From Chitinophaga pinensis (lineage in GTDB: Bacteria > Bacteroidota > Bacteroidia > Chitinophagales > Chitinophagaceae), in the NCBI GenBank assembly GCA_945878115.1, contig CAMDVD010000011.1:1-64000 (forward strand): a stretch of 64,000 nt of DNA. Reading direction: 5' to 3'. Below the pieces are notes generated by a model. The model was not told where the DNA came from. It was given only the letters and a program-made list of their open reading frames with translations, and did no database searches. This document shows, piece by piece, positions 1-64,000 of this stretch. The first letter of the stretch is position 1. Each line of letters starts with the position of its first letter. A program made the position numbers and the translations under genes.

Positions 1-1794
1 GAATATTATAAAAACCTGGTGGACAACTTTGAAGTTTTTTTTAAAAAATTGGAAAACAATGAAAGCATAGTTGAATATATCAATTCCAATTTTAATCGTG
101 CGATGTTTTCCAACATCAACATGTTCAAAAATGATCAACCAGCAATTGAAGCAATTTATAAAAATTTAGTACGACTCTATCCTAAAGAAATGAGACCTCG
201 TTTGGGTGAATATTCGGATTATGAAGCAGCAGAAGATTTGATGGCTTGGTTAGCAAAACTACAACCTAGTTTAATATTGACTTACGCCACGAGTACTTCC
301 ATGGAACGCTATATTGTGCGTCGTTGTAAAGATACTTTGGTGAGGAAAATAGTTGAAATCGCCGACAAAACAAAAACACCATTAAGGGCAATTTCATTTT
401 TAGATGACTTATTGGATGGCAGCAAAACGATTGTACAAGTGAACATGATTACAAGCGACAATGCCTTGTATTATAAGAGTTTGATAGAACAAAGAATGAA
501 GGCAAATCCATTGTCGAAAAAAATAATTGAACGCGAAAGTAAATTACAAGCACTCGAATATGTTCGTACAATGAATGAATTGCATGAAGCAACTGATCCC
601 ATTCGATTTGCATGTATAGAACCATTGACGGCTAAAGAAATCTATTTCTTAATGGTATTGTGTAGTGACGAAATTTATACCAGTACTTTCGTTGGATCTT
701 TCAATAGAATGCTCCTTAAAATGGCACCCGAAAAAGGCGATGTATTCTTAACGAATTTGCATTCGGATAAATTTAGAACCTTCATTCGTATGTGTGCTGG
801 TTATAATAAATTAGATGAATTTTTAGCAACAGTAGAAGATAAAAATAGAAATGTTTTAATGGCTTCTTTTGTACATCATATTGATGACAATGTAGAAACC
901 GATGTAGAAGATGCAGTAGATGTAGCCGATGCCATGGGTAGTATTGCCGACCCAACTTTGCAAGATTATTTATTGGTTGAATTGAAAAAAGATTATGAAA
1001 GAACGTATAAGGAAGATAAAAAACGCGGCTTAATTATTTACTTTTTATTACACACTTTAGGTACTTCTATCATCAACCCCGATGATGCAAATGAAGAATT
1101 GCAACGTGAATTAAAAGTACCCCCAATTACCTTTGTTCGTAACTCCAGTTTATTAGACAGTAGTGACAGAGTAATTGAACAAGTTTTCTTTTATGGCGAT
1201 GATGATGGCAGAGACGCTTACGCTGGTTTTATGTCGGCATATAAACCAGAAGCTTGGAAAATTGACAAAAATGATAAATGGGTTTCACTCACATCTATTG
1301 TTGGTAAACCAGTTACCATTTATGCTAACCTCCCTTTGGATGAACCAAATGATGAAGATGCGCAAAATGTATTGGTCAAATATTTACAAGACAAACAAAT
1401 AAGACCATCTGTGATTGTACATCGTGGGCATAGTTATCACTTGCCTACCACTTTGAAATTTATTACACCGTACACAAAAATAATCGTATTGGGTTCATGT
1501 GGTGGCTATCATAATTTATCTACTATATTAGGTTTGTCCGAAGATGCACATATCATTTCCAGTAAGCAAACAGGAACACGATTAATCAATGAACCAATTA
1601 TCAACCGCATCAATGACAAATTAATTGCAGGAAAAGACATCAATTGGATAGAGCTTTGGAAAGACTTAGGTGGTTTGATGAACACAGCAGCTTTACAAGA
1701 CAAATTCAATGATTACGTTCCGCCGCACAAAAATATGGGTGCTTTATTTTTGAAAGCCTTTAAAATTCAAATGATAGAAAACGGATTACAATAA
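1..1794 (+). CDS. Large protein of unknown function, 5'-partial, possible His/Cys peptidase-like C-terminal domain
   Basis: The frame is open to the first base of the window, so the true start probably lies upstream; the first internal start-like codon is GTG at 19, giving 591 residues. The first ~400 residues are mostly helical-looking and match no family I recognise. From about residue 425 an alternating strand/helix pattern appears. Strand-like VIVH (465-468) is followed by a His-rich turn (H468, H471, H474), and strand-like IIVLGSC ends at C494, followed by GGY. A His after one strand and a Cys after the next is the arrangement of the caspase/clostripain/CHAT fold, but the spacing is short, so this is only an inference. 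A strong terminator follows directly. No signal peptide is visible, though the N-terminus is missing. Confidence 0.8.
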   Translation, partial: EYYKNLVDNFEVFFKKLENNESIVEYINSNFNRAMFSNINMFKNDQPAIEAIYKNLVRLYPKEMRPRLGEYSDYEAAEDLMAWLAKLQPSLILTYATSTSMERYIVRRCKDTLVRKIVEIADKTKTPLRAISFLDDLLDGSKTIVQVNMITSDNALYYKSLIEQRMKANPLSKKIIERESKLQALEYVRTMNELHEATDPIRFACIEPLTAKEIYFLMVLCSDEIYTSTFVGSFNRMLLKMAPEKGDVFLTNLHSDKFRTFIRMCAGYNKLDEFLATVEDKNRNVLMASFVHHIDDNVETDVEDAVDVADAMGSIADPTLQDYLLVELKKDYERTYKEDKKRGLIIYFLLHTLGTSIINPDDANEELQRELKVPPITFVRNSSLLDSSDRVIEQVFFYGDDDGRDAYAGFMSAYKPEAWKIDKNDKWVSLTSIVGKPVTIYANLPLDEPNDEDAQNVLVKYLQDKQIRPSVIVHRGHSYHLPTTLKFITPYTKIIVLGSCGGYHNLSTILGLSEDAHIISSKQTGTRLINEPIINRINDKLIAGKDINWIELWKDLGGLMNTAALQDKFNDYVPPHKNMGALFLKAFKIQMIENGLQ

Positions 1795-1800
1795 ATGAAA

Positions 1801-1830
1801 AAGCCTCTTCATTGGAAGAGGCTTTTTTTT
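1801..1830 (+). terminator. Rho-independent terminator
   Basis: A 10-bp perfect stem (AAGCCTCTTC / GAAGAGGCTT) with a 4-base loop is followed by a run of T. It lies 7 bases after the stop codon of the preceding gene. Confidence 0.93.
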
Positions 1831-1873
1831 AATGGAAAAAATAAATTCCACTTCTTTTACTTAATTTTTTTTT

Positions 1874-1959
1874 GGGGCGGCAGACACGCTCTCTTTCCAA
1901 GTCCACCCACACCGAAGCGGATGTGGTGCGGGCTTTCCATTCGATCGTTGCCGCCATAC
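1874..1959 (+). repeat. Dispersed ~85-bp hairpin repeat, copy A (GC-rich inner-stem subfamily)
   Basis: The outer arms are GGGCGGC at the left and GTTGCCGCC at the right. The inner part pairs a CCACCCACACC-like arm with a GGATGTGGTGCGG-like arm. Other copies lie at 5898, 20350, 22086, 27225 and 59427. A 61-codon frame across it is an artefact of the repeat. Confidence 0.8.
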
Positions 1960-1979
1960 TAAGAATCACTAGAATTCAT

Positions 1980-2053
1980 ACTATAGCGTGTTTTTTATTT
2001 AAAAAATTAATGCTAAATACTATAGCGTATTTTTTATTTAAAAAATTAATGCT
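1980..2053. repeat. Tandem pair of 35-bp direct repeats
   Basis: Two copies (1980-2014 and 2019-2053) differ at one base and are separated by 4 bases. Each begins ACTATAGCGT and ends AAAAATTAATGCT. The right end also carries GCTATAGTATT, the inverse of AATACTATAGC at 2015-2025, so the pair can fold and may serve as the 3' end of the minus-strand gene that follows. Confidence 0.8.
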
Positions 2054-2059
2054 ATAGTA

Positions 2060-2425
2060 TTATTTCTTTTTATTCCCTTTGTAAGGAACATAGGTTTTGT
2101 TTCCCTTAGCATTAATATAATATCGACCACCATTCGCACCTATCATTATTTTTTCACCTTTAGGTCCTTTCATTCTGTCGTCCACATTATCTGTTGCTTT
2201 ATTTACAGTTGCTTGTACAGGTGCTCCAGAAGCAGATTTTACAACAATTGCTGTTGGCTTTACGGCAGCTTTTGTATCTTTCGCAGCTTCTTTAACCGTT
2301 GCTTTTGCTGGCTTTGCAGTCGTTGCAACTTTTACTTTCGTAGCTGTTGGTGTAGTGTTTTTTGTTTGTGCATTTGCAAATGCCACGCTGCATATCAAGG
2401 ATGCAAGGATGATTGTTTTTTTCAT
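2060..2425 (-). CDS. Small secreted basic protein with PBCV-type basic adaptor-like C-terminus
   Basis: 121 residues. Residues 1-20 form a signal peptide (MKKTI, hydrophobic core, ANAQ). The middle (20-80) is low-complexity Lys/Ala/Thr/Val and probably disordered. The C-terminus (about 87-117) has the pattern GPKG...GGRYYIN.KGNKTYV, which resembles the PBCV-specific basic adaptor domain, also seen at the C-termini of small exported Bacteroidota proteins. The role is unknown; the charge suggests binding to an anionic polymer or the cell surface. It is divergent from the hipB-like operon, with operator-like palindromes between them, so its expression could be affected by the same repressor. The direct repeats at 1980-2053 lie at its 3' end. 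Confidence 0.8.
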   Translation of the reverse strand: MKKTIILASLICSVAFANAQTKNTTPTATKVKVATTAKPAKATVKEAAKDTKAAVKPTAIVVKSASGAPVQATVNKATDNVDDRMKGPKGEKIMIGANGGRYYINAKGNKTYVPYKGNKKK

Positions 2426-2464
2426 TTTTTCTTATTTTTTACAAACCTATTTTATTTTTTTAAC

Positions 2465-2606
2465 AATATACCCTTAAGGGTATATTTTGGCCATTTCTTT
2501 AGTTATTACACCCGAAAAGGTATAATAAATTATTTTTGAAACAATTTATACCCTAATGGGTATAATTTAAAGAATATAAACTATATTTGCACCTTAAAGG
2601 GTATAA
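2465..2606 (+). promoter_or_regulatory. hipB operator cluster and promoter
   Basis: Four related palindromes occur in 142 bp. 2465-2486 is a perfect 22-bp palindrome with arms TATACCC/GGGTATA. 2506-2525 is degenerate (TTACACCC / GGTATAA). 2546-2565 has perfect arms TTATACCC/GGGTATAA. 2589-2606 has one good half-site GGGTATAA. A Bacteroidota -7 box, TATATTTG at 2582-2589, lies between the third and fourth operators, so repressor bound there would cover the promoter. This is the layout expected of an autoregulated HipB-type antitoxin. The fourth half-site ends 1 base before the hipB ATG. Confidence 0.82.
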
Positions 2607-2607
2607 A

Positions 2608-2814
2608 ATGGAATTAGCAAGTTTTGTAAAAGAGAAGCGAAAATCAGTAAACCTAACCCAGCCTGAGTTAGCTGAAAAGGCAGGTGTGGGCTTACGATTT
2701 GTTCGTGAATTAGAACAGGGAAAGCAAAGTTTACGCATAGACAAGGTAAATCAGGTACTACGTTTATTTAGTTATGAAGTAGGGGCTGTGCCTGCTAAAA
2801 AAGAAAATGAATAA
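2608..2814 (+). CDS. hipB: HipB-like helix-turn-helix antitoxin/repressor
   Basis: 68 residues from ATG 2608. A TTG 21 bases upstream is in frame but lies inside the promoter and operator, so it is rejected as start. The protein is almost wholly one Xre/Cro-type HTH domain (LTQPELAEKAGVG, then RELEQGKQSLR as recognition helix and following turn). HipB proteins bind DNA as dimers and hold the HipA-type kinase inactive. The first gene of a tight operon: its TAA overlaps the ATG of the next gene (TAATG). The palindromes upstream are its likely binding sites. Confidence 0.9.
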   Translation: MELASFVKEKRKSVNLTQPELAEKAGVGLRFVRELEQGKQSLRIDKVNQVLRLFSYEVGAVPAKKENE

Positions 2815-3146
2815 TGAGAAAGGCAATTATAAAAATAGATACACAGATGGCAGGCTGGCTAACGCAAGATGATAAAGGGTATCATTTTGAATATGCCAAA
2901 ACCTATTTAAACCAAATAGATGCAAAACCGGTAAGTTTAACGCTGCCCTTGCAAGAGGCTATTTATACATCCAATATATTATTTCCATTTTTTGATGGAT
3001 TAATACCCGAAGGTTGGTTGTTGGATATAGCCGAGAAAAATTGGAAATTAAATCCAAGAGACCGTATGGGCTTACTACTAGCTTGTTGCAAAGATTGCAT
3101 TGGAGCAGTGAGTGTAGAAGAAGTAAAAGAGGAGAATAAGCCATGA
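2814..3146 (+). CDS. hipS: HipS-like protein (HipA N-terminal subdomain as a separate gene)
   Basis: 110 residues. It corresponds to the N-subdomain 1 found at the start of full-length HipA kinases (MAGWLTQDD near the N-terminus; FPFFDGLIPEGWLLD about 57-71; CIGAVSVEE near the C-terminus). In the three-gene HipBST systems described in enteropathogenic E. coli this subdomain is a separate protein, HipS, that acts as the antitoxin of the short kinase HipT. The same split and order are seen here: HTH, ~110 aa, ~310 aa kinase. The stop overlaps the next start by 4 bases (ATGA), indicating translational coupling. Assignment as HipS rests on size, order and the PEGW motif; the antitoxin role is inferred. 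Confidence 0.85.
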   Translation: MRKAIIKIDTQMAGWLTQDDKGYHFEYAKTYLNQIDAKPVSLTLPLQEAIYTSNILFPFFDGLIPEGWLLDIAEKNWKLNPRDRMGLLLACCKDCIGAVSVEEVKEENKP

Positions 3147-4087
3147 CCAGATGTTTATTTTGCTACCTACCATTGGCCGAAAATGAATTGGATTTTCACG
3201 GCACTTGTTCAAAAAAAATATTTGGACAGCCCACATCTCCTGCATTACCATATTCAGAAGCAGATTTAGAACCATTGGCTAAAGAAGTAATACAAACCCA
3301 AACGGCTGTAACAGGTGTGCAAGCCAAGTTATCACTTCACATAACCAACAATAAACAAGAGGGAGAAGGCAAAAGATTTACCATTGTGGGACTTTGGGGT
3401 GGATACATTTTAAAACCACCTACTCCATTATATCAACAGTTGCCAGAAGTTGAAGATGTAACGATGCATTTAGCAAGCATAGCAAAAATAAAAACAGCAC
3501 CGCACAGTCTTGTTCGTTTAAATTCAGGCAATCTGGCTTATATAACAAAACGTATGGACAGAGTTAAAAAAGGCAAGCTTGCCATGGAAGACATGTGCCA
3601 ATTAACAGAACGACTCACAGAAGATAAGTACCATGGCAGCAATGAGCAAATTGCAAAAGCAATTCAAAAATATTCTGTTACATCAGGTTTGGATGTAGTG
3701 AATTTCTTTGAATTGGTATTGTTTTCATTTCTAACAGGCAATGCAGATATGCACCTGAAAAACTTTTCATTATTGGAGCAACCAGGTTTGGGAATGGTAT
3801 TATCACCAGCTTATGATTTAGTAAACACTGTATTGGTAAATCCAGCAGATGATGAAGAAATGGCTCTAAATCTAAATGGTAAAAAGAAGAAATTAAAAAA
3901 ACAAGATTTTGTAGCTGCTATGAATACTTTAAAACTAGACGAAAAACAGCAGGAAAATATTTTTATTAAAATGGAAAAAGCAAAATCGAAATGGATGGAA
4001 CAAATAGAAATTAGTTTCATGACAGATGATTTTAAAAATCAGTACAAACAAATAGTAACAGAAAGATTTGAAAGAATAAACAAGTAA
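3143..4087 (+). CDS. hipT: HipT-like serine/threonine kinase toxin (short HipA)
   Basis: 314 residues, the length of HipT rather than of full HipA (~440). The N-terminus has a zinc-ribbon-like set C4, C7, H19, C22. The Gly-rich loop is AVTGVQAK (55-62). The catalytic loop is GNADMHLKN (199-207, with D202, H204, N207), and the metal-binding Asp is D225 in SPAYDLVN. HipA-family kinases phosphorylate aminoacyl-tRNA synthetases (GltX for HipA, TrpS for HipT), stopping translation. The loop serine that is autophosphorylated in HipA aligns with A55 here, and T57 is the only hydroxyl residue left. The target cannot be told from the sequence. ATG 3143 overlaps the hipS stop; a helicase frame starts 1 base after its TAA. 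Confidence 0.88.
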   Translation: MTRCLFCYLPLAENELDFHGTCSKKIFGQPTSPALPYSEADLEPLAKEVIQTQTAVTGVQAKLSLHITNNKQEGEGKRFTIVGLWGGYILKPPTPLYQQLPEVEDVTMHLASIAKIKTAPHSLVRLNSGNLAYITKRMDRVKKGKLAMEDMCQLTERLTEDKYHGSNEQIAKAIQKYSVTSGLDVVNFFELVLFSFLTGNADMHLKNFSLLEQPGLGMVLSPAYDLVNTVLVNPADDEEMALNLNGKKKKLKKQDFVAAMNTLKLDEKQQENIFIKMEKAKSKWMEQIEISFMTDDFKNQYKQIVTERFERINK

Positions 4088-4917
4088 TATGCTTTACCAA
4101 GGAAAAGAAATAGAGATACTATCAAAGAAATCGGTATTTGGAAAACAAATAGCCGAGGTTAAAATACTGTCTACAGGTGAGGTAAAATCTGTTCCTTTTT
4201 CTGAATTATCTGATGAAACCAAATTACCCACGGATGCTGATATAGCCTTTAAAGCCATTGCAACAAAAATTAAAAGTGAGGTATTTAAGCAGTCTATGTT
4301 AGCTCCTATTGAGAGCAACATTATTCCATTACCACACCAAATATTGGCTTTAGAAAAAGTAATGGCTGGTCAGTTTCTTAGGTTTCTAATAGCCGATGAA
4401 GCAGGTATGGGTAAAACCATAGAAACAGGATTAATTTTAAAAGAACTGAAATTAAGAGGCATTGCTAAACGCACCTTAATTGTTGTTCCCAAATCTGCAA
4501 TGGGTCAATGGCAACAAGAAATGAAAAAACATTTCAATGAGCTATTCCATATTTACGATACCGATTATATCAATACAGTAAGCAAAACATTTGCAAGGCT
4601 CGAAGTAGATAATGAAATAAACCTCTTTATACAGCACAATCAAATCATTGTTTCAATGGACGCTTTAAAGCCTATTGAAACCCGTCAAGGTTGGAGCAAA
4701 CAAAAAGTGGATGAATATAACCGCTATCGCATACAAAGTGTTTTAGAAGCCGAATTTGACCTATTGGTAATTGACGAGTGCCACAAAGTAGGTGGCAGCA
4801 ATACACAGGTTGGTCGTTTTCAAATGGCAGATATTTTGTGCAATGCTATACCCAATGTACTGTTGCAAATTACTTTTACTGTACATCTAAAGCATCAAAT
4901 CCACAATCTGTTTTCAA

Positions 4918-4939
4918 ATGTTTACCCTATGTTTACCCC
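4918..4939. repeat. Tandem 11-bp direct repeat beside the tRNA
   Basis: ATGTTTACCC(T/C) occurs twice in a row (4918-4928, 4929-4939), between the helicase break and the tRNA terminator. Short direct repeats flanking a tRNA 3' end are typical arm-type sites for tyrosine integrases. No integrase gene is present, so this is an inference. Confidence 0.5.
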
Positions 4940-4978
4940 AAAAAGAAAAAACCCTCATAAATCATTGATTTACAAGGG
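4940..4978 (-). terminator. Terminator of the tRNA gene
   Basis: Read on the minus strand, CCCTTGTAAATC, a 3-base loop and GATTTATGAGGG form a stem-loop (4952-4978) followed by TTTTTTCTTTT, 17 bases downstream of the tRNA 3' end. Confidence 0.78.
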
Positions 4979-4995
4979 CTTTCATTCTGTTTTTG

Positions 4996-5069
4996 TGGAC
5001 CCACTAGGACTTGAACCTAGGACCCCCTGATTATGAGTCAGGTGCTCTAACCAACTGAGCTATAGGTCC
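4996..5069 (-). tRNA. tRNA with CAT anticodon (Met or lysidine-type Ile2)
   Basis: 74 bases with a complete cloverleaf: 7-bp acceptor GGACCTA/TGGGTCC (one G-T pair), D-arm GCTC...GAGC, anticodon arm CCTGA-CTCATAA-TCAGG, T-arm CTAGG-TTCAAGT-CCTAG and discriminator A. CCA is not encoded. CAT fits elongator Met or Ile2. The pairs C4-G69 and C5-G68, which help TilS select Ile2 in E. coli, are present and favour Ile2, but this is not decisive. Island-like DNA (truncated helicase, hipBST) abuts its 3' end, the usual side for integration. Confidence 0.95.
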
Positions 5070-5165
5070 AAAGATTTATTTTCAAAATCTTGTAAAGAAA
5101 AAATCTTTAGGAGCGCAAAAGTATATAATAATGTTGTTTTTTTGAAATCTATTTTAAATAAAATA

Positions 5166-5789
5166 ATGAAAGGGATAAAAAATATAATTTTTGATTTGGG
5201 TGGCGTTATTCTGAATATCGATTATGAGCTACCACAAAAAGAATTTAAAAAATTGGGCGTGCAACATGTCGAGGATATTTACTCGAAGAGTAATCAAAAT
5301 AAACTCTTTGATGATTTGGAAACTGGTAAAATCAATGAAGCGCAATTTGTAGAGCAAGTGCAGAAACTATCCGGGAAAAACATTTCGCACCAAAGCATTG
5401 TCGATGCTTGGAATAGCATTATCCTTGATTTTCCATTAAGACGTTTACAAATTTTGGAACAATTGCAATTGCATTATAAAACTTTTTTGCTGAGTAACAC
5501 CAATGAAATTCATGAAAAGTGTTTTAATACCCTACTTCAAAAGACTTGTGGCTACCCTACTTTAGCTATGCTATTCGATCGAATTTATTTATCGCATCGA
5601 GTAGGTCTGCGCAAACCCAATCCCGAAATTTTCAAATTGGTATTAGAACAAAATAATCTTCTGCCGTACGAAACTCTTTTCATCGATGATAGTATCCAAC
5701 ATATCGAAAGTGCCAGTAGTCTTGGCTTACAAGTGATTCATGTGAAAGACAATATGACCATGGAAGAAAATATATTCAAAGTGCCTTAA
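5166..5789 (+). CDS. HAD-superfamily hydrolase (subfamily IA, YihX-like)
   Basis: 207 residues from ATG 5166; a TTG 24 bases earlier is in frame but adds only KSILNKI-type residues. All four HAD motifs are visible: DLGGVILN (nucleophile and acid Asp region, near residue 8; the second Asp is replaced by Gly as in some IA members), LSNTN, KPNPEIF (Lys) and FIDDS. The helical cap lies between motifs I and II. YihX-type enzymes dephosphorylate small sugar phosphates such as alpha-glucose-1-phosphate; the substrate here is unknown. The gene stands alone between the tRNA and repeats. Confidence 0.85.
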   Translation: MKGIKNIIFDLGGVILNIDYELPQKEFKKLGVQHVEDIYSKSNQNKLFDDLETGKINEAQFVEQVQKLSGKNISHQSIVDAWNSIILDFPLRRLQILEQLQLHYKTFLLSNTNEIHEKCFNTLLQKTCGYPTLAMLFDRIYLSHRVGLRKPNPEIFKLVLEQNNLLPYETLFIDDSIQHIESASSLGLQVIHVKDNMTMEENIFKVP

Positions 5790-5800
5790 TGGAAAATGTG

Positions 5801-5876
5801 CCAGTAGCATTTATTTTTTTGTCAAAAAATACGCTACGGCATTTTACCAGTAGCATTTATTTTTTAGTCAAAAAAT
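5801..5876. repeat. Pair of 30-bp direct repeats
   Basis: CCAGTAGCATTTATTTTTT followed by GTCAAAAAAT occurs at 5801-5830 and 5847-5876 with one mismatch, just after the HAD gene. Confidence 0.8.
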
Positions 5877-5897
5877 GGGATGCTTTCGCTTGTAGGT

Positions 5898-5983
5898 GCA
5901 TCGCGGCAACGATTGTAGCGAAAATCCTTTTTGCTTGCTTTGAAGCAAAAAGATTGTAGCGAAAAGCGTGTTCGCCGCCCAAA
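5898..5983 (-). repeat. Dispersed ~85-bp hairpin repeat, copy B
   Basis: Reverse orientation: CGCGGCAACGATTG at the left and GCGTGTTCGCCGCCC at the right. The inner stem is ATCCTTTTTGC / GCAAAAAGAT with loop TTGCTTTGAA. It belongs to the same family as copies at 1874, 20350, 22086, 27225 and 59427. Confidence 0.85.
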
Positions 5984-6002
5984 AAATTTGCATTAAAATA
6001 AA

Positions 6003-6188
6003 TTATTTCACTTCTTCGTAATCGACATACTCACCCAAGTTTGGTTCTTGCGGTTTGCTTTTTGGTGAAGTGTTCATGCGATTGGAAGGTGCAGTATTGG
6101 TTTTAAAAAAAGGGTCTACCAACAGTCGAACTATTTTAATAACCACATAAAAGACTGCGATAGAAAAAATAAACCTAAGCATGTTCAA
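6003..6188 (-). CDS. DUF4834-family small membrane protein
   Basis: 61 residues. One transmembrane helix at residues 3-27 (LRFIFSIAVFYVVIKIV) is followed by a polar Pro/Ser/Lys linker and an acidic tail, GEYVDYEEVK, which is the characteristic end of DUF4834 proteins of Bacteroidota. The function is unknown. An alternative start two codons later (MLRF) is equally likely. The gene is divergent from the dioxygenase gene at 6314. Confidence 0.85.
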   Translation of the reverse strand: MNMLRFIFSIAVFYVVIKIVRLLVDPFFKTNTAPSNRMNTSPKSKPQEPNLGEYVDYEEVK

Positions 6189-6313
6189 AATTTTTCCAAA
6201 AGTAAAGGATTCCAGAATATGAATCTGCTTTGCTTCTATTTAAAATTTTATTTTAACACTAATTTTGAAATACGAGAAGAATGAAATAATTTACGGAAAA
6301 TTTATACATCCCT

Positions 6314-6844
6314 ATGAAACTAAGAGCCCCTTTTAATTTGAATAAATGGATAGAGGAAAATAGACATTTGTTGAAACCGCCTGTAGGCAATAAAAATTTG
6401 TATCCTGAAGGCACAGATTATATCGTCATGATAGTTGCTGGCCCTAATGCAAGAAAAGATTTTCATTACAATGAAACCGAAGAATTATTTTATCAATTGG
6501 AAGGAAATATCAATGTGCGTACGCAACAAGATGGCGAATTGGTTGAAATACCTTTAGGCCCAGGCGATATGTTTTTGTTACCTCCCAATATTCCACATTC
6601 GCCAAGTAGAGGCGAAAACTCCATTGGTTTAGTGATAGAGCGAGTTCGAGAAGGAAAAGGATTTACAGATGGACTGCTTTGGTTCTGCGAAAAATGCAAT
6701 ACAAAACTACATGAGACTTACTTTGAGCTTAAAAATATTGAAACGGATTTTATACCACATTTTAAAGATTATTATAACTCTATCGAAAAGAGAACCTGTA
6801 CATCTTGTGGGCATGTGATGGAAACAGACCCTCGCTTTACTTGA
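6314..6844 (+). CDS. nbaC: 3-hydroxyanthranilate 3,4-dioxygenase
   Basis: 176 residues, the length of bacterial HAAO. This Fe(II) cupin opens the ring of 3-hydroxyanthranilate to 2-amino-3-carboxymuconate semialdehyde, the precursor of quinolinate, in kynurenine degradation and de novo NAD synthesis. The iron ligands are H51 and E57 (in FHYNETEE) and H95 (in PPNIPHSPSR); R47 and R99 are the substrate arginines. A C-terminal rubredoxin-like metal site is present: C125, C128, C162, C165. No other kynurenine-pathway gene is in the window. Confidence 0.95.
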   Translation: MKLRAPFNLNKWIEENRHLLKPPVGNKNLYPEGTDYIVMIVAGPNARKDFHYNETEELFYQLEGNINVRTQQDGELVEIPLGPGDMFLLPPNIPHSPSRGENSIGLVIERVREGKGFTDGLLWFCEKCNTKLHETYFELKNIETDFIPHFKDYYNSIEKRTCTSCGHVMETDPRFT

Positions 6845-6959
6845 TAACCAAACTATAAATGTCATTCGAGCGTCTTTTTTTCAATCCAAATTTTTTTATT
6901 TAAAAAATCATTCTATCTTCACAACTGCTTAGAAAGCTAAAAACATAAATTCTATTCAA

Positions 6960-7988
6960 ATGAAAAAAATATTACTAGCGATTGGTGCATTTTTAGCATT
7001 ACAAACAACCGCACAAGACGTTCACTTTACACAATATTTTACATCACCACTTACTTTAAATCCTGCGAATACGGGATTGGTAAAATGCGATTGGCGAGTT
7101 GCTGGTAACTATAGAACCCAATGGGGAAGTGTAAATTCTACACCTTATGTTACAGGTACTATCTCTTATGATATGGCTGCTTTAAAAGGCAAATTAGGCG
7201 GAGATGCATTAGGTATCGGTGTTATAGGATTATATGACAAATCTGGTACTGGGGCATTGCAAAATATTACAACTGGTCTTTCATTAGCTTATCATAAAAG
7301 ACTAAGTAGCGATGAAGAAAAACCGCAAAATCTTTCTATTGGTGTGCAAGGGTTTCTTGTTCAAAAAAGTATAGATTTTACTAAATTAAAATTCGAAAGC
7401 CAATATGACGCTACTACTGGTGGTACACCTTATCCAAGTGGCGAGAACTTTGGTAACGCGGATTTGACCTATCCAGATTTCAATGCTGGCATCATGTATT
7501 CAGGTTATGTAAATGAAAGAGCAAATATGTATGGTGGATTTTCTTACTACCACATCACACAACCAGTTGAAACATTTTTAAATGGTAATCATAAAATTAA
7601 TTCTCGTGTGACTGCTTCTTTAGGTGGCTCATTACAAATGAATGAGAACTTAATGCTATTCGCAAGTGGTATGTATCAACAACAAGGTAAAGCCAGCGAA
7701 TTATTAATTGGTGCAGCTTCTGGATTTATCATGAATCCTAATCATGAAGATGATGTTACTAATTCCGTATTTTACTTAGGTGCTTGGTATCGTTACGGTG
7801 ATGCAATTGCTCCTTATGTAGGATTTGAGTGGGCAAAAGCTAAACTTGGTGTTAGCTATGATGTGAATCTTTCTGGATTTACACCAGCTACAAAAGGAAA
7901 CGGTGCTTTAGAAGTTTCATTGATTTACAATGGTTGTATTATTCGTAACGAAAGTCGCACCTACAACTTCGCTTGTCCAAGATTCTAA
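6960..7988 (+). CDS. PorP/SprF-family type IX secretion outer-membrane protein
   Basis: 342 residues. Signal peptide 1-18 (MKKILLAIGAFLALQTTAQ). It is followed by the family hallmark QDVHFTQYFTSPLTLNPANTG, then beta-strand-rich repeats with aromatic ends typical of a 14-stranded barrel, and a C-terminus with Phe at the end (NFACPRF). PorP/SprF proteins help anchor or export T9SS-linked surface proteins; many paralogues occur per genome, often next to large adhesins. This one stands alone with its own terminator, so its partner is not evident. Confidence 0.93.
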   Translation: MKKILLAIGAFLALQTTAQDVHFTQYFTSPLTLNPANTGLVKCDWRVAGNYRTQWGSVNSTPYVTGTISYDMAALKGKLGGDALGIGVIGLYDKSGTGALQNITTGLSLAYHKRLSSDEEKPQNLSIGVQGFLVQKSIDFTKLKFESQYDATTGGTPYPSGENFGNADLTYPDFNAGIMYSGYVNERANMYGGFSYYHITQPVETFLNGNHKINSRVTASLGGSLQMNENLMLFASGMYQQQGKASELLIGAASGFIMNPNHEDDVTNSVFYLGAWYRYGDAIAPYVGFEWAKAKLGVSYDVNLSGFTPATKGNGALEVSLIYNGCIIRNESRTYNFACPRF

Positions 7989-8010
7989 AAAATATTTACA
8001 CAATAAAACA

Positions 8011-8040
8011 AAAAGGGTTACTTCATGTAGCCCTTTTTTT
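8011..8040 (+). terminator. Rho-independent terminator
   Basis: Stem AAAGGGTTAC / GTAGCCCTTT (one G-T pair) with a 5-base loop and a run of T, 23 bases after the PorP/SprF stop. Confidence 0.92.
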
Positions 8041-8143
8041 ATGGAACAAAATCAATTGGCGGCCTTCGCTAATGGGGACTAATATTGTTAGTAAATAGTT
8101 TTGCAACAGTTTCAATACATACACTCCTTACGCACTCAATAAC

Positions 8144-8151
8144 TACTTTTG
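8144..8151 (+). promoter_or_regulatory. -7 promoter box for the helicase-nuclease gene
   Basis: TACTTTTG matches the Bacteroidota -7 consensus TAnnTTTG exactly. It lies 14 bases before ATG 8166, which supports that start over the TTG at 8085. Confidence 0.6.
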
Positions 8152-8165
8152 TATTTCAAACCTTA

Positions 8166-11100
8166 ATGATGAAAGCAAACCACTATCAAAATCTATTTGA
8201 ACAAGAATACGAAAAATTAAATCCTGAACAAAGGGATGCCGTAGATACAATTTATGGACCAGTAATGGTGATAGCAGGACCAGGTACCGGCAAAACACAA
8301 ATCCTATCCTTACGAATTGCCAATCTTTTATTGAGTGAAGCACAAGTACAAGCACAAAATATTTTATGCTTGACGTATACAGAGGAAGGAAAAAAAAATA
8401 TGCACGACCGATTATTCAAATTAGTTGGTGCAGAAACAGCACAATATATTCAAGTACATACTTACCATTCCTTTTGCAATAGTATTATACAACAAAATCT
8501 TGCTTTGTTTCAGAAAGAAAGTTTGGATGCAGTTTCAGAATTAGAAAAAATACAATATATCAAAGAAATACTGCTGCAAATACCAAAGAACAATTTATTG
8601 TACAATCCAAAAAATCCAACGGCAAATGCAAAATATTTATTGAGCCTTTTTTCAAAAATGAAACAAGAAAATTGGGATGCCAATTTTCTGACAGAAAAAA
8701 CAAAAGAGCATATTTATTTTTTAGAAAATGATGAAAGCAGTCTAAGCAAAACCGGGAAACGAAAAGGGCAAATTAAAGTGGAGGTACTCAAGCAGATCGA
8801 GGCGTATCAAAAGTCATTGGTTGCTATTCAATTATTTGATGATTATAAAAATCTTATGCTAAAAAATCACCGTTATGATTTTGATGATATGATTAATTGG
8901 GTGATTACATTATTCCAAAATAACCCGGATGTACTTGCCAATAATTACGAACGCTTTCAATATATTTTGGTTGATGAATTTCAAGATACCAATGGCGCAC
9001 AAATGGAAATCATTCATCTACTTTCTTCTTATGACACTTCTCCAAATTTATTTGTAGTAGGCGATGATGACCAGTCGATATATCGCTTTCAAGGCGCTAG
9101 CGTAGAAAATATGCAGCACTTTCAAACGAAATACGCGGAGGAAGGATTGAAAGTGATTTGTTTGAAAACCAACTACAGATCGTATACTGGCATTTTAGAT
9201 GCTGCCAAAAATTTAATTGAAAATGCAGGGGGCAGATTAATAAATACCAATCCCAATTTGGACAAAAATTTAGTATCCTATTCTTCCCAACAAACTGGTT
9301 TAGATTGTACACCTACCCTATCTTGTTATCCTAATCCACGTTATGAAAAAATTACAATTGCAAAAAAAATACAGGCCCTATTGGCGCAAGGCGTTGCCCC
9401 AAAAGAAATTGCTGTTTTGTATTACGACAATAATTCTTGTATCGAATTGGGAGAATATTTAACCCTTTTGCAAATTCCATTTTATAGTAAAAAAAAGCAG
9501 AACTTATTGGAGGATGCTTTTGCGCAACAAATCATTACGATCTTAAAATACATCAGCTTAGAAATACAAAATCCTTATAGTGCCGACGATTTATTATTTG
9601 AAATATTGCATTATCACTTCTTCCGCGTGTCTTCGATAGAAATTGCGAAAGCCTCTATTTTATCTAGTCAATATAATAGTGAAACTAGAAAAAGAAAAAA
9701 CTCCTTTCGTTTGTATTTGCAAGAACAATTGCAATTACAAAAACCAACTTTATTTACACCCTCCGCAACCGAACAGTTATACATTGCTGCGAAGATTATT
9801 GAAGATTTATTACAAGACAGTTTGAATCTTTCTTTCCAACAATTGATGGATGCCATCATTGAAAAATGCAATCTGCTGACTTATATTTTTACATCAAAAA
9901 ATAAGTATGAAGACCTTGAAATCTTGACGGCATTATTTGATTATGTCAAAGAAGAAACTCATAGAAATCCTAGTTTGCGAGTTACAGAATTTATGGAATG
10001 GATAAACTTGATGGAAGAAAACAATTTGGCATTACCTCGCACTAAGTTATATGGGAATGAAGAGGCCGTTCGTTTATTTACGGTACATGCATCTAAAGGC
10101 AGAGAGTTTGAATATGTATTTGTAGCAGGTTGTGTAAAGACCAATTGGGAAGAAAAAAGAACCCCTTCTTCCAGTATTAAAATTCCTGACAATGTATTTG
10201 AAACCGCTTTGAATACGAAAGATCATGATGAATTAAGACGTATCATGTATGTGGCACTAACGCGAGCAAAAAAAGAATTACATGTCAGCTATTATAGCCA
10301 AGATAATAAAGAAAAGGAAATGGAAAAATCATTGTTCCTATATGAGATATTTGGAGAGGAAGCCAAGGCGCTAAAACCATTACTCAGCAATGAAGAAATA
10401 TTTGAATTTGCTACATTGCAAAAGGAGCAAGATTCGGCTATTGTTTTGCGCGAGTTGGAAAGAGATTTTGTAAATAAGCAATTGGAAAAATTTGAAATGA
10501 ATGTCTCTGCATTGAATCATTATCTAAAATGCCCTTTACATTTTTATTACAACAATATCGTTCGTATTCCTTCTGGACTTTCTGAAAACATGTCCTTTGG
10601 AAGTGCCATTCACCATGCGCTTGAGCATTTTTTTGCTGACATGAAAACGAACAATAATGAGTTTGCTACATTAGATCGATTCAAGAGTCATTTATTATTT
10701 TACATGAATCGCAACAAAGAAAAATTCAGCCCAGAAGGATTTAAACGGAAATTGGAATATGGCTATGATATTTTAGAGAATTTATATACAAAGAATCTAT
10801 CTACTTGGGAGAAAAATATTGACATAGAAGTGCATGTATCTGCAAATATAAATGGCATACCAATTAAAGGATTTATTGATAAAATTGAATATGGCGAAAT
10901 AGGAGATACCATCGTAGATTATAAAACAGGTGATCCAACTTCTGTTTACGCAAAAGACAATTTTAAATCCATAGATCAAGACAAAGATTCCATAGGTGGT
11001 GATTATTGGCGACAAGCTATTTTTTATAAAATATTATTAGACAACCAACATCCAAGAAAATACAAAGCGCATATTGCTAAATATGAATTTGTAGAACCCG

Positions 11101-11282
11101 ACAAAAAAACCAAGCTATTGACAGATCCATTTTATGTAGAATTTACGGAAGAAAATATGGAACAAGTGAAAGAACAAATCACCACAACATGGCAAAAAAT
11201 TCAAAACCATGATTTCTATACAGGTTGCGGAAAAGACACTTGTACTTGGTGCAATTTAGCGAAGCAAATTGAGAATGTGTAG
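8166..11282 (+). CDS. UvrD/AddA-like helicase with C-terminal PD-(D/E)XK iron-sulfur nuclease
   Basis: About 1038 residues from ATG 8166 (or 8169). Superfamily 1A helicase: Walker A GPGTGKTQIL near residue 38, YTEEGKKNM (Ia), VDEFQDTN (Walker B/II), GDDDQSIYRFQGA (III), TNYRS (IV), LFTVHASKGREFEYVFVAGC (V) and RRIMYVALTRAKKELH (VI). After about residue 790 comes a RecB-type nuclease: YLKCPLHFYY, GSAIHHALEHFF, GFIDKIEY, IVDYKTGDP (catalytic D and K) and QAIFYK. A terminal CGKDTCTWC, with the earlier Cys of LKCPLH, forms an AddB-like 4Fe-4S staple. It probably resects or repairs double-strand breaks. It is convergent with lpxC-fabZ, with 69 bases between. Confidence 0.92.
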   Translation: MMKANHYQNLFEQEYEKLNPEQRDAVDTIYGPVMVIAGPGTGKTQILSLRIANLLLSEAQVQAQNILCLTYTEEGKKNMHDRLFKLVGAETAQYIQVHTYHSFCNSIIQQNLALFQKESLDAVSELEKIQYIKEILLQIPKNNLLYNPKNPTANAKYLLSLFSKMKQENWDANFLTEKTKEHIYFLENDESSLSKTGKRKGQIKVEVLKQIEAYQKSLVAIQLFDDYKNLMLKNHRYDFDDMINWVITLFQNNPDVLANNYERFQYILVDEFQDTNGAQMEIIHLLSSYDTSPNLFVVGDDDQSIYRFQGASVENMQHFQTKYAEEGLKVICLKTNYRSYTGILDAAKNLIENAGGRLINTNPNLDKNLVSYSSQQTGLDCTPTLSCYPNPRYEKITIAKKIQALLAQGVAPKEIAVLYYDNNSCIELGEYLTLLQIPFYSKKKQNLLEDAFAQQIITILKYISLEIQNPYSADDLLFEILHYHFFRVSSIEIAKASILSSQYNSETRKRKNSFRLYLQEQLQLQKPTLFTPSATEQLYIAAKIIEDLLQDSLNLSFQQLMDAIIEKCNLLTYIFTSKNKYEDLEILTALFDYVKEETHRNPSLRVTEFMEWINLMEENNLALPRTKLYGNEEAVRLFTVHASKGREFEYVFVAGCVKTNWEEKRTPSSSIKIPDNVFETALNTKDHDELRRIMYVALTRAKKELHVSYYSQDNKEKEMEKSLFLYEIFGEEAKALKPLLSNEEIFEFATLQKEQDSAIVLRELERDFVNKQLEKFEMNVSALNHYLKCPLHFYYNNIVRIPSGLSENMSFGSAIHHALEHFFADMKTNNNEFATLDRFKSHLLFYMNRNKEKFSPEGFKRKLEYGYDILENLYTKNLSTWEKNIDIEVHVSANINGIPIKGFIDKIEYGEIGDTIVDYKTGDPTSVYAKDNFKSIDQDKDSIGGDYWRQAIFYKILLDNQHPRKYKAHIAKYEFVEPDKKTKLLTDPFYVEFTEENMEQVKEQITTTWQKIQNHDFYTGCGKDTCTWCNLAKQIENV

Positions 11283-11351
11283 TGCGAAATGAGGTCTACT
11301 TTTGCCTACAAATAGTAGCTATGAGAAGGCTTCTTGGTTTTTCTTCATTCC

Positions 11352-12764
11352 CTAATCCTCCCTCTTTTCCCTTGGTACAATTTGCGCCATTAAATCTGCT
11401 TCACACACGAGCTTGTTGCCTACGTATGCTGTCCCTTTCATTTCACAAATACCTCGACGAATAGGATGTGTCAACTCCATTTTCATGATGAGGGTATCGC
11501 CTGGTACAACCTTTTGTTTGAAACGAGCATTGTCAATTTTTAAAAAGTAAGTATCGAATTTCTTTTCAGGACCACCTTGATTATTTAAAACCAAAACGCC
11601 TCCTGTTTGTGCCAATGCTTCTAATTGCAGTACACCAGGAAATATAGGATTATCTGGAAAATGCCCCGTAAACATCGGTTCATTAAACGTTACATTCTTA
11701 ATGCCGACAATATGATTATCACTTAGTTCTATAATTTTATCTACCAATAAAAATGGGTAACGATGCGGTAATAATTTTGAAATATAATTCACATCATAAA
11801 TAGGCGGCTCGTTCGGATTATAGACCGGAACGTCCAACATGCTTTTATTTCTTTTGATATATTCTTTTATTTTTTTTGCAAATGCAACATTGGTTTTATG
11901 ACCTGGTCTGTACGCAATTACATTGGCTTTAATTGGATAGCCTATCAATGCTAAATCGCCAATGATATCTAGCAATTTATGTCGTGCAGGTTCATTGGAG
12001 TAATGCAATTTAAGGTTATTTAAAATGCCTTCTTGCTTTACTTCAATGTTTGGCTTATTAAACATTGTTGCTAATTTTTGTAATTCTTCTTCTTTTAGAA
12101 TGCGATCCACAACTACTATCGCATTGTCCAAATCACCACCTTTGATTAAATTATTATTGTGCAAATATTCTATCTCATGTAAAAAGCAAAAAGTTCGGCA
12201 AGGCGCGATTTCTTTTTTAAAACTTTTTAATCCTTTCAAGTAAGCATGCTGCGTACCCAATACATTCGAATTAAAATCTATCATGGTGGTCACTTTATAT
12301 TCTGGACTTGGCGTGACAACCATCTCTACATTTTTCTCATCGTCGGTAAATGCAATATTGGTATCGATAGAAAAATAAATTTTCTTAGCATCTTGTTCTA
12401 CTATACCCACTCTTTCGATGGCATTTACAAAAGCAATGGCACTACCATCCATGATCGGAATTTCCTCTGCTGTTAATTGTATCAAAGCATTGTCTACTTC
12501 CATGCCCACAAGTGCAGCCAAAATATGTTCAACGGTAGCAACGCGCGCACCATTTTGTTCTAGTGTAGTACCACGAGCTGTATCCACCACAAAGTCTACA
12601 TCTGCTTTGATGATGGGTTCATTTGGTAAATCTGTTCGTTGAAATTTATAGCCATGACCTGCTGCTGCTGGCTTTACAGTCATAACGGATCGAATGCCTG
12701 AATGTAATCCGACACCATCTATAACGAACTCACTTTTCAGCGTATGTTGATTTGTATATTGCAT
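11352..12764 (-). CDS. lpxC/fabZ: Bifunctional UDP-3-O-acyl-GlcNAc deacetylase / 3-hydroxyacyl-ACP dehydratase
   Basis: 470 residues. Residues 1 to ~305 are LpxC, the zinc deacetylase committing to lipid A: E79-H80 in [17 protein letters not shown] (glutamine/serine loop region) and [12 protein letters not shown] (zinc His and Asp). Residues ~320-465 are FabZ, the hot-dog dehydratase: [13 protein letters not shown] (catalytic His) and [20 protein letters not shown] (catalytic Glu). The fusion is characteristic of Bacteroidota. It is the last of three minus-strand genes with lpxD and an HD protein. lpxA, which usually follows in this phylum, is not here. Confidence 0.97.
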
Positions 12765-12794
12765 GCTTATTTCTTTTTTTGTAAAATAGTAATC

Positions 12795-13835
12795 TTATTT
12801 TTTGCTTAGTTCCTGAACCTTTTTTTCCAGTTGATTTATTTGTTTAGCTAAATCCGGCAATTGGCGAAACAATACTTGACTTTTTAAACTTGATTTATAA
12901 TCGAAAGCAGGTGAACCAGTCAATGAAGTATTGGGTTCATTCACTTCTTTAGCAATACCGCTTTGTGCATTAATTTTTGTGCCATCTGCAATTTTAATAT
13001 GTCCTATGATTCCAGCCTGACCACCAATCATACAATATTTGCCAACCTTTGTACTTCCCGATATACCTGCTTGTGCTGCTACCACGGTATTCTCACCTAT
13101 TTCCACATTATGCGCCAACTGTATTAGGTTATCTAATTTAACGCCTTTACGAATATAAGTAGAGCCCATCGTTGCTCTGTCTATAGTACAATTTGCACCA
13201 ATCTCTACATGGTCTTCTACCACCACATTCCCTATTTGTGGTATTTTTTGAAAACTGCCATTTTCAAAAGCAAAACCAAAGCCATCACTTCCAATCACTG
13301 TTCCTGCATGGATAATGACATGACTTCCAATGACACAATCTTTGTAAATTTTTACGCCGGCATGTATTACTGTACCTTCCCCAATTTTAACATTATCTCC
13401 AATAAAACAATTCGGAAATATTTGGACTTGCGCCGCTATTTGGGCATTCTCGCCGATGTAAGAAAACGCACCGACATAAATTTTTTCCGCTAATGTAGCA
13501 GTACTTGCTACAAAAGAAGGTTGTTCAATAATATCTTTTGCAGTCTTGCTGGTTATTTCTTGATAAGTTTTTAATAATAAAGCAAAAGCTGCATAAGCAT
13601 CCTTTACTTTAATCATGGTGGCTTGCACTTCTTTTTTCAAAGACAAACTGGCATTCACAATAATGACAGATGCCTCCGCAGTATATAAATATTCTTCATA
13701 TTTAGCATTTGCCAAAAAACATAAATCACCAGTTTTACTTTCTTCAATTTTCGCAAATGAATGAACCATTGCATTTGGGTCACCTACTACCTCACCATGT
13801 ACTACTGTGGCTATTTGTTGAGCCGTAAATTTCAT
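12795..13835 (-). CDS. lpxD: UDP-3-O-(3-hydroxyacyl)glucosamine N-acyltransferase
   Basis: 346 residues. The N-terminal uridine-binding domain (~1-100) is followed by a left-handed parallel beta-helix of hexapeptide repeats (IGENAQIAAQVQIFPNCFIG and onward, ~105-300) with catalytic His in LAHNVEIG. The C-terminal coiled-coil helix (LAKQINQLEKKVQEL) is typical of LpxD trimers. It adds the N-linked hydroxyacyl chain after LpxC in lipid A synthesis. It lies 30 bases upstream of lpxC-fabZ and 14 downstream of the HD gene, so one operon is likely. Confidence 0.96.
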   Translation of the reverse strand: MKFTAQQIATVVHGEVVGDPNAMVHSFAKIEESKTGDLCFLANAKYEEYLYTAEASVIIVNASLSLKKEVQATMIKVKDAYAAFALLLKTYQEITSKTAKDIIEQPSFVASTATLAEKIYVGAFSYIGENAQIAAQVQIFPNCFIGDNVKIGEGTVIHAGVKIYKDCVIGSHVIIHAGTVIGSDGFGFAFENGSFQKIPQIGNVVVEDHVEIGANCTIDRATMGSTYIRKGVKLDNLIQLAHNVEIGENTVVAAQAGISGSTKVGKYCMIGGQAGIIGHIKIADGTKINAQSGIAKEVNEPNTSLTGSPAFDYKSSLKSQVLFRQLPDLAKQINQLEKKVQELSKK

Positions 13836-13849
13836 AGAATTTTTAATTT

Positions 13850-15064
13850 TTAACTAAGGGAGCAAATGTACTCTTTTTTTATGGGTACTAAAAGCCCATC
13901 GCTAATTAAGGTATTTTCCACTTGGGAAATTTCTTTTACCTCCCCATTTTTGAATATAATTTTTATATTTTCAGCACCAGCATTGTATGCTCTGTTTGAA
14001 GCCACATCATTTACAAAATAGTAAGGGATTTCTTCTTCATTCAAATTATATTTTTGCATGCAAGCTGCCCGTTTTTCGTTTATTTTATCTGTGATTTTAT
14101 CTTTAAAAAAATGGACTTTCAGTAATTTTCTATTCGTGAGTCGTGTGCATAAATCAGACAGAATTTTATCTTCATCCTCTTGCCACACCTTCACAGAACT
14201 GATAATGTCACTGTCGTCTAAGCGTAAAAATTGGATGAGGTTATTGTCATTGGAAGCAAAGTCTGCGGTAGAAAGCGAATGTTGTAAAAAGAACTGTAAG
14301 GATGGCGTTGCAAATAAATTCCGTCCTTCTTTACTCAGCATTTTTGCACGTTTTAAAATATTGACCAACATGAGCTCAGAGCTTAAAACGGTTTTATGTA
14401 AGTACACTTGCCAATACATTAATCTTCTGGCAATTAAAAATTTTTCAATTGAATGAATTCCTTTTTCCTCCACTACTAATTCATCATTATGAACTGTCAA
14501 CATCTTTAATATTCGATCATAACCAATCACCCCTTCAGACACACCCGTAAAAAAACTATCTCTTGCTAAATAATCCATTCGATCTACATCTAGTTGACTA
14601 CTCACTAATTGATGCAGGAATTTTTTTGGATATTTATTTGTAAAAATTTCAATAGCCAAACTCAATTGCCCTTGCATTTCTGCATTTAATTTTTGCATAA
14701 TCAGTAAGGACAATTCTTCATGATGCACATCCACCAAGGTATGCTCAAGTGCATGAGAGTAAGGTCCATGACCAATATCATGCAGAAGGATGGCAATTAA
14801 TGCACCTTGCTTTTCCGATTCAGTTATTTCTATTCCTTTTTGCTTTAATTCTGAAATGGCAATTTGCATGAGATGGTATGCACCTAAAGAATGATGCAAG
14901 CGAGTATGCACAGCACCTGGATACACTAGATACGCAAGTGCCATTTGTTTAATTCTTCTCAAACGTTGATAAAAGGGATGTGCAATAAGGGCGTACACAA
15001 GTTCATCATCAATTGTGATAAAACCATGTACAGGATCATTAATTATTTTACGCAAGGTAGCCAT
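13850..15064 (-). CDS. HD-domain phosphohydrolase (dGTPase/SAMHD1-like)
   Basis: 404 residues. The start NDPVHGFITI is typical of this Bacteroidota family. HD motif residues: H in HTRLHHSLGAYH, HD in LLHDIGHGPYSHALEH, and D in LDVDRMDYLARDS. Related proteins hydrolyse dNTPs or other phosphoesters; the substrate is unknown. It commonly precedes lpxD in Bacteroidota, as here. A TATTTTCG box upstream on the minus strand (about 15073-15086) could be its -7 element. Confidence 0.9.
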   Translation of the reverse strand: MATLRKIINDPVHGFITIDDELVYALIAHPFYQRLRRIKQMALAYLVYPGAVHTRLHHSLGAYHLMQIAISELKQKGIEITESEKQGALIAILLHDIGHGPYSHALEHTLVDVHHEELSLLIMQKLNAEMQGQLSLAIEIFTNKYPKKFLHQLVSSQLDVDRMDYLARDSFFTGVSEGVIGYDRILKMLTVHNDELVVEEKGIHSIEKFLIARRLMYWQVYLHKTVLSSELMLVNILKRAKMLSKEGRNLFATPSLQFFLQHSLSTADFASNDNNLIQFLRLDDSDIISSVKVWQEDEDKILSDLCTRLTNRKLLKVHFFKDKITDKINEKRAACMQKYNLNEEEIPYYFVNDVASNRAYNAGAENIKIIFKNGEVKEISQVENTLISDGLLVPIKKEYICSLS

Positions 15065-15119
15065 TTGAATCGACGAAAATAAACTATATTGACAAGAGAG
15101 TCCTTATAATTCTTCTGAA

Positions 15120-15635
15120 TTATGGGTTATGTGCAGTCTGAATTTTTTTATTTCGCTTTACCGTTTTATGCGAATAATCTTTGGACAACACGCTAATGTT
15201 TCCATCTACTTCTAAAATAGCAAGATCCACTTCTCGCACATCTTTGACCCCATGTTCACGTATGGCTTGCTCTAATTCTTCGCGAGTGATAGAAGACGAT
15301 TTTAGATTTTCTTGTTGCACAATACCTTCATGAATTAAGATGATTTTATCCCCTTGGGCAATAACACTGAAGCGTGGGAATTTTCTAAATGCAAATTTCA
15401 AAATAGTATTGGCAACAAATAATCCAGTGGCTGCAACAAGCCCTCCTTGCAATGTGGTATTATCGCCAACCATTGCATTTTGTACACTATTACTGATTAG
15501 TAAAATAAATACCAAATCAACAATAGAAAGCTGCGATAATTCTTTTTTGCCAAAAATTCGGATGGCAAGTATAATAAATAAATAAACCGCTATTGACTTT
15601 AAAGCGATTAAACCTAATGGCAGAATAGTTATCAT
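15120..15635 (-). CDS. DUF421 (YetF-like) membrane protein
   Basis: 171 residues. Three N-terminal membrane segments (about 5-25, 38-58, 64-82; LIALKSIAVYLFIILAIRIFGKKELSQLS is the family start) precede a small cytoplasmic alpha/beta domain (ITREELEQAIREHGVKDVREVDLAILEVDG) that is the DUF421 signature. The function is unknown. It lies 11 bases after the desaturase gene and is probably co-transcribed with it. Confidence 0.92.
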   Translation of the reverse strand: MITILPLGLIALKSIAVYLFIILAIRIFGKKELSQLSIVDLVFILLISNSVQNAMVGDNTTLQGGLVAATGLFVANTILKFAFRKFPRFSVIAQGDKIILIHEGIVQQENLKSSSITREELEQAIREHGVKDVREVDLAILEVDGNISVLSKDYSHKTVKRNKKIQTAHNP

Positions 15636-15646
15636 CAGGATTTGAT

Positions 15647-16627
15647 TTAATCAATAATCCAACTGAACTTTACATCTCTAGTAGGAGTTGGCATTCGATC
15701 CGCAATTCGAGTTAATCTATCGGGAAGTGCCATTACATAATCTCTCGCCTTCTCGCCATTTTCTTTCAAGTTGGTGAGTCCATCAATTTTCCACTCGTCA
15801 ATTAATTCTCTCAAAATGTTGACATAATCAATTGGGGTATATACACCTAGACGAAGTGCCGCATCAGAAAAATTAGAGAAACTATTTAGTCTTTCATTTA
15901 GCTCACGAAGATATTGCGCAGGCATTACGATTTTTTTTCGCATCATATCTTCAAAAGCCAACATCATTTCATTGGTATCTAATTCAAATATTTTACCAAC
16001 GAAAGTTTTATATGCATTTGCATGTCGCGCTTCATCGGCAGCTACAAGTCCACATATTTTGGATAAGACTGTATTGCCACTTTTTCTTGCTAATGTAGCT
16101 ACACGTCGATGAGAAATATTGGTGGCTAATTCTTGAAAGCTAGTATACATGAAGGTTCTATAGGGATCGTTTTTCGTATCTAAGTTAAAACCATCTGCAA
16201 TTAAAAATTGCGTAGAGACTTCAAATTTTGGCATATCAATTCGACCGCATAAATAAAGGAATCTATTCAATACATCGCCATGTCTATTTTCTTCGGCAGT
16301 CCAAGCGCGTATCCATTTCATCCATCCGCCATTTTCATTTTGCTTTATACCATCCAGTGCACCTAGCCAAGTTTCATACGTTGGTAATGCTTCTTCTGTA
16401 ATGGTATCGCCAACCAATACCGCAAGCAAGTCATAATCCATATTTTCGGCTTGACCTTGAATAGTTTTTATATCTTCAAAAAAAGATTCGGTATGAGAAG
16501 CAGGAAGCAAATCGCCAGGTTGCCAATTTGTTTCAATAGAATTAAGAAATTTAGAACCTACGGTATCTACATCATTTTCTAAAAATAGCATTACTTCTTG
16601 TCTGGTAAGTGTTATCGCTGGATTCAT
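15647..16627 (-). CDS. Acyl-ACP desaturase (stearoyl-ACP delta-9 type)
   Basis: 326 residues. A soluble ferritin-like di-iron enzyme that introduces a cis double bond into acyl-ACP. The two ExxH motifs are visible: EENRHGD (near 130) and DEARHANAY (near 215), each supplying iron ligands, with LPTYETW earlier. Such enzymes are known from plants and actinobacteria and also occur in Bacteroidota. It fits a membrane-lipid context with DUF421 and the lpx genes downstream. Confidence 0.92.
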   Translation of the reverse strand: MNPAITLTRQEVMLFLENDVDTVGSKFLNSIETNWQPGDLLPASHTESFFEDIKTIQGQAENMDYDLLAVLVGDTITEEALPTYETWLGALDGIKQNENGGWMKWIRAWTAEENRHGDVLNRFLYLCGRIDMPKFEVSTQFLIADGFNLDTKNDPYRTFMYTSFQELATNISHRRVATLARKSGNTVLSKICGLVAADEARHANAYKTFVGKIFELDTNEMMLAFEDMMRKKIVMPAQYLRELNERLNSFSNFSDAALRLGVYTPIDYVNILRELIDEWKIDGLTNLKENGEKARDYVMALPDRLTRIADRMPTPTRDVKFSWIID

Positions 16628-16748
16628 GTATTTGTACTTGATGCGAATATAATAGGCAAATCTTGTATTTCTAAGAAGTACATCTATATAATCTGAATAT
16701 ATGATTTAAATCATGAAATGAGTATAGGTTAAAAGTGTTCAAAGCATT

Positions 16749-16768
16749 CCATATTTTATAGAATATGG
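16749..16768. other. Small palindrome upstream of the desaturase gene
   Basis: CCATATT and AATATGG flank a 6-base spacer, 122 bases upstream of the desaturase start. No T-run follows, so it is not a terminator; it could be an operator. The rest of 16628-16850 shows nothing recognisable. Confidence 0.35.
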
Positions 16769-16850
16769 TCACCTATTCAACCATTTCAGGCTTATGACAC
16801 AATTTATCATTTTACTATTCCTATTTAATCCCTTCTGATTTTGAAACCTA

Positions 16851-17035
16851 CAATCATGCCATCCCTACGGGATTTTCAAACACGATAATTATTTCTTCTA
16901 TAATCATGTCATCCCTACGGGATTTTAAAAACCGAATCATCATGTCATTTCTATAATCATTTCATCCCTACGGGATTTTAAAAACCCAATCATCATATCA
17001 TTTCTATAATCATGTCATCCCTACGGGATTTTAAA
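16851..17035 (-). repeat. Array of four 50/53-bp units with palindromic core ATCCC-TAC-GGGAT
   Basis: Cores start at 16861, 16911, 16964 and 17017 (spacings 50, 53, 53). The sequence between cores (AATCATCATGTCATTTCTATAATCAT) is itself repeated, which excludes a CRISPR array. It is the inverse-orientation partner of the array at 21602-21971. Confidence 0.88.
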
Positions 17036-17094
17036 ATATAGACATATCGTTCTTTTACCTAGAATATTTTCTCGACTGCTTTACGCTTCATGTC

Positions 17095-17231
17095 TTTCTA
17101 CTTTTTACTAACTACTGACTACTTACGCCTTTTTACTTTCTACTTTTTACTAACTACTAAATACTTACGCCTTATGCCTTACGCCTTTTTACTTTCTTCT
17201 CACTACTGACTACTCAATACTAACTACTTTC
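17095..17231. repeat. Degenerate microsatellite-like stretch (TACTTTTTAC / TACGCCT words)
   Basis: Repeated words such as CTTTTTACTAACTACT and TTACGCCTTTTTAC, irregularly combined, run up to the 3' end of the sortilin-like gene. The inverse complement of the same vocabulary lies at 21355-21510. Confidence 0.75.
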
Positions 17232-17234
17232 CCC

Positions 17235-20200
17235 CTACAAACTCGGATCCAATTTCGACTTGTATTTTTCCATCACTTTTTTTAGCTTTTCTGCTTGTGC
17301 ATTATACTCTTCTGTGATGGCTTCTATGGCTTTTAATTGGGTATCGTTTGGCGTAGTTTCCATGCCACAAAAATTGCTGTACAATTGCGATAATTTTTCA
17401 CGAATTCTTTCTTCATCTGCGAAAATAGAAGTTTGTTTTGTTGCCATCAATTCAGCTCTAATTTTTTCCAAATCTGCGTTGAATGCTTTATTGGTAATAT
17501 CCGTTGTATCTTTTTTGGTGCGGGCTTGGTATTTAGAAATCGTATCGACAGAATTACTTAGTTTGGTATACAACTGTTGCAACTCCATGCTTTTATCATA
17601 TACTAATTTTCTGTTGGCTTCACTCAAGTCTGCATTTTTTGTATCATGTACACAATTCACTGTATTGGTAAATACTTGGTCTTTTACTTTGATGCGAATG
17701 GTGTACTTTCCTGGTAAAACCATTGGTGCTGTAAATCCTGCACCATCCATTTTGGTACTACCAGCAGCTACTTTAGGTGGTGTGCCACGCATGTTCCAAA
17801 ATACTTTATTGATTCCTTTGCGTTTAGTGCCTGGTATGGTTTGTAGCAATTTACCTGCTGCATCTAAAATTTCAATTTCTACTTTACCAGTGCTTAATCT
17901 TTCTTTCAAATAATAATCAATTGTAGGAATAGATGATGGATTGCCCGTTCCCCAGCCGCCCGAAATTTCCGTTCCGCCCCAACCAAATCGTCCATTATTG
18001 AGCACCATATCTGGCATTGGAAATACATACACATCTTTGTCCCAAATATCACTGGTCAAGTTACGCATGGCACGGATGTCATCTAATATCATAATACCTC
18101 TTCCATGTGTTGCTATAATTAAATCGTTGGTTTTTGGATTTATTTTTATATCTCTTACCAGCGCATACTCTGGAATATTATTTTTCATTCTAAACCAATT
18201 GTCGCCACCATCTAATGTGGCAAATAATCCCATTTCTGTACCAAGAAATAATAATTTTTTATTCACTACATCTTCGCAAATTTTATGAGCGAAACCTGTA
18301 AATTCTTTGCTTTGAATTCTTGTCCATGTTTTGCCCAAATCTGTACTCTTACCTAAGTAGGTTGCATGATCGCCATACATGTGATTTTCAAAAGTGGCAT
18401 ACACGGTATTCTTATCAAAATGAGATGGTTCTATGCTACTCACCCAAGCACCAGCAGCAATACCGCTTTTAGTAATATTGGCTGTTACATTATTCCAACT
18501 CGTACCGCCATTGTTAGAGTATTGCACATTACCATCATCCGTTCCAACCCAAATCAAATTTTCGTCCAAGGGACTTTCAGCTACGGTAAAAATAGTACAA
18601 TGATTTTCAGCGCTCGTATTATCCGCACTCAATCCACCACTATCTTCTTGCTTTTGTTTCTCTTTATTATCTGTTGTCAAGTCATTCGAAATTCTCTTCC
18701 ATGATCTGCCTTGATTTGTTGATTTATACAAATACTGTGCACCGACATACATATTTTTTGGATTCTTACTTCCGAGTACTATTGGTGTATTCCAATTCCA
18801 ACGAAGCTTCTCTTCCGTCTTGGTTTGCTTAGGTTGTATGTCTTCGCCTTTCATGGTCCTCATATCGATACGTCCCATATTTCCACCTTGATATTCTGCA
18901 TAGGCGGTCTTCCCATCTTCATCAGGTTGTGTCCAAAATCCATCACCACCATACAAGCGATTCCAACTACCATTATTCACGCCACCTGGTGCTGCACTTG
19001 GTGCTCTCCAACTACCATTGTCTTGCAAGCCACCATATACATTGTATGGGTCATGGTTATCAAATGACACATGATAAAATTGTCCAACTGGTAAACCATG
19101 ATTAAAAATCCAAGTCGCTCCTTTATCCAGACTGGTATAAATTCCACCATCGGTTCCAACATACATAATGTCGGTATTGTTCGGGTTAATCCATAATGCA
19201 TGCATGTCGCTATGCACCCAGCCACCATCACCACTCGCTCCAGAAAATGAATAGCCACCATCACTAGAATAAGAAAATTCAAAGGCTGGACGATAAACTC
19301 TTTTAGCGTCTTTCGGATCAAAAACAAGGGTACTAAAGTAAAATGGTCTTGCGCAAACATTCATGGTTGCGCTTTGGTTTTTCCACGTTTCGCCACCATC
19401 TTCCGAAATATACAAACCAGTATTTTTACTCTCTACAATGGCCAACATTTTTTTAGGATCACTCGGTGCTAATGCCATGGCAATTCGCCCAAACGGTTTC
19501 GCTGGAAGTCCATTACTTATTTCTTTCCATGTAGCTCCACCATCTATACTTTTAAAGAAACCGCTACTCTCTCCACCCGAATTAAAACTAAAAGGCAAAC
19601 GTCTAAACTGCCACATCGAAGCAAATAAAATATTCGGATTATTTGGATCAATGAGGATATCCGCGCAACCTGTTTTCTCATCTTTGTATAAAATTTTCTC
19701 CCATGAATTCCCCCCATCTGAAGACTTATATAATCCTCTATGTTTGCTATCGCTCCATAACGGGCCTGGTACTGCTACATAAAGTATATCTGGATTGGTA
19801 GGGTGAATAATAATTTTAGAAATATGTTCGGTACTATCTAAACCAATCATTTTCCAATTGTCGCCTGCATCTGTAGATTTGTATAAACCATTACCGATTG
19901 AAACAGAATTACGCATATTACTTTCTCCGGTTCCTACAAATACGATATTTGGATTTTTAGGATTCACTGCAATTGCACCAATAGATTGACAATATTTATC
20001 AAACATGGACTTATAGGAGGCACCAGCATTTGTCGATTTCCAAACACCGCCACCAGCAGTACCTACATACAATATTTTACTATCAGTGGGCACGCCTACT
20101 ATGGCGGAAATACGACCACTCATAGTGCCCGGTCCTAATTGTCGAGCTTCTAAAGTACCAAACATACCAGCATTAATTTGTTGCTGCGCATGCAATTGGA

Positions 20201-20240
20201 AGGCGCATAATAGGCAAAGGAATAGAAAACTATTTTTCAT
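17235..20240 (-). CDS. Secreted sortilin/VPS10-like beta-propeller protein (BNR/Asp-box repeats)
   Basis: 1001 residues. Signal peptide 1-18 (MKNSFLFLCLLCAFQLHAQ). Residues ~25-720 are a string of beta-propeller blades with Asp-box motifs (KSTDAGDNW, KSSDGGNSW, KSIDGGATW, SEDGGETW, KSTNQGRSW), resembling the sortilin N-terminal and xyloglucanase-type propellers. A Fn3-like region at ~770-880 (GKYTIRIKVKD) and a helical C-terminal region follow. There is no T9SS tail, so it is probably periplasmic or outer-membrane-associated. Relatives are annotated as glycosyl-hydrolase-like, but catalysis is unproven. The gene sits between two oppositely oriented repeat arrays. Confidence 0.88.
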   Translation of the reverse strand: MKNSFLFLCLLCAFQLHAQQQINAGMFGTLEARQLGPGTMSGRISAIVGVPTDSKILYVGTAGGGVWKSTNAGASYKSMFDKYCQSIGAIAVNPKNPNIVFVGTGESNMRNSVSIGNGLYKSTDAGDNWKMIGLDSTEHISKIIIHPTNPDILYVAVPGPLWSDSKHRGLYKSSDGGNSWEKILYKDEKTGCADILIDPNNPNILFASMWQFRRLPFSFNSGGESSGFFKSIDGGATWKEISNGLPAKPFGRIAMALAPSDPKKMLAIVESKNTGLYISEDGGETWKNQSATMNVCARPFYFSTLVFDPKDAKRVYRPAFEFSYSSDGGYSFSGASGDGGWVHSDMHALWINPNNTDIMYVGTDGGIYTSLDKGATWIFNHGLPVGQFYHVSFDNHDPYNVYGGLQDNGSWRAPSAAPGGVNNGSWNRLYGGDGFWTQPDEDGKTAYAEYQGGNMGRIDMRTMKGEDIQPKQTKTEEKLRWNWNTPIVLGSKNPKNMYVGAQYLYKSTNQGRSWKRISNDLTTDNKEKQKQEDSGGLSADNTSAENHCTIFTVAESPLDENLIWVGTDDGNVQYSNNGGTSWNNVTANITKSGIAAGAWVSSIEPSHFDKNTVYATFENHMYGDHATYLGKSTDLGKTWTRIQSKEFTGFAHKICEDVVNKKLLFLGTEMGLFATLDGGDNWFRMKNNIPEYALVRDIKINPKTNDLIIATHGRGIMILDDIRAMRNLTSDIWDKDVYVFPMPDMVLNNGRFGWGGTEISGGWGTGNPSSIPTIDYYLKERLSTGKVEIEILDAAGKLLQTIPGTKRKGINKVFWNMRGTPPKVAAGSTKMDGAGFTAPMVLPGKYTIRIKVKDQVFTNTVNCVHDTKNADLSEANRKLVYDKSMELQQLYTKLSNSVDTISKYQARTKKDTTDITNKAFNADLEKIRAELMATKQTSIFADEERIREKLSQLYSNFCGMETTPNDTQLKAIEAITEEYNAQAEKLKKVMEKYKSKLDPSL

Positions 20241-20349
20241 CTCTTCTGTATTTTATTGTTTTTGAATTTACTTAAACTATTTGGGATTTTACCCCTTATT
20301 TTCTAATGTCAACTGGCGATTTTGCTATACTAAATTTTCATAAAAATGT

Positions 20350-20432
20350 GGGCGGCACACACGCTTTTCGTTCCAATCTTTTTGCGGCTGCGCCGACAAA
20401 AAGGATTTCCACTGCAATCGTTGCCGCAATAC
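20350..20432 (+). repeat. Dispersed ~85-bp hairpin repeat, copy C
   Basis: Left arm GGGCGGCACACACGC; right arm CAATCGTTGCCGCAATAC. Inner stem AATCTTTTTG / CAAAAAGGATT capped by CGGCTGCGCCG, which can form its own small hairpin. The surrounding 20241-20543 holds no gene. Confidence 0.88.
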
Positions 20433-20491
20433 AGTCAACAAAGAAGCTTATTTTTCTCATTCATTTTTAGTATTACCAATCAAAAAAGTGT

Positions 20492-20522
20492 AAAAAAAAG
20501 GCTTGAACTTTTGCCAAACCTT
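20492..20522 (-). terminator. Terminator of the LolA-like gene
   Basis: On the minus strand, AAGGTTTG, a loop and CAAGCCTT (one T-G pair) are followed by TTTTTT, about 22 bases after the stop at 20544. Confidence 0.75.
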
Positions 20523-20543
20523 TCTTCCTATTTTTAATATTAT

Positions 20544-21248
20544 CTATTTCGTTTTAGGTACAAAAATCGACTCATCAATTGTCGAGTTGATGGTCACTTT
20601 TGTAATTTCAATTTCGCCATTATCGCCGCCCATACTCATTGGATACACTATACCTTCATCCAATTTTTTATAATTGCTAAATGTGCTACTGTTCTCAACT
20701 TCCTTACCATCTGCTTTTATTTTTGCTGATGATTTTAGGATATAATAATTTGTTGCGTCTAACCAGAAAGTTGTTTCCTGTCCGTCCTTATCTGTCAATT
20801 TCATTTTGAAACAATCGGTTCCTTCCAAATCATCTTTGCCGATATACTCTAATTTTTTGCCTTTATCTTGATAGCTTAAAAATTCATCAGCCACCAATAA
20901 TTGATCTTGCGACGATTTTAATTCATCCGCAGTCATGGGTTCAGGTTTTGTTTGTCCAGCAAATGGCATAAAATTCCAACCTTCTTTATTGGTAATGATA
21001 GAATATCCATCCATTCCCATCACGGAAATATCCATACGCATTGCTTTTTTATCTACCATAGTTCTAGTCACTTTTATTTCGGCACCTTGTGCTTTAATGT
21101 TAGCTTCCATCACTACAGATTTTACCTTCTTCCAATTTTCTGCACCACCAATAGCCGTGATATGTTTGGCAACTATTTCTTCGGCAGTTTGTGCAAATGC
21201 AGATAACATGCTACATGCAACTACAAGTGTTAAAATAATTTTTTTCAT
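20544..21248 (-). CDS. LolA-like periplasmic protein
   Basis: 234 residues. Signal peptide 1-19 (MKKIILTLVVACSMLSAFAQ). The rest is a single domain of the outer-membrane-lipoprotein-sorting-like fold found in many Bacteroidota: AEEIVAKHITAIGGAENWKKVKSVVMEA at the start, GWNFMPF, then TFWLDATNYYILKSSAKIKADGKEV and a KKLDEGIVYPMSM strand pair. These proteins may carry lipids or lipoproteins or sense the envelope; the role here is unknown. A TACTTTTA box lies upstream on the minus strand near 21265-21275. Confidence 0.82.
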   Translation of the reverse strand: MKKIILTLVVACSMLSAFAQTAEEIVAKHITAIGGAENWKKVKSVVMEANIKAQGAEIKVTRTMVDKKAMRMDISVMGMDGYSIITNKEGWNFMPFAGQTKPEPMTADELKSSQDQLLVADEFLSYQDKGKKLEYIGKDDLEGTDCFKMKLTDKDGQETTFWLDATNYYILKSSAKIKADGKEVENSSTFSNYKKLDEGIVYPMSMGGDNGEIEITKVTINSTIDESIFVPKTK

Positions 21249-21354
21249 GTTTCGTTTTTTTTATGAGGGTAAAAGTAAATATTTATTCTAAAAATTATGG
21301 AATTAATGATAAAAGGTAAAAAAGACAAAGTGAATAGTTAATAGGACATGTGTT

Positions 21355-21510
21355 GAGTAATTAGTAATTAGTAATTAGTAATTAGTAGTTAGTCGAAAGG
21401 CGTAAGGCAAAAGGCGAAAGGCGTAAGGCATAAGGCGTAAGGCAAAAGGCGTAAGGCAAAAGGCGTAAGGCGTAAGACATAAGGCGTAAGGCAAAAGGCG
21501 TAAGGTGTAT
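21355..21510. repeat. Degenerate microsatellite (AGTAATT then GGCGTAAGGCAAAA words)
   Basis: About five copies of AGTAATT/AGTAGTT are followed by roughly 15 irregular copies of GGCGTAA/GGCAAAA/GGCATAA. The vocabulary is the inverse complement of 17095-17231 and reappears at 36651-36740. Confidence 0.85.
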
Positions 21511-21601
21511 CTGTCTTTTAAATCTGGAATGAAATGCACATTTGTTTTCAAATCTGGAAGGGAATAAATATTAATAGGAATGTATTATTAACAAATTCAA
21601 A

Positions 21602-21971
21602 ATCCCGTAGGGATGAAATGACTATAGAACGAAACAATTAACGGTGATAAAATCCCGTAGGGATGAAATGATTATAGAAATGACATGATGATTCGTTAAT
21701 AAAATCCCGTAGGGATGACATGATTATAAAACGAAACAATTAACGGTGATAAAATCCCATAGAGATGACATGATTATAGGAACGATATGATGATTGGGTT
21801 TTCAAAATCCCGTATGGATGACATGATTATAAAACGAAACAATTAACGGCAATAAAATCCCGTAGGGATGAAATGATTATAGAAATGACATGATAATTGG
21901 GTTTTTAAAATCCCGAAGGGATGAAATATGAATGGGAATGCAATGATTATTGGTTTGAATCCCGAAGGGAT
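21602..21971 (+). repeat. Array of eight 50/53-bp units with palindromic core ATCCC-GTA-GGGAT
   Basis: Cores start at 21602, 21652, 21704, 21754 (degenerate), 21807, 21857, 21910 and 21959: spacings 50, 52, 50, 53, 50, 53, 49. Two alternating spacer types occur, one with AACGAAACAATTAACGG and one with AAATGACATGATGATT. The last units are degenerate (CCCGAAGGG). Between 21249 and 22324 I see no gene, only this array, the microsatellite and hairpin copy D. Confidence 0.9.
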
Positions 21972-22085
21972 TAAATGTGAATAGGAATGACATAATTATT
22001 GCGATGATATGAATATTTGCAGAAATCCGAGACGGTTTTGAAAACCTTCTTGGATTAATTATACGAAAAAGTTTCTTTGTTGTCT

Positions 22086-22167
22086 GTATTGCGGCAACGA
22101 TTGAGTGAAAATCCTTTTTGCTGGCTCTGCAGCAAAAAGATTGGAAGGAAAGCGTGTCCGCCGCCCA
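22086..22167 (-). repeat. Dispersed ~85-bp hairpin repeat, copy D
   Basis: GTATTGCGGCAACGATTG at the left and GCGTGTCCGCCGCCC at the right. Inner stem AATCCTTTTTGCTG / CAGCAAAAAGATT. Loop bases differ from other copies while the arms are kept. Confidence 0.88.
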
Positions 22168-22324
22168 AATAATTTTCAGACTATTTTTTAATCAACCACA
22201 CCCTTTTAGATTCGACATTTTTATTCATATTACAATAAAATATTCCGTCATTTTGTCCTAAAACAAATGCTTGGCAAAAAATTTGCCGATGCTTGTTTGC
22301 AAACTAAAAAAATACAAAATACCT

Positions 22325-22897
22325 ATGTCTAATACAGAAAACTTGCCTTTGCAAGAACAAGAACCTATACAAGAATCATCGATAGAAGAGAATATGGCAG
22401 ATACTGTCGCATCTTCTGACCAAACTGTCACAGAAACAGAACTAGAGAAAGCAGTACGCGAGGCAGCCGAATGGAAAGATAAATTCATGCGTCTTTTCGC
22501 CGAATTTGACAATTATAAAAAGCGTTCCTTTAAAGAAAAAATGGAAACGATTCAAACTGCTGGCAAAGAAATCATTTTGAGTATGCTCGAAGTCATTGAT
22601 GATAGTGAAAGAGCAGAGAAACAAATGGAAACTGCCACGGATATGCAAGCGGTGAAAGACGGGATGCAATTGGTGTTCAACAAATTAAAATCTACATTGA
22701 CGCACAAAGGCCTTCAATCCTTTGACAGCATAGGGCATGAATTTGATGTAGAAAAACATGAAGCTATAACAGAAATTCCAGCACCTACTCCCGATATGGA
22801 AGGAAAAGTAATAGACCAAGTGCAAAAAGGTTATTTACTCAACGACAAATTGATACGCCATGCTAAAGTGGTAGTGGGAAAAACTTCGAACGACTGA
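22325..22897 (+). CDS. grpE: GrpE nucleotide-exchange factor
   Basis: 190 residues from ATG 22325. An upstream in-frame start at 22271 would add 18 residues of unlike composition and is rejected. The acidic N-terminal tail (~1-45) is followed by a long coiled coil (TELEKAVREAAEWKDKFMRLFAEFDNYKKRSFKEK) and a C-terminal beta domain (GHEFDVEKHEAITEIPAP, KGYLLNDKLIRHAKVVVGK). GrpE releases ADP from DnaK. It is followed 104 bases later by dnaJ in the same orientation. Confidence 0.96.
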   Translation: MSNTENLPLQEQEPIQESSIEENMADTVASSDQTVTETELEKAVREAAEWKDKFMRLFAEFDNYKKRSFKEKMETIQTAGKEIILSMLEVIDDSERAEKQMETATDMQAVKDGMQLVFNKLKSTLTHKGLQSFDSIGHEFDVEKHEAITEIPAPTPDMEGKVIDQVQKGYLLNDKLIRHAKVVVGKTSND

Positions 22898-23001
22898 ACG
22901 AAAATATTTGGCAATAAATTTAAAACGCCGAATATCTTTCGAAAAAAATAAATACATCATCCTCTCCTAAACTACCTTTTAGGTGAACGAAAAAAAATAA
23001 A

Positions 23002-24162
23002 ATGAAAAGAGATTTCTATGAAATATTAGGGGTTAGCAAAAGTGCTTCCGCTGACGAAATAAAAAAAGCTTACCGTAAAACCGCTATGCAATATCATCCA
23101 GACAGAAACCCTGGTGATAAAGCTTCTGAAGAAAAATTTAAAGAAGCTGCCGAGGCTTATGAAGTACTAAGTGACGAAAGCAAAAAACAACGTTATGATC
23201 AATATGGTCATGCTGGTTTAGGCGGTGCTGCTGGCGGGGGTAATCATGGTGGATTTGGCGGCGGCGGTATGCGCATGGAAGATATTTTTGAAAACTTTGG
23301 CGATGTCTTTGGCGAAAGTTTTTTTGGTGGTCAACGCGGTGGCGGTGGCGGACAACGTAGAGGCGGTGGAGCCAGAGGTTCTAACCTGCGTGTCAAAGTA
23401 AAACTCAATTTTGAAGACATCATCAAAGGGGTTCACAAAACGATTAAAGTAAAAAAATATGTTCGCTGCGAAACCTGCACAGGTAGCGGCGCTAAAGATA
23501 AATCATCGGTAACAACTTGTGGCACTTGTAAAGGAAGTGGGCAAGTTCGCAAAACAACCAATACTTTTTTAGGACAAATGCAAACGGTTGGTACTTGTCC
23601 AACTTGTAATGGAGACGGCAATCAAATTACCAATAAATGTAATTCTTGCAAAGGCGAAGGCAGAGTGTATGGTGAAGAAACCATTCAAATAGATATTCCA
23701 GCTGGTGTCCAAGAAGGCATGCAACTAAGTGTAAGTGGTAAAGGTAATGTTGGCGAACGCAATGGTTATCCAGGCGATTTGTTGGTTGTAATTGAAGAAG
23801 AAAAACATGCGGAATTGATTCGAGAAGGATTGAATGTTTTGTATGAATTACATATTTCATTTCCGGATGCAGCCATTGGTAAAGAAGTAGAAATACCAAC
23901 CATAGGTGGCAAAGCAAAAATTAAAATACAACCAGGCACACATGCTGGAAAAATATTGCGATTGAAAGGAAAAGGATTTCCGAGTGTAAATAGTTATGAA
24001 AAAGGAGACCAACTCATCAATATCAATGTTTGGACACCACAGCATTTAACCGCAGATGAAAAAGCGATGTTAGATAAACTGAACGCTTCGCCTAATTTTA
24101 AACCTAATGCGTCTAAAAGCGATAAGAGTTTCTTTGACAAAATAAGAGAAGCGTTTAGTTAG
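23002..24162 (+). CDS. dnaJ: Chaperone protein DnaJ
   Basis: 386 residues. J domain 1-68 with HPD in YHPDRNPG. A Gly-rich linker ~72-125 contains Phe and Arg. The zinc region holds four CxxCxGxG repeats ([32 protein letters not shown]; ~152-220). C-terminal substrate-binding domains follow ([37 protein letters not shown]). It is a co-chaperone stimulating the DnaK ATPase. dnaK is not in the window. Confidence 0.97.
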
Positions 24163-24507
24163 GGGTGTTTATGTAACCTTTGCTACTTGGCTGGCGCGAG
24201 GTTTGCAACCCGTGTCTATTATAAATATATTGTCTGAACTATGAAACTTCGTCAGCGCTCAGTAAGTTTTTTTTGGATTAAATGATTACTATGATTCTGC
24301 ATGTGGTTGTTCGAAAGGAAATTATTGATAGATATAAATTACGAGTACAAGAGCACAACAAATTAAACGGACTAAAATTGATTTTCGGGATTGCTTATTC
24401 CATGTAGCTTTGTCAAGTTTGCTGAAAGCAAAAGAATATTTCCTTTGAAGCGAAGACGAATCGAAGAACGAGTTCTTGGTTTAGTAATTACTGTTACGAA
24501 TCAATTA
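24163..24507. other. Intergenic region with a dispersed repeat and a hairpin remnant
   Basis: No gene is seen. GCGAGGTTTGCAACCCGTG near 24195-24215 contains a small GGTT-TGC-AACC hairpin of a kind common in Bacteroidota intergenic DNA. 24416-24470 is one copy of a 55-bp repeat described in its own entry. Confidence 0.6.
24416..24470 (+). repeat. 55-bp dispersed repeat, copy 1
   Basis: It begins AGTTTGCTGAAAGCAAAAGA and ends CGAAGAACG. The first 24 bases are identical to the reverse complement of 30134-30157, and the remainder is similar. Copy 1 has a degenerate terminal hairpin. Confidence 0.82.
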
Positions 24508-25602
24508 CTACTCCAAATTTTTCCACCAATGGGAAAATTTTTGTTCTTCTTTTAGATACACTGCTTCACCTATCATCGGCGTAAGAATATGTAAATTTTC
24601 TTTTTCATTATTTTCTGTGATGAATTGTAAAGGCTCATCCCACGCATGGTTGCCCAAAACAAATTTGGAAGAGTGCACTGGCAAAATCTTTTTGGCTAGC
24701 AATTCTTTAGCCGCTTGTAAAATTTCATTTGGCAACAAATGAATATATCGCCACTTGCGATCATACTGTCCATTTTCTAGAATGGCAATATCAAATGGTC
24801 CGAAGGATTTTCCGATGTCGGCAAAGTGCTTATCATAGCCGCTATCCCCACCAATAAATATTCGCATGCTTGGCGTTTGCAAAACATAAGACATCCACAA
24901 TGATTTATTTCTTCGTAAACCGCGACCAGAAAAATGCCTAGCACTTACGGTATGCACAATAACATGAGTGTCTAATTCTATCTTTTCATGCCAATCTTTT
25001 TCTATAATACTATTTGCATCATACCCCCAATGTTCTAGGTGTTGCCCTACACCAAGTCCACATATCACTTGTTTAATTTTAGGTTTCAATTTTTTAATCG
25101 TATCATAATCCAAATGATCCCAATGGTCGTGCGAAATAAAAAGATAATCGATAGTGGGCATGTCCTCCACACTGTAATTATTCGTTCCAGAAAATGCTTT
25201 TGTTCCAAATGGCAATGGCGTTGCCGCTCCACTAAATACTGGGTCTACCAATATTCGTTTCCCATCTACTTGCATAAAATAAGAGGAATGTCCGAACCAA
25301 ACTAATACATCCTTTGTGCTATCTAGATCTAATAAATTGGTTTTAATAGACGGGATAATAGTACTCGGATAGACTCTCACTTTCTTATCAAAAAAAAACT
25401 CCTTCAGCAATTCGTAATAACTTACACCTTCTGTCAAATCTGGTGTGTGATTGATATTCTTAAATGAATTATTCTTATAATTTGGCGATTGCTTCAATTT
25501 CTCCAATCGCTTTCCACTTGGTAATTTTCCAAATTTTTCTTGTTGTAAAAAGACAAATACGAGTAAAACAAAAAGGCATAGGATAATCAAAAACAAGTAC
25601 AT
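24508..25602 (-). CDS. Membrane-anchored metallo-beta-lactamase-fold hydrolase (NAPE-PLD/UlaG-like)
   Basis: 364 residues. An N-terminal membrane helix (3-19) is followed by a region of ~70 residues and an MBL domain. The metal motif is SHDHWDHLD (157-165: H158, H160, D162, H163). Later ligand regions are SARHFSGRG (His), GGDSGYDKHF (Asp) and PVHSSKFVLGNHAW (His). RHFSGRGL and the bulky N-terminal region match the NAPE-phospholipase-D-like branch. The substrate is unknown, perhaps a phospholipid or cyclic phosphodiester. It is third of a minus-strand run after SCO and DUF420. Confidence 0.88.
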   Translation of the reverse strand: MYLFLIILCLFVLLVFVFLQQEKFGKLPSGKRLEKLKQSPNYKNNSFKNINHTPDLTEGVSYYELLKEFFFDKKVRVYPSTIIPSIKTNLLDLDSTKDVLVWFGHSSYFMQVDGKRILVDPVFSGAATPLPFGTKAFSGTNNYSVEDMPTIDYLFISHDHWDHLDYDTIKKLKPKIKQVICGLGVGQHLEHWGYDANSIIEKDWHEKIELDTHVIVHTVSARHFSGRGLRRNKSLWMSYVLQTPSMRIFIGGDSGYDKHFADIGKSFGPFDIAILENGQYDRKWRYIHLLPNEILQAAKELLAKKILPVHSSKFVLGNHAWDEPLQFITENNEKENLHILTPMIGEAVYLKEEQKFSHWWKNLE

Positions 25603-25637
25603 GTATTTCTTATTAGAACGAACAATTTATTTTTTCC

Positions 25638-26210
25638 TTATCCAATATAATAGGGCGAAATCATCAGGTATACCACAACCCCAGTGATGGCAACATATAA
25701 CCAAATTGGGAAGGTATATCGAACCAGTTTTTTATGTTGTGGTATCTCACCAATCAAGGCGCGGTAAGCACTATATAACACAAATGGCATGACTATTCCT
25801 GCCAATGTAATATGTGTACTGATGATAAAATAGTATACATACCGTATCATTCCTACCGCTACTTTTTCATCATCACTTACTAGTCCATCATGATTCATAT
25901 CGCCATAATGGGTCTCACCTGTAAGCAGATGATGCGCTATATAAAACACCAAAAACAAAATGGACAATACCATGGCAGAGAGCATTGTTTTTTTATGTGC
26001 TGCAATATTTTTTTGCTTCACAAAAATCAACGCCACAATTAATAAAATGGACACTATGCTATTAACCGCAGCACTTAACATCGCAAAAATATGCGGGTTA
26101 AATCCGAGTTGCATCGGCAATGTCATTTTATCTAAAATAACAACGGCAGCAAATACAATTGCTGAAAATATCCAAATCAGGATGTGCGCTTTTTTATCAT
26201 TTTTTATCAT
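25638..26210 (-). CDS. DUF420 membrane protein (cytochrome oxidase assembly-related) with EF-hand-like loop
   Basis: 190 residues with five predicted membrane helices (about 9-27, 40-63, 76-96, 121-145, 165-185). Conserved His lie at membrane edges (FNPH, IAHH, STHITLAG), as in DUF420/CtaM-like proteins linked to heme-copper oxidase maturation. Between helices 3 and 4 is an EF-hand-like loop with D104, N106, D108 and E115 at loop positions 1, 3, 5 and 12. The SCO gene lies upstream in the same orientation, which supports an oxidase role. Confidence 0.88.
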   Translation of the reverse strand: MIKNDKKAHILIWIFSAIVFAAVVILDKMTLPMQLGFNPHIFAMLSAAVNSIVSILLIVALIFVKQKNIAAHKKTMLSAMVLSILFLVFYIAHHLLTGETHYGDMNHDGLVSDDEKVAVGMIRYVYYFIISTHITLAGIVMPFVLYSAYRALIGEIPQHKKLVRYTFPIWLYVAITGVVVYLMISPYYIG

Positions 26211-26274
26211 ACTGTTACTACTTTTTAATTTTTCTTTTGGCTTAATAAATTTTTGACGAAAAAATAATCTGGTT

Positions 26275-26313
26275 AGACCTCATCCCCATCCCTTCTCCTC
26301 GAAGAGAAGGGAG
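26275..26313 (+). repeat. 39-bp dispersed repeat with CTTCTCCTCGAAGAGAAG hairpin, copy 1
   Basis: AGACCTCATCCCCATCCC is followed by a self-complementary segment (CCCTTCTC / GAGAAGGG). An inverted, partly degenerate copy lies at 27442-27479 on the other side of the SCO gene. Confidence 0.75.
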
Positions 26314-26400
26314 CAACAAACTCCTGCTCATAAAGGTCTATATACGCCAAGTACTTTTCTACATAAAATATTGGTTTCATTTTATCATTCCATTTTTAGT

Positions 26401-27114
26401 TTAGTCCTTATTCTTTTCGTGAAATCTATTTTTTTCCAACATCAGATACGCCGCATCTTCTGCGCATAAACGAACTTTATCGGAATCCAATCCATTATAT
26501 AATCCACGGACATTTCTATATTTATCAATCAAGATAATCTGTTCAGGATGTATAAAATCATTTACGCCACCATCGCCCTGTTGTAAATCCAATTTAAGTT
26601 CATTGCGGGCATAATTATAAATTGCCTTTTTATCTCCTGTTAAGAAAAACCATTTATCATGATTGGCAAACATTTTATCGGCATACTCACGCAAGCGTAA
26701 AACACTGTCTGTTGTTGGATCTACAGAGATAGACAAGAATTGAATCGAGCTATCGTTTTTGAGAAATGCCTTATTCAACAATTTCATATTTTTAGAAAGT
26801 ACGGGACAAATCGTTGTACAAGAAGTAAAGAAAAAATTGAGAATTAAAATTTTCCCTTTTAGTGTTTCATTGAGGCTCACCGTATCATGCAATTGGTTAA
26901 CCAAGCTTATATCTTGCACTGTATGAAAGGTTGTATCGTATTTCATTTTCCCATTAGCCAACGCACTATCTATCTTATCAATACCATAAAAGTAAGGCAA
27001 TTTAACATGTCCATTATGACCGCCAATTTTCAGATAATAATAAGCGCCAAGAGGAACAAATAGACTTAGTAGGCCACCCAATAAAATACTTTTTACACGA
27101 CCCGATTTTTTCAT
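26401..27114 (-). CDS. SCO1/SenC-family copper chaperone
   Basis: 237 residues. An N-terminal membrane anchor (10-27) is followed by a thioredoxin fold facing the periplasm. The copper motif is SCTTICP (C99, C103), with the third ligand His in FIHPEQIILID. SCO proteins deliver copper to, or reduce, the CuA site of cytochrome c oxidase. It is transcribed towards DUF420, consistent with oxidase assembly; no oxidase subunit genes are in the window. Confidence 0.93.
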   Translation of the reverse strand: MKKSGRVKSILLGGLLSLFVPLGAYYYLKIGGHNGHVKLPYFYGIDKIDSALANGKMKYDTTFHTVQDISLVNQLHDTVSLNETLKGKILILNFFFTSCTTICPVLSKNMKLLNKAFLKNDSSIQFLSISVDPTTDSVLRLREYADKMFANHDKWFFLTGDKKAIYNYARNELKLDLQQGDGGVNDFIHPEQIILIDKYRNVRGLYNGLDSDKVRLCAEDAAYLMLEKNRFHEKNKD

Positions 27115-27224
27115 GGCGCAAATGTATATACAGAAATTGAAAGGGGCTAAATAATTATGGTTGAAATGTGTAATCCTGCCAATAATATATTTTAATGACT
27201 TTACTCAATTCAGTACGAAAATAA

Positions 27225-27310
27225 TTTGGGCGGCACTCACGCTTTTCGCTCCAAGTCCGTCCACCCCGAGGCGTTGTGGTACGGGCTTTCCGCTACAATC
27301 GTTGCCGCAA
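27225..27310 (+). repeat. Dispersed ~85-bp hairpin repeat, copy E (GC-rich inner-stem subfamily)
   Basis: Outer arms GGGCGGCACTCACGC and CAATCGTTGCCGCAATAC. The inner arms CCGTCCACC and GTGGTACGG pair, as in copy A but with different bases. The rest of 27115-27571 shows no gene. Confidence 0.88.
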
Positions 27311-27441
27311 TACATCGACTACTAAAGATCATTTTTGTCAAAACATTTGACCAATCAATAAATGAAATAAATAATAGAAATTATACCTCATATTTCAAAA
27401 AGTACTCACCCATTAAAGAACTTGTAAAGTAGGAGTTAGTG

Positions 27442-27479
27442 CTCCCTTCTCCTGAAGGGCAGAGTTGAGGATGAGGTCT
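27442..27479 (-). repeat. 38-bp dispersed repeat, copy 2 (inverted)
   Basis: The reverse complement starts AGACCTCATCCTCAACTC and ends GGAGAAGGGAG, matching 26275-26313. Confidence 0.72.
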
Positions 27480-27571
27480 GACAAAACAATTTCCGTCTTG
27501 AAAATGGATTAGAGCCATACTTTTGAAGTTAGCCATTTTAATATCCATCTAATCCACTTAATTTCGCCACC

Positions 27572-29377
27572 GTGACCAAAGATGAATTTCAACTTATTGC
27601 TGCCGCTGTACCTATCAAGCCTGGTATTTACAAATATTATAATGCCGATGATAAAATAATTTATGTAGGCAAGGCAAAGCACCTTCGCAAAAGAGTATCT
27701 TCCTACTTTAGTAAAGTGAGCGATAGTTACAAAACGCAAAAATTAGTTTCTGAAATTGTGCGTATGGAATTTACCATTGTCGATTCCGAACAAGATGCTT
27801 TATTACTCGAAAATTCGCTCATCAAACAATACCAACCAAAGTACAATTTGATGTTGAAAGATGATCGCTCCTACCCACATGTAGTGATCAAAAATGAAAC
27901 TTTTCCCAGAATTTTTCTCACACGAAAAATGATTAAAGATGGTTCTGAATATTTAGGTCCATATCCCTCTGTTGAACAAGTTCGTTTGCTTTTGGATTTT
28001 GTCAAACAAACGATTCCACTTCGTAATTGCACTTTGAATTTGAGTAAAAAAAATATCGAACAGGGTAAATTTAAAGCTTGTTTAGAATACCATATTGGCA
28101 ATTGCAAAGCCCCATGTGTTGGGCTACAGAGCAAAGAAGATTATGATTGGCATGTGCAACAAGTACGTGAAATATTTAAAGGAAAGTTAGGCGAAATTAC
28201 AAAGCACCTCAAACAAGAAATGATGGAATACGCATCGAATTTGCAATTTGAGAAAGCGGCAATCGTCAAAAAGAAATTAGAATATATCAGTCAATACCAA
28301 AGTAAATCCATCATTGTCAATCGCAAAATTGATAATGTAGATATTGCCACTATACTATCCAATGAAGACATGGCTTATGTCAATTTTATGATGGTAGTAC
28401 AAGGTAGTATTATTCAAACGCATACTGTAGCAATCGAAAAAAAATTAGATGAATCAGACGAAGAAATTTTACCTATCGCATTGTATCAATTGCGTCAAAA
28501 ATTCAAAAGCAGCAGTCGTGAAATTATTGTACCTATTCCCTTCGAATTTGATCCGCAAATCACTCTGACCATTCCAAGATTGGGCGATAAAAAAAAGTTA
28601 TTGGAGTTGAGTTTACAAAATGCGAATTATTTTATTCAAGAACAAAAACGTAAAAAAACTTTACTGTTGAGTGAAGAAAATGCAGAATCGAATAATCGAA
28701 TTCTACACGAACTACAACAAGGTTTGCAATTGCCTGAAATACCAATACATATTGAGTGTTTCGATAATTCTAATTTTCAGGGAAGCTATCCGGTAGCGGC
28801 TATGGTTTGTTTTAAAAATGGTTTGGCAGATAAAAAAGAATATCGTCATTTTCATATCAAAACAGTAGAAGGTATTAACGATTTTGCGAGTATGAAAGAG
28901 ATTGTGTACCGAAGATATAAACGAGTACTCGATGAAAAAAAACCATTGCCACAACTGATTATTATTGATGGTGGTAAAGGACAATTAAGTTCAGCTATGG
29001 ATAGTATAAACGATTTACAATTGAATGGAAAAGTAACTGTGGTTGGCCTAGCAAAAAATGTAGAAGAAATATTTTTCCCTGGCGATAGTGAATCCATTAA
29101 ATTGAATTTTCAAAGTGATGCATTGAACTTAGTAAAACGAATACGAGATGAAGTGCATCGTTTTGGTATTACCTTTCATCGACAAACAAGAAGCAGTGGC
29201 ATCATCAAAAATGAATTAGAAAACATAGAAGGCATTGGCGAAAAAACTGCGACAGAATTACTCAAACATTTTAAATCTGTGAAACGACTCAAAGCAAGTA
29301 CTGAAGCTGAAATAGCTGCTGTAGTTGGCGTTGCGAGAGCTAGGATAATTGCTGAAGGGTTGAAGAATTTGGGGTAG
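27572..29377 (+). CDS. uvrC: UvrABC system protein C (excinuclease subunit C)
   Basis: 601 residues from GTG 27572 (no closer ATG precedes the GIY domain). GIY-YIG nuclease domain: PGIYKYYNADDKIIYVGKA through the Arg/Tyr helix (15-95). A Cys-rich segment is present (C161 and following). UVR helix pair at LQFEKAAIVKKKLEYI (~226-241). The RNase H-like UvrC endonuclease domain carries ECFDNSNFQG and IIDGGKGQL (catalytic Asp residues), with HRFGITFHRQTR later. The C-terminal helix-hairpin-helix is IEGIGEKTATELLKHFKS. It makes both incisions in nucleotide-excision repair. Confidence 0.97.
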   Translation: MTKDEFQLIAAAVPIKPGIYKYYNADDKIIYVGKAKHLRKRVSSYFSKVSDSYKTQKLVSEIVRMEFTIVDSEQDALLLENSLIKQYQPKYNLMLKDDRSYPHVVIKNETFPRIFLTRKMIKDGSEYLGPYPSVEQVRLLLDFVKQTIPLRNCTLNLSKKNIEQGKFKACLEYHIGNCKAPCVGLQSKEDYDWHVQQVREIFKGKLGEITKHLKQEMMEYASNLQFEKAAIVKKKLEYISQYQSKSIIVNRKIDNVDIATILSNEDMAYVNFMMVVQGSIIQTHTVAIEKKLDESDEEILPIALYQLRQKFKSSSREIIVPIPFEFDPQITLTIPRLGDKKKLLELSLQNANYFIQEQKRKKTLLLSEENAESNNRILHELQQGLQLPEIPIHIECFDNSNFQGSYPVAAMVCFKNGLADKKEYRHFHIKTVEGINDFASMKEIVYRRYKRVLDEKKPLPQLIIIDGGKGQLSSAMDSINDLQLNGKVTVVGLAKNVEEIFFPGDSESIKLNFQSDALNLVKRIRDEVHRFGITFHRQTRSSGIIKNELENIEGIGEKTATELLKHFKSVKRLKASTEAEIAAVVGVARARIIAEGLKNLG

Positions 29378-29500
29378 CTTCAAGGAACTAAGTTGTTGGT
29401 GATAACACCAACAACGGCGGAAATCCTTTGTGCACTCAAATATTTTCAATATTAGCTTATAAGTGTCTCTATAAACAGGTAAATCATAATATAGCGCCAT

Positions 29501-29531
29501 TTTTAAAAAAAAAATTCGACCGCTACGCGGT
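29501..29531 (-). terminator. Terminator of the DUF1566 gene
   Basis: On the minus strand ACCGC-GTA-GCGGT (29519-29531) is followed closely by a run of ten T, 29 bases after the stop. Confidence 0.75.
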
Positions 29532-29559
29532 TATTTAAAATAGTTAAATTGATAAATAG

Positions 29560-29940
29560 TTAAAAAGCCCTCACAGCCCGAACATTGAATTCGTTGTCCT
29601 TGTAGTCGTTGGTCTGTCTGCCATTATCGAAGTCCTGCCTCCACGCGCCGTTACTATAGCCCTCGGTGGAACTCCAATAGTCGTTATTCGCAAAACCGCC
29701 AACTCCGATCTGTTTTAAATTAACATAAAGTGCATTTAATTCTTCTTGTGAAGGTAAATGCCAATCACTGTAACCATTTAATATCAATTCATCACAGGCC
29801 GTTTTGGCAGAGTTCCAATCCATTGATCCTAAATCTGTGATTGCTGCAACTAAACCATGCCCATTTTCTTCGTAAATAACAAATCCACCATGCTTAAATT
29901 GCAAAACAACCCCTCTTGGTTTTACTTTATATCCAGTCAT
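29560..29940 (-). CDS. DUF1566 (Lcl C-terminal, C-type-lectin-like) protein, probably 5'-disrupted
   Basis: 126 residues from ATG 29940. The whole ORF is one DUF1566 domain: GLVAAITDLGSMDWNSAKTAC, DWHLPSQEELNALY, GGFANNDYWSSTE and terminal VRAVRAF. The frame stays open upstream to about 30145 and reads plausibly (RTLSEIEQ just before the ATG) but has no start codon, and it runs into a 55-bp repeat at 30103-30157. The gene may therefore have lost its 5' end. The last ~30 codons differ sharply in codon use from the rest; see the variable-region entry. Domains of this fold are frequent targets of diversity-generating retroelements. Confidence 0.75.
   Translation of the reverse strand: MTGYKVKPRGVVLQFKHGGFVIYEENGHGLVAAITDLGSMDWNSAKTACDELILNGYSDWHLPSQEELNALYVNLKQIGVGGFANNDYWSSTEGYSNGAWRQDFDNGRQTNDYKDNEFNVRAVRAF
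29566..29690 (-). other. Candidate variable region (VR) of a diversity-generating retroelement
   Basis: From GAG (E of WSSTE) to the end, about half the codons end in C (GGC, AAC, GAC, TTC, ACC, TAC), against roughly one in ten in the upstream part of the gene. Such NNC codons are what adenine-specific mutagenesis of AAC template codons produces. The frame YWSSTE...AW..DF.NG...VRAVR matches known DGR VR endings. No reverse transcriptase or template repeat is present in the window. Confidence 0.5.
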
Positions 29941-30102
29941 TTGTTCAATTTCTGAAAGTGTTCGTTTATCCTGCCAAGAAAATGTAGCAGCTTGTTGACC
30001 TGTAGTTAGAAAGTTTATGGTTTTTGCATCACTGTTGTCGTTTAGACTACTGCTAAAATCATGTATGCGACCTTCGCCATTGCCATTTGATTCATATATT
30101 TC

Positions 30103-30157
30103 CGTTCTTCGGAGCGTCCTTCGCTCCGAAGTTATATTCTTTTGCTTTCAGCAAACT
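30103..30157 (-). repeat. 55-bp dispersed repeat, copy 2
   Basis: The reverse complement starts AGTTTGCTGAAAGCAAAAGA as in copy 1 at 24416. It ends with a perfect 9-bp hairpin, TTCGGAGCG / CGCTCCGAA. The rest of 29941-30364 shows no convincing gene. Confidence 0.82.
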
Positions 30158-30364
30158 AATCGAATATTTTTTTATAAAACAATTACCTCAACAGCCTTGC
30201 TCATTTCAAAAATCCCGCTCTTCAATATATTTCGCAGGGCATGTCGAAGTAAAGATAATGGAAGAATTATAATCTGCTCACCCACGATTAAAAATCGCTT
30301 CTTATCGAAAGTTCGAGATGCGATGCGCTAACATCACGAACAGCAAAAGGCTGGCATTATCAAA

Positions 30365-32661
30365 TCAGTTCTTAACTAGTTTTGTTCTGTATGTCTTATT
30401 GTCCGCTATTATTTCTATGTAGTAAATCCCATTTGCATATGATGAAATGTCTATGCTAAAATTTAAAGTTTCTATTTCTTTTGTTAGAATTACCTGACCA
30501 ATAGAATTTAAGATTTTTATTTCCGAATTGTCATAATCCAGTTGAGATGAAATATTGAAAATCCCATTTGTTGGATTTGGTATAATGTAAATATTTGTCA
30601 AAGTATTTATGCTATTCATTCCAACACCAATTACAGTAAAACAATTAGATGTGTCAAAGCAATTATTTTTTGTAATACTTATAGCATAATCTCCATTACT
30701 AGTTGCATTGTAAGTTTGATTTGTCCCTCCTATAATGATTGAAAAAGATGGGCAATTAAGCCATTGATATGTTGCTCCGGTTTCATTCGAAGTTAATGAA
30801 GTTCCATTTTGAGTGACTGTATTATTGATGTTGCTAATAGTGAGATTTAATGTTATTACACTATCACAACCATTTGAATTTACAAGTGTATCATAATAGG
30901 TGCCACTTGTAGTAAGTGTTTGTCCATTAAAAACAAATAAGTTACATGAAGTTTGATTAATTATATTAGCAGAAGGTGTGTTCACTACAAGGTTTAATGT
31001 TGTTGCACTATCACAACCATTTGAATTTACAAGTGTATCATAATAAGTGCCACTTGTAGTAAGTGTTTGTCCATTAAAAACAAAAGAGCTACAAGACGTT
31101 TGATTAATTGTATTTGAAGATAATGTATTAACAATAAGATTTAAAGTAATAATGCTATCACAACCATTTGAATTTACAAGTGTATCATAATAGGTGCCAC
31201 TTGTGGTAAGTGTTTGCCCGTTAAATACAAATGAGTTACATGAATTTTGATTAATTATAATTGCAGATGGTGTGTTCACTACTAGGTTTAATGTTATTAC
31301 ACTATCACAACCATTTGAATTTACAAGTGTATCATAATAAGTGCCACTTGTAGTAAGTGATTGACCATTGAAAGTATATGAATTACAAGTCGTTTGATTG
31401 ATTGTCGTTACTGTTACTGGAGAACAACAACTTCCACTATTCATAATATCACCGGTAATAGTCCATCCTTTATTTGTTATTAAATATGAACGCGCTGTAG
31501 TAACATTAGTACCATAATGCAAATTGCTAGAACCTAGTATTAAGTTGCTTGGTATATTTATATTGGCTGCCCACCCATTAAGTGTAGCTGAATAATTAAC
31601 ACAGTCCATGCCCGAACTATCTAACATATAATTGATGTGAACATTAGTATTAAGGTGCCAACTACCAAGTGATTGATTGAAGGATGTAGCATTAAAAAAC
31701 ATATTATACATAACCTGTACATTTGATATATTCCATGAGTCGATAGGTTGATTAAATGATGTTGCGCGGTTAAACATATCCTGCATATAAATTACATTTG
31801 ATACATTCCATGAGTCGATTGGTTGATTAAACGACGTGGCTCCGGCAAACATAAAGAACATAGTAGTTACATTAACTGTATTCCAATTTCCAATTGGTTG
31901 ATTAAATGACGTGGCTCCGCCAAATATCCAGGATAAATTAGTTACATTAACTGTGTTCCAATTTCCGATAGGTTGATTGAATGATGTAGCATTCCAAAAC
32001 ATATAGGACATATCTGTTACGTTAGCTGTATTCCAATTTCCAATTGGTTGATTAAATGAAGTAGCTCCATAAAACATCCCGGACATATCTGTTACATTAA
32101 CTGTATTCCAATTTCCAATTGGTTGATTAAATGACGTGGCTCCGTCAAACATCCCGGATAAATTAGTTACATTAACTGTGTTCCAATTTCCGATAGGTTG
32201 ATTGAATGATGTAGCATTCCAAAACATAGAGGACATATCTGTTACGTTAGCTGTATTCCAATTTCCAATTGGTTGATTAAATAACGGTGAATCTCTAAAC
32301 ATTTGATGCAAATTGGTAACATTCGCTGTATTCCAATTTCCGATGGGTTGATTGAATGATGTAGCACTCCAAAACATATAGGACATATTTGTTACGTTAG
32401 CTGTATTCCAATTCCCGATAGGTTGATTAAATGACGTGGCTCCCCCAAACATATTAACCATGTTAGTAACATTAGTGGTATTCCAATTTCCGATAGGTTG
32501 ATTAAAAGAAGAAGCCTGGCAAAAAATGGCAGCCATGTTAGTAACATTAGTGGTATTCCAATTTCCGATAGGTTGATTGAATGAGGTTGCTCCATGAAAC
32601 ATACTAGACATATCACTAACGCTACTTGTATTCCAATTTCCGATAGGTTGATTAAAAGAAT
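30365..32661 (-). pseudogene. BspA-like (DUF285) repeat surface protein with T9SS tail, 5'-truncated by an IS
   Basis: The open frame gives 748 residues from ATG 32611, but the repeat continues upstream to the IS edge at 32661, so the N-terminus and signal peptide are lost. Residues 1-~325: thirteen 25-residue DUF285 repeats (MF..ATSFNQPIGNWNT.NVTN). Residues ~395-580: four ~47-residue repeats (INQT.C.S..FNGQ.LTTSG, YYDTLVNSNGCDS). An Ig-like stretch follows, and the end is a type A T9SS sorting domain (IIPNPTNGIFNIS..., ending YRTKLVKN). It would be a secreted cell-surface protein. Without a signal peptide it is probably not exported unless a promoter and start are supplied. Confidence 0.85.
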
Positions 32662-33662
32662 GATTCTGTCGAAGTCTGCCACAACGTAAGCTGGTTATGT
32701 AGCTACTAGTTTACTTTGTATTCTAAACTAAGAATATGAACATACTAGATTTCAGTACACTCTACACTGACAATGAAAGTTGTATAACCCATTTCCGAAA
32801 AGAAAGAGAAAAAGAGGGTATTGTTTGTAAGCGATGTAGTTGTAAAGACCATTATTGGCTTAGTTCAAAAAATCAATGGCAGTGCAAATCTTGCAGGTTT
32901 AGAACAACTATAAAAAGCGGTACCATAATGGAAGATTCAAAATTCAGTTTACTCGATTGGTATAAAGCAATATGCTTGATTACATTTAGCAAAAAAGGGA
33001 TTTCTGCTAAAGAATTACAAAGGCAGTTTGATAGAAAATGGTATAAAAGTACTTGGTTGTTATTTCATAAAATACGCAAAGCCATGGGAAATAGAGATAG
33101 TATTTATCAACTCAAAGGATCAATAGAACTAGATGATGCTTATATTACAGTAGAAACTACAGAAAAAGAGAAGAAAAAGCAGAAAGCAGGTAGAGGAACT
33201 GTAACACATAGTAGTATCACTGTAATGGCAGAATCTACAAAATTAGAAAACATAGAAACTGGCAAGAGATCTAGTCATTGTGGATACTACAAAATGAAGG
33301 TAACAGAAAGTCAAAAATCAACAGAAGTCAATGAAATCGTAGAAAAATTAGTTGATTCTCAAACTATAGTATTTACAGATAAAAGCACAAGCTATGTAGA
33401 TATTGAAAAGTATGTTGAAGCTCATTATACAGAACTTTCAAGTAACGAAACTACAAAAACAACATTGAAATGGGTACACGTTGCCATAAGTAATGCCAAA
33501 AGAACTTTCAATGGGATCTATCATAAAATCAATGCCAAGTATTTGCAAAATTATTTAGATGAGTTCTGTTACAAATTAAATCGAAGATATTTTGGCAAAA
33601 GACTTTTTGATAGACTCGTTGTAGCAGTGGCTCAGAATCTTGTGGCAAACTAAGACAGAATC
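32662..33662 (+). mobile_element. IS1595-family insertion sequence (ISXO2-like transposase)
   Basis: 1001 bp. The terminal inverted repeats are imperfect: GATTCTGTC..AGT.TGCCACAA at both ends (left from 32662, right complement ending 33662). One transposase gene fills most of it. Flanking octamers (AAAAGAAT at left, AAAAAGTT at right) are not identical, so a clean target duplication is not visible. Confidence 0.88.
32736..33653 (+). CDS. IS1595-family transposase
   Basis: 305 residues. N-terminal zinc ribbon (C31, C34, C50, C53), with WQCKSCRFRTTIKSGTIMEDSK as in the family. A linker region has LLFHKIRKAMGNRD. The DDE domain (ISXO2-like) has IELDDAYI (D133/D134), VFTDKSTSY (second acidic region) and a C-terminal HVAISNAKRTFNGIYHKINAKYL that replaces the usual HTN..IEG segment. 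It appears intact. Confidence 0.93.
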   Translation: MNILDFSTLYTDNESCITHFRKEREKEGIVCKRCSCKDHYWLSSKNQWQCKSCRFRTTIKSGTIMEDSKFSLLDWYKAICLITFSKKGISAKELQRQFDRKWYKSTWLLFHKIRKAMGNRDSIYQLKGSIELDDAYITVETTEKEKKKQKAGRGTVTHSSITVMAESTKLENIETGKRSSHCGYYKMKVTESQKSTEVNEIVEKLVDSQTIVFTDKSTSYVDIEKYVEAHYTELSSNETTKTTLKWVHVAISNAKRTFNGIYHKINAKYLQNYLDEFCYKLNRRYFGKRLFDRLVVAVAQNLVAN

Positions 33663-33668
33663 AAAAAG

Positions 33669-33875
33669 TTAATATTCATTATTACGATGAATGTCTGTTT
33701 TTTTGTGATTGCATGGATTCTGGAGCATATGGCCGTCTATTTTATAAAATTGGCTAATTACGTGAATAGGGATGCAATGTTTTTTGGGAAGAAAATCTTC
33801 AGTTCCTGGCCTTAGTAATTCAAAATACTTCTTTGGCTGCAAATAATAATGAGGCGCAGGTATGTATGTAGACAT
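33669..33875 (-). CDS. Small hypothetical protein next to the IS
   Basis: 68 residues, unrecognised. The composition looks protein-like (YIPAPHYYLQPKKYFELLRPG, PIHVISQFYKIDGHMLQNPC). It ends 7 bases from the IS right end and may be a truncated or full small gene. The start ATG overlaps the region upstream of the next gene. Low confidence. Confidence 0.4.
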   Translation of the reverse strand: MSTYIPAPHYYLQPKKYFELLRPGTEDFLPKKHCIPIHVISQFYKIDGHMLQNPCNHKKTDIHRNNEY

Positions 33876-33900
33876 AAATCACTTCATCGAATTATTCGCC

Positions 33901-34200
33901 ATGGCAAATAATACATCCCAACATATTTTAAATACTTCTGCTAATCTTCTTGGTTTTTGCCTTCTAGTGATTACGTCTTTACATGTCACAAATTATTCGG
34001 AAACAAGCATCATTGACGAATTTACATCTGGGGTTGCGTTACTCATCATTTTTTCGGGTCTAATTTCATTCATCTCCATCAGAACTTCAAATAGTAAAAG
34101 AGAAAAAAGCTTTGAGACAATTGCAGATTATTTATTTGTAACAGCATTGATTGGAATATTGGTCATTGTCCTACTCATCGTTTTTAGAGTCATTAAATAA
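33901..34200 (+). CDS. Conserved three-helix membrane protein
   Basis: 99 residues from ATG 33901; a start 39 bases upstream (33862) is possible but adds an unlike N-terminus. Predicted membrane helices lie at about 12-30, 38-60 and 76-97. SANLLGFCLLVITSLHVT and SFISIRTSN..R.E.FETIADYLFV are conserved in a family of small bacterial membrane proteins without known function. No partner gene is evident; the IS lies upstream. Confidence 0.7.
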   Translation: MANNTSQHILNTSANLLGFCLLVITSLHVTNYSETSIIDEFTSGVALLIIFSGLISFISIRTSNSKREKSFETIADYLFVTALIGILVIVLLIVFRVIK

Positions 34201-34301
34201 ATGCAGTAGGTCTACTTCTACACTTTTTAAAATCTCTTGGTAAAAAAATATCGACGAGAATCAAGCAGGCGTTCAAATTAAATGCCGCACGCCAGAGGGC
34301 A

Positions 34302-35633
34302 TTAGTTTATCAGATAATATGGAAATTGTTTGCATTTATTACTTGGAATTTTTGGTTCGGCACAATAAATTCTATTCGCAAGTTTTACGGTATTATTTTG
34401 TACTTCTTGCAAGATGAGATCCCAGGTAACGAAGAACTTTGGCCCGCTACAAAAGCCTTCCAGCGAGGATTTGAAGAAGAAGGAGAAGAATCCACCAAAT
34501 TGCGGATTGCTAGTTGCATACTGTCCGCTCTCGGCTGCTGTGGCTAATATAGATAATTGATTATTGTTTAGAAATAAATTCCGACAATTGATATCATTCC
34601 AGAAAACGCCACCTGATTTTACTTTCATTGGTGCGGGTGCAACTTTTTTTGGTGCCAATACATCGGCATTACAACAATCGCTAAAAACTAAATTTAAACG
34701 TGCATTTTTTGCTCTAATAATAGAGTCCACTTTTTCCATGCTCAGCGAAGATTTAATATGATTTTTTGTTGAGTCGATGCGTAAGTCCATATACGGAAAT
34801 AAGTGATTGTCATCGGTCATCCTAAAGCCATGTCCTGTATAATAAAAGACCATAATATCTTGCGAATTTGGTTTTATTTTGGCAAGCGTATCCAATACAT
34901 TTTTGGATGAAAATTGTTGTCCATCTATGGTATAAATTTTCAATTGAAACCCTAAATAATTTTTTATTCCTGTGTATAAGTCTATCGTTCGTTTTGCATC
35001 CATGCCACATTCTTTTCCGATATGTGGATCTAAGGTTCCAGCAACAATGATTAAATGCATGGTTATATCTTTTGCTGGTGGTAAAATACTTCTGGTTTGC
35101 ATTTTATTGAAGTATACAAAAAAGCTATCGAAAGGGCTGAAGTAATTAGATAAATAGGCTTGTGTAATCGTTTTTCTGTCGAGCTGTTGAACAATCAAAG
35201 TAGATTTCGGGTCGATATATTTTTTACCATTCGGGTCTATAGAAACCAATTTGGATGGTTCCATAAATTTTGTTTTGTTGTTGTAGGTAAATAGAAAAAC
35301 GGGCGTATCGGGATGCTGCGCAAAATCGGTTTGAATGATATTAGGGTTGATGCTTGTGATGTAAATTTTTTTGGGGTTAGGTTTGTCATTTTTATCTAAG
35401 ATTATTTCCTGGTCTAAATCCATTTCTACTAACATGTCTTTTTTATCTTCTGGTGTTTGGTATACAGTGCGCATAAAACCACTGCCATCTTCATACAGGA
35501 TAAAAAAGGCATTATACGTTGTCGTGTCGCGCGAAGAGTGATAATTGTATTTTAATTGATAAATAGATTGTGCAAATGTTTTGCTTTGTACCGAAAGAAA
35601 GCTTACAAAAAAGAAAAGTAATTTTAAACGCAT
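34302..35633 (-). CDS. Secreted caspase-family (C14-like) protein
   Basis: 443 residues from ATG 35633; the longer frame to 35729 adds 32 non-signal residues. Signal peptide 1-21 (MRLKLLFFFVSFLSVQSKTFA). Residues 25-185 are of unknown, beta-rich character. From 190 comes a caspase fold: LIIVAGTLD, YTGIKNYLGF, FYYTGHGFR with catalytic His 268 and LVFSDCCNAD with Cys 320 or 321. Metacaspase-like proteins cleave after basic residues; export makes this one periplasmic or extracellular. It is divergent from fabD. A TATATTTG box upstream on the minus strand (~35696-35703) may be its -7 element. Confidence 0.85.
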   Translation of the reverse strand: MRLKLLFFFVSFLSVQSKTFAQSIYQLKYNYHSSRDTTTYNAFFILYEDGSGFMRTVYQTPEDKKDMLVEMDLDQEIILDKNDKPNPKKIYITSINPNIIQTDFAQHPDTPVFLFTYNNKTKFMEPSKLVSIDPNGKKYIDPKSTLIVQQLDRKTITQAYLSNYFSPFDSFFVYFNKMQTRSILPPAKDITMHLIIVAGTLDPHIGKECGMDAKRTIDLYTGIKNYLGFQLKIYTIDGQQFSSKNVLDTLAKIKPNSQDIMVFYYTGHGFRMTDDNHLFPYMDLRIDSTKNHIKSSLSMEKVDSIIRAKNARLNLVFSDCCNADVLAPKKVAPAPMKVKSGGVFWNDINCRNLFLNNNQLSILATAAESGQYATSNPQFGGFFSFFFKSSLEGFCSGPKFFVTWDLILQEVQNNTVKLANRIYCAEPKIPSNKCKQFPYYLIN

Positions 35634-35771
35634 AGACAATATTTTATGGGTTACAAGTGAAATCAATTGCTTCAATTTTAAATTTTGAACAATAGTACAA
35701 ATATATTTCTTTCCTAAAATATTTGCCATTTAAACATGAGCGATTATATTCGACAAAATTTGAAAAGATAC

Positions 35772-36650
35772 ATGAAGCATGCTTATATTTTTCCTGGACA
35801 AGGATCTCAATTTTCAGGAATGGGAAAAGAATTATACGATACGAATGAAAGAGCAAAAGCCTTATTTGAACAAGCTAATTCGATACTAGGTTTTCGAATT
35901 TCAGATATTATGTTTACCGGTAGTGCCGAAGATTTAAAGCAAACCAATGTCACACAGCCAGCGGTTTTTTTGCATTCTGTGATTTTATTTTTGGTGCAAG
36001 ATGGATTGAAACCGGATATGGTTGCTGGACATTCCTTAGGTGAATTTTCAGCCTTGGTTGCCAACAACACACTCACCTTTGAAGATGGACTAAAATTGGT
36101 TTCCTTACGGGCAAATGCGATGCAAAAAGCATGTGCATTGAATCCATCAACCATGGCTGCCGTCTTGAATTTGGACGATGCAATTGTAGAAAAAATATGT
36201 AGCGAAATAGAAGGCGAAATTGTAGTAGCCGCAAATTATAATTGCCCTGGTCAATTGGTTATTTCAGGCAGTGTGAAAGGAATTGAATTGGCATGTGAAC
36301 GCATGAAAGCAGCTGGTGCAAAACGTGCTTTAGTATTACCTGTTGGCGGTGCATTTCATTCGCCATTGATGGAACCAGCGCGACAAGAATTACAAGAAGC
36401 TATTGAAGCGACTTTGTTTTCTGTACCAACTTGTCCTGTGTATCAAAATGTAAATGCACAAGCTGTTTCGGATCCTGAGGAAGTTAAAAAGAACTTGATC
36501 GCACAATTAACAGCACCTGTTCGCTGGACCCAAAGTGTTGAAGCTATGATACAGGATGGGGCTACCTTATTTACAGAAGTTGGTCCTGGCAATGTGTTGC
36601 AAGGATTAGTTAAAAAGATTAATAAGGAAGTGGAAGTTAGTAGTGAGTAG
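35772..36650 (+). CDS. fabD: Malonyl-CoA:ACP transacylase
   Basis: 292 residues from ATG 35772 (MKHAYIFPGQGSQ). A longer frame from 35736 adds 12 residues without support. The oxyanion loop is PGQGSQFSGMG, the nucleophile Ser88 lies in AGHSLGEFSAL, and the catalytic His is in GGAFHSPLM. It loads malonate on ACP for fatty-acid elongation. It stands alone. The 3' end runs directly into a microsatellite-like stretch. Confidence 0.96.
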   Translation: MKHAYIFPGQGSQFSGMGKELYDTNERAKALFEQANSILGFRISDIMFTGSAEDLKQTNVTQPAVFLHSVILFLVQDGLKPDMVAGHSLGEFSALVANNTLTFEDGLKLVSLRANAMQKACALNPSTMAAVLNLDDAIVEKICSEIEGEIVVAANYNCPGQLVISGSVKGIELACERMKAAGAKRALVLPVGGAFHSPLMEPARQELQEAIEATLFSVPTCPVYQNVNAQAVSDPEEVKKNLIAQLTAPVRWTQSVEAMIQDGATLFTEVGPGNVLQGLVKKINKEVEVSSE

Positions 36651-36740
36651 TTAGTATTTAGTAGTGAGAAGTTAGGCGTAAGTAGTAAGGCATAAGGCGT
36701 AAGTGGTAAGGCATAAGTTGTATTTAGAGAGTAGTTAGTA
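36651..36740. repeat. Degenerate microsatellite-like stretch
   Basis: AGTAGTTAGTATTTAGTAGTGAG, then GGCGTAAGTAGTAAGGCATAAGGCGTAAG words: same vocabulary and orientation as 21355-21510. Confidence 0.75.
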
Positions 36741-36794
36741 ATTAGAAGTGATTTTTTTTGAATTTGGGATTTTAAATTTTGGAATTTAAAAAAG

Positions 36795-36995
36795 ATGGAT
36801 AAACAATTAAAAATATTATTGATAATCGCTGTTACCTTATTTGTGTTTTCCGGTATATTAATACTTATTGGTTCGCTATTTAAATTACAACATTGGTATT
36901 TTGCTGGACCGCTTCTTATTGTAGGAATAAGTGTGAACGCCTTGAGTTATGTTATTGGTGGCATTGCATTAATTCGATATTTGCGAAAGCAGTGA
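36795..36995 (+). CDS. GldL-like small membrane protein
   Basis: 66 residues with two membrane helices (6-28 and 35-58). GSLFKLQHWYFAGPLLIVG resembles the N-terminal membrane hairpin of GldL, the T9SS/gliding motor protein, but the cytoplasmic coiled coil of GldL is absent. Short relatives are common in Bacteroidota with no known role. No gldM/gldN neighbours, so it is not the motor gene itself. Confidence 0.7.
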   Translation: MDKQLKILLIIAVTLFVFSGILILIGSLFKLQHWYFAGPLLIVGISVNALSYVIGGIALIRYLRKQ

Positions 36996-37141
36996 TTTTT
37001 TTTATTGAATAATAATTTACCAACTTGTATCATTATTCAATGGGATTTAAAAATAGATTTCAGTTGATAAGGGTTTTAAAAAATATTAATTGAAAAATCA
37101 ATGTATAAATCTGATGGATGTAACAATTTTCAAAAGCAACT

Positions 37142-37719
37142 ATGAATAGAATTTGCCTTATAATTTTAACCTTAATATTTCTTTCTAATATAGAAATCTA
37201 TTCACAAGGAAACTCAGCATGGATTGAAATTTTAAAATCTTTAGAGACGCTGTATATAATGGTGATAATAGCAAAGTGAAATCATTTATTGAATTCCCTG
37301 TTCTAAATGAAGGTAACGAAATTTGGTATTTAGTGTATGATGGAAAGGAAAGTAGTTTAAATTTACTTACGGATAAATTAAAGCCATTCAATGAGAAAGA
37401 CTTCGATAAATATTTTGACAAATTATTTCCAAAAACTTTTATCAGAAGTATTCTAAAATTGAAGACTGTAGAATTATTTACGAAAGGCAAATGCGAAACA
37501 ATTGAACTCAAAGAAGGAAGCATTACCTATAAAACATACGCAGTTTTTGATTCTAAGGAAAATACTTTGACATTAAGTATGGCATATTATGATACAATAA
37601 AAGCCACAGATGGAAACGGACAAGAAATCCAAGACCCTGTGGAATACAATGTAATTTATATTTTCAACGTTTTGAAAAATGGGCAATTGAAATTTAGTCA
37701 AATTCAACTAGCTGGATAA
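37142..37719 (+). pseudogene. Secreted protein gene interrupted by a frameshift
   Basis: ATG 37142 opens a signal peptide (MNRICLIILTLIFLSNIEIYSQG) and continues about 30 codons to a stop near 37279. A second frame picks up at about 37232 with FRDAVYNGDNSKVKSFIEFPVL and runs to 37719 (the ORF from ATG 37276 is 147 residues). Joined by a one-base loss (or two-base gain) near 37228-37234, the two make a ~190-residue exported protein. The family is not recognised. A real mutation or an assembly error are both possible. Confidence 0.7.
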
Positions 37720-38036
37720 AAACGAATGCTAAAAAATTAGAAACTTTTCACTCAAGTATTTTGAAATGGCATTTCTAGGAAACTGTTTTTGAACTAGGAT
37801 ACTTCGACTGCGCTTAGTACGGGTTTTTTGAATGATGAAATGAAAACTATGATGAAGAGCATTGAGAATTATAGCAATCATACCAATCAAAAAATACGTG
37901 GTGAGCAAAGCCAAAGTATCTTAGTTCAAACTATTTGAATTGCAGTTTTAGACAATTCTGCAAAGTGAATTGAGAATATTGGTTGCTGAAACACTAACAT
38001 AGGAAAAAGTTGAACAAAAGATTTTAGATTTGCCGA
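37720..38036. other. Intergenic region without recognisable gene
   Basis: GGATACTTCGACTGCGCTTAGTACGG at 37797-37822 resembles a repeat seen widely in Bacteroidota intergenic DNA; only one copy was noticed here. A 61-codon minus frame across it is not convincing. Confidence 0.45.
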
Positions 38037-38504
38037 ATGAAGCCTCGTTTATATTTTGATACGTTAGTGTTCGGTGGAGTTTTTGATGAAGACTTCGAAG
38101 AAATTTCAACTTTGCTTTTTGAAAAAGTGAGATTAGGACAAATTGTTTGTGTTTATTCAGACCTTTCTGTATCAGAATTAAGTAAGGCGCCAGAAAATGT
38201 GAAAACTCATTTTAATGAATTGCCAAAAGAACATTTAGAATTTGTTGAAGTCACAGAAGAAGCGTTTCAACTTGCGGAAAAATATTTAGAAGAGAAAGTT
38301 GTAGGAAAAACAAGTACTGATGATTGTAGGCATATTGCTACAGCAACAATAAACAAAGTTGACTATTTAGTAAGTTGGAATTTCAAACATATTGTGAATG
38401 TATTTAGAATTCGTGGCTATAATTCTGTAAATTTGAAAAGTGGATATATTCAACTAGACATTCGTTCACCAAAAGAAATTGTAAATAATGAAAGCGAAGA
38501 ATAA
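38037..38504 (+). CDS. PIN-domain toxin (VapC-like)
   Basis: 155 residues. PIN fold with acidic residues D8 (YFDT), E47 (SVSELSK) and D95/D96 (TSTDDCRHIATA), and LVSWNFKHIVN near 111-121, where N115 takes the last position. PIN toxins are ribonucleases that cut tRNA or rRNA. The small basic gene that follows overlaps it by 17 bases. The toxin-first order differs from classical vapBC but is common in Bacteroidota. Confidence 0.85.
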   Translation: MKPRLYFDTLVFGGVFDEDFEEISTLLFEKVRLGQIVCVYSDLSVSELSKAPENVKTHFNELPKEHLEFVEVTEEAFQLAEKYLEEKVVGKTSTDDCRHIATATINKVDYLVSWNFKHIVNVFRIRGYNSVNLKSGYIQLDIRSPKEIVNNESEE

Positions 38505-38670
38505 AGCGGAAAAAAAATTTGACACAGTAAAGGTGTTCCGTGAAATTAAAGAAAAAATTGCTAAGGAAACAGAAAATATGACCTATAGCCAATTCAAGGA
38601 ATATTTGAACAGAAATCAGATGCAAAATCCTAAAATTCAAATTCCAAAAGTGCCGCTGTGTGAGGGATAG
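38488..38670 (+). CDS. Antitoxin-like small protein paired with the PIN toxin
   Basis: 60 residues. FDTVKVFREIKEKIAKETENMTYSQFKEYLNR is a charged helical pattern (VKxxREIKxKIxKExxxMTxxQ...YL) seen downstream of PIN genes in Bacteroidota. It starts inside the toxin gene. The C-terminal ~5 residues (PLCEG) are encoded by the start of an adjacent hairpin repeat, suggesting that the repeat altered the original stop. Confidence 0.75.
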   Translation: MKAKNKAEKKFDTVKVFREIKEKIAKETENMTYSQFKEYLNRNQMQNPKIQIPKVPLCEG

Positions 38671-38745
38671 AAGCGGAAATCCTTTTTTTCTTTTTCAGAA
38701 AAAAAGATTGAAGCGTATAGCCCGACCCGAAGGGACACACCCAAG
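38655..38745 (+). repeat. Hairpin repeat related to the ~85-bp family
   Basis: GTGTGAGGGATAGAAGCGG, inner stem AAATCCTTTTTTTC / GAAAAAAAGATT, then GCGTATAGCCCGACCCGAAG. The inner stem matches copies B, C, D and F, but the outer arms differ, so it is a separate subfamily. Confidence 0.6.
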
Positions 38746-38784
38746 TTTTAAATTCCAAAGGTGAAAAATCCAAATTCCAAAGGT

Positions 38785-38837
38785 CGAGTTCTAAATTCTA
38801 AATTCTAAATTCTAAATTCTAAATTCTAAATTCTAAA
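38785..38837. repeat. Tandem heptamer AAATTCT
   Basis: About seven copies of (T)CTAAATT in tandem, followed by CTAATTACTAACTACTAATTACTCACTACT at 38847-38876. Confidence 0.88.
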
Positions 38838-38938
38838 TCATATCCTCTAATTACTAACTACTAATTACTCACTACTATTTTCTTGCTGAATAAAATTAGA
38901 TTGAATACATTTGTGCGTAATAAAAACCGTTATCGTCC

Positions 38939-39796
38939 ATGAAAGAATTTTTCACCTTTACCAAAGGTCAACATCGAGCCCTTATTGTTTTATTGATTTT
39001 GATTTTTCTTGCTAGCATTTTCTATTTTTCTATTCCTAGTTTGTTTTCTCAAAAACAAATGTTGCCAAATGGGGAATTGGAAAAATGGATGGCGCAAATA
39101 GAAGTGGATTCGAACTTTTACGAAAATTCAACACATTCGCATGGAGATGTACGACCATCAAAACTTAATCCTTTTCCTTTTGATCCCAATACCTTGGATG
39201 AAAAAGGGTTTAAGAAATTAGGTCTGAGAGATAAATTGATTGCAACTCTTTTAAATTATAGAAAAAAAGGCGGTAAATTTTATAATAAAGAAAGTCTGCG
39301 AAGGATTTATGGATTGCAAACAGAGGAGTACAATCAACTAGAACCCTTTATTGAAATAGAAAACAACAATTCGTACGCAAAATCGAAATCTGCAATACAC
39401 GTTGAACTCAATACAGTTGATACGGCTTTGTTGGTTCAACTTCGCATGATAGGTAGTAAATTGGCGATGCGTATCGTGGAATATCGAGAGCGTTTGGGTG
39501 GTTTTGTACATGTCAATCAATTAAAAGAAGTGTATGGGATTTCGCCTGAAACCTTTGCTATCATTGCGCCGAATTGTAGGGTGCAAGTACATCGAACAAA
39601 GAAAATTAACTTGCAAACTGCTACTTATTCTGAACTGAATGCGCATCCCTATTTACATGGTGAAATAGCCACTGCTATTGCTGACTTTCGAAAAAGCAAA
39701 CATTATCAGATTGACAATTTGGAAGAGTTAAAGGAAATTCCATTGATAAATGAAGAAATTTTTCGTAAGATTGTACCTTATTTATCACTACAATAA
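38939..39796 (+). CDS. ComEA-like helix-hairpin-helix protein, membrane-anchored
   Basis: 285 residues. An N-terminal anchor (14-34) is followed by three helix-hairpin-helix modules: FDPNTLDEKGFKKLGLRDKLIATLLNYRKKGGKF (~82-115), VELNTVDTALLVQLRMIGSKLAMRIVEYRERLGGF (~153-187) and INLQTATYSELNAHPYLHGEIATAIADFRK (~224-254). HhH modules bind DNA non-specifically. ComEA is the DNA receptor for uptake, but this multi-HhH Bacteroidota type has no proven role. 15 bases separate it from the acyl-CoA dehydrogenase gene. Confidence 0.88.
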   Translation: MKEFFTFTKGQHRALIVLLILIFLASIFYFSIPSLFSQKQMLPNGELEKWMAQIEVDSNFYENSTHSHGDVRPSKLNPFPFDPNTLDEKGFKKLGLRDKLIATLLNYRKKGGKFYNKESLRRIYGLQTEEYNQLEPFIEIENNNSYAKSKSAIHVELNTVDTALLVQLRMIGSKLAMRIVEYRERLGGFVHVNQLKEVYGISPETFAIIAPNCRVQVHRTKKINLQTATYSELNAHPYLHGEIATAIADFRKSKHYQIDNLEELKEIPLINEEIFRKIVPYLSLQ

Positions 39797-39811
39797 ACAC
39801 CTTTCAAAAAT

Positions 39812-40954
39812 ATGAATTTTGCACCCACTGAAATGCAGACGCAAATTGCGGACATGATTAAAGAATTTGCAGACAAAAATATTCGCCCTAAAATGATGGA
39901 GTGGGACGAGAGCCAAGAATTTCCGATAGAGGTTTTTCGTAAGCTTGGAGAACTTGGTTTGATGGGCGTTTTAATACCAACTGAATTAGGCGGCTCAGGC
40001 CTTACGTATTTTGAATACATTACCGTTGTAACTGAAATTGCGAAAGTTTGCGGTTCCATTGGATTGTCCGTTGCGGCGCATAATTCACTTTGCACCAATC
40101 ATATTTATAAATTTGGTAGTGAAGAAATGAAGAAAAAATATATTCCCAAATTAGCGACAGGTGAATGGATTGGTGCTTGGGGATTAACAGAAGCTAACAC
40201 TGGTTCGGATGCTGGTAATATGAAATGTACAGCAACCCGTGATGGCGATAATTGGATTATCAACGGTACAAAAAACTGGATTACCCATGGTAAATCTGGT
40301 GATGTGGCCGTAGTGCTTTGTAGAACTGGTGAGCCTCGTGCGAAGAATAATATTACTGCCTTTGCTATTGAAAAAGGAACACCAGGATTTACAGCAGGAA
40401 AGAAAGAAAATAAATTGGGCATGCGTGCTTCTGAAACTTGTGAATTGGTTTTTGATAATTGCAAAATTTCGGATGCGCAACGTATGGGTGAAGTAGGTGA
40501 TGGTTTTAAACAGTCCATGAAAATATTAGATGGAGGTCGTATCTCTATTGCCTCATTGGCATTAGGTATTGCAAAAGGTGCATTTGAAGCTTCTGTAAAA
40601 TATGCCAAAGAGCGTGAACAATTTGATCAACCGATTGCAAATTTTCAAGCCATACAATGGAAACTTGCCGACATGGCAATGCAAATTGAAGCAGCTGAAT
40701 TATTAATTTATCAAGCTGCGGATAAACTGATGCGTGGTGAACCAATGACGAAAGAAAGTGCCATGGCAAAATACTATGCGTCTGAGGTGTCGGTGAGAGT
40801 AGCAACGGATGCCGTTCAGATATTTGGAGGCTATGGTTATACCAAAGATTTTCCAGTTGAAAAATATTATAGAGATAGTAAATTATGTACTATTGGCGAA
40901 GGCACTTCAGAAGTACAGAAGCTGGTTATTTCTAGAGCTATACTAACAAACTAG
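39812..40954 (+). CDS. Acyl-CoA dehydrogenase
   Basis: 380 residues, the standard ACAD length. N-terminal helical domain, then the FAD/substrate region WGLTEANTGSDAGNMKCTA and GTKNWITHG, a middle beta domain (KLGMRASETCELVFDN) and the C-terminal helices with QIFGGYGYTKDFPVEKYYRD. Catalytic Glu is probably in CTIGEGTSEVQKLVI. It oxidises acyl-CoA to enoyl-CoA in beta-oxidation or branched-chain amino-acid breakdown, passing electrons to ETF. Short-chain/butyryl type is most likely. Confidence 0.94.
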   Translation: MNFAPTEMQTQIADMIKEFADKNIRPKMMEWDESQEFPIEVFRKLGELGLMGVLIPTELGGSGLTYFEYITVVTEIAKVCGSIGLSVAAHNSLCTNHIYKFGSEEMKKKYIPKLATGEWIGAWGLTEANTGSDAGNMKCTATRDGDNWIINGTKNWITHGKSGDVAVVLCRTGEPRAKNNITAFAIEKGTPGFTAGKKENKLGMRASETCELVFDNCKISDAQRMGEVGDGFKQSMKILDGGRISIASLALGIAKGAFEASVKYAKEREQFDQPIANFQAIQWKLADMAMQIEAAELLIYQAADKLMRGEPMTKESAMAKYYASEVSVRVATDAVQIFGGYGYTKDFPVEKYYRDSKLCTIGEGTSEVQKLVISRAILTN

Positions 40955-40961
40955 AGGACAA

Positions 40962-41205
40962 ATTTCAAAATTCCAAAATTCCAAATTCTTAAATTCGAAT
41001 TCCAAAATCTTTAAATTTCAAAATCTTCAAATTTTTAAATTTAGCATTATTGACCAACTAAGGTTCTGGATTTTTCGTCTTTGGCGCTGAATGATGTAAA
41101 TTCTAAAAGGTGAAATTGCAATTAGTAAAATTCCAAAATCTAATTATAGAATTTTCAAATTTTCAAATTGCCGAATTTTCAAATTTTCAAATCTTCAAAT
41201 TGTAG
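40962..41205. repeat. AT-rich low-complexity region (AAATTCCAAAATT, TTCAAATT words)
   Basis: Irregular repeats of AAATTC, CAAAATTCC and TTTTCAAATT occupy almost all of the spacer, except 41050-41100. No gene is seen. Confidence 0.8.
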
Positions 41206-41209
41206 AACC

Positions 41210-42595
41210 ATGAAATTAAAAAAGCTACCCCTCACTTATTCTTTAGTCGCCTTATTAATGGGCTATTTTATTTTTTCATCCTATAGCGGTGGAATATCTG
41301 GACAAAGTACTGCTGGTTGCGGCGGCACTGGATGCCATACAAGTACATCTACTGGTGGAACTTCTATGACTTTGACAGGCGTACCTCCAAATGGATGGGT
41401 TGCAGGAACTACCTATAATCTGACTTTGGGTTTGACTAATATGTCGCAAGTTGCTGCAGGCTTTGATTTGACTTGTAGTGCGGGTACCCTTAGTTTACCT
41501 AGTTCTGGTACACAACTAAATGGGACTACAGAAATTCGTCATAATACACCCAAATCATTAATTTCAGGCACTACTTCTTGGACTTTTAGTTGGACAGCTC
41601 CAGCGGCAGGTAGCTTAGCGGTCACTTTTAATGTAGCTGGTAACGCGGTTAATTTAAATGGACTGTCATCAGGGGATTCGTATGCAACAACTGTGTTAAC
41701 GTATGCTGCTGCAAGTACAGCAACTGCGCCAACCGTGACTTTGACGAGTGTTAATGCTATCAATTCCGGTGGTGCGACTGTAAATGGAACTGTGAATGCG
41801 CATGGGGCTAGTACAACAGTAACAGTTGAATATGGATTGACTACATCTTATGGTTCTTCCATGAATGCAACGCCAAATACAGTTACAGGTAACACAGCTA
41901 CTGCTGTAAGTGCTGTTATTACTGGATTAGCGCCTACTACTTTATATCACTGCAGAATAAAAGCGGTGAATTCGGTGAATACAACGTATAGTGCAGATAG
42001 TACATTTACTACTTTGTCTACTGCACCATTGCCACTAGCGCCAACCATTACAGGGGTTTCGGCAACGGCAATTACTACCACTACTGCTACTATCAATGCA
42101 ACCGTAAATGCAAACAACGCCTCTACTAATATACTGGTTGAATATGGTCTAACAGCAGCTTATGGTTCTACGAAAATAACAACACCTGCAACAACTACTG
42201 GGAATATAGGATCAGCCGTAACAGCTGGATTGACCTTGTTGACACAAGCAACTGTTTATCATTATAGAGTGAGAGCAATTAATAGCGTGGATACAACATT
42301 TAGTACAGATATGGTTTTTACAACAATGCCTACAAGTATTCAAGATATTGCTTCTTCTCCGTATACTATTTATCCAAATCCATCTATTGATAATTTGATT
42401 TTAAAATCGGATAATGCCATTACGCATATTGAAGCAAAAATTGTGAATGTACTTGGTGCTATGATGCCTGCAAACATAGAAAATATGGGCAATACAGGGT
42501 ACAAAATAAATACACAATCGGTAGTTGCCGGGAATTATATTTTATACTTAGATATCAATCATACCAAATATTATTATCCATTTACGAAGAAATAA
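41210..42595 (+). CDS. Secreted choice-of-anchor V protein with fibronectin-like repeats and T9SS tail
   Basis: 461 residues from ATG 41210. Signal peptide/anchor 1-24. Residues 25-165: choice-of-anchor V (Reeler-like) domain, opening with SGGISGQSTAGCGGTGCHTS (C37, C42, H43), then MTLTGVPPNGWVAGTTYNLTL. Two fibronectin-like domains follow (APTVTLTSVNAINSGGATVNGTVNA and APTITGVSATAITTTTATINATVNA), each with VEYGLT..YGS. A C-terminal T9SS type A domain (YTIYPNPSIDNLIL..., ending YYYPFTKK) closes the protein. The function is unknown; probably surface-exposed. Confidence 0.88.
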   Translation: MKLKKLPLTYSLVALLMGYFIFSSYSGGISGQSTAGCGGTGCHTSTSTGGTSMTLTGVPPNGWVAGTTYNLTLGLTNMSQVAAGFDLTCSAGTLSLPSSGTQLNGTTEIRHNTPKSLISGTTSWTFSWTAPAAGSLAVTFNVAGNAVNLNGLSSGDSYATTVLTYAAASTATAPTVTLTSVNAINSGGATVNGTVNAHGASTTVTVEYGLTTSYGSSMNATPNTVTGNTATAVSAVITGLAPTTLYHCRIKAVNSVNTTYSADSTFTTLSTAPLPLAPTITGVSATAITTTTATINATVNANNASTNILVEYGLTAAYGSTKITTPATTTGNIGSAVTAGLTLLTQATVYHYRVRAINSVDTTFSTDMVFTTMPTSIQDIASSPYTIYPNPSIDNLILKSDNAITHIEAKIVNVLGAMMPANIENMGNTGYKINTQSVVAGNYILYLDINHTKYYYPFTKK

Positions 42596-42611
42596 ATTAC
42601 TGATCTTACAT

Positions 42612-42642
42612 AAAAAGGCTGTCAATTTTAGGCAGCCTTTTT
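42612..42642 (+). terminator. Rho-independent terminator
   Basis: AAAAAGGCTG / CAGCCTTTTT with an 11-base loop; the T-run is part of the stem. 16 bases after the stop. Confidence 0.88.
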
Positions 42643-42804
42643 ACATTTTATACCGATGTGAATTAATAGATAGACCATCCATTATTCAATCGGCATAATA
42701 CCATCTAAGATTTCTAAATAGCCCTATGGTCTATTTTCTAAATCAAGATGGTATTATTTGGTTGCTACACAGACATTTATTTTATATTTACAAAAATTAA
42801 TGAA

Positions 42805-43437
42805 ATGAAAAAACTCCTTTGCGCATTCTTCGTATTTTCTAGTTTTTTATCCTTAGCTGGTGTGCACGATTTTTATATCGCAAACAGCTTTAGCCCAGCC
42901 AAGAAAAAGGAAAGTAAGATAGATAAAACAAGGATATTGCTTGGCCCAGGACTTGGATTTGGTGCAGCTTCTAGGGCGTTTTCGATTAACTTGGCACCGT
43001 CCGTTGCGTACGCCTTTACGGATAATTTTAATGTAGGCGCTACCTTGGGATTTAATTACTATCAACAAGCTTTTGATTATCAGAACTTATTGACCTTAGA
43101 AAAAGAAACCTATAAGTATAAATTGCCGGCCTATTCATTTTCTGTTTTTGCGCGTTATCTAATTGGCGATATGTTTATTATTGGATTTGAGCCTGAGTTG
43201 AATAATACCAAACTCATTGCTGACCCAGAATACAATTTGAATACTGGAAGATTACAAGATGTTTCGAGAAGAATATTTGTCCCTTCTGTTTTGGTAAGTG
43301 GTGGCCTTATCCAAAAGATGAGCGACCTTTCTTATTATTATGTAATGATAGGTTATGATTTGGTGCAAAACCCAAACGCCCGTTATTATCAAACCTTGGA
43401 TTATCGCGTTGGGATTATGGTGCAACTATGGCAGTAG
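42805..43437 (+). CDS. Outer-membrane beta-barrel-like protein
   Basis: 210 residues from ATG 42805. Signal peptide 1-19 (MKKLLCAFFVFSSFLSLAG). Alternating hydrophobic strands with turns follow (LLGPGLGFGAASRAFSINLAPSVAYAFTDNFNVGATLGFNYY; DYRVGIMVQLW at the C-terminus), typical of 8-stranded OmpA/OmpW-sized barrels of Bacteroidota. Ligand or role unknown. TATATTTA upstream (42782-42789) could be a -7 box. Confidence 0.8.
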   Translation: MKKLLCAFFVFSSFLSLAGVHDFYIANSFSPAKKKESKIDKTRILLGPGLGFGAASRAFSINLAPSVAYAFTDNFNVGATLGFNYYQQAFDYQNLLTLEKETYKYKLPAYSFSVFARYLIGDMFIIGFEPELNNTKLIADPEYNLNTGRLQDVSRRIFVPSVLVSGGLIQKMSDLSYYYVMIGYDLVQNPNARYYQTLDYRVGIMVQLWQ

Positions 43438-43467
43438 GGGAGGGAAGAAATTTAAATTAATCACTTT

Positions 43468-43899
43468 ATGTTGACCTTTACGAAAGAACAAATAAAGGAA
43501 ATTGCAGATGATTTGGACTGTGGATTAAGAGTATTTTACCACAAAGAAACAGGAGAACTTATTATTGTACCAGACACGGATAAAAATTTCGGCATGGACA
43601 CAGAAGAATGGCAAGAAGATCTGGACAAGCTGGAAGAAAATTTCATGGATTACCAAGAAATTTATGCAATGGAGTCGAGAGATTCTTTTAGGGTGATGGC
43701 TGATTTTACAGAACAACTAGCAGATGAAAGACTGCAATCAAAACTCATTCATGCACTGAATAATAAAAAACCATTCAGCGGATTTAAGTTCATCATTGAC
43801 AATGAAGATGAGCAGCGACAAAATTGGTTTGCTTTTAAAAATAAACGGTATATAGAATGGACGGAGGAGCAGTTAAATTTATCAAATTCTCGTTCCTAA
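43468..43899 (+). CDS. UPF0158 family protein
   Basis: 143 residues, acidic and without membrane segments or a signal. Family pattern: IADDLDCGLRVFYHKETGELI near the N-terminus, then YQEIYAMESRDSFRVMADFTEQLADERLQSKLIHALNNKKPFSGFKFIID and W-rich WFAFKNKRYIEWTEEQL. Function unknown. The gene lies 16 bases before the ABC-2 permease gene and may be co-transcribed. Confidence 0.88.
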   Translation: MLTFTKEQIKEIADDLDCGLRVFYHKETGELIIVPDTDKNFGMDTEEWQEDLDKLEENFMDYQEIYAMESRDSFRVMADFTEQLADERLQSKLIHALNNKKPFSGFKFIIDNEDEQRQNWFAFKNKRYIEWTEEQLNLSNSRS

Positions 43900-43915
43900 A
43901 CTTTATCTTTGGCGC

Positions 43916-45019
43916 ATGTCTAAAAAATATAGCCAAACCAAAGCCTTGATGGCTCTCACTAAGGGCAGTTTGCTGTCGATGTTTAAAAGTCCATCTGCTA
44001 TTTTTTTTAGTATTGCATTTCCACTTATTTTCATTGTAGCATTTGGATTAATCAGCAATGGCGGTTATAAAGTAGACATTGCATTTGATGCGAAATGCGA
44101 TACAACAAATTATATTTACACCACCCTCAATCGAATACCCGTTATGCATGTGATGACCTTCGAGGATTCTACAAAAATGAAAGAAGAGTTTAATAAAGGA
44201 AAGATTGCAGCGATTCTAAACATTCAATTAATCAGTGGAAAAGAACCACCTTATTATTCCATCGAGTTTAAAACAAATGCAGCTGCAGGTAATGAAATTA
44301 ATGTGGCAAAATCAGTATTGAATGGGGTTTTGGATACTTTAAACAAAGTTACTTTTCCAGAGAACAAAACGATTGCCACTATTAAAACACCACCTAGTTT
44401 AGCTGGAAGAGAATATCGTTATCTTGATTTTTTTCTACCCGGCATGCTAGGGTTTTCTTTATTGTCTGCGGGCATTTTTGGAACAGCCTTCCTGTTTTTT
44501 ACACTACGACAAACCTTGGTACTCAAGCGATTTTTTGCCACGCCTGTCAAGCGAATTAATATTATTTTGTCTCAAGGCTTCTCTAGACTCATTTTACAAT
44601 TAATGTCGGCTTCTATCATTATTGGCGTTGGGCATTTTGCTTTTGGATTTACCTTGGTTCACGGATTCAGCACCTTCTTGCAAATGATTTTATTGTCTGC
44701 TTATGGACTTATTTTGTTTCTTGGCATGGGTTTTATTATCAGTAGTTTGGCAAAAAATGACGCCATGATTCCACCTTTGGCAAATATGATTACCATGCCA
44801 CAACTATTGCTATCAGGCGTTTTCCTTGGTGTGAGTAATTTTCCAACTTGGTTACAACCATTTTGTAAAGTATTACCATTGACACAACTCAACAATGCCA
44901 TGCGCTCTGTTGCATTTGAAGGGAATTCCTTGTGGAATTGCGGACAAGCCATTGGCATATTAACTATTTGGATAGTTGTTGTTTATGCCTTAGCCATTAA
45001 GTTTTTTAGATGGGAATAA
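43916..45019 (+). CDS. ABC-2 type transporter permease
   Basis: 367 residues. One membrane helix at ~24-46 is followed by an extracytoplasmic domain (~50-165) and five membrane helices (about 176-200, 220-245, 255-280, 287-310, 338-360). LPGMLGFSLLSAGIFG, LVLKRFFATPV and MPQLLLSGVFLGVSNFPTWLQPFCKVLPLTQLNNAMR are typical of the DrrB/YhgE-type exporter permeases. No ATPase gene lies beside it, so its partner is encoded elsewhere. Substrate unknown. Confidence 0.92.
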   Translation: MSKKYSQTKALMALTKGSLLSMFKSPSAIFFSIAFPLIFIVAFGLISNGGYKVDIAFDAKCDTTNYIYTTLNRIPVMHVMTFEDSTKMKEEFNKGKIAAILNIQLISGKEPPYYSIEFKTNAAAGNEINVAKSVLNGVLDTLNKVTFPENKTIATIKTPPSLAGREYRYLDFFLPGMLGFSLLSAGIFGTAFLFFTLRQTLVLKRFFATPVKRINIILSQGFSRLILQLMSASIIIGVGHFAFGFTLVHGFSTFLQMILLSAYGLILFLGMGFIISSLAKNDAMIPPLANMITMPQLLLSGVFLGVSNFPTWLQPFCKVLPLTQLNNAMRSVAFEGNSLWNCGQAIGILTIWIVVVYALAIKFFRWE

Positions 45020-45047
45020 TAAAAGAGTTGGAAGACTGAAACCAGCT

Positions 45048-45461
45048 TTATGCATTTTGATTAATCAATGCGCGCAAACTGAATTTCTTCTTTTTTTCAA
45101 CTGGCATAATTCCATCTGGAGAAAGGATTTGATAAATTTTGCCCCAACCCAAAAAGCCACCTACGTTTCTATCGTCGATAAATATGTCCGCTCTAATTTT
45201 TCGTGGTGTTTCTGCATTAAATTCCTCTTCCGGATAATTTTTATTTACCGCATAAAATTCTATTCCGTGTTGTCTACAAAATTCTACTGCTTCCAATAGC
45301 GGATTACCTGAACGGAATGTCCAAAGAATCAGTCTATGTCTATCTTGTTGTAACATTTTTAATGTCTCAAACGCAAATATCATGGGCTTTCCAATACTTG
45401 GGTAGTTTTCTTCAACGATAGTTCCATCAAAATCTACAGCGATGGTTAAAGGGTCTCGAAT
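45048..45461 (-). CDS. Small HAD-superfamily hydrolase (BT0820-like)
   Basis: 137 residues from ATG 45461; the frame extends to 45509, but the extra 16 residues do not look native. HAD motifs: AVDFDGTIVEE (nucleophile and acid Asp), LWTFRSG (motif II) and DIFIDDRNVGG (motif IV). There is no large cap, as in the small Bacteroidota phosphatases of this family. Convergent with the permease gene, divergent from the polysaccharide locus. Confidence 0.85.
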   Translation of the reverse strand: MRDPLTIAVDFDGTIVEENYPSIGKPMIFAFETLKMLQQDRHRLILWTFRSGNPLLEAVEFCRQHGIEFYAVNKNYPEEEFNAETPRKIRADIFIDDRNVGGFLGWGKIYQILSPDGIMPVEKKKKFSLRALINQNA

Positions 45462-45633
45462 CATTTGTAATAAAATTTGGTATGGAGAAAAAAAACGTCG
45501 AAAATACAATAAAAAGAATTGAAAAACTAGTTCAAATGAATATTTACTACTAATGTAGAATTTTCAATAAAAAGAAAATAATTAGAACTATATTTGGAAC
45601 GTATATTAAACAATAATGAATGAATTCTAATTG

Positions 45634-45642
45634 TATCTTTTG
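45634..45642 (+). promoter_or_regulatory. Probable -7 box of the polysaccharide locus
   Basis: TATCTTTTG is close to TAnnTTTG (one extra T). A nine-codon-scale frame, ATG at 45648 reading MNGILFIY then stop, lies just after it and could act as a leader, but this is speculative. Confidence 0.4.
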
Positions 45643-45687
45643 AGGATATGAATGGTATTTTATTTATTTACTGAGATTGTTGCATTC

Positions 45688-46233
45688 ATGATAAGCCATA
45701 GACAAACCCTTGAAAATACGGACCCAATCAATTGGTATGTTTTATACACACGACCCAGAGCGGAAAAAAAGGTTTTTGGTAAATTAGAGAGCCTAGGCTT
45801 TGAAGTATATCTCCCATTAATTCCGAGTATTCGAGTGTGGAGTGATAGAAAAAGAAAGGTTCATATTCCATTAATTCCAGGTTTTATTTTCATACATACA
45901 CAAATAAATGCGTTGTTGCCAGTGTTGCAATGTGCAGGCGTAGTGCGGGTTTTATGTCACTTGGGCAAGCCGGCGAGGGTGCGTCTTTGTGAAATTGACA
46001 ATTTGAAAATACTGATGAAAGACCCTTCTGTCATTAGTGTTACCAATATGGAAAGGCTAGAAGAAGGAGAAGAAATAGAAGTAATACGAGGTCCTTTTGT
46101 TGGACTCACTGGCTATTGCATTCGATATCAAGGAAAACATAGAGTAGTCGTAAAAATAGAATCTTTAGGTAGTATAGTAGAGGTGAATATACCTTTATCG
46201 TTTTTGGAAAAAAGACAAATGAGTATCGCATAA
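45688..46233 (+). CDS. UpxY/NusG-like transcription antiterminator
   Basis: 181 residues from ATG 45688; ATG 45652 is also in frame and would add 12 hydrophobic residues, but it lies almost at the predicted transcription start. NusG N-terminal domain: INWYVLYTRPRAEKKVFGKLESLGFEVYLP and IPLIPGFIFIHT. C-terminal KOW-like region: EGEEIEVIRGPFVGLTGYC. In Bacteroides, UpxY proteins are the first gene of capsule operons and let RNA polymerase read through the long locus. The position here, ahead of ~18 kb of polysaccharide genes, fits that role. Confidence 0.9.
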   Translation: MISHRQTLENTDPINWYVLYTRPRAEKKVFGKLESLGFEVYLPLIPSIRVWSDRKRKVHIPLIPGFIFIHTQINALLPVLQCAGVVRVLCHLGKPARVRLCEIDNLKILMKDPSVISVTNMERLEEGEEIEVIRGPFVGLTGYCIRYQGKHRVVVKIESLGSIVEVNIPLSFLEKRQMSIA

Positions 46234-46354
46234 TACTTGTTTGTGTTCCATGATGGAGTGCCCATGTTTGGTCAAAATATGTGACTGACGATGGCGAAGC
46301 CATGTGAAGGCGGGAAGGAATTAATGATTTTTTCTAAAACAATAAAAATAAACA

Positions 46355-47098
46355 ATGAATAAAAAAGTACGCATCGGATCATGGATAACCTTGAACCACA
46401 TGGCTATTGCTGAAATAATGGCAACGGCTGGCTTCGAATGGTTATGTATAGATATTGAACATAGTGTGATCGATTACTATGATTTGCAAGTGATGGTTGC
46501 TACCATTCAAAGTAAAGGGGTGAAGGCATTTGTGCGAGTTGGTGGCAATGATGCGATTATTTTGAAACGAGTCATAGACGCTGGTGTGGATGGTATTATT
46601 TGCCCCATGGTGAATACAAAGGAAGAAGCCGAACATTTGGTCGCCAATTGCAAGTACCCGCCACAAGGCACTCGTGGTGTGGGTTTGGCACGTGCGCAAC
46701 ATTATGGATTAGATCAAGGATTTGAAAAATATAAAACCGATAAGGCAAACCAAGTTGAAATCATTGCACAGATTGAACATATCAAAGCCATTCAAAATTT
46801 AGATAGTATTTTATCTGTAGAAGGCATTGATGGTACATTTATCGGACCTTATGATTTGTCGGGTTCAATAGGTAAACCAGGTTTGTATGATGAGGCAGAT
46901 GTGCAAGCACTGATAGCAACTTATGAACAAAAAGCAAAAGTAGTAGACAAATGGATGGGCTTTCATGTGATTCAACCACAACATCAATTAATTGCAGAAA
47001 AAATGGCAAAAGGGTATAATTTTATAGCCTTTAGTATAGACACTTTATTTTTAGGTATGTCTTGTAGAAACGAACTTCAAAAATTAAATATACAATGA
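46355..47098 (+). CDS. HpcH/HpaI-type pyruvate aldolase
   Basis: 247 residues. A metal-dependent class II aldolase of the 2-keto-3-deoxy-glucarate/4-hydroxy-2-oxo-heptanedioate family. Catalytic and metal residues: H36 (DIEHSV), R61 (FVRVGGN), E141 (AQIEHI) and D167 (FIGPYDLSGSIG); CPMVNTKEEAE and GTRGVG are family motifs. It condenses pyruvate with an aldehyde to give a 2-keto-3-deoxy acid, or the reverse. In this locus, followed at once by a CMP-KDO-synthetase-like gene (ATG overlapping its stop), a synthetic role is inferred. Confidence 0.9.
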   Translation: MNKKVRIGSWITLNHMAIAEIMATAGFEWLCIDIEHSVIDYYDLQVMVATIQSKGVKAFVRVGGNDAIILKRVIDAGVDGIICPMVNTKEEAEHLVANCKYPPQGTRGVGLARAQHYGLDQGFEKYKTDKANQVEIIAQIEHIKAIQNLDSILSVEGIDGTFIGPYDLSGSIGKPGLYDEADVQALIATYEQKAKVVDKWMGFHVIQPQHQLIAEKMAKGYNFIAFSIDTLFLGMSCRNELQKLNIQ

Positions 47099-47862
47099 AT
47101 ATTATAGGCATCATTCCAGCTCGAATGGCATCTTCGAGATTTCCCAATAAACCAATGAAATTGATACATGGTATTCCCATGGTCGGTCATTGTTTTTTTA
47201 GAAGTAAAATGAGTACACTTTTATCTGAAGTGTATGTAGCGACTTGCGATGAAGAAGTGTATGATTATATTGTAGCGAAAGGCGGTAAAAGTGTGATGAC
47301 TGCAAACACGCATGAGCGCGCTTCGGACAGAGCTGCAGAAGCAATCTTGAAAATCGAACAAGAAACAGGAAAGAAGGTAGATATTGTAGTGATGATACAA
47401 GGTGATGAACCAATGATAGTTCCTTCCATGATTGATGAAGCAGTGAAGCCATTATTGGAAAACCCAAACATAAAGATTACAAACTTGGTTGCTGATATTG
47501 AAACGATAGAAGAATTTGAAGACCCGAATGAAGTGAAAGTGGTCATGGATAATAAGATGAATGCGATTTATTTTTCTCGCGAACCAATTCCTTCTCGAAG
47601 AAAAGGGGTGTTGGATGTTCCTATGAAAAAGCAAGTGTGCATCATTCCATTTCAAAGAGATTTTTTATTAGAGTACAACGACATGGAACAAACGCCTTTG
47701 GAAATTATCGAATCTGTCGACATGATGCGATTACTCGAAAATGGTATTCCAGTGAAGATGGTGCCTACGCAAGTAAAAACAAAAGCGGTAGACACATTGG
47801 AGGATTTGTTGTTGGTTGAAAAATTAATGCAAGACGATAAATTAATGCAATCTTATTCCTAA
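47095..47862 (+). CDS. CMP-KDO synthetase-like cytidylyltransferase
   Basis: 255 residues. Nucleotidyltransferase start IIGIIPARMASSRFPNKPM, GIPMVGHCF, VYVATCDEEVYDYI, MIQGDEPMI (metal Asp) and YFSREPIPS follow KdsB. It activates a 2-keto-3-deoxy sugar acid as a CMP sugar. Whether it is the housekeeping kdsB or a paralogue for a different ulosonic acid cannot be read; its place behind an aldolase suggests the latter. Start overlaps the aldolase stop by 4 bases. Confidence 0.9.
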   Translation: MNIIGIIPARMASSRFPNKPMKLIHGIPMVGHCFFRSKMSTLLSEVYVATCDEEVYDYIVAKGGKSVMTANTHERASDRAAEAILKIEQETGKKVDIVVMIQGDEPMIVPSMIDEAVKPLLENPNIKITNLVADIETIEEFEDPNEVKVVMDNKMNAIYFSREPIPSRRKGVLDVPMKKQVCIIPFQRDFLLEYNDMEQTPLEIIESVDMMRLLENGIPVKMVPTQVKTKAVDTLEDLLLVEKLMQDDKLMQSYS

Positions 47863-47869
47863 AGTATTC

Positions 47870-48805
47870 ATGTACGATATCTTAGTTACATCCACCTCAT
47901 TTATAGACACACCTGGTAAACACCAGGAAATGCTTGCTAGCAAAGACTTACGACTACATTACGCTAGAGGTCCTTTGACGGAAAGTGAAATGCTTGCTCA
48001 AATTGCAGAATACGATGCATTGCTTTGTGGCGATGATGCACTCACCGAAAAGGTGATTCGATTAGGCAAAGAAAATAAATTGATTTGTATTTCAAAGTAT
48101 GGCGTTGGGTTAGATAAAATTGATTTACAAGCTGCGAAGAAATATGATATTCCTGTAACCAATTGTCCGGGAGTAAATCAAGTTTCTGTTGCCGAACATT
48201 TCTTTGGTTTATTACTTTGCTTCCTTCGAAATATTCATTTAGAATACAATGAAGTGCAAGGAAAAGGCACTTGGAAACGGATGACTGGTCATGAAATATT
48301 TGGTAAAAAAATGTTGATTATGGGCTTAGGTCGTATTGGTTCAGAAATCGCGAAACGTGCAGCCGCATTCGGTTTGGAACTGTATGCTTATGATCAAGTT
48401 TTATCTAAGGAAACAATGGAAGCCTATTCAATTCAATCTGTTACAAACTTAGAAGATGTGATTTCAGACATAGATATCATCAGTTTGAATTTACCTTTAA
48501 CGGATTCTACAAAGCATATCATTTCTGCAAGTCTCTTACAACAAGCGAAGAAAAATCTAGTGATCGTGAATACGGCAAGAGGTGAATTGGTGGATCAAGA
48601 TGCAATCATTGATGCATTAACTTCTGAAAAAATAGCGGGCTATATTACCGATGTTTTGGATATAGAACCCATGCCAGAAAATCATCCGCTGAGAAAATTA
48701 CCGAAGGTATTAATCTCTCCACATATTGCTTCACGTACAGTGGATAGTGTACAACGACAAGGCGTGATGGCAGTAGAAAATTTATTCCATAGTCTTAAAT
48801 TATAA
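47870..48805 (+). CDS. D-isomer-specific 2-hydroxyacid dehydrogenase
   Basis: 311 residues. The Rossmann NAD motif is MGLGRIGSEIAKRAAAFG (~145-162); catalytic Arg in VNTARGELVD, Glu in DVLDIEPMPENHPL and His in ISPHIASRTVD. It reduces a 2-oxo acid to a D-2-hydroxy acid or the reverse. Within a sugar-acid cluster its substrate is probably a carbohydrate-derived 2-oxo or hydroxy acid, not 3-phosphoglycerate. 7 bases after the previous gene. Confidence 0.92.
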   Translation: MYDILVTSTSFIDTPGKHQEMLASKDLRLHYARGPLTESEMLAQIAEYDALLCGDDALTEKVIRLGKENKLICISKYGVGLDKIDLQAAKKYDIPVTNCPGVNQVSVAEHFFGLLLCFLRNIHLEYNEVQGKGTWKRMTGHEIFGKKMLIMGLGRIGSEIAKRAAAFGLELYAYDQVLSKETMEAYSIQSVTNLEDVISDIDIISLNLPLTDSTKHIISASLLQQAKKNLVIVNTARGELVDQDAIIDALTSEKIAGYITDVLDIEPMPENHPLRKLPKVLISPHIASRTVDSVQRQGVMAVENLFHSLKL

Positions 48806-48809
48806 AGGT

Positions 48810-49700
48810 ATGCAAGTATTAGTCATCGGAGGAGCTGGGTTTTTAGGTAGTCATGTTGTGGATGAATTAATTCACCAAGGGCATGATACCAGTGTGTTTG
48901 ATCAGCAGGATTTAACATCAGCGCACGAAAAAATAGTTAGCGTGCATAAGAGCAGCATGGCGGATAAAGCAGCATTGGAAGAAGCAATCCAAGGCAAAGA
49001 CGCGATATTTATTTTTGCTGGCATTGCTGATATTAAAGAGGCACATGATCATCCGTATGAAACCATACAAACCAATGTGCTTTACCTAACTTCTATTTTA
49101 GAATTATGTGTGAAGCATCAAATTAAACGAGTGATTTATGCAAGCACCATTTATGTGTATAGCAATATGGGCTCCTTTTATAAAGCCTCTAAGCAATGCG
49201 CAGAAATTATTATTGAATCCTTTTTTGAAGAATATAATTTAGCTTATTCCGTGTTGCGTTATGGTTCTTTGTATGGACCTCGCGCCAATCATTTTAACTT
49301 TATTCATAATGCCATTAAAGAGGCGTTGCAAACAAAAAAAATTACACGTAAAGGCGATGGATTGGAGATGAGAGATTATATACATGTTGTTGATGCAGCA
49401 GTCGCTACGGTTAATCAACTACATGCTACATCGCCGAATGAGTATGTCATGATAACGGGCAATCAAACCATGCTGGTGAAAGATGTGCTCATGATGATAC
49501 GCGAGATTTTAGAAAATCAAGTAGACATAATTTTCGAAGAAGGCGAATTGGATGGGCATTATATGTTGACTCCTTATTATTTTAAACCTAAGGTTGCAAA
49601 GAAAATTGTACTGCCGGCTTATCATGATTTAGGGCAAGGTATTTTGCAATGTATACATGAAGTGTATCAAGAAATAAAAAAAGAAGAACCGAATTCGTAG
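48810..49700 (+). CDS. NAD-dependent epimerase/dehydratase (extended SDR)
   Basis: 296 residues. NAD motif VIGGAGFLGSHVV (5-17), DAIFIFAGIADIKEAHDHP, catalytic YKASK (Y and K) preceded by YASTIYVYSN, and RYGSLYGPRAN. SDRs of this class epimerise, dehydrate or decarboxylate nucleotide sugars; the exact reaction is not readable. TAG and the next GTG overlap by one base. Confidence 0.9.
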   Translation: MQVLVIGGAGFLGSHVVDELIHQGHDTSVFDQQDLTSAHEKIVSVHKSSMADKAALEEAIQGKDAIFIFAGIADIKEAHDHPYETIQTNVLYLTSILELCVKHQIKRVIYASTIYVYSNMGSFYKASKQCAEIIIESFFEEYNLAYSVLRYGSLYGPRANHFNFIHNAIKEALQTKKITRKGDGLEMRDYIHVVDAAVATVNQLHATSPNEYVMITGNQTMLVKDVLMMIREILENQVDIIFEEGELDGHYMLTPYYFKPKVAKKIVLPAYHDLGQGILQCIHEVYQEIKKEEPNS

Positions 49701-50386
49701 TGGAAATTCAAGTGAAAGGATTGAGTTGGGTGGTCATGAAATCCCCTGAAATATTGGCTGATGAACTAGTTCGAGCAGAGATGCTATCAAAACCAGATTC
49801 ACAACATTTTATTTTACCTGGTGGGAAATCCGTTCTGCCTTTGTATAACGCGATTGAACAACAAATCACTTCTTTCCCAAAAGCTTTTTTTTATTTAACC
49901 GACGAGCGCATGGTTCCTATCGGCAACCCAAATTCCAATGAAGGGCAAATCAAAAATAATTTTCCTGCATTATATAAAAAATGGATCGGGTTTCATGAGG
50001 CAAATTTTGAAGAGAAAATGCAGCAAATGCAAACCACGGAATATACTTGTATTATTGGTGTTGGCTTAGATGGACACTTCGCTTCTTTGTTCCCAAATGA
50101 TGGTGATTTTGCAGAAAATAAATTCCTTCATTCCTATAGCTTGCCGCAAGAAAATTATGCCAGAAAATCTCTAGGATTTCCTTTTTTTATGGGGGCACAA
50201 AAAATCATTCTTTGGTTGTTGGGAAAAGAAAAAGGAAGTATTGCACATTATTTTAAACAAGAAAATGTAGCCATGCCAATCATTCGACTTTGGCAATCTG
50301 TACAAACCCAAAACAAGGAATTGACCATTTATTGCAATGAAGATTTTTACACTTCATTTCATGCTGAATATCATGCAACAGTATAA
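49700..50386 (+). CDS. 6-phosphogluconolactonase/glucosamine-6-phosphate isomerase-like protein
   Basis: 228 residues from GTG 49700, overlapping the previous stop by one base. Family motifs: ILPGGKSVLPLYNAI (phosphate loop), FYLTDERMVPIGNPNSNEGQI (DER) and CIIGVGLDGHFASLFPN (GxGxDGHxAS). Known members hydrolyse 6-phosphogluconolactone or isomerise amino-sugar phosphates. In this cluster it may open a lactone of the sugar acid or isomerise its phosphate precursor; this is inference. Confidence 0.88.
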   Translation: MEIQVKGLSWVVMKSPEILADELVRAEMLSKPDSQHFILPGGKSVLPLYNAIEQQITSFPKAFFYLTDERMVPIGNPNSNEGQIKNNFPALYKKWIGFHEANFEEKMQQMQTTEYTCIIGVGLDGHFASLFPNDGDFAENKFLHSYSLPQENYARKSLGFPFFMGAQKIILWLLGKEKGSIAHYFKQENVAMPIIRLWQSVQTQNKELTIYCNEDFYTSFHAEYHATV

Positions 50387-50999
50387 AGGAATCATATTCG
50401 ATTTTGATGGTGTCATCTTGGATTCTGTAGATGTGAAAACAAAAGCATTCGCGTCCATGTATGCATTTTATGGTGAGGATATTGTACAGCAAGTTGTTGA
50501 ATATCATCTAGCGCACGGCGGTATCAGTCGCTTCGAAAAATTTAAACATTATAGCAATCATCTTTTACATGAAGTATTAAGCGATGAAGCTTCTGTAGAA
50601 TTGGGAGAACAATTCAATCAATTGGTTTTTGATAAAGTAATAGCGGCAGATTTTATCCCAGGGGCATTGTCCTTTATAGAAAAAGTGCAACATCAATTGC
50701 CTTTGTTTATTTGTACTGGAACACCTGAAACTGAAATAAATTTAATTTTAAAAGCAAGGAAATTAGATTCCTATTTTACCAAAGTATATGGTTCGCCAAA
50801 AAAGAAAAAAGAGATTATTGCAGAGATAAAAAGCTTATTGAATTGTTCATCTCAAGAGTTACTTTATTTTGGCGATGCAATGACGGATTATGAAGCGGCT
50901 ATGCATCATCAAATTGATTTTATTGGCGTAATTAATTCTGATAATCCATTTCCAAAGGATACGAAAGTGATACACGCTTTCGATGAAATTGAGGCATGA
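50373..50999 (+). CDS. HAD-superfamily phosphatase in the sugar-acid cluster
   Basis: 208 residues from ATG 50373, overlapping the preceding gene by 14 bases; a start at 50337 adds 12 unlike residues. Motifs: IIFDFDGVILDS (D10, D12), LFICTGTP (II), SPKKKKEI (Lys, III) and LLYFGDAMTDYEAA (IV), with a helical IA cap between I and II. A phosphatase is expected in ulosonic-acid pathways (as KdsC in KDO synthesis), which fits the neighbours. Substrate unknown. Confidence 0.88.
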   Translation: MQQYKGIIFDFDGVILDSVDVKTKAFASMYAFYGEDIVQQVVEYHLAHGGISRFEKFKHYSNHLLHEVLSDEASVELGEQFNQLVFDKVIAADFIPGALSFIEKVQHQLPLFICTGTPETEINLILKARKLDSYFTKVYGSPKKKKEIIAEIKSLLNCSSQELLYFGDAMTDYEAAMHHQIDFIGVINSDNPFPKDTKVIHAFDEIEA

Positions 51000-52336
51000 G
51001 TAACAAGAAGAAATATGCCTTTTTAATAAACCATGGTGTTGAAGTTCGCCATTTTATCTTGAGTGGTTTATTACAACAAGTACAAGCATCGAATGATGCA
51101 TGTATACTGGTTCGTCAAGAAATTGATTCACCTGCATTGAAAGAATATATTAGCCAATATCATGTAGAAGCGGTAAGACTTCCTTTCGCATCTAGCCTTA
51201 AAAGAAGACATCGTTTAGAAGCCTATATCACAGCGATTCGAAAAGCAAGAAAGCGTGTAAAGGGTCTAGGGAATTTTCATAATTTCCAAAAAGAAAATAG
51301 AGGTATATCCATGAGGGATAGAATACTAAGTTTTCCCTTAGTCGTAAAGCTTGCTATGTATGTTGGTATCAAAAAATTACGACAACATTATACACAAACA
51401 GAAGTAGTTGATTTTCTGCAACAACAGCATATCACAGATTTGGTATTATTAGAATACAATAGTCCATTATTATTGCTGTTTGGGTTTTCCGCAAATCATT
51501 CCAATATAAAAGTGCATGTGGTAATGAATACCTTGAAAACTTTTTTCGTGAATGATTTTATTCCATTTTCCTTGCACCGATTTTATGCTTGGAATCTGGA
51601 GCAAACCAAATTGTTTCAACAAAGCAATCCACATCAAAATAAGGAAAGTATAGTTTGTGGAGGGAATCCCTATTATGCATTTTTCGTCAATTCGATGTTT
51701 GATGCGGAAGTCGAAAATGTACAGTCGAAATATGCTGCCTTACAAGGAAAAAAATGGATAGTGTATTCTTTGATTTATGAAAAAATGTTTGCGCATGAAT
51801 ATGCTTTGTTGGAAATTTTGAACAATGCAATTACAGAATTATTTGCAAAGGAAAATAGACCTTGTTTGCTTATTCGTCGTAATCCATTTGAGGAAAAAGT
51901 GGAACTGATTGAAAAATTAGCTCGTTTAGAAAATGTAATTATAGCCGATCACCTTTGGGAAAGAGATAGCGAAAAAGAATGGTCGATACAATATGTGCAA
52001 GGTGAAAAAGAATGGAAATTATTTTTGCAACAAGCAGCTCTTTGTATGAATATCCCTTCCATGGCGGGTTACGAGGCCATTATTTCTGGAACGCCTGTTT
52101 TGAATATTGGCTTTGATGCCGAAGGAAAGCCATCTGTTGAGTTGGAACATTTTACAAAAGCACCTTTTATGAAGGATGTGAATCAAAGTGAATTTATTGA
52201 AGTTTGTACCACAACAGATATGTTGAAAAAGGAATTGCCCATTTGGCTGAACAAAAAAAATGAACAAAGGAAGGAGTATATTCGCTCGTCCTTAGATTTT
52301 ATTTTATTTGACTGTAAAGATTTTTTACTACATTGA
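50996..52336 (+). CDS. Unknown protein with GT-B glycosyltransferase-like C-terminal region
   Basis: 446 residues, ATG overlapping the preceding stop. No signal and no membrane helices. The N-terminal half (VEVRHFILSGLLQQV) is Rossmann-like. The C-terminal half has CGGNPYYAFFVN, KKWIVYSLIYEK, then MNIPSMAGYEAIISGTPVLNIGFD, which resembles the nucleotide-sugar-binding Glu/Ser motif of GT-B glycosyltransferases. It lies directly after the cytidylyltransferase block and could transfer the CMP-activated product. The family was not recognised. Confidence 0.72.
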   Translation: MSNKKKYAFLINHGVEVRHFILSGLLQQVQASNDACILVRQEIDSPALKEYISQYHVEAVRLPFASSLKRRHRLEAYITAIRKARKRVKGLGNFHNFQKENRGISMRDRILSFPLVVKLAMYVGIKKLRQHYTQTEVVDFLQQQHITDLVLLEYNSPLLLLFGFSANHSNIKVHVVMNTLKTFFVNDFIPFSLHRFYAWNLEQTKLFQQSNPHQNKESIVCGGNPYYAFFVNSMFDAEVENVQSKYAALQGKKWIVYSLIYEKMFAHEYALLEILNNAITELFAKENRPCLLIRRNPFEEKVELIEKLARLENVIIADHLWERDSEKEWSIQYVQGEKEWKLFLQQAALCMNIPSMAGYEAIISGTPVLNIGFDAEGKPSVELEHFTKAPFMKDVNQSEFIEVCTTTDMLKKELPIWLNKKNEQRKEYIRSSLDFILFDCKDFLLH

Positions 52337-52367
52337 GGTTCGATTTTAATCTATAAATCTATTTTCA

Positions 52368-52775
52368 TTGCATACAGCAAATCCACATATCATTCAATTA
52401 CCCAAAATTATTGACCCTCGTGGGAATTTGTCTTTTATAGAAGAAGAAAATCATATTCCTTTTAATATCGCACGAACCTATTGGATTTATGATGTGCCCG
52501 GTGGTGAAATTCGTGGAGGTCATGCATACAAAGAATTACAAGAGTTTATTATTGCTTTGAGTGGAAGCTTTGATGTGATTCTTCATGATGGGAAGGAAGA
52601 AATTAAATATCATTTGAATAGATCCTATAATGGATTGTTCGTACCTAAAATGTATTGGCGAAGTATAGAAAATTTTTCTACAAATAGTGTTGCCTTGGTA
52701 TTGTCAGATGATGTGTACAATGTGAATGAATATATTCGTGATTTCGAAGAGTTCAAAAAAATGAGAAATTCATGA
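52368..52775 (+). CDS. FdtA/QdtA-like cupin, possibly inactive copy
   Basis: 135 residues from TTG 52368; there is no ATG before the conserved region. WxcM/FdtA-type cupin (IIDPRGNLSFIEEENHIPFNIARTYWIYDVPGG). FdtA-type enzymes convert dTDP-4-keto-6-deoxyglucose to the 3-keto sugar. In the active-site motif RGxHxH, the second His is Tyr here (H52 then Y54). Its tandem neighbour keeps both. It may be a non-catalytic partner or have another specificity. Confidence 0.85.
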   Translation: MHTANPHIIQLPKIIDPRGNLSFIEEENHIPFNIARTYWIYDVPGGEIRGGHAYKELQEFIIALSGSFDVILHDGKEEIKYHLNRSYNGLFVPKMYWRSIENFSTNSVALVLSDDVYNVNEYIRDFEEFKKMRNS

Positions 52776-53191
52776 TGAAGTATACTGCTTTCGATTGTCA
52801 TATTTTGCATCTACCGGTCATCCATAATCGGGCAGGAAACATTACACCTGTTGAAAATTCAATTACCCTTCCATTCGATATTCAAAGAGTTTATTATTTA
52901 TATGATATTCCAGGTGGCGAGACAAGAGGAGCGCATGGACATAAAAACTTGGAGTCGCTGATAGTAGCTGTGAGCGGCAGTTTTGATGTTACAATTGATG
53001 ATGGTAAAAATAAAAAAAGAATACATTTGAATCGCCCATATTTAGGATTAAATCTGAAGCCAGGTATGTGGAGAGATATTTCCAATTTTTCAAGTGGTGC
53101 TATTTGTTTAGTACTGGCTGCACAAAAATATGATGAGACGGACTATATCCGTTCCTACGAAGATTTTTTAAATTATAGACAGCATGGCTAA
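52772..53191 (+). CDS. fdtA: dTDP-4-keto-6-deoxyglucose 3,4-ketoisomerase
   Basis: 139 residues; ATG overlaps the previous stop by 4 bases. Cupin barrel with [34 protein letters not shown]; both active-site His present (H55, H57). The FdtA product leads to Fuc3NAc and the QdtA product to Qui3NAc; the two are not separable by eye, so the symbol is provisional. Acetyltransferase and aminotransferase for the same sugar follow. Confidence 0.88.
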
Positions 53192-53642
53192 AATACACCC
53201 ACTAGCAGATGTACAAAGTATGCATATTGGTGATGCTACGCAGATATGGCAGTTTTGTGTTGTTTTACCGAATGCGAAAATTGGAAATAATTGCAATATC
53301 AATTGTCATGTATTGATAGAGAATGAAGTAGTTATTGGCAATCATGTAACTATCAAACCAGGCGTTCAAATATGGGATGGTGTTCACATTGAAGACCATG
53401 TTTTCATCGGGCCGAATGTTACTTTTACCAATGATTTATTCCCGCGTTCAAAAAATCCGAATTGGGAATTGAAAAAAACTTGGATTAAAAAAGGAGCCTC
53501 CATAGGTGCAAATGCAACTATTTTGGCTGGTATTGTCATTGGCGAAAATGCAATGATTGGCGCAGGTAGTGTAGTGACAAAAGATGTTTTACCGAATACG
53601 ATTTGCTATGGCAATCCAGCTAAGGAGATCAGAAAAATATAA
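53184..53642 (+). CDS. fdtC: Sugar N-acetyltransferase (FdtC/WbpD-like hexapeptide family)
   Basis: 152 residues. A left-handed beta-helix: [58 protein letters not shown], then [20 protein letters not shown] and [21 protein letters not shown]. The NDLFPR loop is typical of WbpD/FdtC enzymes that acetylate the 3-amino group of dTDP- or UDP-linked sugars. Overlaps fdtA by 8 bases. Confidence 0.9.
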
Positions 53643-53646
53643 GAGA

Positions 53647-54747
53647 ATGATTAAGTTTTTAGACTTACAAAAAATAAATCTGCAATATCAAGAAGAGATT
53701 GAAGCGAGTTTATTACGAGTTTTTAGAAGTGGCTGGTACTTGCAAGGCGAGGAAGTTCGTCAATTTGAAAAAAACTTTTCCAATTATATCGGCACGCCTC
53801 ATGCCATTGGTGTGGCAAATGGAATGGATGCTTTGCGTCTTATTTTAAGAGCCTATATGGAATTGGGTTTTATGCAAGAAGGCGATGAAATTATAGTTCC
53901 ATCAAATACGTATATCGCCTCTTTACTCGCTATTACAGACAATCGTTTGGTGCCAGTATTGGTCGAACCAAGTTTAGCAAATTACAATATGAATTTGTCT
54001 TTGGTTGAAGAAAAAATTACAGCCAAAACAAAAGCAATTATGTTGGTCCATTTGTATGGACAGGTTTCTTTTTCTACAGAGATTGTTTCCTTCGCAAAAA
54101 AATATCAATTGCAAATTATTGAAGACAATGCCCAAGCTATTGGTGCCATGTATGATGGCATTAAAACGGGAAACTTAGGCGACGTGGCTGGTTATAGTTT
54201 TTATCCTGGAAAAAATTTAGGCGCGCTTGGCGATGGTGGTGCCATTACATGTAAGGACGATGCATTAGCGATGAAGATAAGGTCTTTGGCTAATTATGGA
54301 TCGTCTCAAAAATATGTCCATGTTTGTAAAGGATGGAATAGTCGCTTAGATGAAATACAAGCCGCCATTTTGGATGTAAAATTAAAATACATTGAAATAG
54401 AGAATGCCAAAAGAAGAATCATTGCCAAACGATATTGTACTGAAATTAAAAACGATAAACTAATACTGCCTACTTTTCCTCTACAAGAGAAAGAACATGT
54501 ATGGCATTTGTTTGTGGTTCGTACTGCCAATCGATTGGATCTACAATCTTACTTGCTTGCCAATGGTATTCAAACATTAATACATTATCCAATACCTATT
54601 CATCATCAAGAAGCTTATGCAGAATTGAAAACTTTGCAATTGCCTATATGTGAAAAAATACATGATGAAGTACTGAGCATTCCTATAAGTTCTGTACTAG
54701 AGGATACAGAAATTGAACAAATCATTCATTGCTTAAATGCATATTAA
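53647..54747 (+). CDS. fdtB: DegT/DnrJ/EryC1-family sugar aminotransferase (FdtB-like)
   Basis: 366 residues from ATG 53647, 4 bases after the acetyltransferase stop; the longer frame to 53584 runs inside that gene and is rejected. PLP enzyme: [11 protein letters not shown] start, [44 protein letters not shown] (PLP Asp and Gln), and [16 protein letters not shown] with the PLP Lys; [12 protein letters not shown] at the sugar site. It transaminates the 3-keto sugar made by FdtA to the 3-amino sugar. Confidence 0.93.
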
Positions 54748-54765
54748 AAATAATTTATAGTTTTC

Positions 54766-55617
54766 ATGAAGGAAAAGGTGGAGCATTGGGACATGATTAT
54801 TGAAGGGAAAACCTCCCTCTTTAGTTTGCAATTTAAAGACGTTTGGCGCTATCGCGATTTGTTGATGATGTTTGTAAAAAGAGATTTTATTTCTTTTTAT
54901 AAGCAAACGATTTTAGGCCCGATTTGGTTTTTTGTGCAACCAATTTTTACAACCATCGTTTTTTCCTTTGTCTTTGGAAAACTTGCAGGCATAAGTACGG
55001 ACGGGCTTCCGCAATATCTTTTTTACTTGTCTGGCATCACGGCTTGGAACTATTTCGCCGACTGCATCACTAAAACGAGCACCGTATTTCGCGACAATGC
55101 AAATATTTTTGGAAAAGTATATTTTCCGAGATTAATCATGCCTTTGAGTATCATCACGAGCAACCTCATACGATTCGGTGTTCAATTTGCTTTGTTTTTA
55201 GTTATGCTATTTTATTTCAACATGAAAGGCGAAGATGTGCATGTAACAACTGCTGTTTTATTGTTCCCATATTTAATTTTATTAATGGCATTATTAGGTC
55301 TTGGCGTTGGGCTTATTATTTCAGCGTTGACCACCAAGTATAGAGACTTAAGTTTTTTAGTAAGCTTTGGTGTTCAATTGTTGATGTACGGTACAACTAT
55401 TATTTATCCCTTACATGCAGCACCAAGACAGTATCGTTATTTATTGGAATTGAATCCGATGACTTTCATTATCGAAATGTTTAGATATGCATTTTTAGGA
55501 AGAGGAGAACACTCGGTTCATGGTATTATTTATGCCACTAGTGTAACCGTTATTTTATTCATATTTGGCGTGGTAATTTTTAATAAGACAGAGAAAAACT
55601 TTGTAGATACGATTTAA
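54766..55617 (+). CDS. wzm: Polysaccharide ABC exporter permease (Wzm-like)
   Basis: 283 residues with six membrane helices (about 60-82, 90-110, 135-160, 165-190, 197-218, 255-275). VKRDFISFYKQTILGPIWFFVQPIFTTIVFS is the conserved N-terminal part of ABC-2 polysaccharide/teichoic acid permeases, and ELNPMTFIIEMFRYAFLG the C-terminal one. Pairs with the Wzt-like ATPase 6 bases downstream to move undecaprenyl-linked glycans across the inner membrane. Confidence 0.94.
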   Translation: MKEKVEHWDMIIEGKTSLFSLQFKDVWRYRDLLMMFVKRDFISFYKQTILGPIWFFVQPIFTTIVFSFVFGKLAGISTDGLPQYLFYLSGITAWNYFADCITKTSTVFRDNANIFGKVYFPRLIMPLSIITSNLIRFGVQFALFLVMLFYFNMKGEDVHVTTAVLLFPYLILLMALLGLGVGLIISALTTKYRDLSFLVSFGVQLLMYGTTIIYPLHAAPRQYRYLLELNPMTFIIEMFRYAFLGRGEHSVHGIIYATSVTVILFIFGVVIFNKTEKNFVDTI

Positions 55618-55623
55618 AGAAGG

Positions 55624-56907
55624 ATGAGTCAATTAGCAATTCAAGTACAAAATTTATCTAAGGTTTACCAACTCGGGCAAATCGGTACAGGAACTATTTC
55701 CAGAGATTTTGAGCGATTCTTTGCCACTAAAATATTAGGCAAGGAAGATCCATTTCATAAAATTGGACAAACAAATGATAGAACCACGAAAGGCTCCAGT
55801 GATATTGTTTGGAGTTTGAAGGATATTAGTTTTGATATACAACAAGGAGATGCTGTCGGTATTATAGGTCGCAATGGTGCAGGCAAAAGTACCTTGCTGA
55901 AAATTCTTAGTAGAGTCACTTCGCCAAGTAAAGGGGTTATAAAAATCAGGGGCCGAATAGCCTCTTTATTGGAAGTAGGAACTGGGTTTCATCCAGAATT
56001 GAGTGGTCGTGAAAATATCTATTTGAATGGTGCTATTTTGGGCATGCGAAAAAAAGAAATCAAAAGGAAGTTTGATGAAATTGTTGATTTTTCTGGTGTT
56101 GAAAGATATATAGATACACCGGTTAAACGGTATTCATCAGGTATGTATGTGCGATTGGCATTTGCTGTAGCTGCACATTTGGAAAGTGAAATTTTGATTG
56201 TCGATGAAGTATTGTCTGTTGGTGATGCAGAATTTCAAAAAAAATGTTTGGGCAAAATGAATGATGTGAGTAGGGGCGAAGGGAGAACCGTATTGTTTGT
56301 AAGTCACAATATTGGCGCAGTGAGAGCTTTGTGTCAGCAGGGCATGTATCTAAAGAATGGACAATTGGAATATGCTGGATTAATTGAAGATACAGTTACG
56401 AAATATTTAATAGACACTTCAGGTAGAGTCGGTGTTCCAATTCGAAATAGGGAAGACAGAATTGGGAATGGACATATTAGAATGGATGAAATCATTTTTA
56501 TTAATCGACAGGAATTAGCAACAGAAGAAATTTTGAGTGGTGATTATTTGAAAATAGAATTTCAATTTCAAAAGGAGATGGATATCCCTATTCATGATAT
56601 GATAGTAGCTTGTAGTTTTTCAGACCAGTACGACAATAAAATTGTGAGCTGGGTATCAGATGAAATGCCACATCAGTTTAGGGAGAAGGAGCACAATTAT
56701 TTTACGTTGGAAATTCCAAATTTCAATCTACGACCAGGTAGTTACAATTTTTCTTATCAAATTTCACGTAAAACGACAGCGCCAGAAGACTTCTGCGATG
56801 TTTTAAATAATGTGGCAACTATACAAGTGTTGGCATCTGACTTTTTTTATAGTGGAAAAAATGTGAGGTCGGCTAATTCGGTTTTACTTTATGCTGCGTT
56901 TCAATAG
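55624..56907 (+). CDS. wzt: Polysaccharide ABC exporter ATPase with C-terminal glycan-binding domain (Wzt-like)
   Basis: 427 residues. ATPase: Walker A GRNGAGKST (82-90), signature YSSGM (170-174), Walker B ILIVDEV (190-196), His switch H218. After ~260 comes a beta-sandwich (SGDYLKIEFQFQKEM, LRPGSYNFSYQISR, DVLNNVATIQVLASDFFYSGK). In Wzt this domain reads the terminal cap of the O-antigen and sets export specificity. Its presence suggests that the glycan ends with a defined non-reducing cap. Confidence 0.94.
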   Translation: MSQLAIQVQNLSKVYQLGQIGTGTISRDFERFFATKILGKEDPFHKIGQTNDRTTKGSSDIVWSLKDISFDIQQGDAVGIIGRNGAGKSTLLKILSRVTSPSKGVIKIRGRIASLLEVGTGFHPELSGRENIYLNGAILGMRKKEIKRKFDEIVDFSGVERYIDTPVKRYSSGMYVRLAFAVAAHLESEILIVDEVLSVGDAEFQKKCLGKMNDVSRGEGRTVLFVSHNIGAVRALCQQGMYLKNGQLEYAGLIEDTVTKYLIDTSGRVGVPIRNREDRIGNGHIRMDEIIFINRQELATEEILSGDYLKIEFQFQKEMDIPIHDMIVACSFSDQYDNKIVSWVSDEMPHQFREKEHNYFTLEIPNFNLRPGSYNFSYQISRKTTAPEDFCDVLNNVATIQVLASDFFYSGKNVRSANSVLLYAAFQ

Positions 56908-56918
56908 TTGGCTCAATC

Positions 56919-58139
56919 ATGAATTTTCATTTCTTTATTGATGATAAATTTATTGATGATTTTATTCAAGAAGCGGATGCTGTTTCTACAAATAATGTAT
57001 ACGTTTTTACATTTGATAAACCGGCAAAATACGTCAAGTCGAATCGAGGAATTTATGCAAACTATCATTCGGAGGCTTTGGATGCCATACTCCAAACTAT
57101 ACAAGCGAGTGACCGTGTTTTTATCCATTGGTATCACCAAAAGGTGCTTGGTATATTGCAATCCATTCCAGCGCAAACTACAGTATACGCTATGTTTTGG
57201 GGCGGTGACTTTTTAGAATATCCTTTACGATGTGGAACAAATACACATCTAAGTTCATTTTTATTCGATGCAAAAAGTTATGGTGTTTATAAAAAACAAT
57301 ATGCGGATTATGTGCGGCATCAAATTAAAAAAGTAGTTCGACAGGAATACAAAGAGGGAGCATGGAAGAATATTTTGTCTTTGCCGTTTAAATTAAAATC
57401 TAAGTTTTATCCCATATTCTCTGGCCCAAATTATAGAAAAATAAAAAAGGAAAGAGAACAATTTCTACAAAGAGTATCTGCTATTTGTCATTGGAATCAG
57501 CACGATATACAATTGCTGGAAACTTTATATGGGGTACAATTAAATCATAAAAATTTCATCTACGCAACGGGTGAATTATTAAGAACAAAGGCAGCACAAG
57601 AGTTCGATGAAAAAAAAGAAATGGTAATTTGGGTAGGCAATTCGGATACCTTGACCAATAATCATTTGGAAGCATTTGATGTTCTTTCGTCTTTAAAGCA
57701 AGAAAATATTAAAGTCATTTGTCCATTAAATTATGGCAACAAAACTTATGCTAATCTAATAAATAAAAATGGCAAGGAAGTCTTCGGTGATCGCTTTGTT
57801 GGGCTTTTAGATTTTATACAACGTGAATCGTATTTTCAATTAATGGATAGTGTTGACATTTGTTTGATGTATCATAATCGTTCGCAAGCAGGAGGAAATA
57901 TTTTTGCCTTTTTGCAGAAAGGGAAAAAAGTATATTTGAAAGCAAACTCTACTATTTATTTATTGTTGAAAGAATTAGGGTTTCATATCTTTTCAGAATT
58001 GGAATTAGCAAAGCAATCGTACGAACAATTTATTGAACCACTTTCAGTAACGCAAATTGAACAGAATATTGCCTTGTTGGAGACTCATTTGTATGGTCAA
58101 GACATAAGGAAGAAATGGCTTACAGAATTGTTGAATTAA
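56919..58139 (+). CDS. GT56 (WecF-like) aminosugar transferase
   Basis: 406 residues. Resembles WecF, the dTDP-Fuc4NAc transferase of enterobacterial common antigen: VFIHWYHQKVLGIL, YAMFWGGDFLEYPL, MVIWVGNSDTLTNNHLEAF, VICPLNYGN, YFQLMDSVDICLMYHNRSQAGGNIF. The N-terminal half has an insert relative to WecF. A GT56 enzyme next to dTDP-Fuc3NAc/Qui3NAc genes suggests that it uses that sugar; specificity is inferred. Confidence 0.82.
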   Translation: MNFHFFIDDKFIDDFIQEADAVSTNNVYVFTFDKPAKYVKSNRGIYANYHSEALDAILQTIQASDRVFIHWYHQKVLGILQSIPAQTTVYAMFWGGDFLEYPLRCGTNTHLSSFLFDAKSYGVYKKQYADYVRHQIKKVVRQEYKEGAWKNILSLPFKLKSKFYPIFSGPNYRKIKKEREQFLQRVSAICHWNQHDIQLLETLYGVQLNHKNFIYATGELLRTKAAQEFDEKKEMVIWVGNSDTLTNNHLEAFDVLSSLKQENIKVICPLNYGNKTYANLINKNGKEVFGDRFVGLLDFIQRESYFQLMDSVDICLMYHNRSQAGGNIFAFLQKGKKVYLKANSTIYLLLKELGFHIFSELELAKQSYEQFIEPLSVTQIEQNIALLETHLYGQDIRKKWLTELLN

Positions 58140-58146
58140 AAAGGGA

Positions 58147-59271
58147 ATGAGAATTTTTCAAACCATACACAAGTATCCACCGCATATTCCAATCTTCGAA
58201 AAGAAGTATGGGATTACGGATAGCTCAGGACATAGTTTTGCTCAATTGCAACAATTGATTATTCAAAACGGGTATGCTTCATCTTATATTTTATTGCCAG
58301 CAATAGAAGGCAAAACGGATGAGGTTTTTTTTACGATTTGGAATTATGAACGCATGCAATATGCCTGGGCTAAGGAGCATGGTATGACTACTACCGATTT
58401 GGGTGAAATAAAGCGAGCGCAAATTGAATGGTATAAGCCAGATGTGTTCTATGATTTTTCGGCAATGAAGGATGTAGATTTTTTGACCAAATTTCCTATA
58501 GATAAAAAAATAATAAAAGTATGTTGGTATGGTATCATTCGCGATGAACCATGGATGTTTCCAGAATATGATATCCGAATTACTTTGCACAAACCTTATG
58601 TACAGCAATGGCAAAACAAAGGATATATTGCCCATGAAATGCAGCCTGCTTTTGTAGATAATTGGAAACAATACAATACAGATAAAAAAGAAATCGATAT
58701 ACTTTTTTACGGACAATATTTGTATAAGGAGTTTAGTAATCGAAGTCATTTTATAGAGAAATTATTAGAGGTTTCTACACAAAAAACATCCTTGAATATT
58801 AAGGTGCATTTACAAATGCCGACTCCAACTTTGGTGCCGCAGAAATGGATGAACATTAGTTTGCCTTTTTTGAAAAAGAAATTTCCATCGGATAGGGTAC
58901 AAGAGTTGGCGATGCCTCCTTTGTATGGAGAAGATTTATATGAAGCAATTGGCAAATCAAAATTTGTGTTGAATGCATATACCAATTACAATAAGGAGTA
59001 TAAATCGAATATGCGACTCTTTGAATCATTAGGATGTGGTAGTTTATTGATTTCAGAAAATGGGAATTATCCGAAAGGATTTTGTCCAAATGATAATTTT
59101 ATTCCCTACGATTTATCTGAATCTAAAAGGCTATTTTCTAACTTAGAGAATATTGTGTCGAATTATTCTTCACTTGTGCAAACCATGCAAGCTAGCATTG
59201 CAGATGTTCAACATATTTATTCCAAAGTTGCTCAATTAGAAGATTTTAAGAGAATTGTTCAGGGGTTTTAA
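58147..59271 (+). CDS. Glycosyltransferase, GT-B type (CgeB-like C-terminus)
   Basis: 374 residues; ATG 8 bases after the previous stop. MRIFQTIHKYPPHIPIFEKKYG start. The C-terminal nucleotide-sugar site has YNKEYKSNMRLFESLGCGSLLISENGN, as in CgeB-like/group 1 transferases. Acceptor and donor unknown. Followed by a ~340-base gene-free interval before the next group of transferases. Confidence 0.82.
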   Translation: MRIFQTIHKYPPHIPIFEKKYGITDSSGHSFAQLQQLIIQNGYASSYILLPAIEGKTDEVFFTIWNYERMQYAWAKEHGMTTTDLGEIKRAQIEWYKPDVFYDFSAMKDVDFLTKFPIDKKIIKVCWYGIIRDEPWMFPEYDIRITLHKPYVQQWQNKGYIAHEMQPAFVDNWKQYNTDKKEIDILFYGQYLYKEFSNRSHFIEKLLEVSTQKTSLNIKVHLQMPTPTLVPQKWMNISLPFLKKKFPSDRVQELAMPPLYGEDLYEAIGKSKFVLNAYTNYNKEYKSNMRLFESLGCGSLLISENGNYPKGFCPNDNFIPYDLSESKRLFSNLENIVSNYSSLVQTMQASIADVQHIYSKVAQLEDFKRIVQGF

Positions 59272-59321
59272 GGAAAGGATATTAGAAGGCATGTGTTTGA
59301 TTTTTGTACTTTGAATTATTT

Positions 59322-59383
59322 CCCATGGTTTGTAGCTTCACAAACCATACAATAATTTGATCTGTGAAGACACAAACCATGGG
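59322..59383. repeat. Imperfect 20-bp inverted repeat
   Basis: CCCATGGTTTGTAGCTTCAC (59322-59341) and GTGAAGACACAAACCATGGG (59364-59383). The right arm carries GACA where the left complement has GCTACA. Not followed by a T-run. The gap 59272-59609 holds only this and hairpin copy F. Confidence 0.8.
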
Positions 59384-59426
59384 ATTTTAGAATTTTCTTA
59401 CGAGTATATGATTTATTAAGCAGTTT

Positions 59427-59510
59427 GTATTGCGGCAACGATTGAAGTGGAAATCCTTTTTGCAGCGAAGCAAGCAAAAAGATTGGAACGGAAAGCGTGT
59501 GTGCCGCCCA
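59427..59510 (-). repeat. Dispersed ~85-bp hairpin repeat, copy F
   Basis: GTATTGCGGCAACGATTG at left; GCGTGTGTGCCGCCC at right; inner stem AATCCTTTTTGC / GCAAAAAGATT. It lies inside the polysaccharide locus, between two transferase genes. Confidence 0.88.
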
Positions 59511-59609
59511 AATTATCTTAATGTCATTTTAGTATTGCCTATTTTTTTGATTGCCAATTCTCCTAAATATTTTTAATTTTAACCTCGCATTTTATATTAT
59601 ACCAGCACA

Positions 59610-60515
59610 ATGAATAGGCAGCCATTAGTAACGATAGGTGTTATTTCTTATAACAATGCAAGGTTTGTAGTGGAAGCCTTGGACAGTATAAAGAATCAAA
59701 CTTATCAGAATATACAAATCATCATCAGTGATGATTGTTCGACGGATGATTCTGTTTTGGTGATTGAAAAATGGATGCAAGAGAATAGCCATTTGAACAT
59801 GATATTCTTTACAACTTCTGTCAATGGTGGTGTTTGCAAGTCGCTCAATAAAATAGTTCAACATAGCCAAGGGAAATATATCGCTACCATTTCTACTGAT
59901 GATAAATACTTGCCAAATTTTGTTCTCAATAGAGTAGAGTATTTAGAACGTGCGGATGAGCAAACTGGTATCTGTTATTCCAAATCGAATTTGATAGATG
60001 AACAATCGGTTTTTATCGAGGAAGAAAGTAGAGATGTTTGGTTGACAGGAAATGTATTTGAGAACCTTTGTAAAATGAGTAATTCGTTTTGCAAACCACT
60101 CACGATGATGGTCAAAAAGGAAGTGTATTCAACCGTTGGGATTTATGATGAAAATTTAATTTTTGAAGATTTAGATTTTTTATTTCGGGTTTCCAAAATA
60201 TATAAAATTGATTTTATTGAAAACATTGATACGGAATATAGAATCGTGACGAATTCACTGGGAACGAAACTTCTTACAACACCTAGAGGTTTAGAAAGTT
60301 ACGCAGCCGTCATCAAAAAGAATATTGGACATTCAACCATGGGTGATTTTTATTTGGCAAAAAGGTTGAGAAAGATATCTTTGAAAAAGAAAGAAATTGG
60401 ACTGTCATCTTGGTATCCAGATTTTAAATTGTCGGTCAAGTATTCTAAATCTGTGCGAGATACCTTGATTATGTGTTTGTTCTATCCGAAACATATTTTA
60501 ACCAATAAGGGATAA
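59610..60515 (+). CDS. Family 2 glycosyltransferase
   Basis: 301 residues. GT-A fold: VTIGVISYNNARFVVEALDSIKNQTYQNIQIIISDDCSTDDS (donor Asp), GKYIATISTDDKYLP (metal DxD-like TDDK), NLIFEDLDFLFRVSK (ED, catalytic region). No membrane helices, so cytoplasmic. Acts in chain assembly; donor unknown. Confidence 0.92.
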   Translation: MNRQPLVTIGVISYNNARFVVEALDSIKNQTYQNIQIIISDDCSTDDSVLVIEKWMQENSHLNMIFFTTSVNGGVCKSLNKIVQHSQGKYIATISTDDKYLPNFVLNRVEYLERADEQTGICYSKSNLIDEQSVFIEEESRDVWLTGNVFENLCKMSNSFCKPLTMMVKKEVYSTVGIYDENLIFEDLDFLFRVSKIYKIDFIENIDTEYRIVTNSLGTKLLTTPRGLESYAAVIKKNIGHSTMGDFYLAKRLRKISLKKKEIGLSSWYPDFKLSVKYSKSVRDTLIMCLFYPKHILTNKG

Positions 60516-60523
60516 ACACATCT

Positions 60524-61681
60524 GTGCGCATTTTATTTATTTGTCATGAATATCCGCCTTCCAAACATGGTGGTATTGGCATTTTTGTAAAGTCAATCGC
60601 GGAAGCACTATTAACGCAAGGTTGCCAAACTGCAGTCATCGGATATGATGAAAAAGTTATGGAGGATGAATTGCAAGTCGTCAACAAAGTTGATGTGTTT
60701 CGATTGGTCAATCCATATAAAAATAAGCATGGAATTCGAATCGGAGGATTTACATTAAACCTTTATCCTATTTTGGAGAGACGATATTTCTCAAAGAAAT
60801 TAGAACAGATAATTCATACTTGGCAACCAGATTTAATTGAAGGTATAGATTGGAGCGGTCCTTTGTGGCTCAAGCCTTCTAGACCTTTATTGATTAGATT
60901 ACATGGGTCGTATGCTGCAAATCAATTATATGAATCTAAACCAGTAAGGCGTTTAATATACTTCTTAGAAAAAAGGAATTTATTCTTAACCACCTTTTAT
61001 TGTGGTGTGTCAAAACATATTGCAAAATGGACTCGAACGGCTTTTCATTTTAAGCAAGACTTTTCAATTATTTATAATTCTGTGAATACCAAAAAATTTA
61101 TGCCACTCGCAGGCATCCCCAAAAAGGAGCATAGCCTTGTTTTTTTGGGTCGTATTGATGCAAGAAAAGGAATAGAAGAATTGATCAATGCCATGGCTAT
61201 TTGTGTAGCAAGCAATTCGGCAATTCACTTGACTATTATTGGCAATGGGGATCCTATTTATTTGGAAAAATTGAAAAATAGGATTGATCCAACATGCAGG
61301 GAACACATTTCATTTAGTGGGTTTATTCCCAATGACGAATTACCAAGGTATATCAATTCATTTATGCTTGGTGTGATGCCTTCTAGGGCTGAGGCTTTTG
61401 GTATAACCGCTATCGAATTAATGTCGTGTGGTATACCAATCATCATGACCAATAAAGCAGCTGGTCCTGAAATTGTGACCGATGGTGAAGATGGATGGTT
61501 GGTTGATCCAAGCAATATAGACGCATTGGCTGCCAAAATAATTGAAGCCTTCTCGGATATGGAAAAGGTCCGATTATTTGGGAAAAATGCAAGACGTAAA
61601 GTAGAAAGGTCTTTTGCCGAAGATCAAGTGATGCAACAAAATATACAGGTCTATAAATCCATACTAAGTCATGCTAATTGA
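60524..61681 (+). CDS. Family 4 glycosyltransferase
   Basis: 385 residues from GTG 60524. Start RILFICHEYPPSKHGGIG (acceptor-side Gly-rich loop), then the C-terminal half SLVFLGRIDARKGIEELINAM and SRAEAFGITAIELMSCGIPIIMTNKAAGPEIV with the EX7E-type glutamates of GT4. Stop overlaps the next ATG region by 11 bases. Confidence 0.94.
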   Translation: MRILFICHEYPPSKHGGIGIFVKSIAEALLTQGCQTAVIGYDEKVMEDELQVVNKVDVFRLVNPYKNKHGIRIGGFTLNLYPILERRYFSKKLEQIIHTWQPDLIEGIDWSGPLWLKPSRPLLIRLHGSYAANQLYESKPVRRLIYFLEKRNLFLTTFYCGVSKHIAKWTRTAFHFKQDFSIIYNSVNTKKFMPLAGIPKKEHSLVFLGRIDARKGIEELINAMAICVASNSAIHLTIIGNGDPIYLEKLKNRIDPTCREHISFSGFIPNDELPRYINSFMLGVMPSRAEAFGITAIELMSCGIPIIMTNKAAGPEIVTDGEDGWLVDPSNIDALAAKIIEAFSDMEKVRLFGKNARRKVERSFAEDQVMQQNIQVYKSILSHAN

Positions 61682-62684
61682 TGTTGTGATTGCCACCTAT
61701 CGACGGCCTGAAAAAGTGGCGGCATTGGTGACACAATTATTGGCCTGTTTGCATCCATCCAGTACAATCATCGTTGTAGATTCTTCGGATGAAATTAATT
61801 CTGCATTCATGGATCAGCATAGAGTGAAGTATATTCGATCTACGCATAAAAACCAACCCTATCAACGTTATGTAGGTTATCTGATTTCAAGTGCAGATCT
61901 ATTACTATATTTGGACGATGATATGGAAATAATTGATTCTAATTTGATATTGCCCTTATTTGCTCCATTTGAAACGGAAACTGATTTAGCTGGAATCGCT
62001 TTCCATTTTACGGATAAGCATGTGCATTCAAGCTTATCGAAAATGCCTAATTCTATTTTCTTCTCACAGAAGCAACAATATAAAAAAATCATCAATTGGT
62101 TTACAGGTTACAAAATACCAGCAACTGGTAAATTGGGGTTGTGTGGCATTAGAGGCCCTCAGCCAAAAGAAGGCGGAATTACTGAATGGCTAAGTGGTGG
62201 TGCATTTGCAGCGCAAAAGAAATACTTATTTAAAAATTTTAATTTTCAATTATTGGATTTGTTTGAAGAAAAAATGGGGATGGGTGAAGATGCGATAATT
62301 GGATACGGACTTTCAAAACAAGGTAAGTTGATCTATAATCCAAATCTCCTTTTTTACCATAACGACCAAGCAGATAGCACTTACTCTACCAATACCTTTC
62401 ATTTTTCTAAACGAATTATTTTTTCCAGATTGTTTTTATCTTTAGAAAAAACAAGATTAGATGGAGAAAACTATTTTCGTGCCTGGATGCATTATTATTG
62501 GTATACGGGCTGGCGATTAATGGGCATGTTGGGTAATTATTTATGTAGACCAAATATGCAACGAAAAGAAATTTTAACTGGTACATGGATTGGATGTAAA
62601 ATGGCAAGTCATTTTACATTTGATGTTGCATTATCCAGAACCCAATATTGGATGAATGAAGCTAAAAAAAATATAGAATGTTAG
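61671..62684 (+). CDS. Family 2 glycosyltransferase
   Basis: 337 residues, starting within the last codons of the GT4 gene. GT-A: DVVIATYRRPEKVAALV, IIVVDSSDE, LLYLDDDMEI (metal DDD), GGAFAAQKKYLF and EKMGMGEDAIIGYGLSKQGK (ED motif). C-terminal ~100 residues are helical and aromatic-rich and may associate with the membrane. Donor unknown. Confidence 0.9.
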   Translation: MLIDVVIATYRRPEKVAALVTQLLACLHPSSTIIVVDSSDEINSAFMDQHRVKYIRSTHKNQPYQRYVGYLISSADLLLYLDDDMEIIDSNLILPLFAPFETETDLAGIAFHFTDKHVHSSLSKMPNSIFFSQKQQYKKIINWFTGYKIPATGKLGLCGIRGPQPKEGGITEWLSGGAFAAQKKYLFKNFNFQLLDLFEEKMGMGEDAIIGYGLSKQGKLIYNPNLLFYHNDQADSTYSTNTFHFSKRIIFSRLFLSLEKTRLDGENYFRAWMHYYWYTGWRLMGMLGNYLCRPNMQRKEILTGTWIGCKMASHFTFDVALSRTQYWMNEAKKNIEC

Positions 62685-63973
62685 GAACGAGGGTCATAGA
62701 TAATAAAATAAATCAAATCCGAGAAAAGTGGATAGCTAGATCTGTGCAAAATTTGCTCAATGCATTTGTTTTCTTTCTAGCATTTCCATGTATTGATTTC
62801 CTAAAAAATTCAATAACATTTTATATTTTTCTATTGATTATTGCAAAGGTCGGTGCTTTTTGGTCCAAGCCATATAAAGGAAAGGCTTTGTTTATTGTAT
62901 TCATAGGTTCTATAATACTTTCAACCATATTAGCACCTTATGATGAAATGATTCGTTATCCTGGTTTTATGACTTCATTTCAAATTATCACACAATATGG
63001 TTATTGGATTTTGATTGCTGCTTTTTTCGTCGTGTATAGAGATAGGTATAGTGCTGTAGAAGTAAGTAAATGGTTATTCTTTGGTGTAATTTCTTCTATC
63101 ATTGGGTTTTATCTTTTTGTCTATAAAATAGAAATAGGACCATTGAAAATTACTACTTTACCAACAAGAAATGGGTTTGTATTTACTTTGCTTTGTTGCA
63201 TACCTATTGCATTTAATTATTTGTCTACCCGTTTTGATCGAAATAATATGTACATATTTTTTGGGTTTTTTATTTTGGTTATGCTGTTAAGTAATGGTCG
63301 TTCTGGTGCGGTTATCATCATCATTCAAGTAATGCTCATGTCTGGTATATTGTATCCAAGATGGTTAAAAACCATTAAGATTATTATTATCCCATTGGTT
63401 ATACTATTCATTACCTTACAGTCGGCATTCTTCCAGCCATTGATTAATATTTTTGCGAATAATGTGGAGTCTATTAGTCCGCGCTTCGCTGGTTTGTTGA
63501 AGTCGGAAGGCGAGGGCGATTTGGAAATGGATAAATCATGGCTTATTCGGAAATTGATGATTGACAAAAGTCAAGAAATTTTTAATAAGTATCCTACATT
63601 GGGCATTGGTGCCAATAATTTTATTTATTATGATGCTGATTTGTATACGCTTTTTCGATACCAAAGATTGGGAGGTGATACCAATGATTTTTACAACAGT
63701 AGGTCGGCACATAATTCATATATTCAAATCCTAAGCGAATTTGGTATTCTTGGGTTCGTTATTTTTATACTTATTCTATTTAGGCCAATTGCCTCTTTAC
63801 TTCGGGTTTTTAATGATGAAGATTTCAATATCAATAATCTGGCTTTAATTAGTTTGTTTGGAATCAGTATGCACTTCTATGCGATTTCGTCCATTACAGG
63901 GGCTATACCCTGGATGGTAATTGGTATGTCTATCGCACTAACGAAACAAAGTAAAAATCCACTTTGGAATTAG
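62678..63973 (+). CDS. O-antigen ligase/polymerase family membrane protein
   Basis: 431 residues with about ten to twelve membrane helices, starting 7 bases before the previous stop. The periplasmic loop (~265-345) has NPTLGIGANNF-type motif (KYPTLGIGANNFIYYD) and SAHNSYIQILSEFGILGFVIF, the Wzy-C/WaaL signature with the conserved His. It either polymerises or ligates the glycan; with a Wzm/Wzt exporter, ligation is more likely, but both remain open. The window ends 27 bases later. Confidence 0.9.
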   Translation: MLGTRVIDNKINQIREKWIARSVQNLLNAFVFFLAFPCIDFLKNSITFYIFLLIIAKVGAFWSKPYKGKALFIVFIGSIILSTILAPYDEMIRYPGFMTSFQIITQYGYWILIAAFFVVYRDRYSAVEVSKWLFFGVISSIIGFYLFVYKIEIGPLKITTLPTRNGFVFTLLCCIPIAFNYLSTRFDRNNMYIFFGFFILVMLLSNGRSGAVIIIIQVMLMSGILYPRWLKTIKIIIIPLVILFITLQSAFFQPLINIFANNVESISPRFAGLLKSEGEGDLEMDKSWLIRKLMIDKSQEIFNKYPTLGIGANNFIYYDADLYTLFRYQRLGGDTNDFYNSRSAHNSYIQILSEFGILGFVIFILILFRPIASLLRVFNDEDFNINNLALISLFGISMHFYAISSITGAIPWMVIGMSIALTKQSKNPLWN

Positions 63974-64000
63974 CTTTTTATTATCATACCCCAGTTGTAT

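Follow-up and report, generated by a model that had tools for sequence, protein, structure and literature searches.

The window analyzed here is a 64,000-nucleotide stretch opening a contig of a Chitinophaga pinensis assembly (GCA_945878115.1). Seven reading frames were all found in place on the plus strand between positions 46355 and 52336, in a locus headed by an UpxY gene:

45652..46233, plus strand: UpxY-family transcription antiterminator at the start of the locus, given for context (NF033644, 138.3 bits against a cut-off of 100)
46355..47098, plus strand: ALD, HpcH/HpaI class II pyruvate aldolase, 247 aa (PF03328, 117.9 bits against a Pfam cut-off of 25)
47095..47862, plus strand: CMPT, KdsB-type cytidylyltransferase of 255 aa whose active-site residues are altered (PF02348, 155.9 bits)
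47870..48805, plus strand: HADH, D-2-hydroxyacid dehydrogenase, phosphoglycerate-dehydrogenase-like (PF00389/PF02826; PF02826 186.2 bits)
48810..49700, plus strand: SDR, extended short-chain dehydrogenase of NDP-sugar-epimerase type (PF01370, 136.7 bits)
49700..50386, plus strand: PGL, 6-phosphogluconolactonase-family protein with a GTG start (PF01182, 74.7 bits)
50373..50999 (start inferred), plus strand: HAD phosphatase-like protein, HAD_2 type (PF13419, 70.8 bits)
50996..52336, plus strand: 446-aa protein, family unassigned, perhaps a glycosyltransferase, outside the conserved set (without Pfam, NCBIfam, or PDB match)

Consecutive frames in the run overlap or lie 4-7 bases apart, as expected from a preliminary description that had called the seven genes tightly coupled. 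Six of the family names given there agreed with Pfam, and the seventh, the 446-residue protein, matched no family that would show or contradict a GT-B-like fold. The HAD frame has its first ATG at 50337 and ends at 50999, although the ATG at 50373 is the likelier start. The locus further contains a pair of FdtA-like genes and a hexapeptide transferase gene, and the frames after these resemble, on visual inspection, aminotransferases, ABC transporters, and glycosyltransferases. A near copy of the complete run, with 87-99% protein identity, occurs in a separate MAG record (L033). Since this copy exists and most of the functions recur together in other genomes, the grouping of the genes is not due to chance.

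Both the family profile and the active-site motifs place the first protein among the HpcH/HpaI pyruvate aldolases. Its closest solved sequences in the PDB are YfaU and HpaI-type aldolases. Residues H36, R61, E141, and D167, which we take to act in the active site, line up with the corresponding motifs of solved aldolases. H36 and R61 were kept in all 22 cassette rows with letters at those positions, and D167 in 23 of 23. The protein scored below the NCBIfam equivalog cut-offs for YfaU, HpaI, and GarL, and it is the sole PF03328 gene of the genome. The cassette group of the aldolase tree also takes in two rows from outside the cassettes (L099 and L100); L069-L085, which are contained in larger loci, were kept out of both the tree and the alignment.

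To survey gene neighborhoods, the aldolase was searched against 395 genomes of the class at E ≤ 1e-40, and the regions of all 16 other matches were fetched. The preliminary description had allowed that the neighbors might not be conserved together; the aldolase-cytidylyltransferase pair was in fact present in 14/14 loci at 45-67% aldolase identity, with 3 KdsB-type and 11 PseF-like enzymes. The same loci contained an SDR in 14 cases, a HADH in 13, and an HAD protein in 13, and the hydrolase slot was filled in 13 (ten PF04199, three PF01182). The two matches at 40% identity lacked every one of these partner genes. Loci were judged by BLAST with the window's proteins, Pfam, and profiles, the last built partly from the same loci they scored. 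BLAST agreed with the profiles (SDR 14/14, HADH 13/14, HAD 13/14), as did Pfam, which found PF02348 in 12/14 plus L098 and also recovered PF04199 and PF01182. The L095 cytidylyltransferase, cut by a contig end, was called by its profile alone. Three of the PseF-like enzymes were scanned and fell below the PseF cut-off. Among 25 loci from named genomes with 33-40% identical aldolases, several shorter than the full flanks, none had a cytidylyltransferase match. NeuB was matched elsewhere in 19 of 22 cassette genomes, some weakly, and no NeuB-family gene was seen beside a cassette aldolase.

Loci were also selected by the cytidylyltransferase, searched against 395 genomes of the phylum, from which the eight best matches outside its own genome were taken (a cut drawn post hoc). 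The aldolase was present in the fetched region of seven; the eighth is a 7.3-kb contig. Neither of the next two fetched regions (L066 and L068) contained an aldolase. The seven loci had a dehydrogenase in six cases, an HAD protein in five (missing in L059 and L063), an SDR in three, and a hydrolase in none, with L059, L065, and L067 having GFO/IDH/MocA and SIS proteins instead. Among plasmid records, we examined 3 of 77 KdsB-type matches, 7 of 69 PseF-like matches, and 1 of 528 aldolase matches, the last being an Acuticoccus record already counted. One alphaproteobacterial plasmid has the genes in the order aldolase, cytidylyltransferase, dehydrogenase, HAD, SDR, and the Acuticoccus locus (L105) had no hydrolase match. 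Given this absence and the low hydrolase and SDR counts in the cytidylyltransferase-selected loci, the oxidation arm is variable between loci. Two plasmid loci with distant cytidylyltransferases (Enterobacter and E. coli) had a NeuB-family synthase instead. A Streptomyces kdsA-SIS-kdsB locus was rejected as the same cassette, being a different gene set. Across distant genomes, then, the aldolase, cytidylyltransferase, dehydrogenase, and HAD protein recur together; in most cases a sugar-type oxidoreductase accompanies them, and a hydrolase is frequent as well.

In four alphaproteobacterial loci (L106, L107, L108, and L113) the cytidylyltransferase and dehydrogenase are adjacent with no aldolase within ~10 kb on either side, which implies that the 2-keto group might come from the dehydrogenase. 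The L060 dehydrogenase forms a fusion with a domain that resembles a cytidylyltransferase but looks degenerate, and several cassettes (e.g., L088, L090, and L091) have the order SDR-hydrolase-HAD-dehydrogenase. These arrangements would suit a purely oxidative route, wherein the dehydrogenase converts an aldonic acid to a 2-ketoaldonic (non-deoxy ulosonic) acid for direct activation with CMP, and the aldolase serves another branch or handles hydroxypyruvate. However, aldolase and cytidylyltransferase occurred together in every strong aldolase-selected locus and in all seven cytidylyltransferase-selected loci of sufficient length, and the aldolase's active-site motifs are kept. We regard the oxidative route as unlikely.

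The cytidylyltransferase departs from KdsB at its active site. A table in PMC12058783 names His185, Glu214, and Gln215 as KdsB active-site residues; five of the six residues that table lists match the H. influenzae-type chain 1vh3 letter for letter, and the mismatched Lys74 was left unused. The three named residues align with Q180, D209, and M210 of the window's enzyme, in which Q180, I184, D209, and M210 replace H, Y, E, and Q. The same three replacements were found in 10/10 cassette copies (residue counts omit the near copies L033 and L010), so the cassette enzyme lacks the His/Glu/Gln set of CMP-Kdo synthetases. In 27 other KdsB, called unlinked mainly on 3.7-kb loci, the H and E were present in 27/27 and the Q in 26/27. 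As in KdsB, the CTP/Mg residues R10, R15, K19, D104, and D233 were kept in 10/10 cassette copies; their roles are described for the Aquifex enzyme in PMC3149649, and the positions were transferred by motif rather than direct alignment. In a tree, 14 cassette cytidylyltransferases separated from the 27 other KdsB with support of 100/99.

These observations bear on whether the enzyme is simply a second CMP-Kdo synthetase, like KpsU, while the other enzymes make a substituent unrelated to its product, for instance a 2,4-dihydroxy acid or an aldonic acid. The enzyme passed two NCBIfam cut-offs for Kdo-cytidylyltransferase subfamilies (296.6 vs 255 and 265.5 vs 193), and the genome has a KdsA. On the other hand, it failed the kdsB equivalog cut-offs (TIGR00466, 151 vs 155.2; NF003948, 164 vs 281), its active-site residues are consistently replaced, the cassette enzymes form their own tree group, and PseF-like enzymes fill the slot in 11/14 aldolase-selected cassettes. 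A second CMP-Kdo synthetase is thus improbable, and the most likely substrate of the cassette enzyme is a 2-ulosonic acid other than Kdo. Such enzymes can be masked by annotation: those from Alphaproteobacteria are listed as acylneuraminate cytidylyltransferases, and the window's matches Kdo-cytidylyltransferase subfamily models.

The rest of the genome was considered as a source of substrate. The preliminary description had conceded that the cytidylyltransferase might be the only kdsB, with the aldolase acting catabolically; a second, unlinked KdsB is present, and there is no other HpcH aldolase. The one KdsA over its cut-off lies on contig C13 and the window on C11, unlike the linked KdsA sought for Kdo biosynthesis. 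No match to PF03102 (NeuB) was found in the genome. In line with the aldolase-based origin that the description had inferred, the only PEP-dependent synthase of these types that could feed the cytidylyltransferase is the unlinked KdsA.

The remaining enzymes were assigned with varying precision. The best NCBIfam match of the HADH is PGDH, at 227.4 bits against a cut-off of 454, short of a SerA equivalog. Across 15 aligned members, R237, E266, and H285 are invariant and D175 nearly so, and Asp175 indicates that the enzyme is NAD-type; the genome holds two further strong 2-hydroxyacid dehydrogenases. The SDR's S112, Y124, and K128 are invariant in 12/12 aligned members, and the closest proteins of known structure are NDP-sugar epimerases and similar enzymes, which weighs against the route proposed below. 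The HAD protein has a DFDGV motif. PGL, the genome's sole PF01182 gene, contains the motifs TDER and GLDGHFASLFP but reached 71.8 bits against the NCBIfam pgl equivalog cut-off of 124.45. Its slot is shared by two unrelated families, PF04199 and PF01182, never both in one locus, and two Rhodobacterales plasmids have a third lactonase family (SMP-30) 5-6 kb from the cytidylyltransferase gene pair. PF04199 proteins need not be lactonases, given that the one scanned matched arylformamidase in NCBIfam, below cut-off. A role for PGL as a sugar-phosphate isomerase was set aside because PF04199 hydrolases occupy the slot in 10/14 aldolase-selected relatives. It keeps some plausibility, because a SIS isomerase is present in three other loci.

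An SDR, a lactonase, and an HpcH aldolase are usual parts of non-phosphorylative Entner-Doudoroff-type pathways, and could together mark a catabolic sugar-acid operon lying beside polysaccharide genes by chance. Yet none of the seven frames encodes a sugar-acid dehydratase, the cytidylyltransferase belongs to the conserved set, and the locus runs from UpxY into FdtA-like, hexapeptide transferase, and polysaccharide-type frames (the last by eye). We consider a catabolic operon highly implausible.

Our preferred interpretation, which we hold to be probable, is that the cassette makes a CMP-activated non-Kdo 2-ulosonic acid for surface polysaccharide and that its making needs the aldolase. In the proposed scheme, the SDR would oxidize a phosphorylated aldose to a lactone, which would be opened by the lactonase or spontaneously. 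The HAD enzyme would remove the phosphate and the NAD-type hydroxyacid dehydrogenase would form a keto acid. The HpcH aldolase, predicted to run in the synthetic direction, would add pyruvate as a three-carbon unit, giving a product that the cytidylyltransferase would activate with CTP. This exact order (SDR, lactonase, HAD, dehydrogenase, aldolase, cytidylyltransferase) is tentative and could well be otherwise, as the 2-keto acid could be created by either the aldolase or the dehydrogenase. The preliminary description had the SDR and dehydrogenase tailor the acid; this is one option, but in our view the genes present are better explained by an oxidation arm in which the SDR forms a lactone and the lactonase and dehydrogenase act next. 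It is a long shot that all six enzymes act in line, from aldose phosphate through lactone and aldonate to a 2-ketoaldonate that accepts pyruvate, yielding a branched CMP-activated ulosonic acid with an extra carboxylate. If true, this PEP-independent product would represent a new class of CMP-sugar.

The transferase for this sugar may lie elsewhere than first proposed. The 446-residue protein had been put forward as the dedicated transferase, a role that its distribution does not support: a relative was found in 1/294 other class genomes (25% identity), and BLAST of the 26 regions covered in the two surveys gave none. It had no matches in Pfam, NCBIfam, or PDB sequences, and its AlphaFold model, built from two near-identical sequences, was unusable (mean pLDDT 36.9). 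In L061-L064, proteins of one homologous family lie directly 3' of the cytidylyltransferase, and the two scanned (L062 and L064) pass the cut-off of TIGR04326, the LIC13510 surface carbohydrate family, which has no match in the window's cassette. Position and family make these proteins candidate transferases of the cassette sugar.

A literature search found no description of this gene set, and to our knowledge all CMP-ulosonic acid pathways use a PEP-dependent synthase. In the Kdo pathway, the phosphatase KdsC is HAD-type. With that pathway the cassette shares a KdsB-type cytidylyltransferase, an HAD-type phosphatase, and, presumably, a three-carbon extension of the skeleton. Of the Kdo steps outlined in PMC3149649 (KdsD, KdsA, KdsC, and KdsB), the PEP-dependent KdsA is replaced in the cassette by an HpcH pyruvate aldolase. 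The cassette further adds two dehydrogenases, often a lactonase-type hydrolase, and a changed cytidylyltransferase active site. CMP activation of an ulosonic acid is shared with the NeuB/PseI/LegI plus NeuA/PseF/LegF pathways, as are the PseF-like enzymes of many relatives, but those pathways use the NeuB family, which is absent beside the cassette aldolase and from the window's genome. YfaU, HpaI, and GarL act in catabolism, whereas their relative in the cassette adjoins a cytidylyltransferase in a surface-polysaccharide locus. A cassette that apparently relies on a pyruvate aldolase, or in certain relatives possibly on oxidation only, would mean an additional way of making charged surface sugars. 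It would also point to further ulosonic acids in Bacteroidota glycans and provide six candidate enzymes.

The seven frames of the cassette are real, and they stand in the following context.

Preceding the seven frames: UpxY antiterminator
46355-52336, forward strand: seven frames, overlapping or nearly touching
Within 52368-54747, directly after the cassette: two FdtA-like genes and a hexapeptide transferase

The preliminary description had named families for all seven products, and the assignment was clear for six but not for the 446-aa protein, for which no family was found and the predicted model was unusable. By eye, the frames that come next resemble aminotransferase (a DegT-type one within window 52368-54747), ABC-transporter and glycosyltransferase genes. 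The FdtA-like pair, hexapeptide transferase and DegT-type frame suggest that this polymer also carries a dTDP-Fuc3NAc-like sugar.

The gene set recurs. Searching 395 genomes of the class with the aldolase (E <= 1e-40) matched 16 others, and all 16 regions were fetched. Wherever the aldolase was 45-67% identical (14 loci), a cytidylyltransferase accompanied it (3 KdsB-type, 11 PseF-like), as did an SDR (14/14), with the 2-hydroxyacid dehydrogenase, HAD phosphatase and slot hydrolase (10 PF04199, 3 PF01182) each in 13. The contig ends at both the missing dehydrogenase (L095) and the missing HAD (L101); L097 has no hydrolase. Two loci at 40% aldolase identity, L099 and L100, had none of these five partners, and L099 gave a weak GFO-type match. 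Reciprocally, the cytidylyltransferase was searched against 395 genomes of the phylum, where the 8 top non-own matches fell in 7 genomes. An aldolase was nearby in 7 of the 8, the eighth (genome G028) being on a 7.3-kb contig. These 7 loci contained the dehydrogenase (6), HAD (5), SDR (3), GFO plus SIS proteins (3) and FkbM (4), and no hydrolase. Thus, the neighbours are conserved together, the opposite of one refuting case named in the preliminary description, and both surveys define a steady core of aldolase, cytidylyltransferase, dehydrogenase and HAD with a variable oxidoreductase and hydrolase. Among 26 named-genome loci found through the aldolase, one nearly duplicates the locus in the window, and the other 25 (aldolases at 33-40%) had no cytidylyltransferase match. 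No description of such a gene set was found in the literature searched.

Variant loci differed in their accessory genes. In L059, L065 and L067, GFO/IDH/MocA and SIS proteins occur without the cassette SDR or the hydrolase. L060, L063 and L064 encode an FkbM methyltransferase and likewise lack the hydrolase. HAD is absent from L063 and L059, and L062, a 12.9-kb contig, is without dehydrogenase, SDR and hydrolase. A plasmid of the alphaproteobacterium Acuticoccus carries aldolase, cytidylyltransferase, dehydrogenase, HAD and SDR, with no hydrolase match. Other genes were seen in passing: an AroB-related putative cyclizing sugar-phosphate phospholyase near the G185 cassette (L059:2974-4095; TIGR04425, 432.2 bits, cut-off 400); a cysteate synthase shortly after the G469 KdsB-type cytidylyltransferase (L098:13437-14963; TIGR03844, 373.6 bits, cut-off 324.9); a 272-aa protein between HAD and aldolase, MptE-like/Maf-type by eye and with no NCBIfam match (L086:7711-8526); and, on a Streptomyces plasmid (L102:7554-9729), consecutive kdsA, SIS and kdsB genes, unexpected in a bacterium without LPS.

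The 446-aa protein had been proposed as the transferase of the set, which was not borne out. Its sole relative among 294 other class genomes, at 25% identity, is in G533, a genome not among the aldolase matches, and none occurred in 26 regions compared by BLAST; the protein is outside the conserved set. A protein of one family lies directly 3' of the cytidylyltransferase in L061-L064 (the two scanned are TIGR04326) and is a better candidate transferase in those loci.

An Asp following the Rossmann motif marks NAD-type enzymes, and by this residue both the SDR and the dehydrogenase look NAD-type. The nearest solved relatives of the SDR are NDP-sugar epimerases and similar enzymes. Because two unrelated hydrolase families interchange in one slot, they suggest a common task, most simply the opening of a lactone made by the SDR. 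Spontaneous opening is possible and would account for loci without hydrolase. The dehydrogenase would then act on a 2-hydroxy acid, the aldolase would add three carbons, and the cytidylyltransferase would activate the product. In L106 and L113, SMP-30 lactonases lie at a distance of 5-6 kb from the cytidylyltransferase-dehydrogenase pair, which is a weaker link; none was annotated in L107 or found among six L108 frames scanned. On the L106 (Thalassovita, 1-4136) and L113 (Sulfitobacter, 4188-8859) plasmids, SDR and SMP-30/gluconolactonase genes lie ~1-7 kb from the pair, in Thalassovita after kpsF-kdsB-kdsA, and the annotations of L106, L107 and L113 place MptE-like genes close to the pair. 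Two observations speak against a simple scheme in which the aldolase acts last: no aldolase lies within ~10 kb of the pair in L106, L107, L108 and L113, and in L060:6185-7993 the dehydrogenase is fused to a degenerate-looking N-terminal cytidylyltransferase-like domain. Hence, either aldolase or dehydrogenase could supply the 2-keto acid, and the step order given above is tentative.

The other refuting case in the preliminary description was that the window's cytidylyltransferase is the genome's only kdsB, beside a catabolic aldolase. It is not the only one, since contig C86 carries a second kdsB-like gene of the same family. The genome has one HpcH aldolase and one PF01182 protein, both the window's own, one KdsA above cut-off (contig C13) and no NeuB match. 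The unlinked KdsA is therefore the sole possible PEP-synthase partner found. NeuB occurs elsewhere in most other cassette genomes (19/22 matched, some weakly).

The aldolase tree has 51 rows, 24 of them from cassettes; these require 2 label changes, compared with a shuffled mean of 17.1. Two non-cassette rows, L099 and L100, branch within the cassette group, next to L065 and L067. Among the cytidylyltransferases, a single group of 14 (support 100/99), set apart from 27 other KdsB, unites the KdsB-type cassette enzymes with those of L065, L067 and L010; without the latter three its support is 87/72. As tabulated in PMC12058783, active-site residues of KdsB template 3DUV include Lys74, Gln98, Arg157, His185, Glu214 and Gln215. 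Aligning to chain 1vh3 (same length as 3duv, nearly the same score) placed the last five at Q102, R162, Q180, D209 and M210 of the window's enzyme, which thus keeps Q102 and R162. All 10 cassette copies have Q180, D209 and M210, and they keep R10, R15, K19, R79, D104 and D233. At positions 180, 209 and 210, the 27 other KdsB have H (27/27), E (27/27) and Q (26/27), the lone exception being an N in the window genome's own second copy. Position 184 is Ile in 10/10 cassette copies versus Tyr in 27/27 others; the two L065-type copies match the cassette at Q180, D209 and M210 and differ from it at 184, which is Met there. We read these changes as sugar-side because residues 100-210, the C-terminal domain, bind Kdo in the Aquifex enzyme, according to PMC3149649. 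Compared with KdsB, the residue pattern suggests unchanged chemistry acting on a different sugar, and the set most likely makes a non-Kdo CMP-ulosonic acid.
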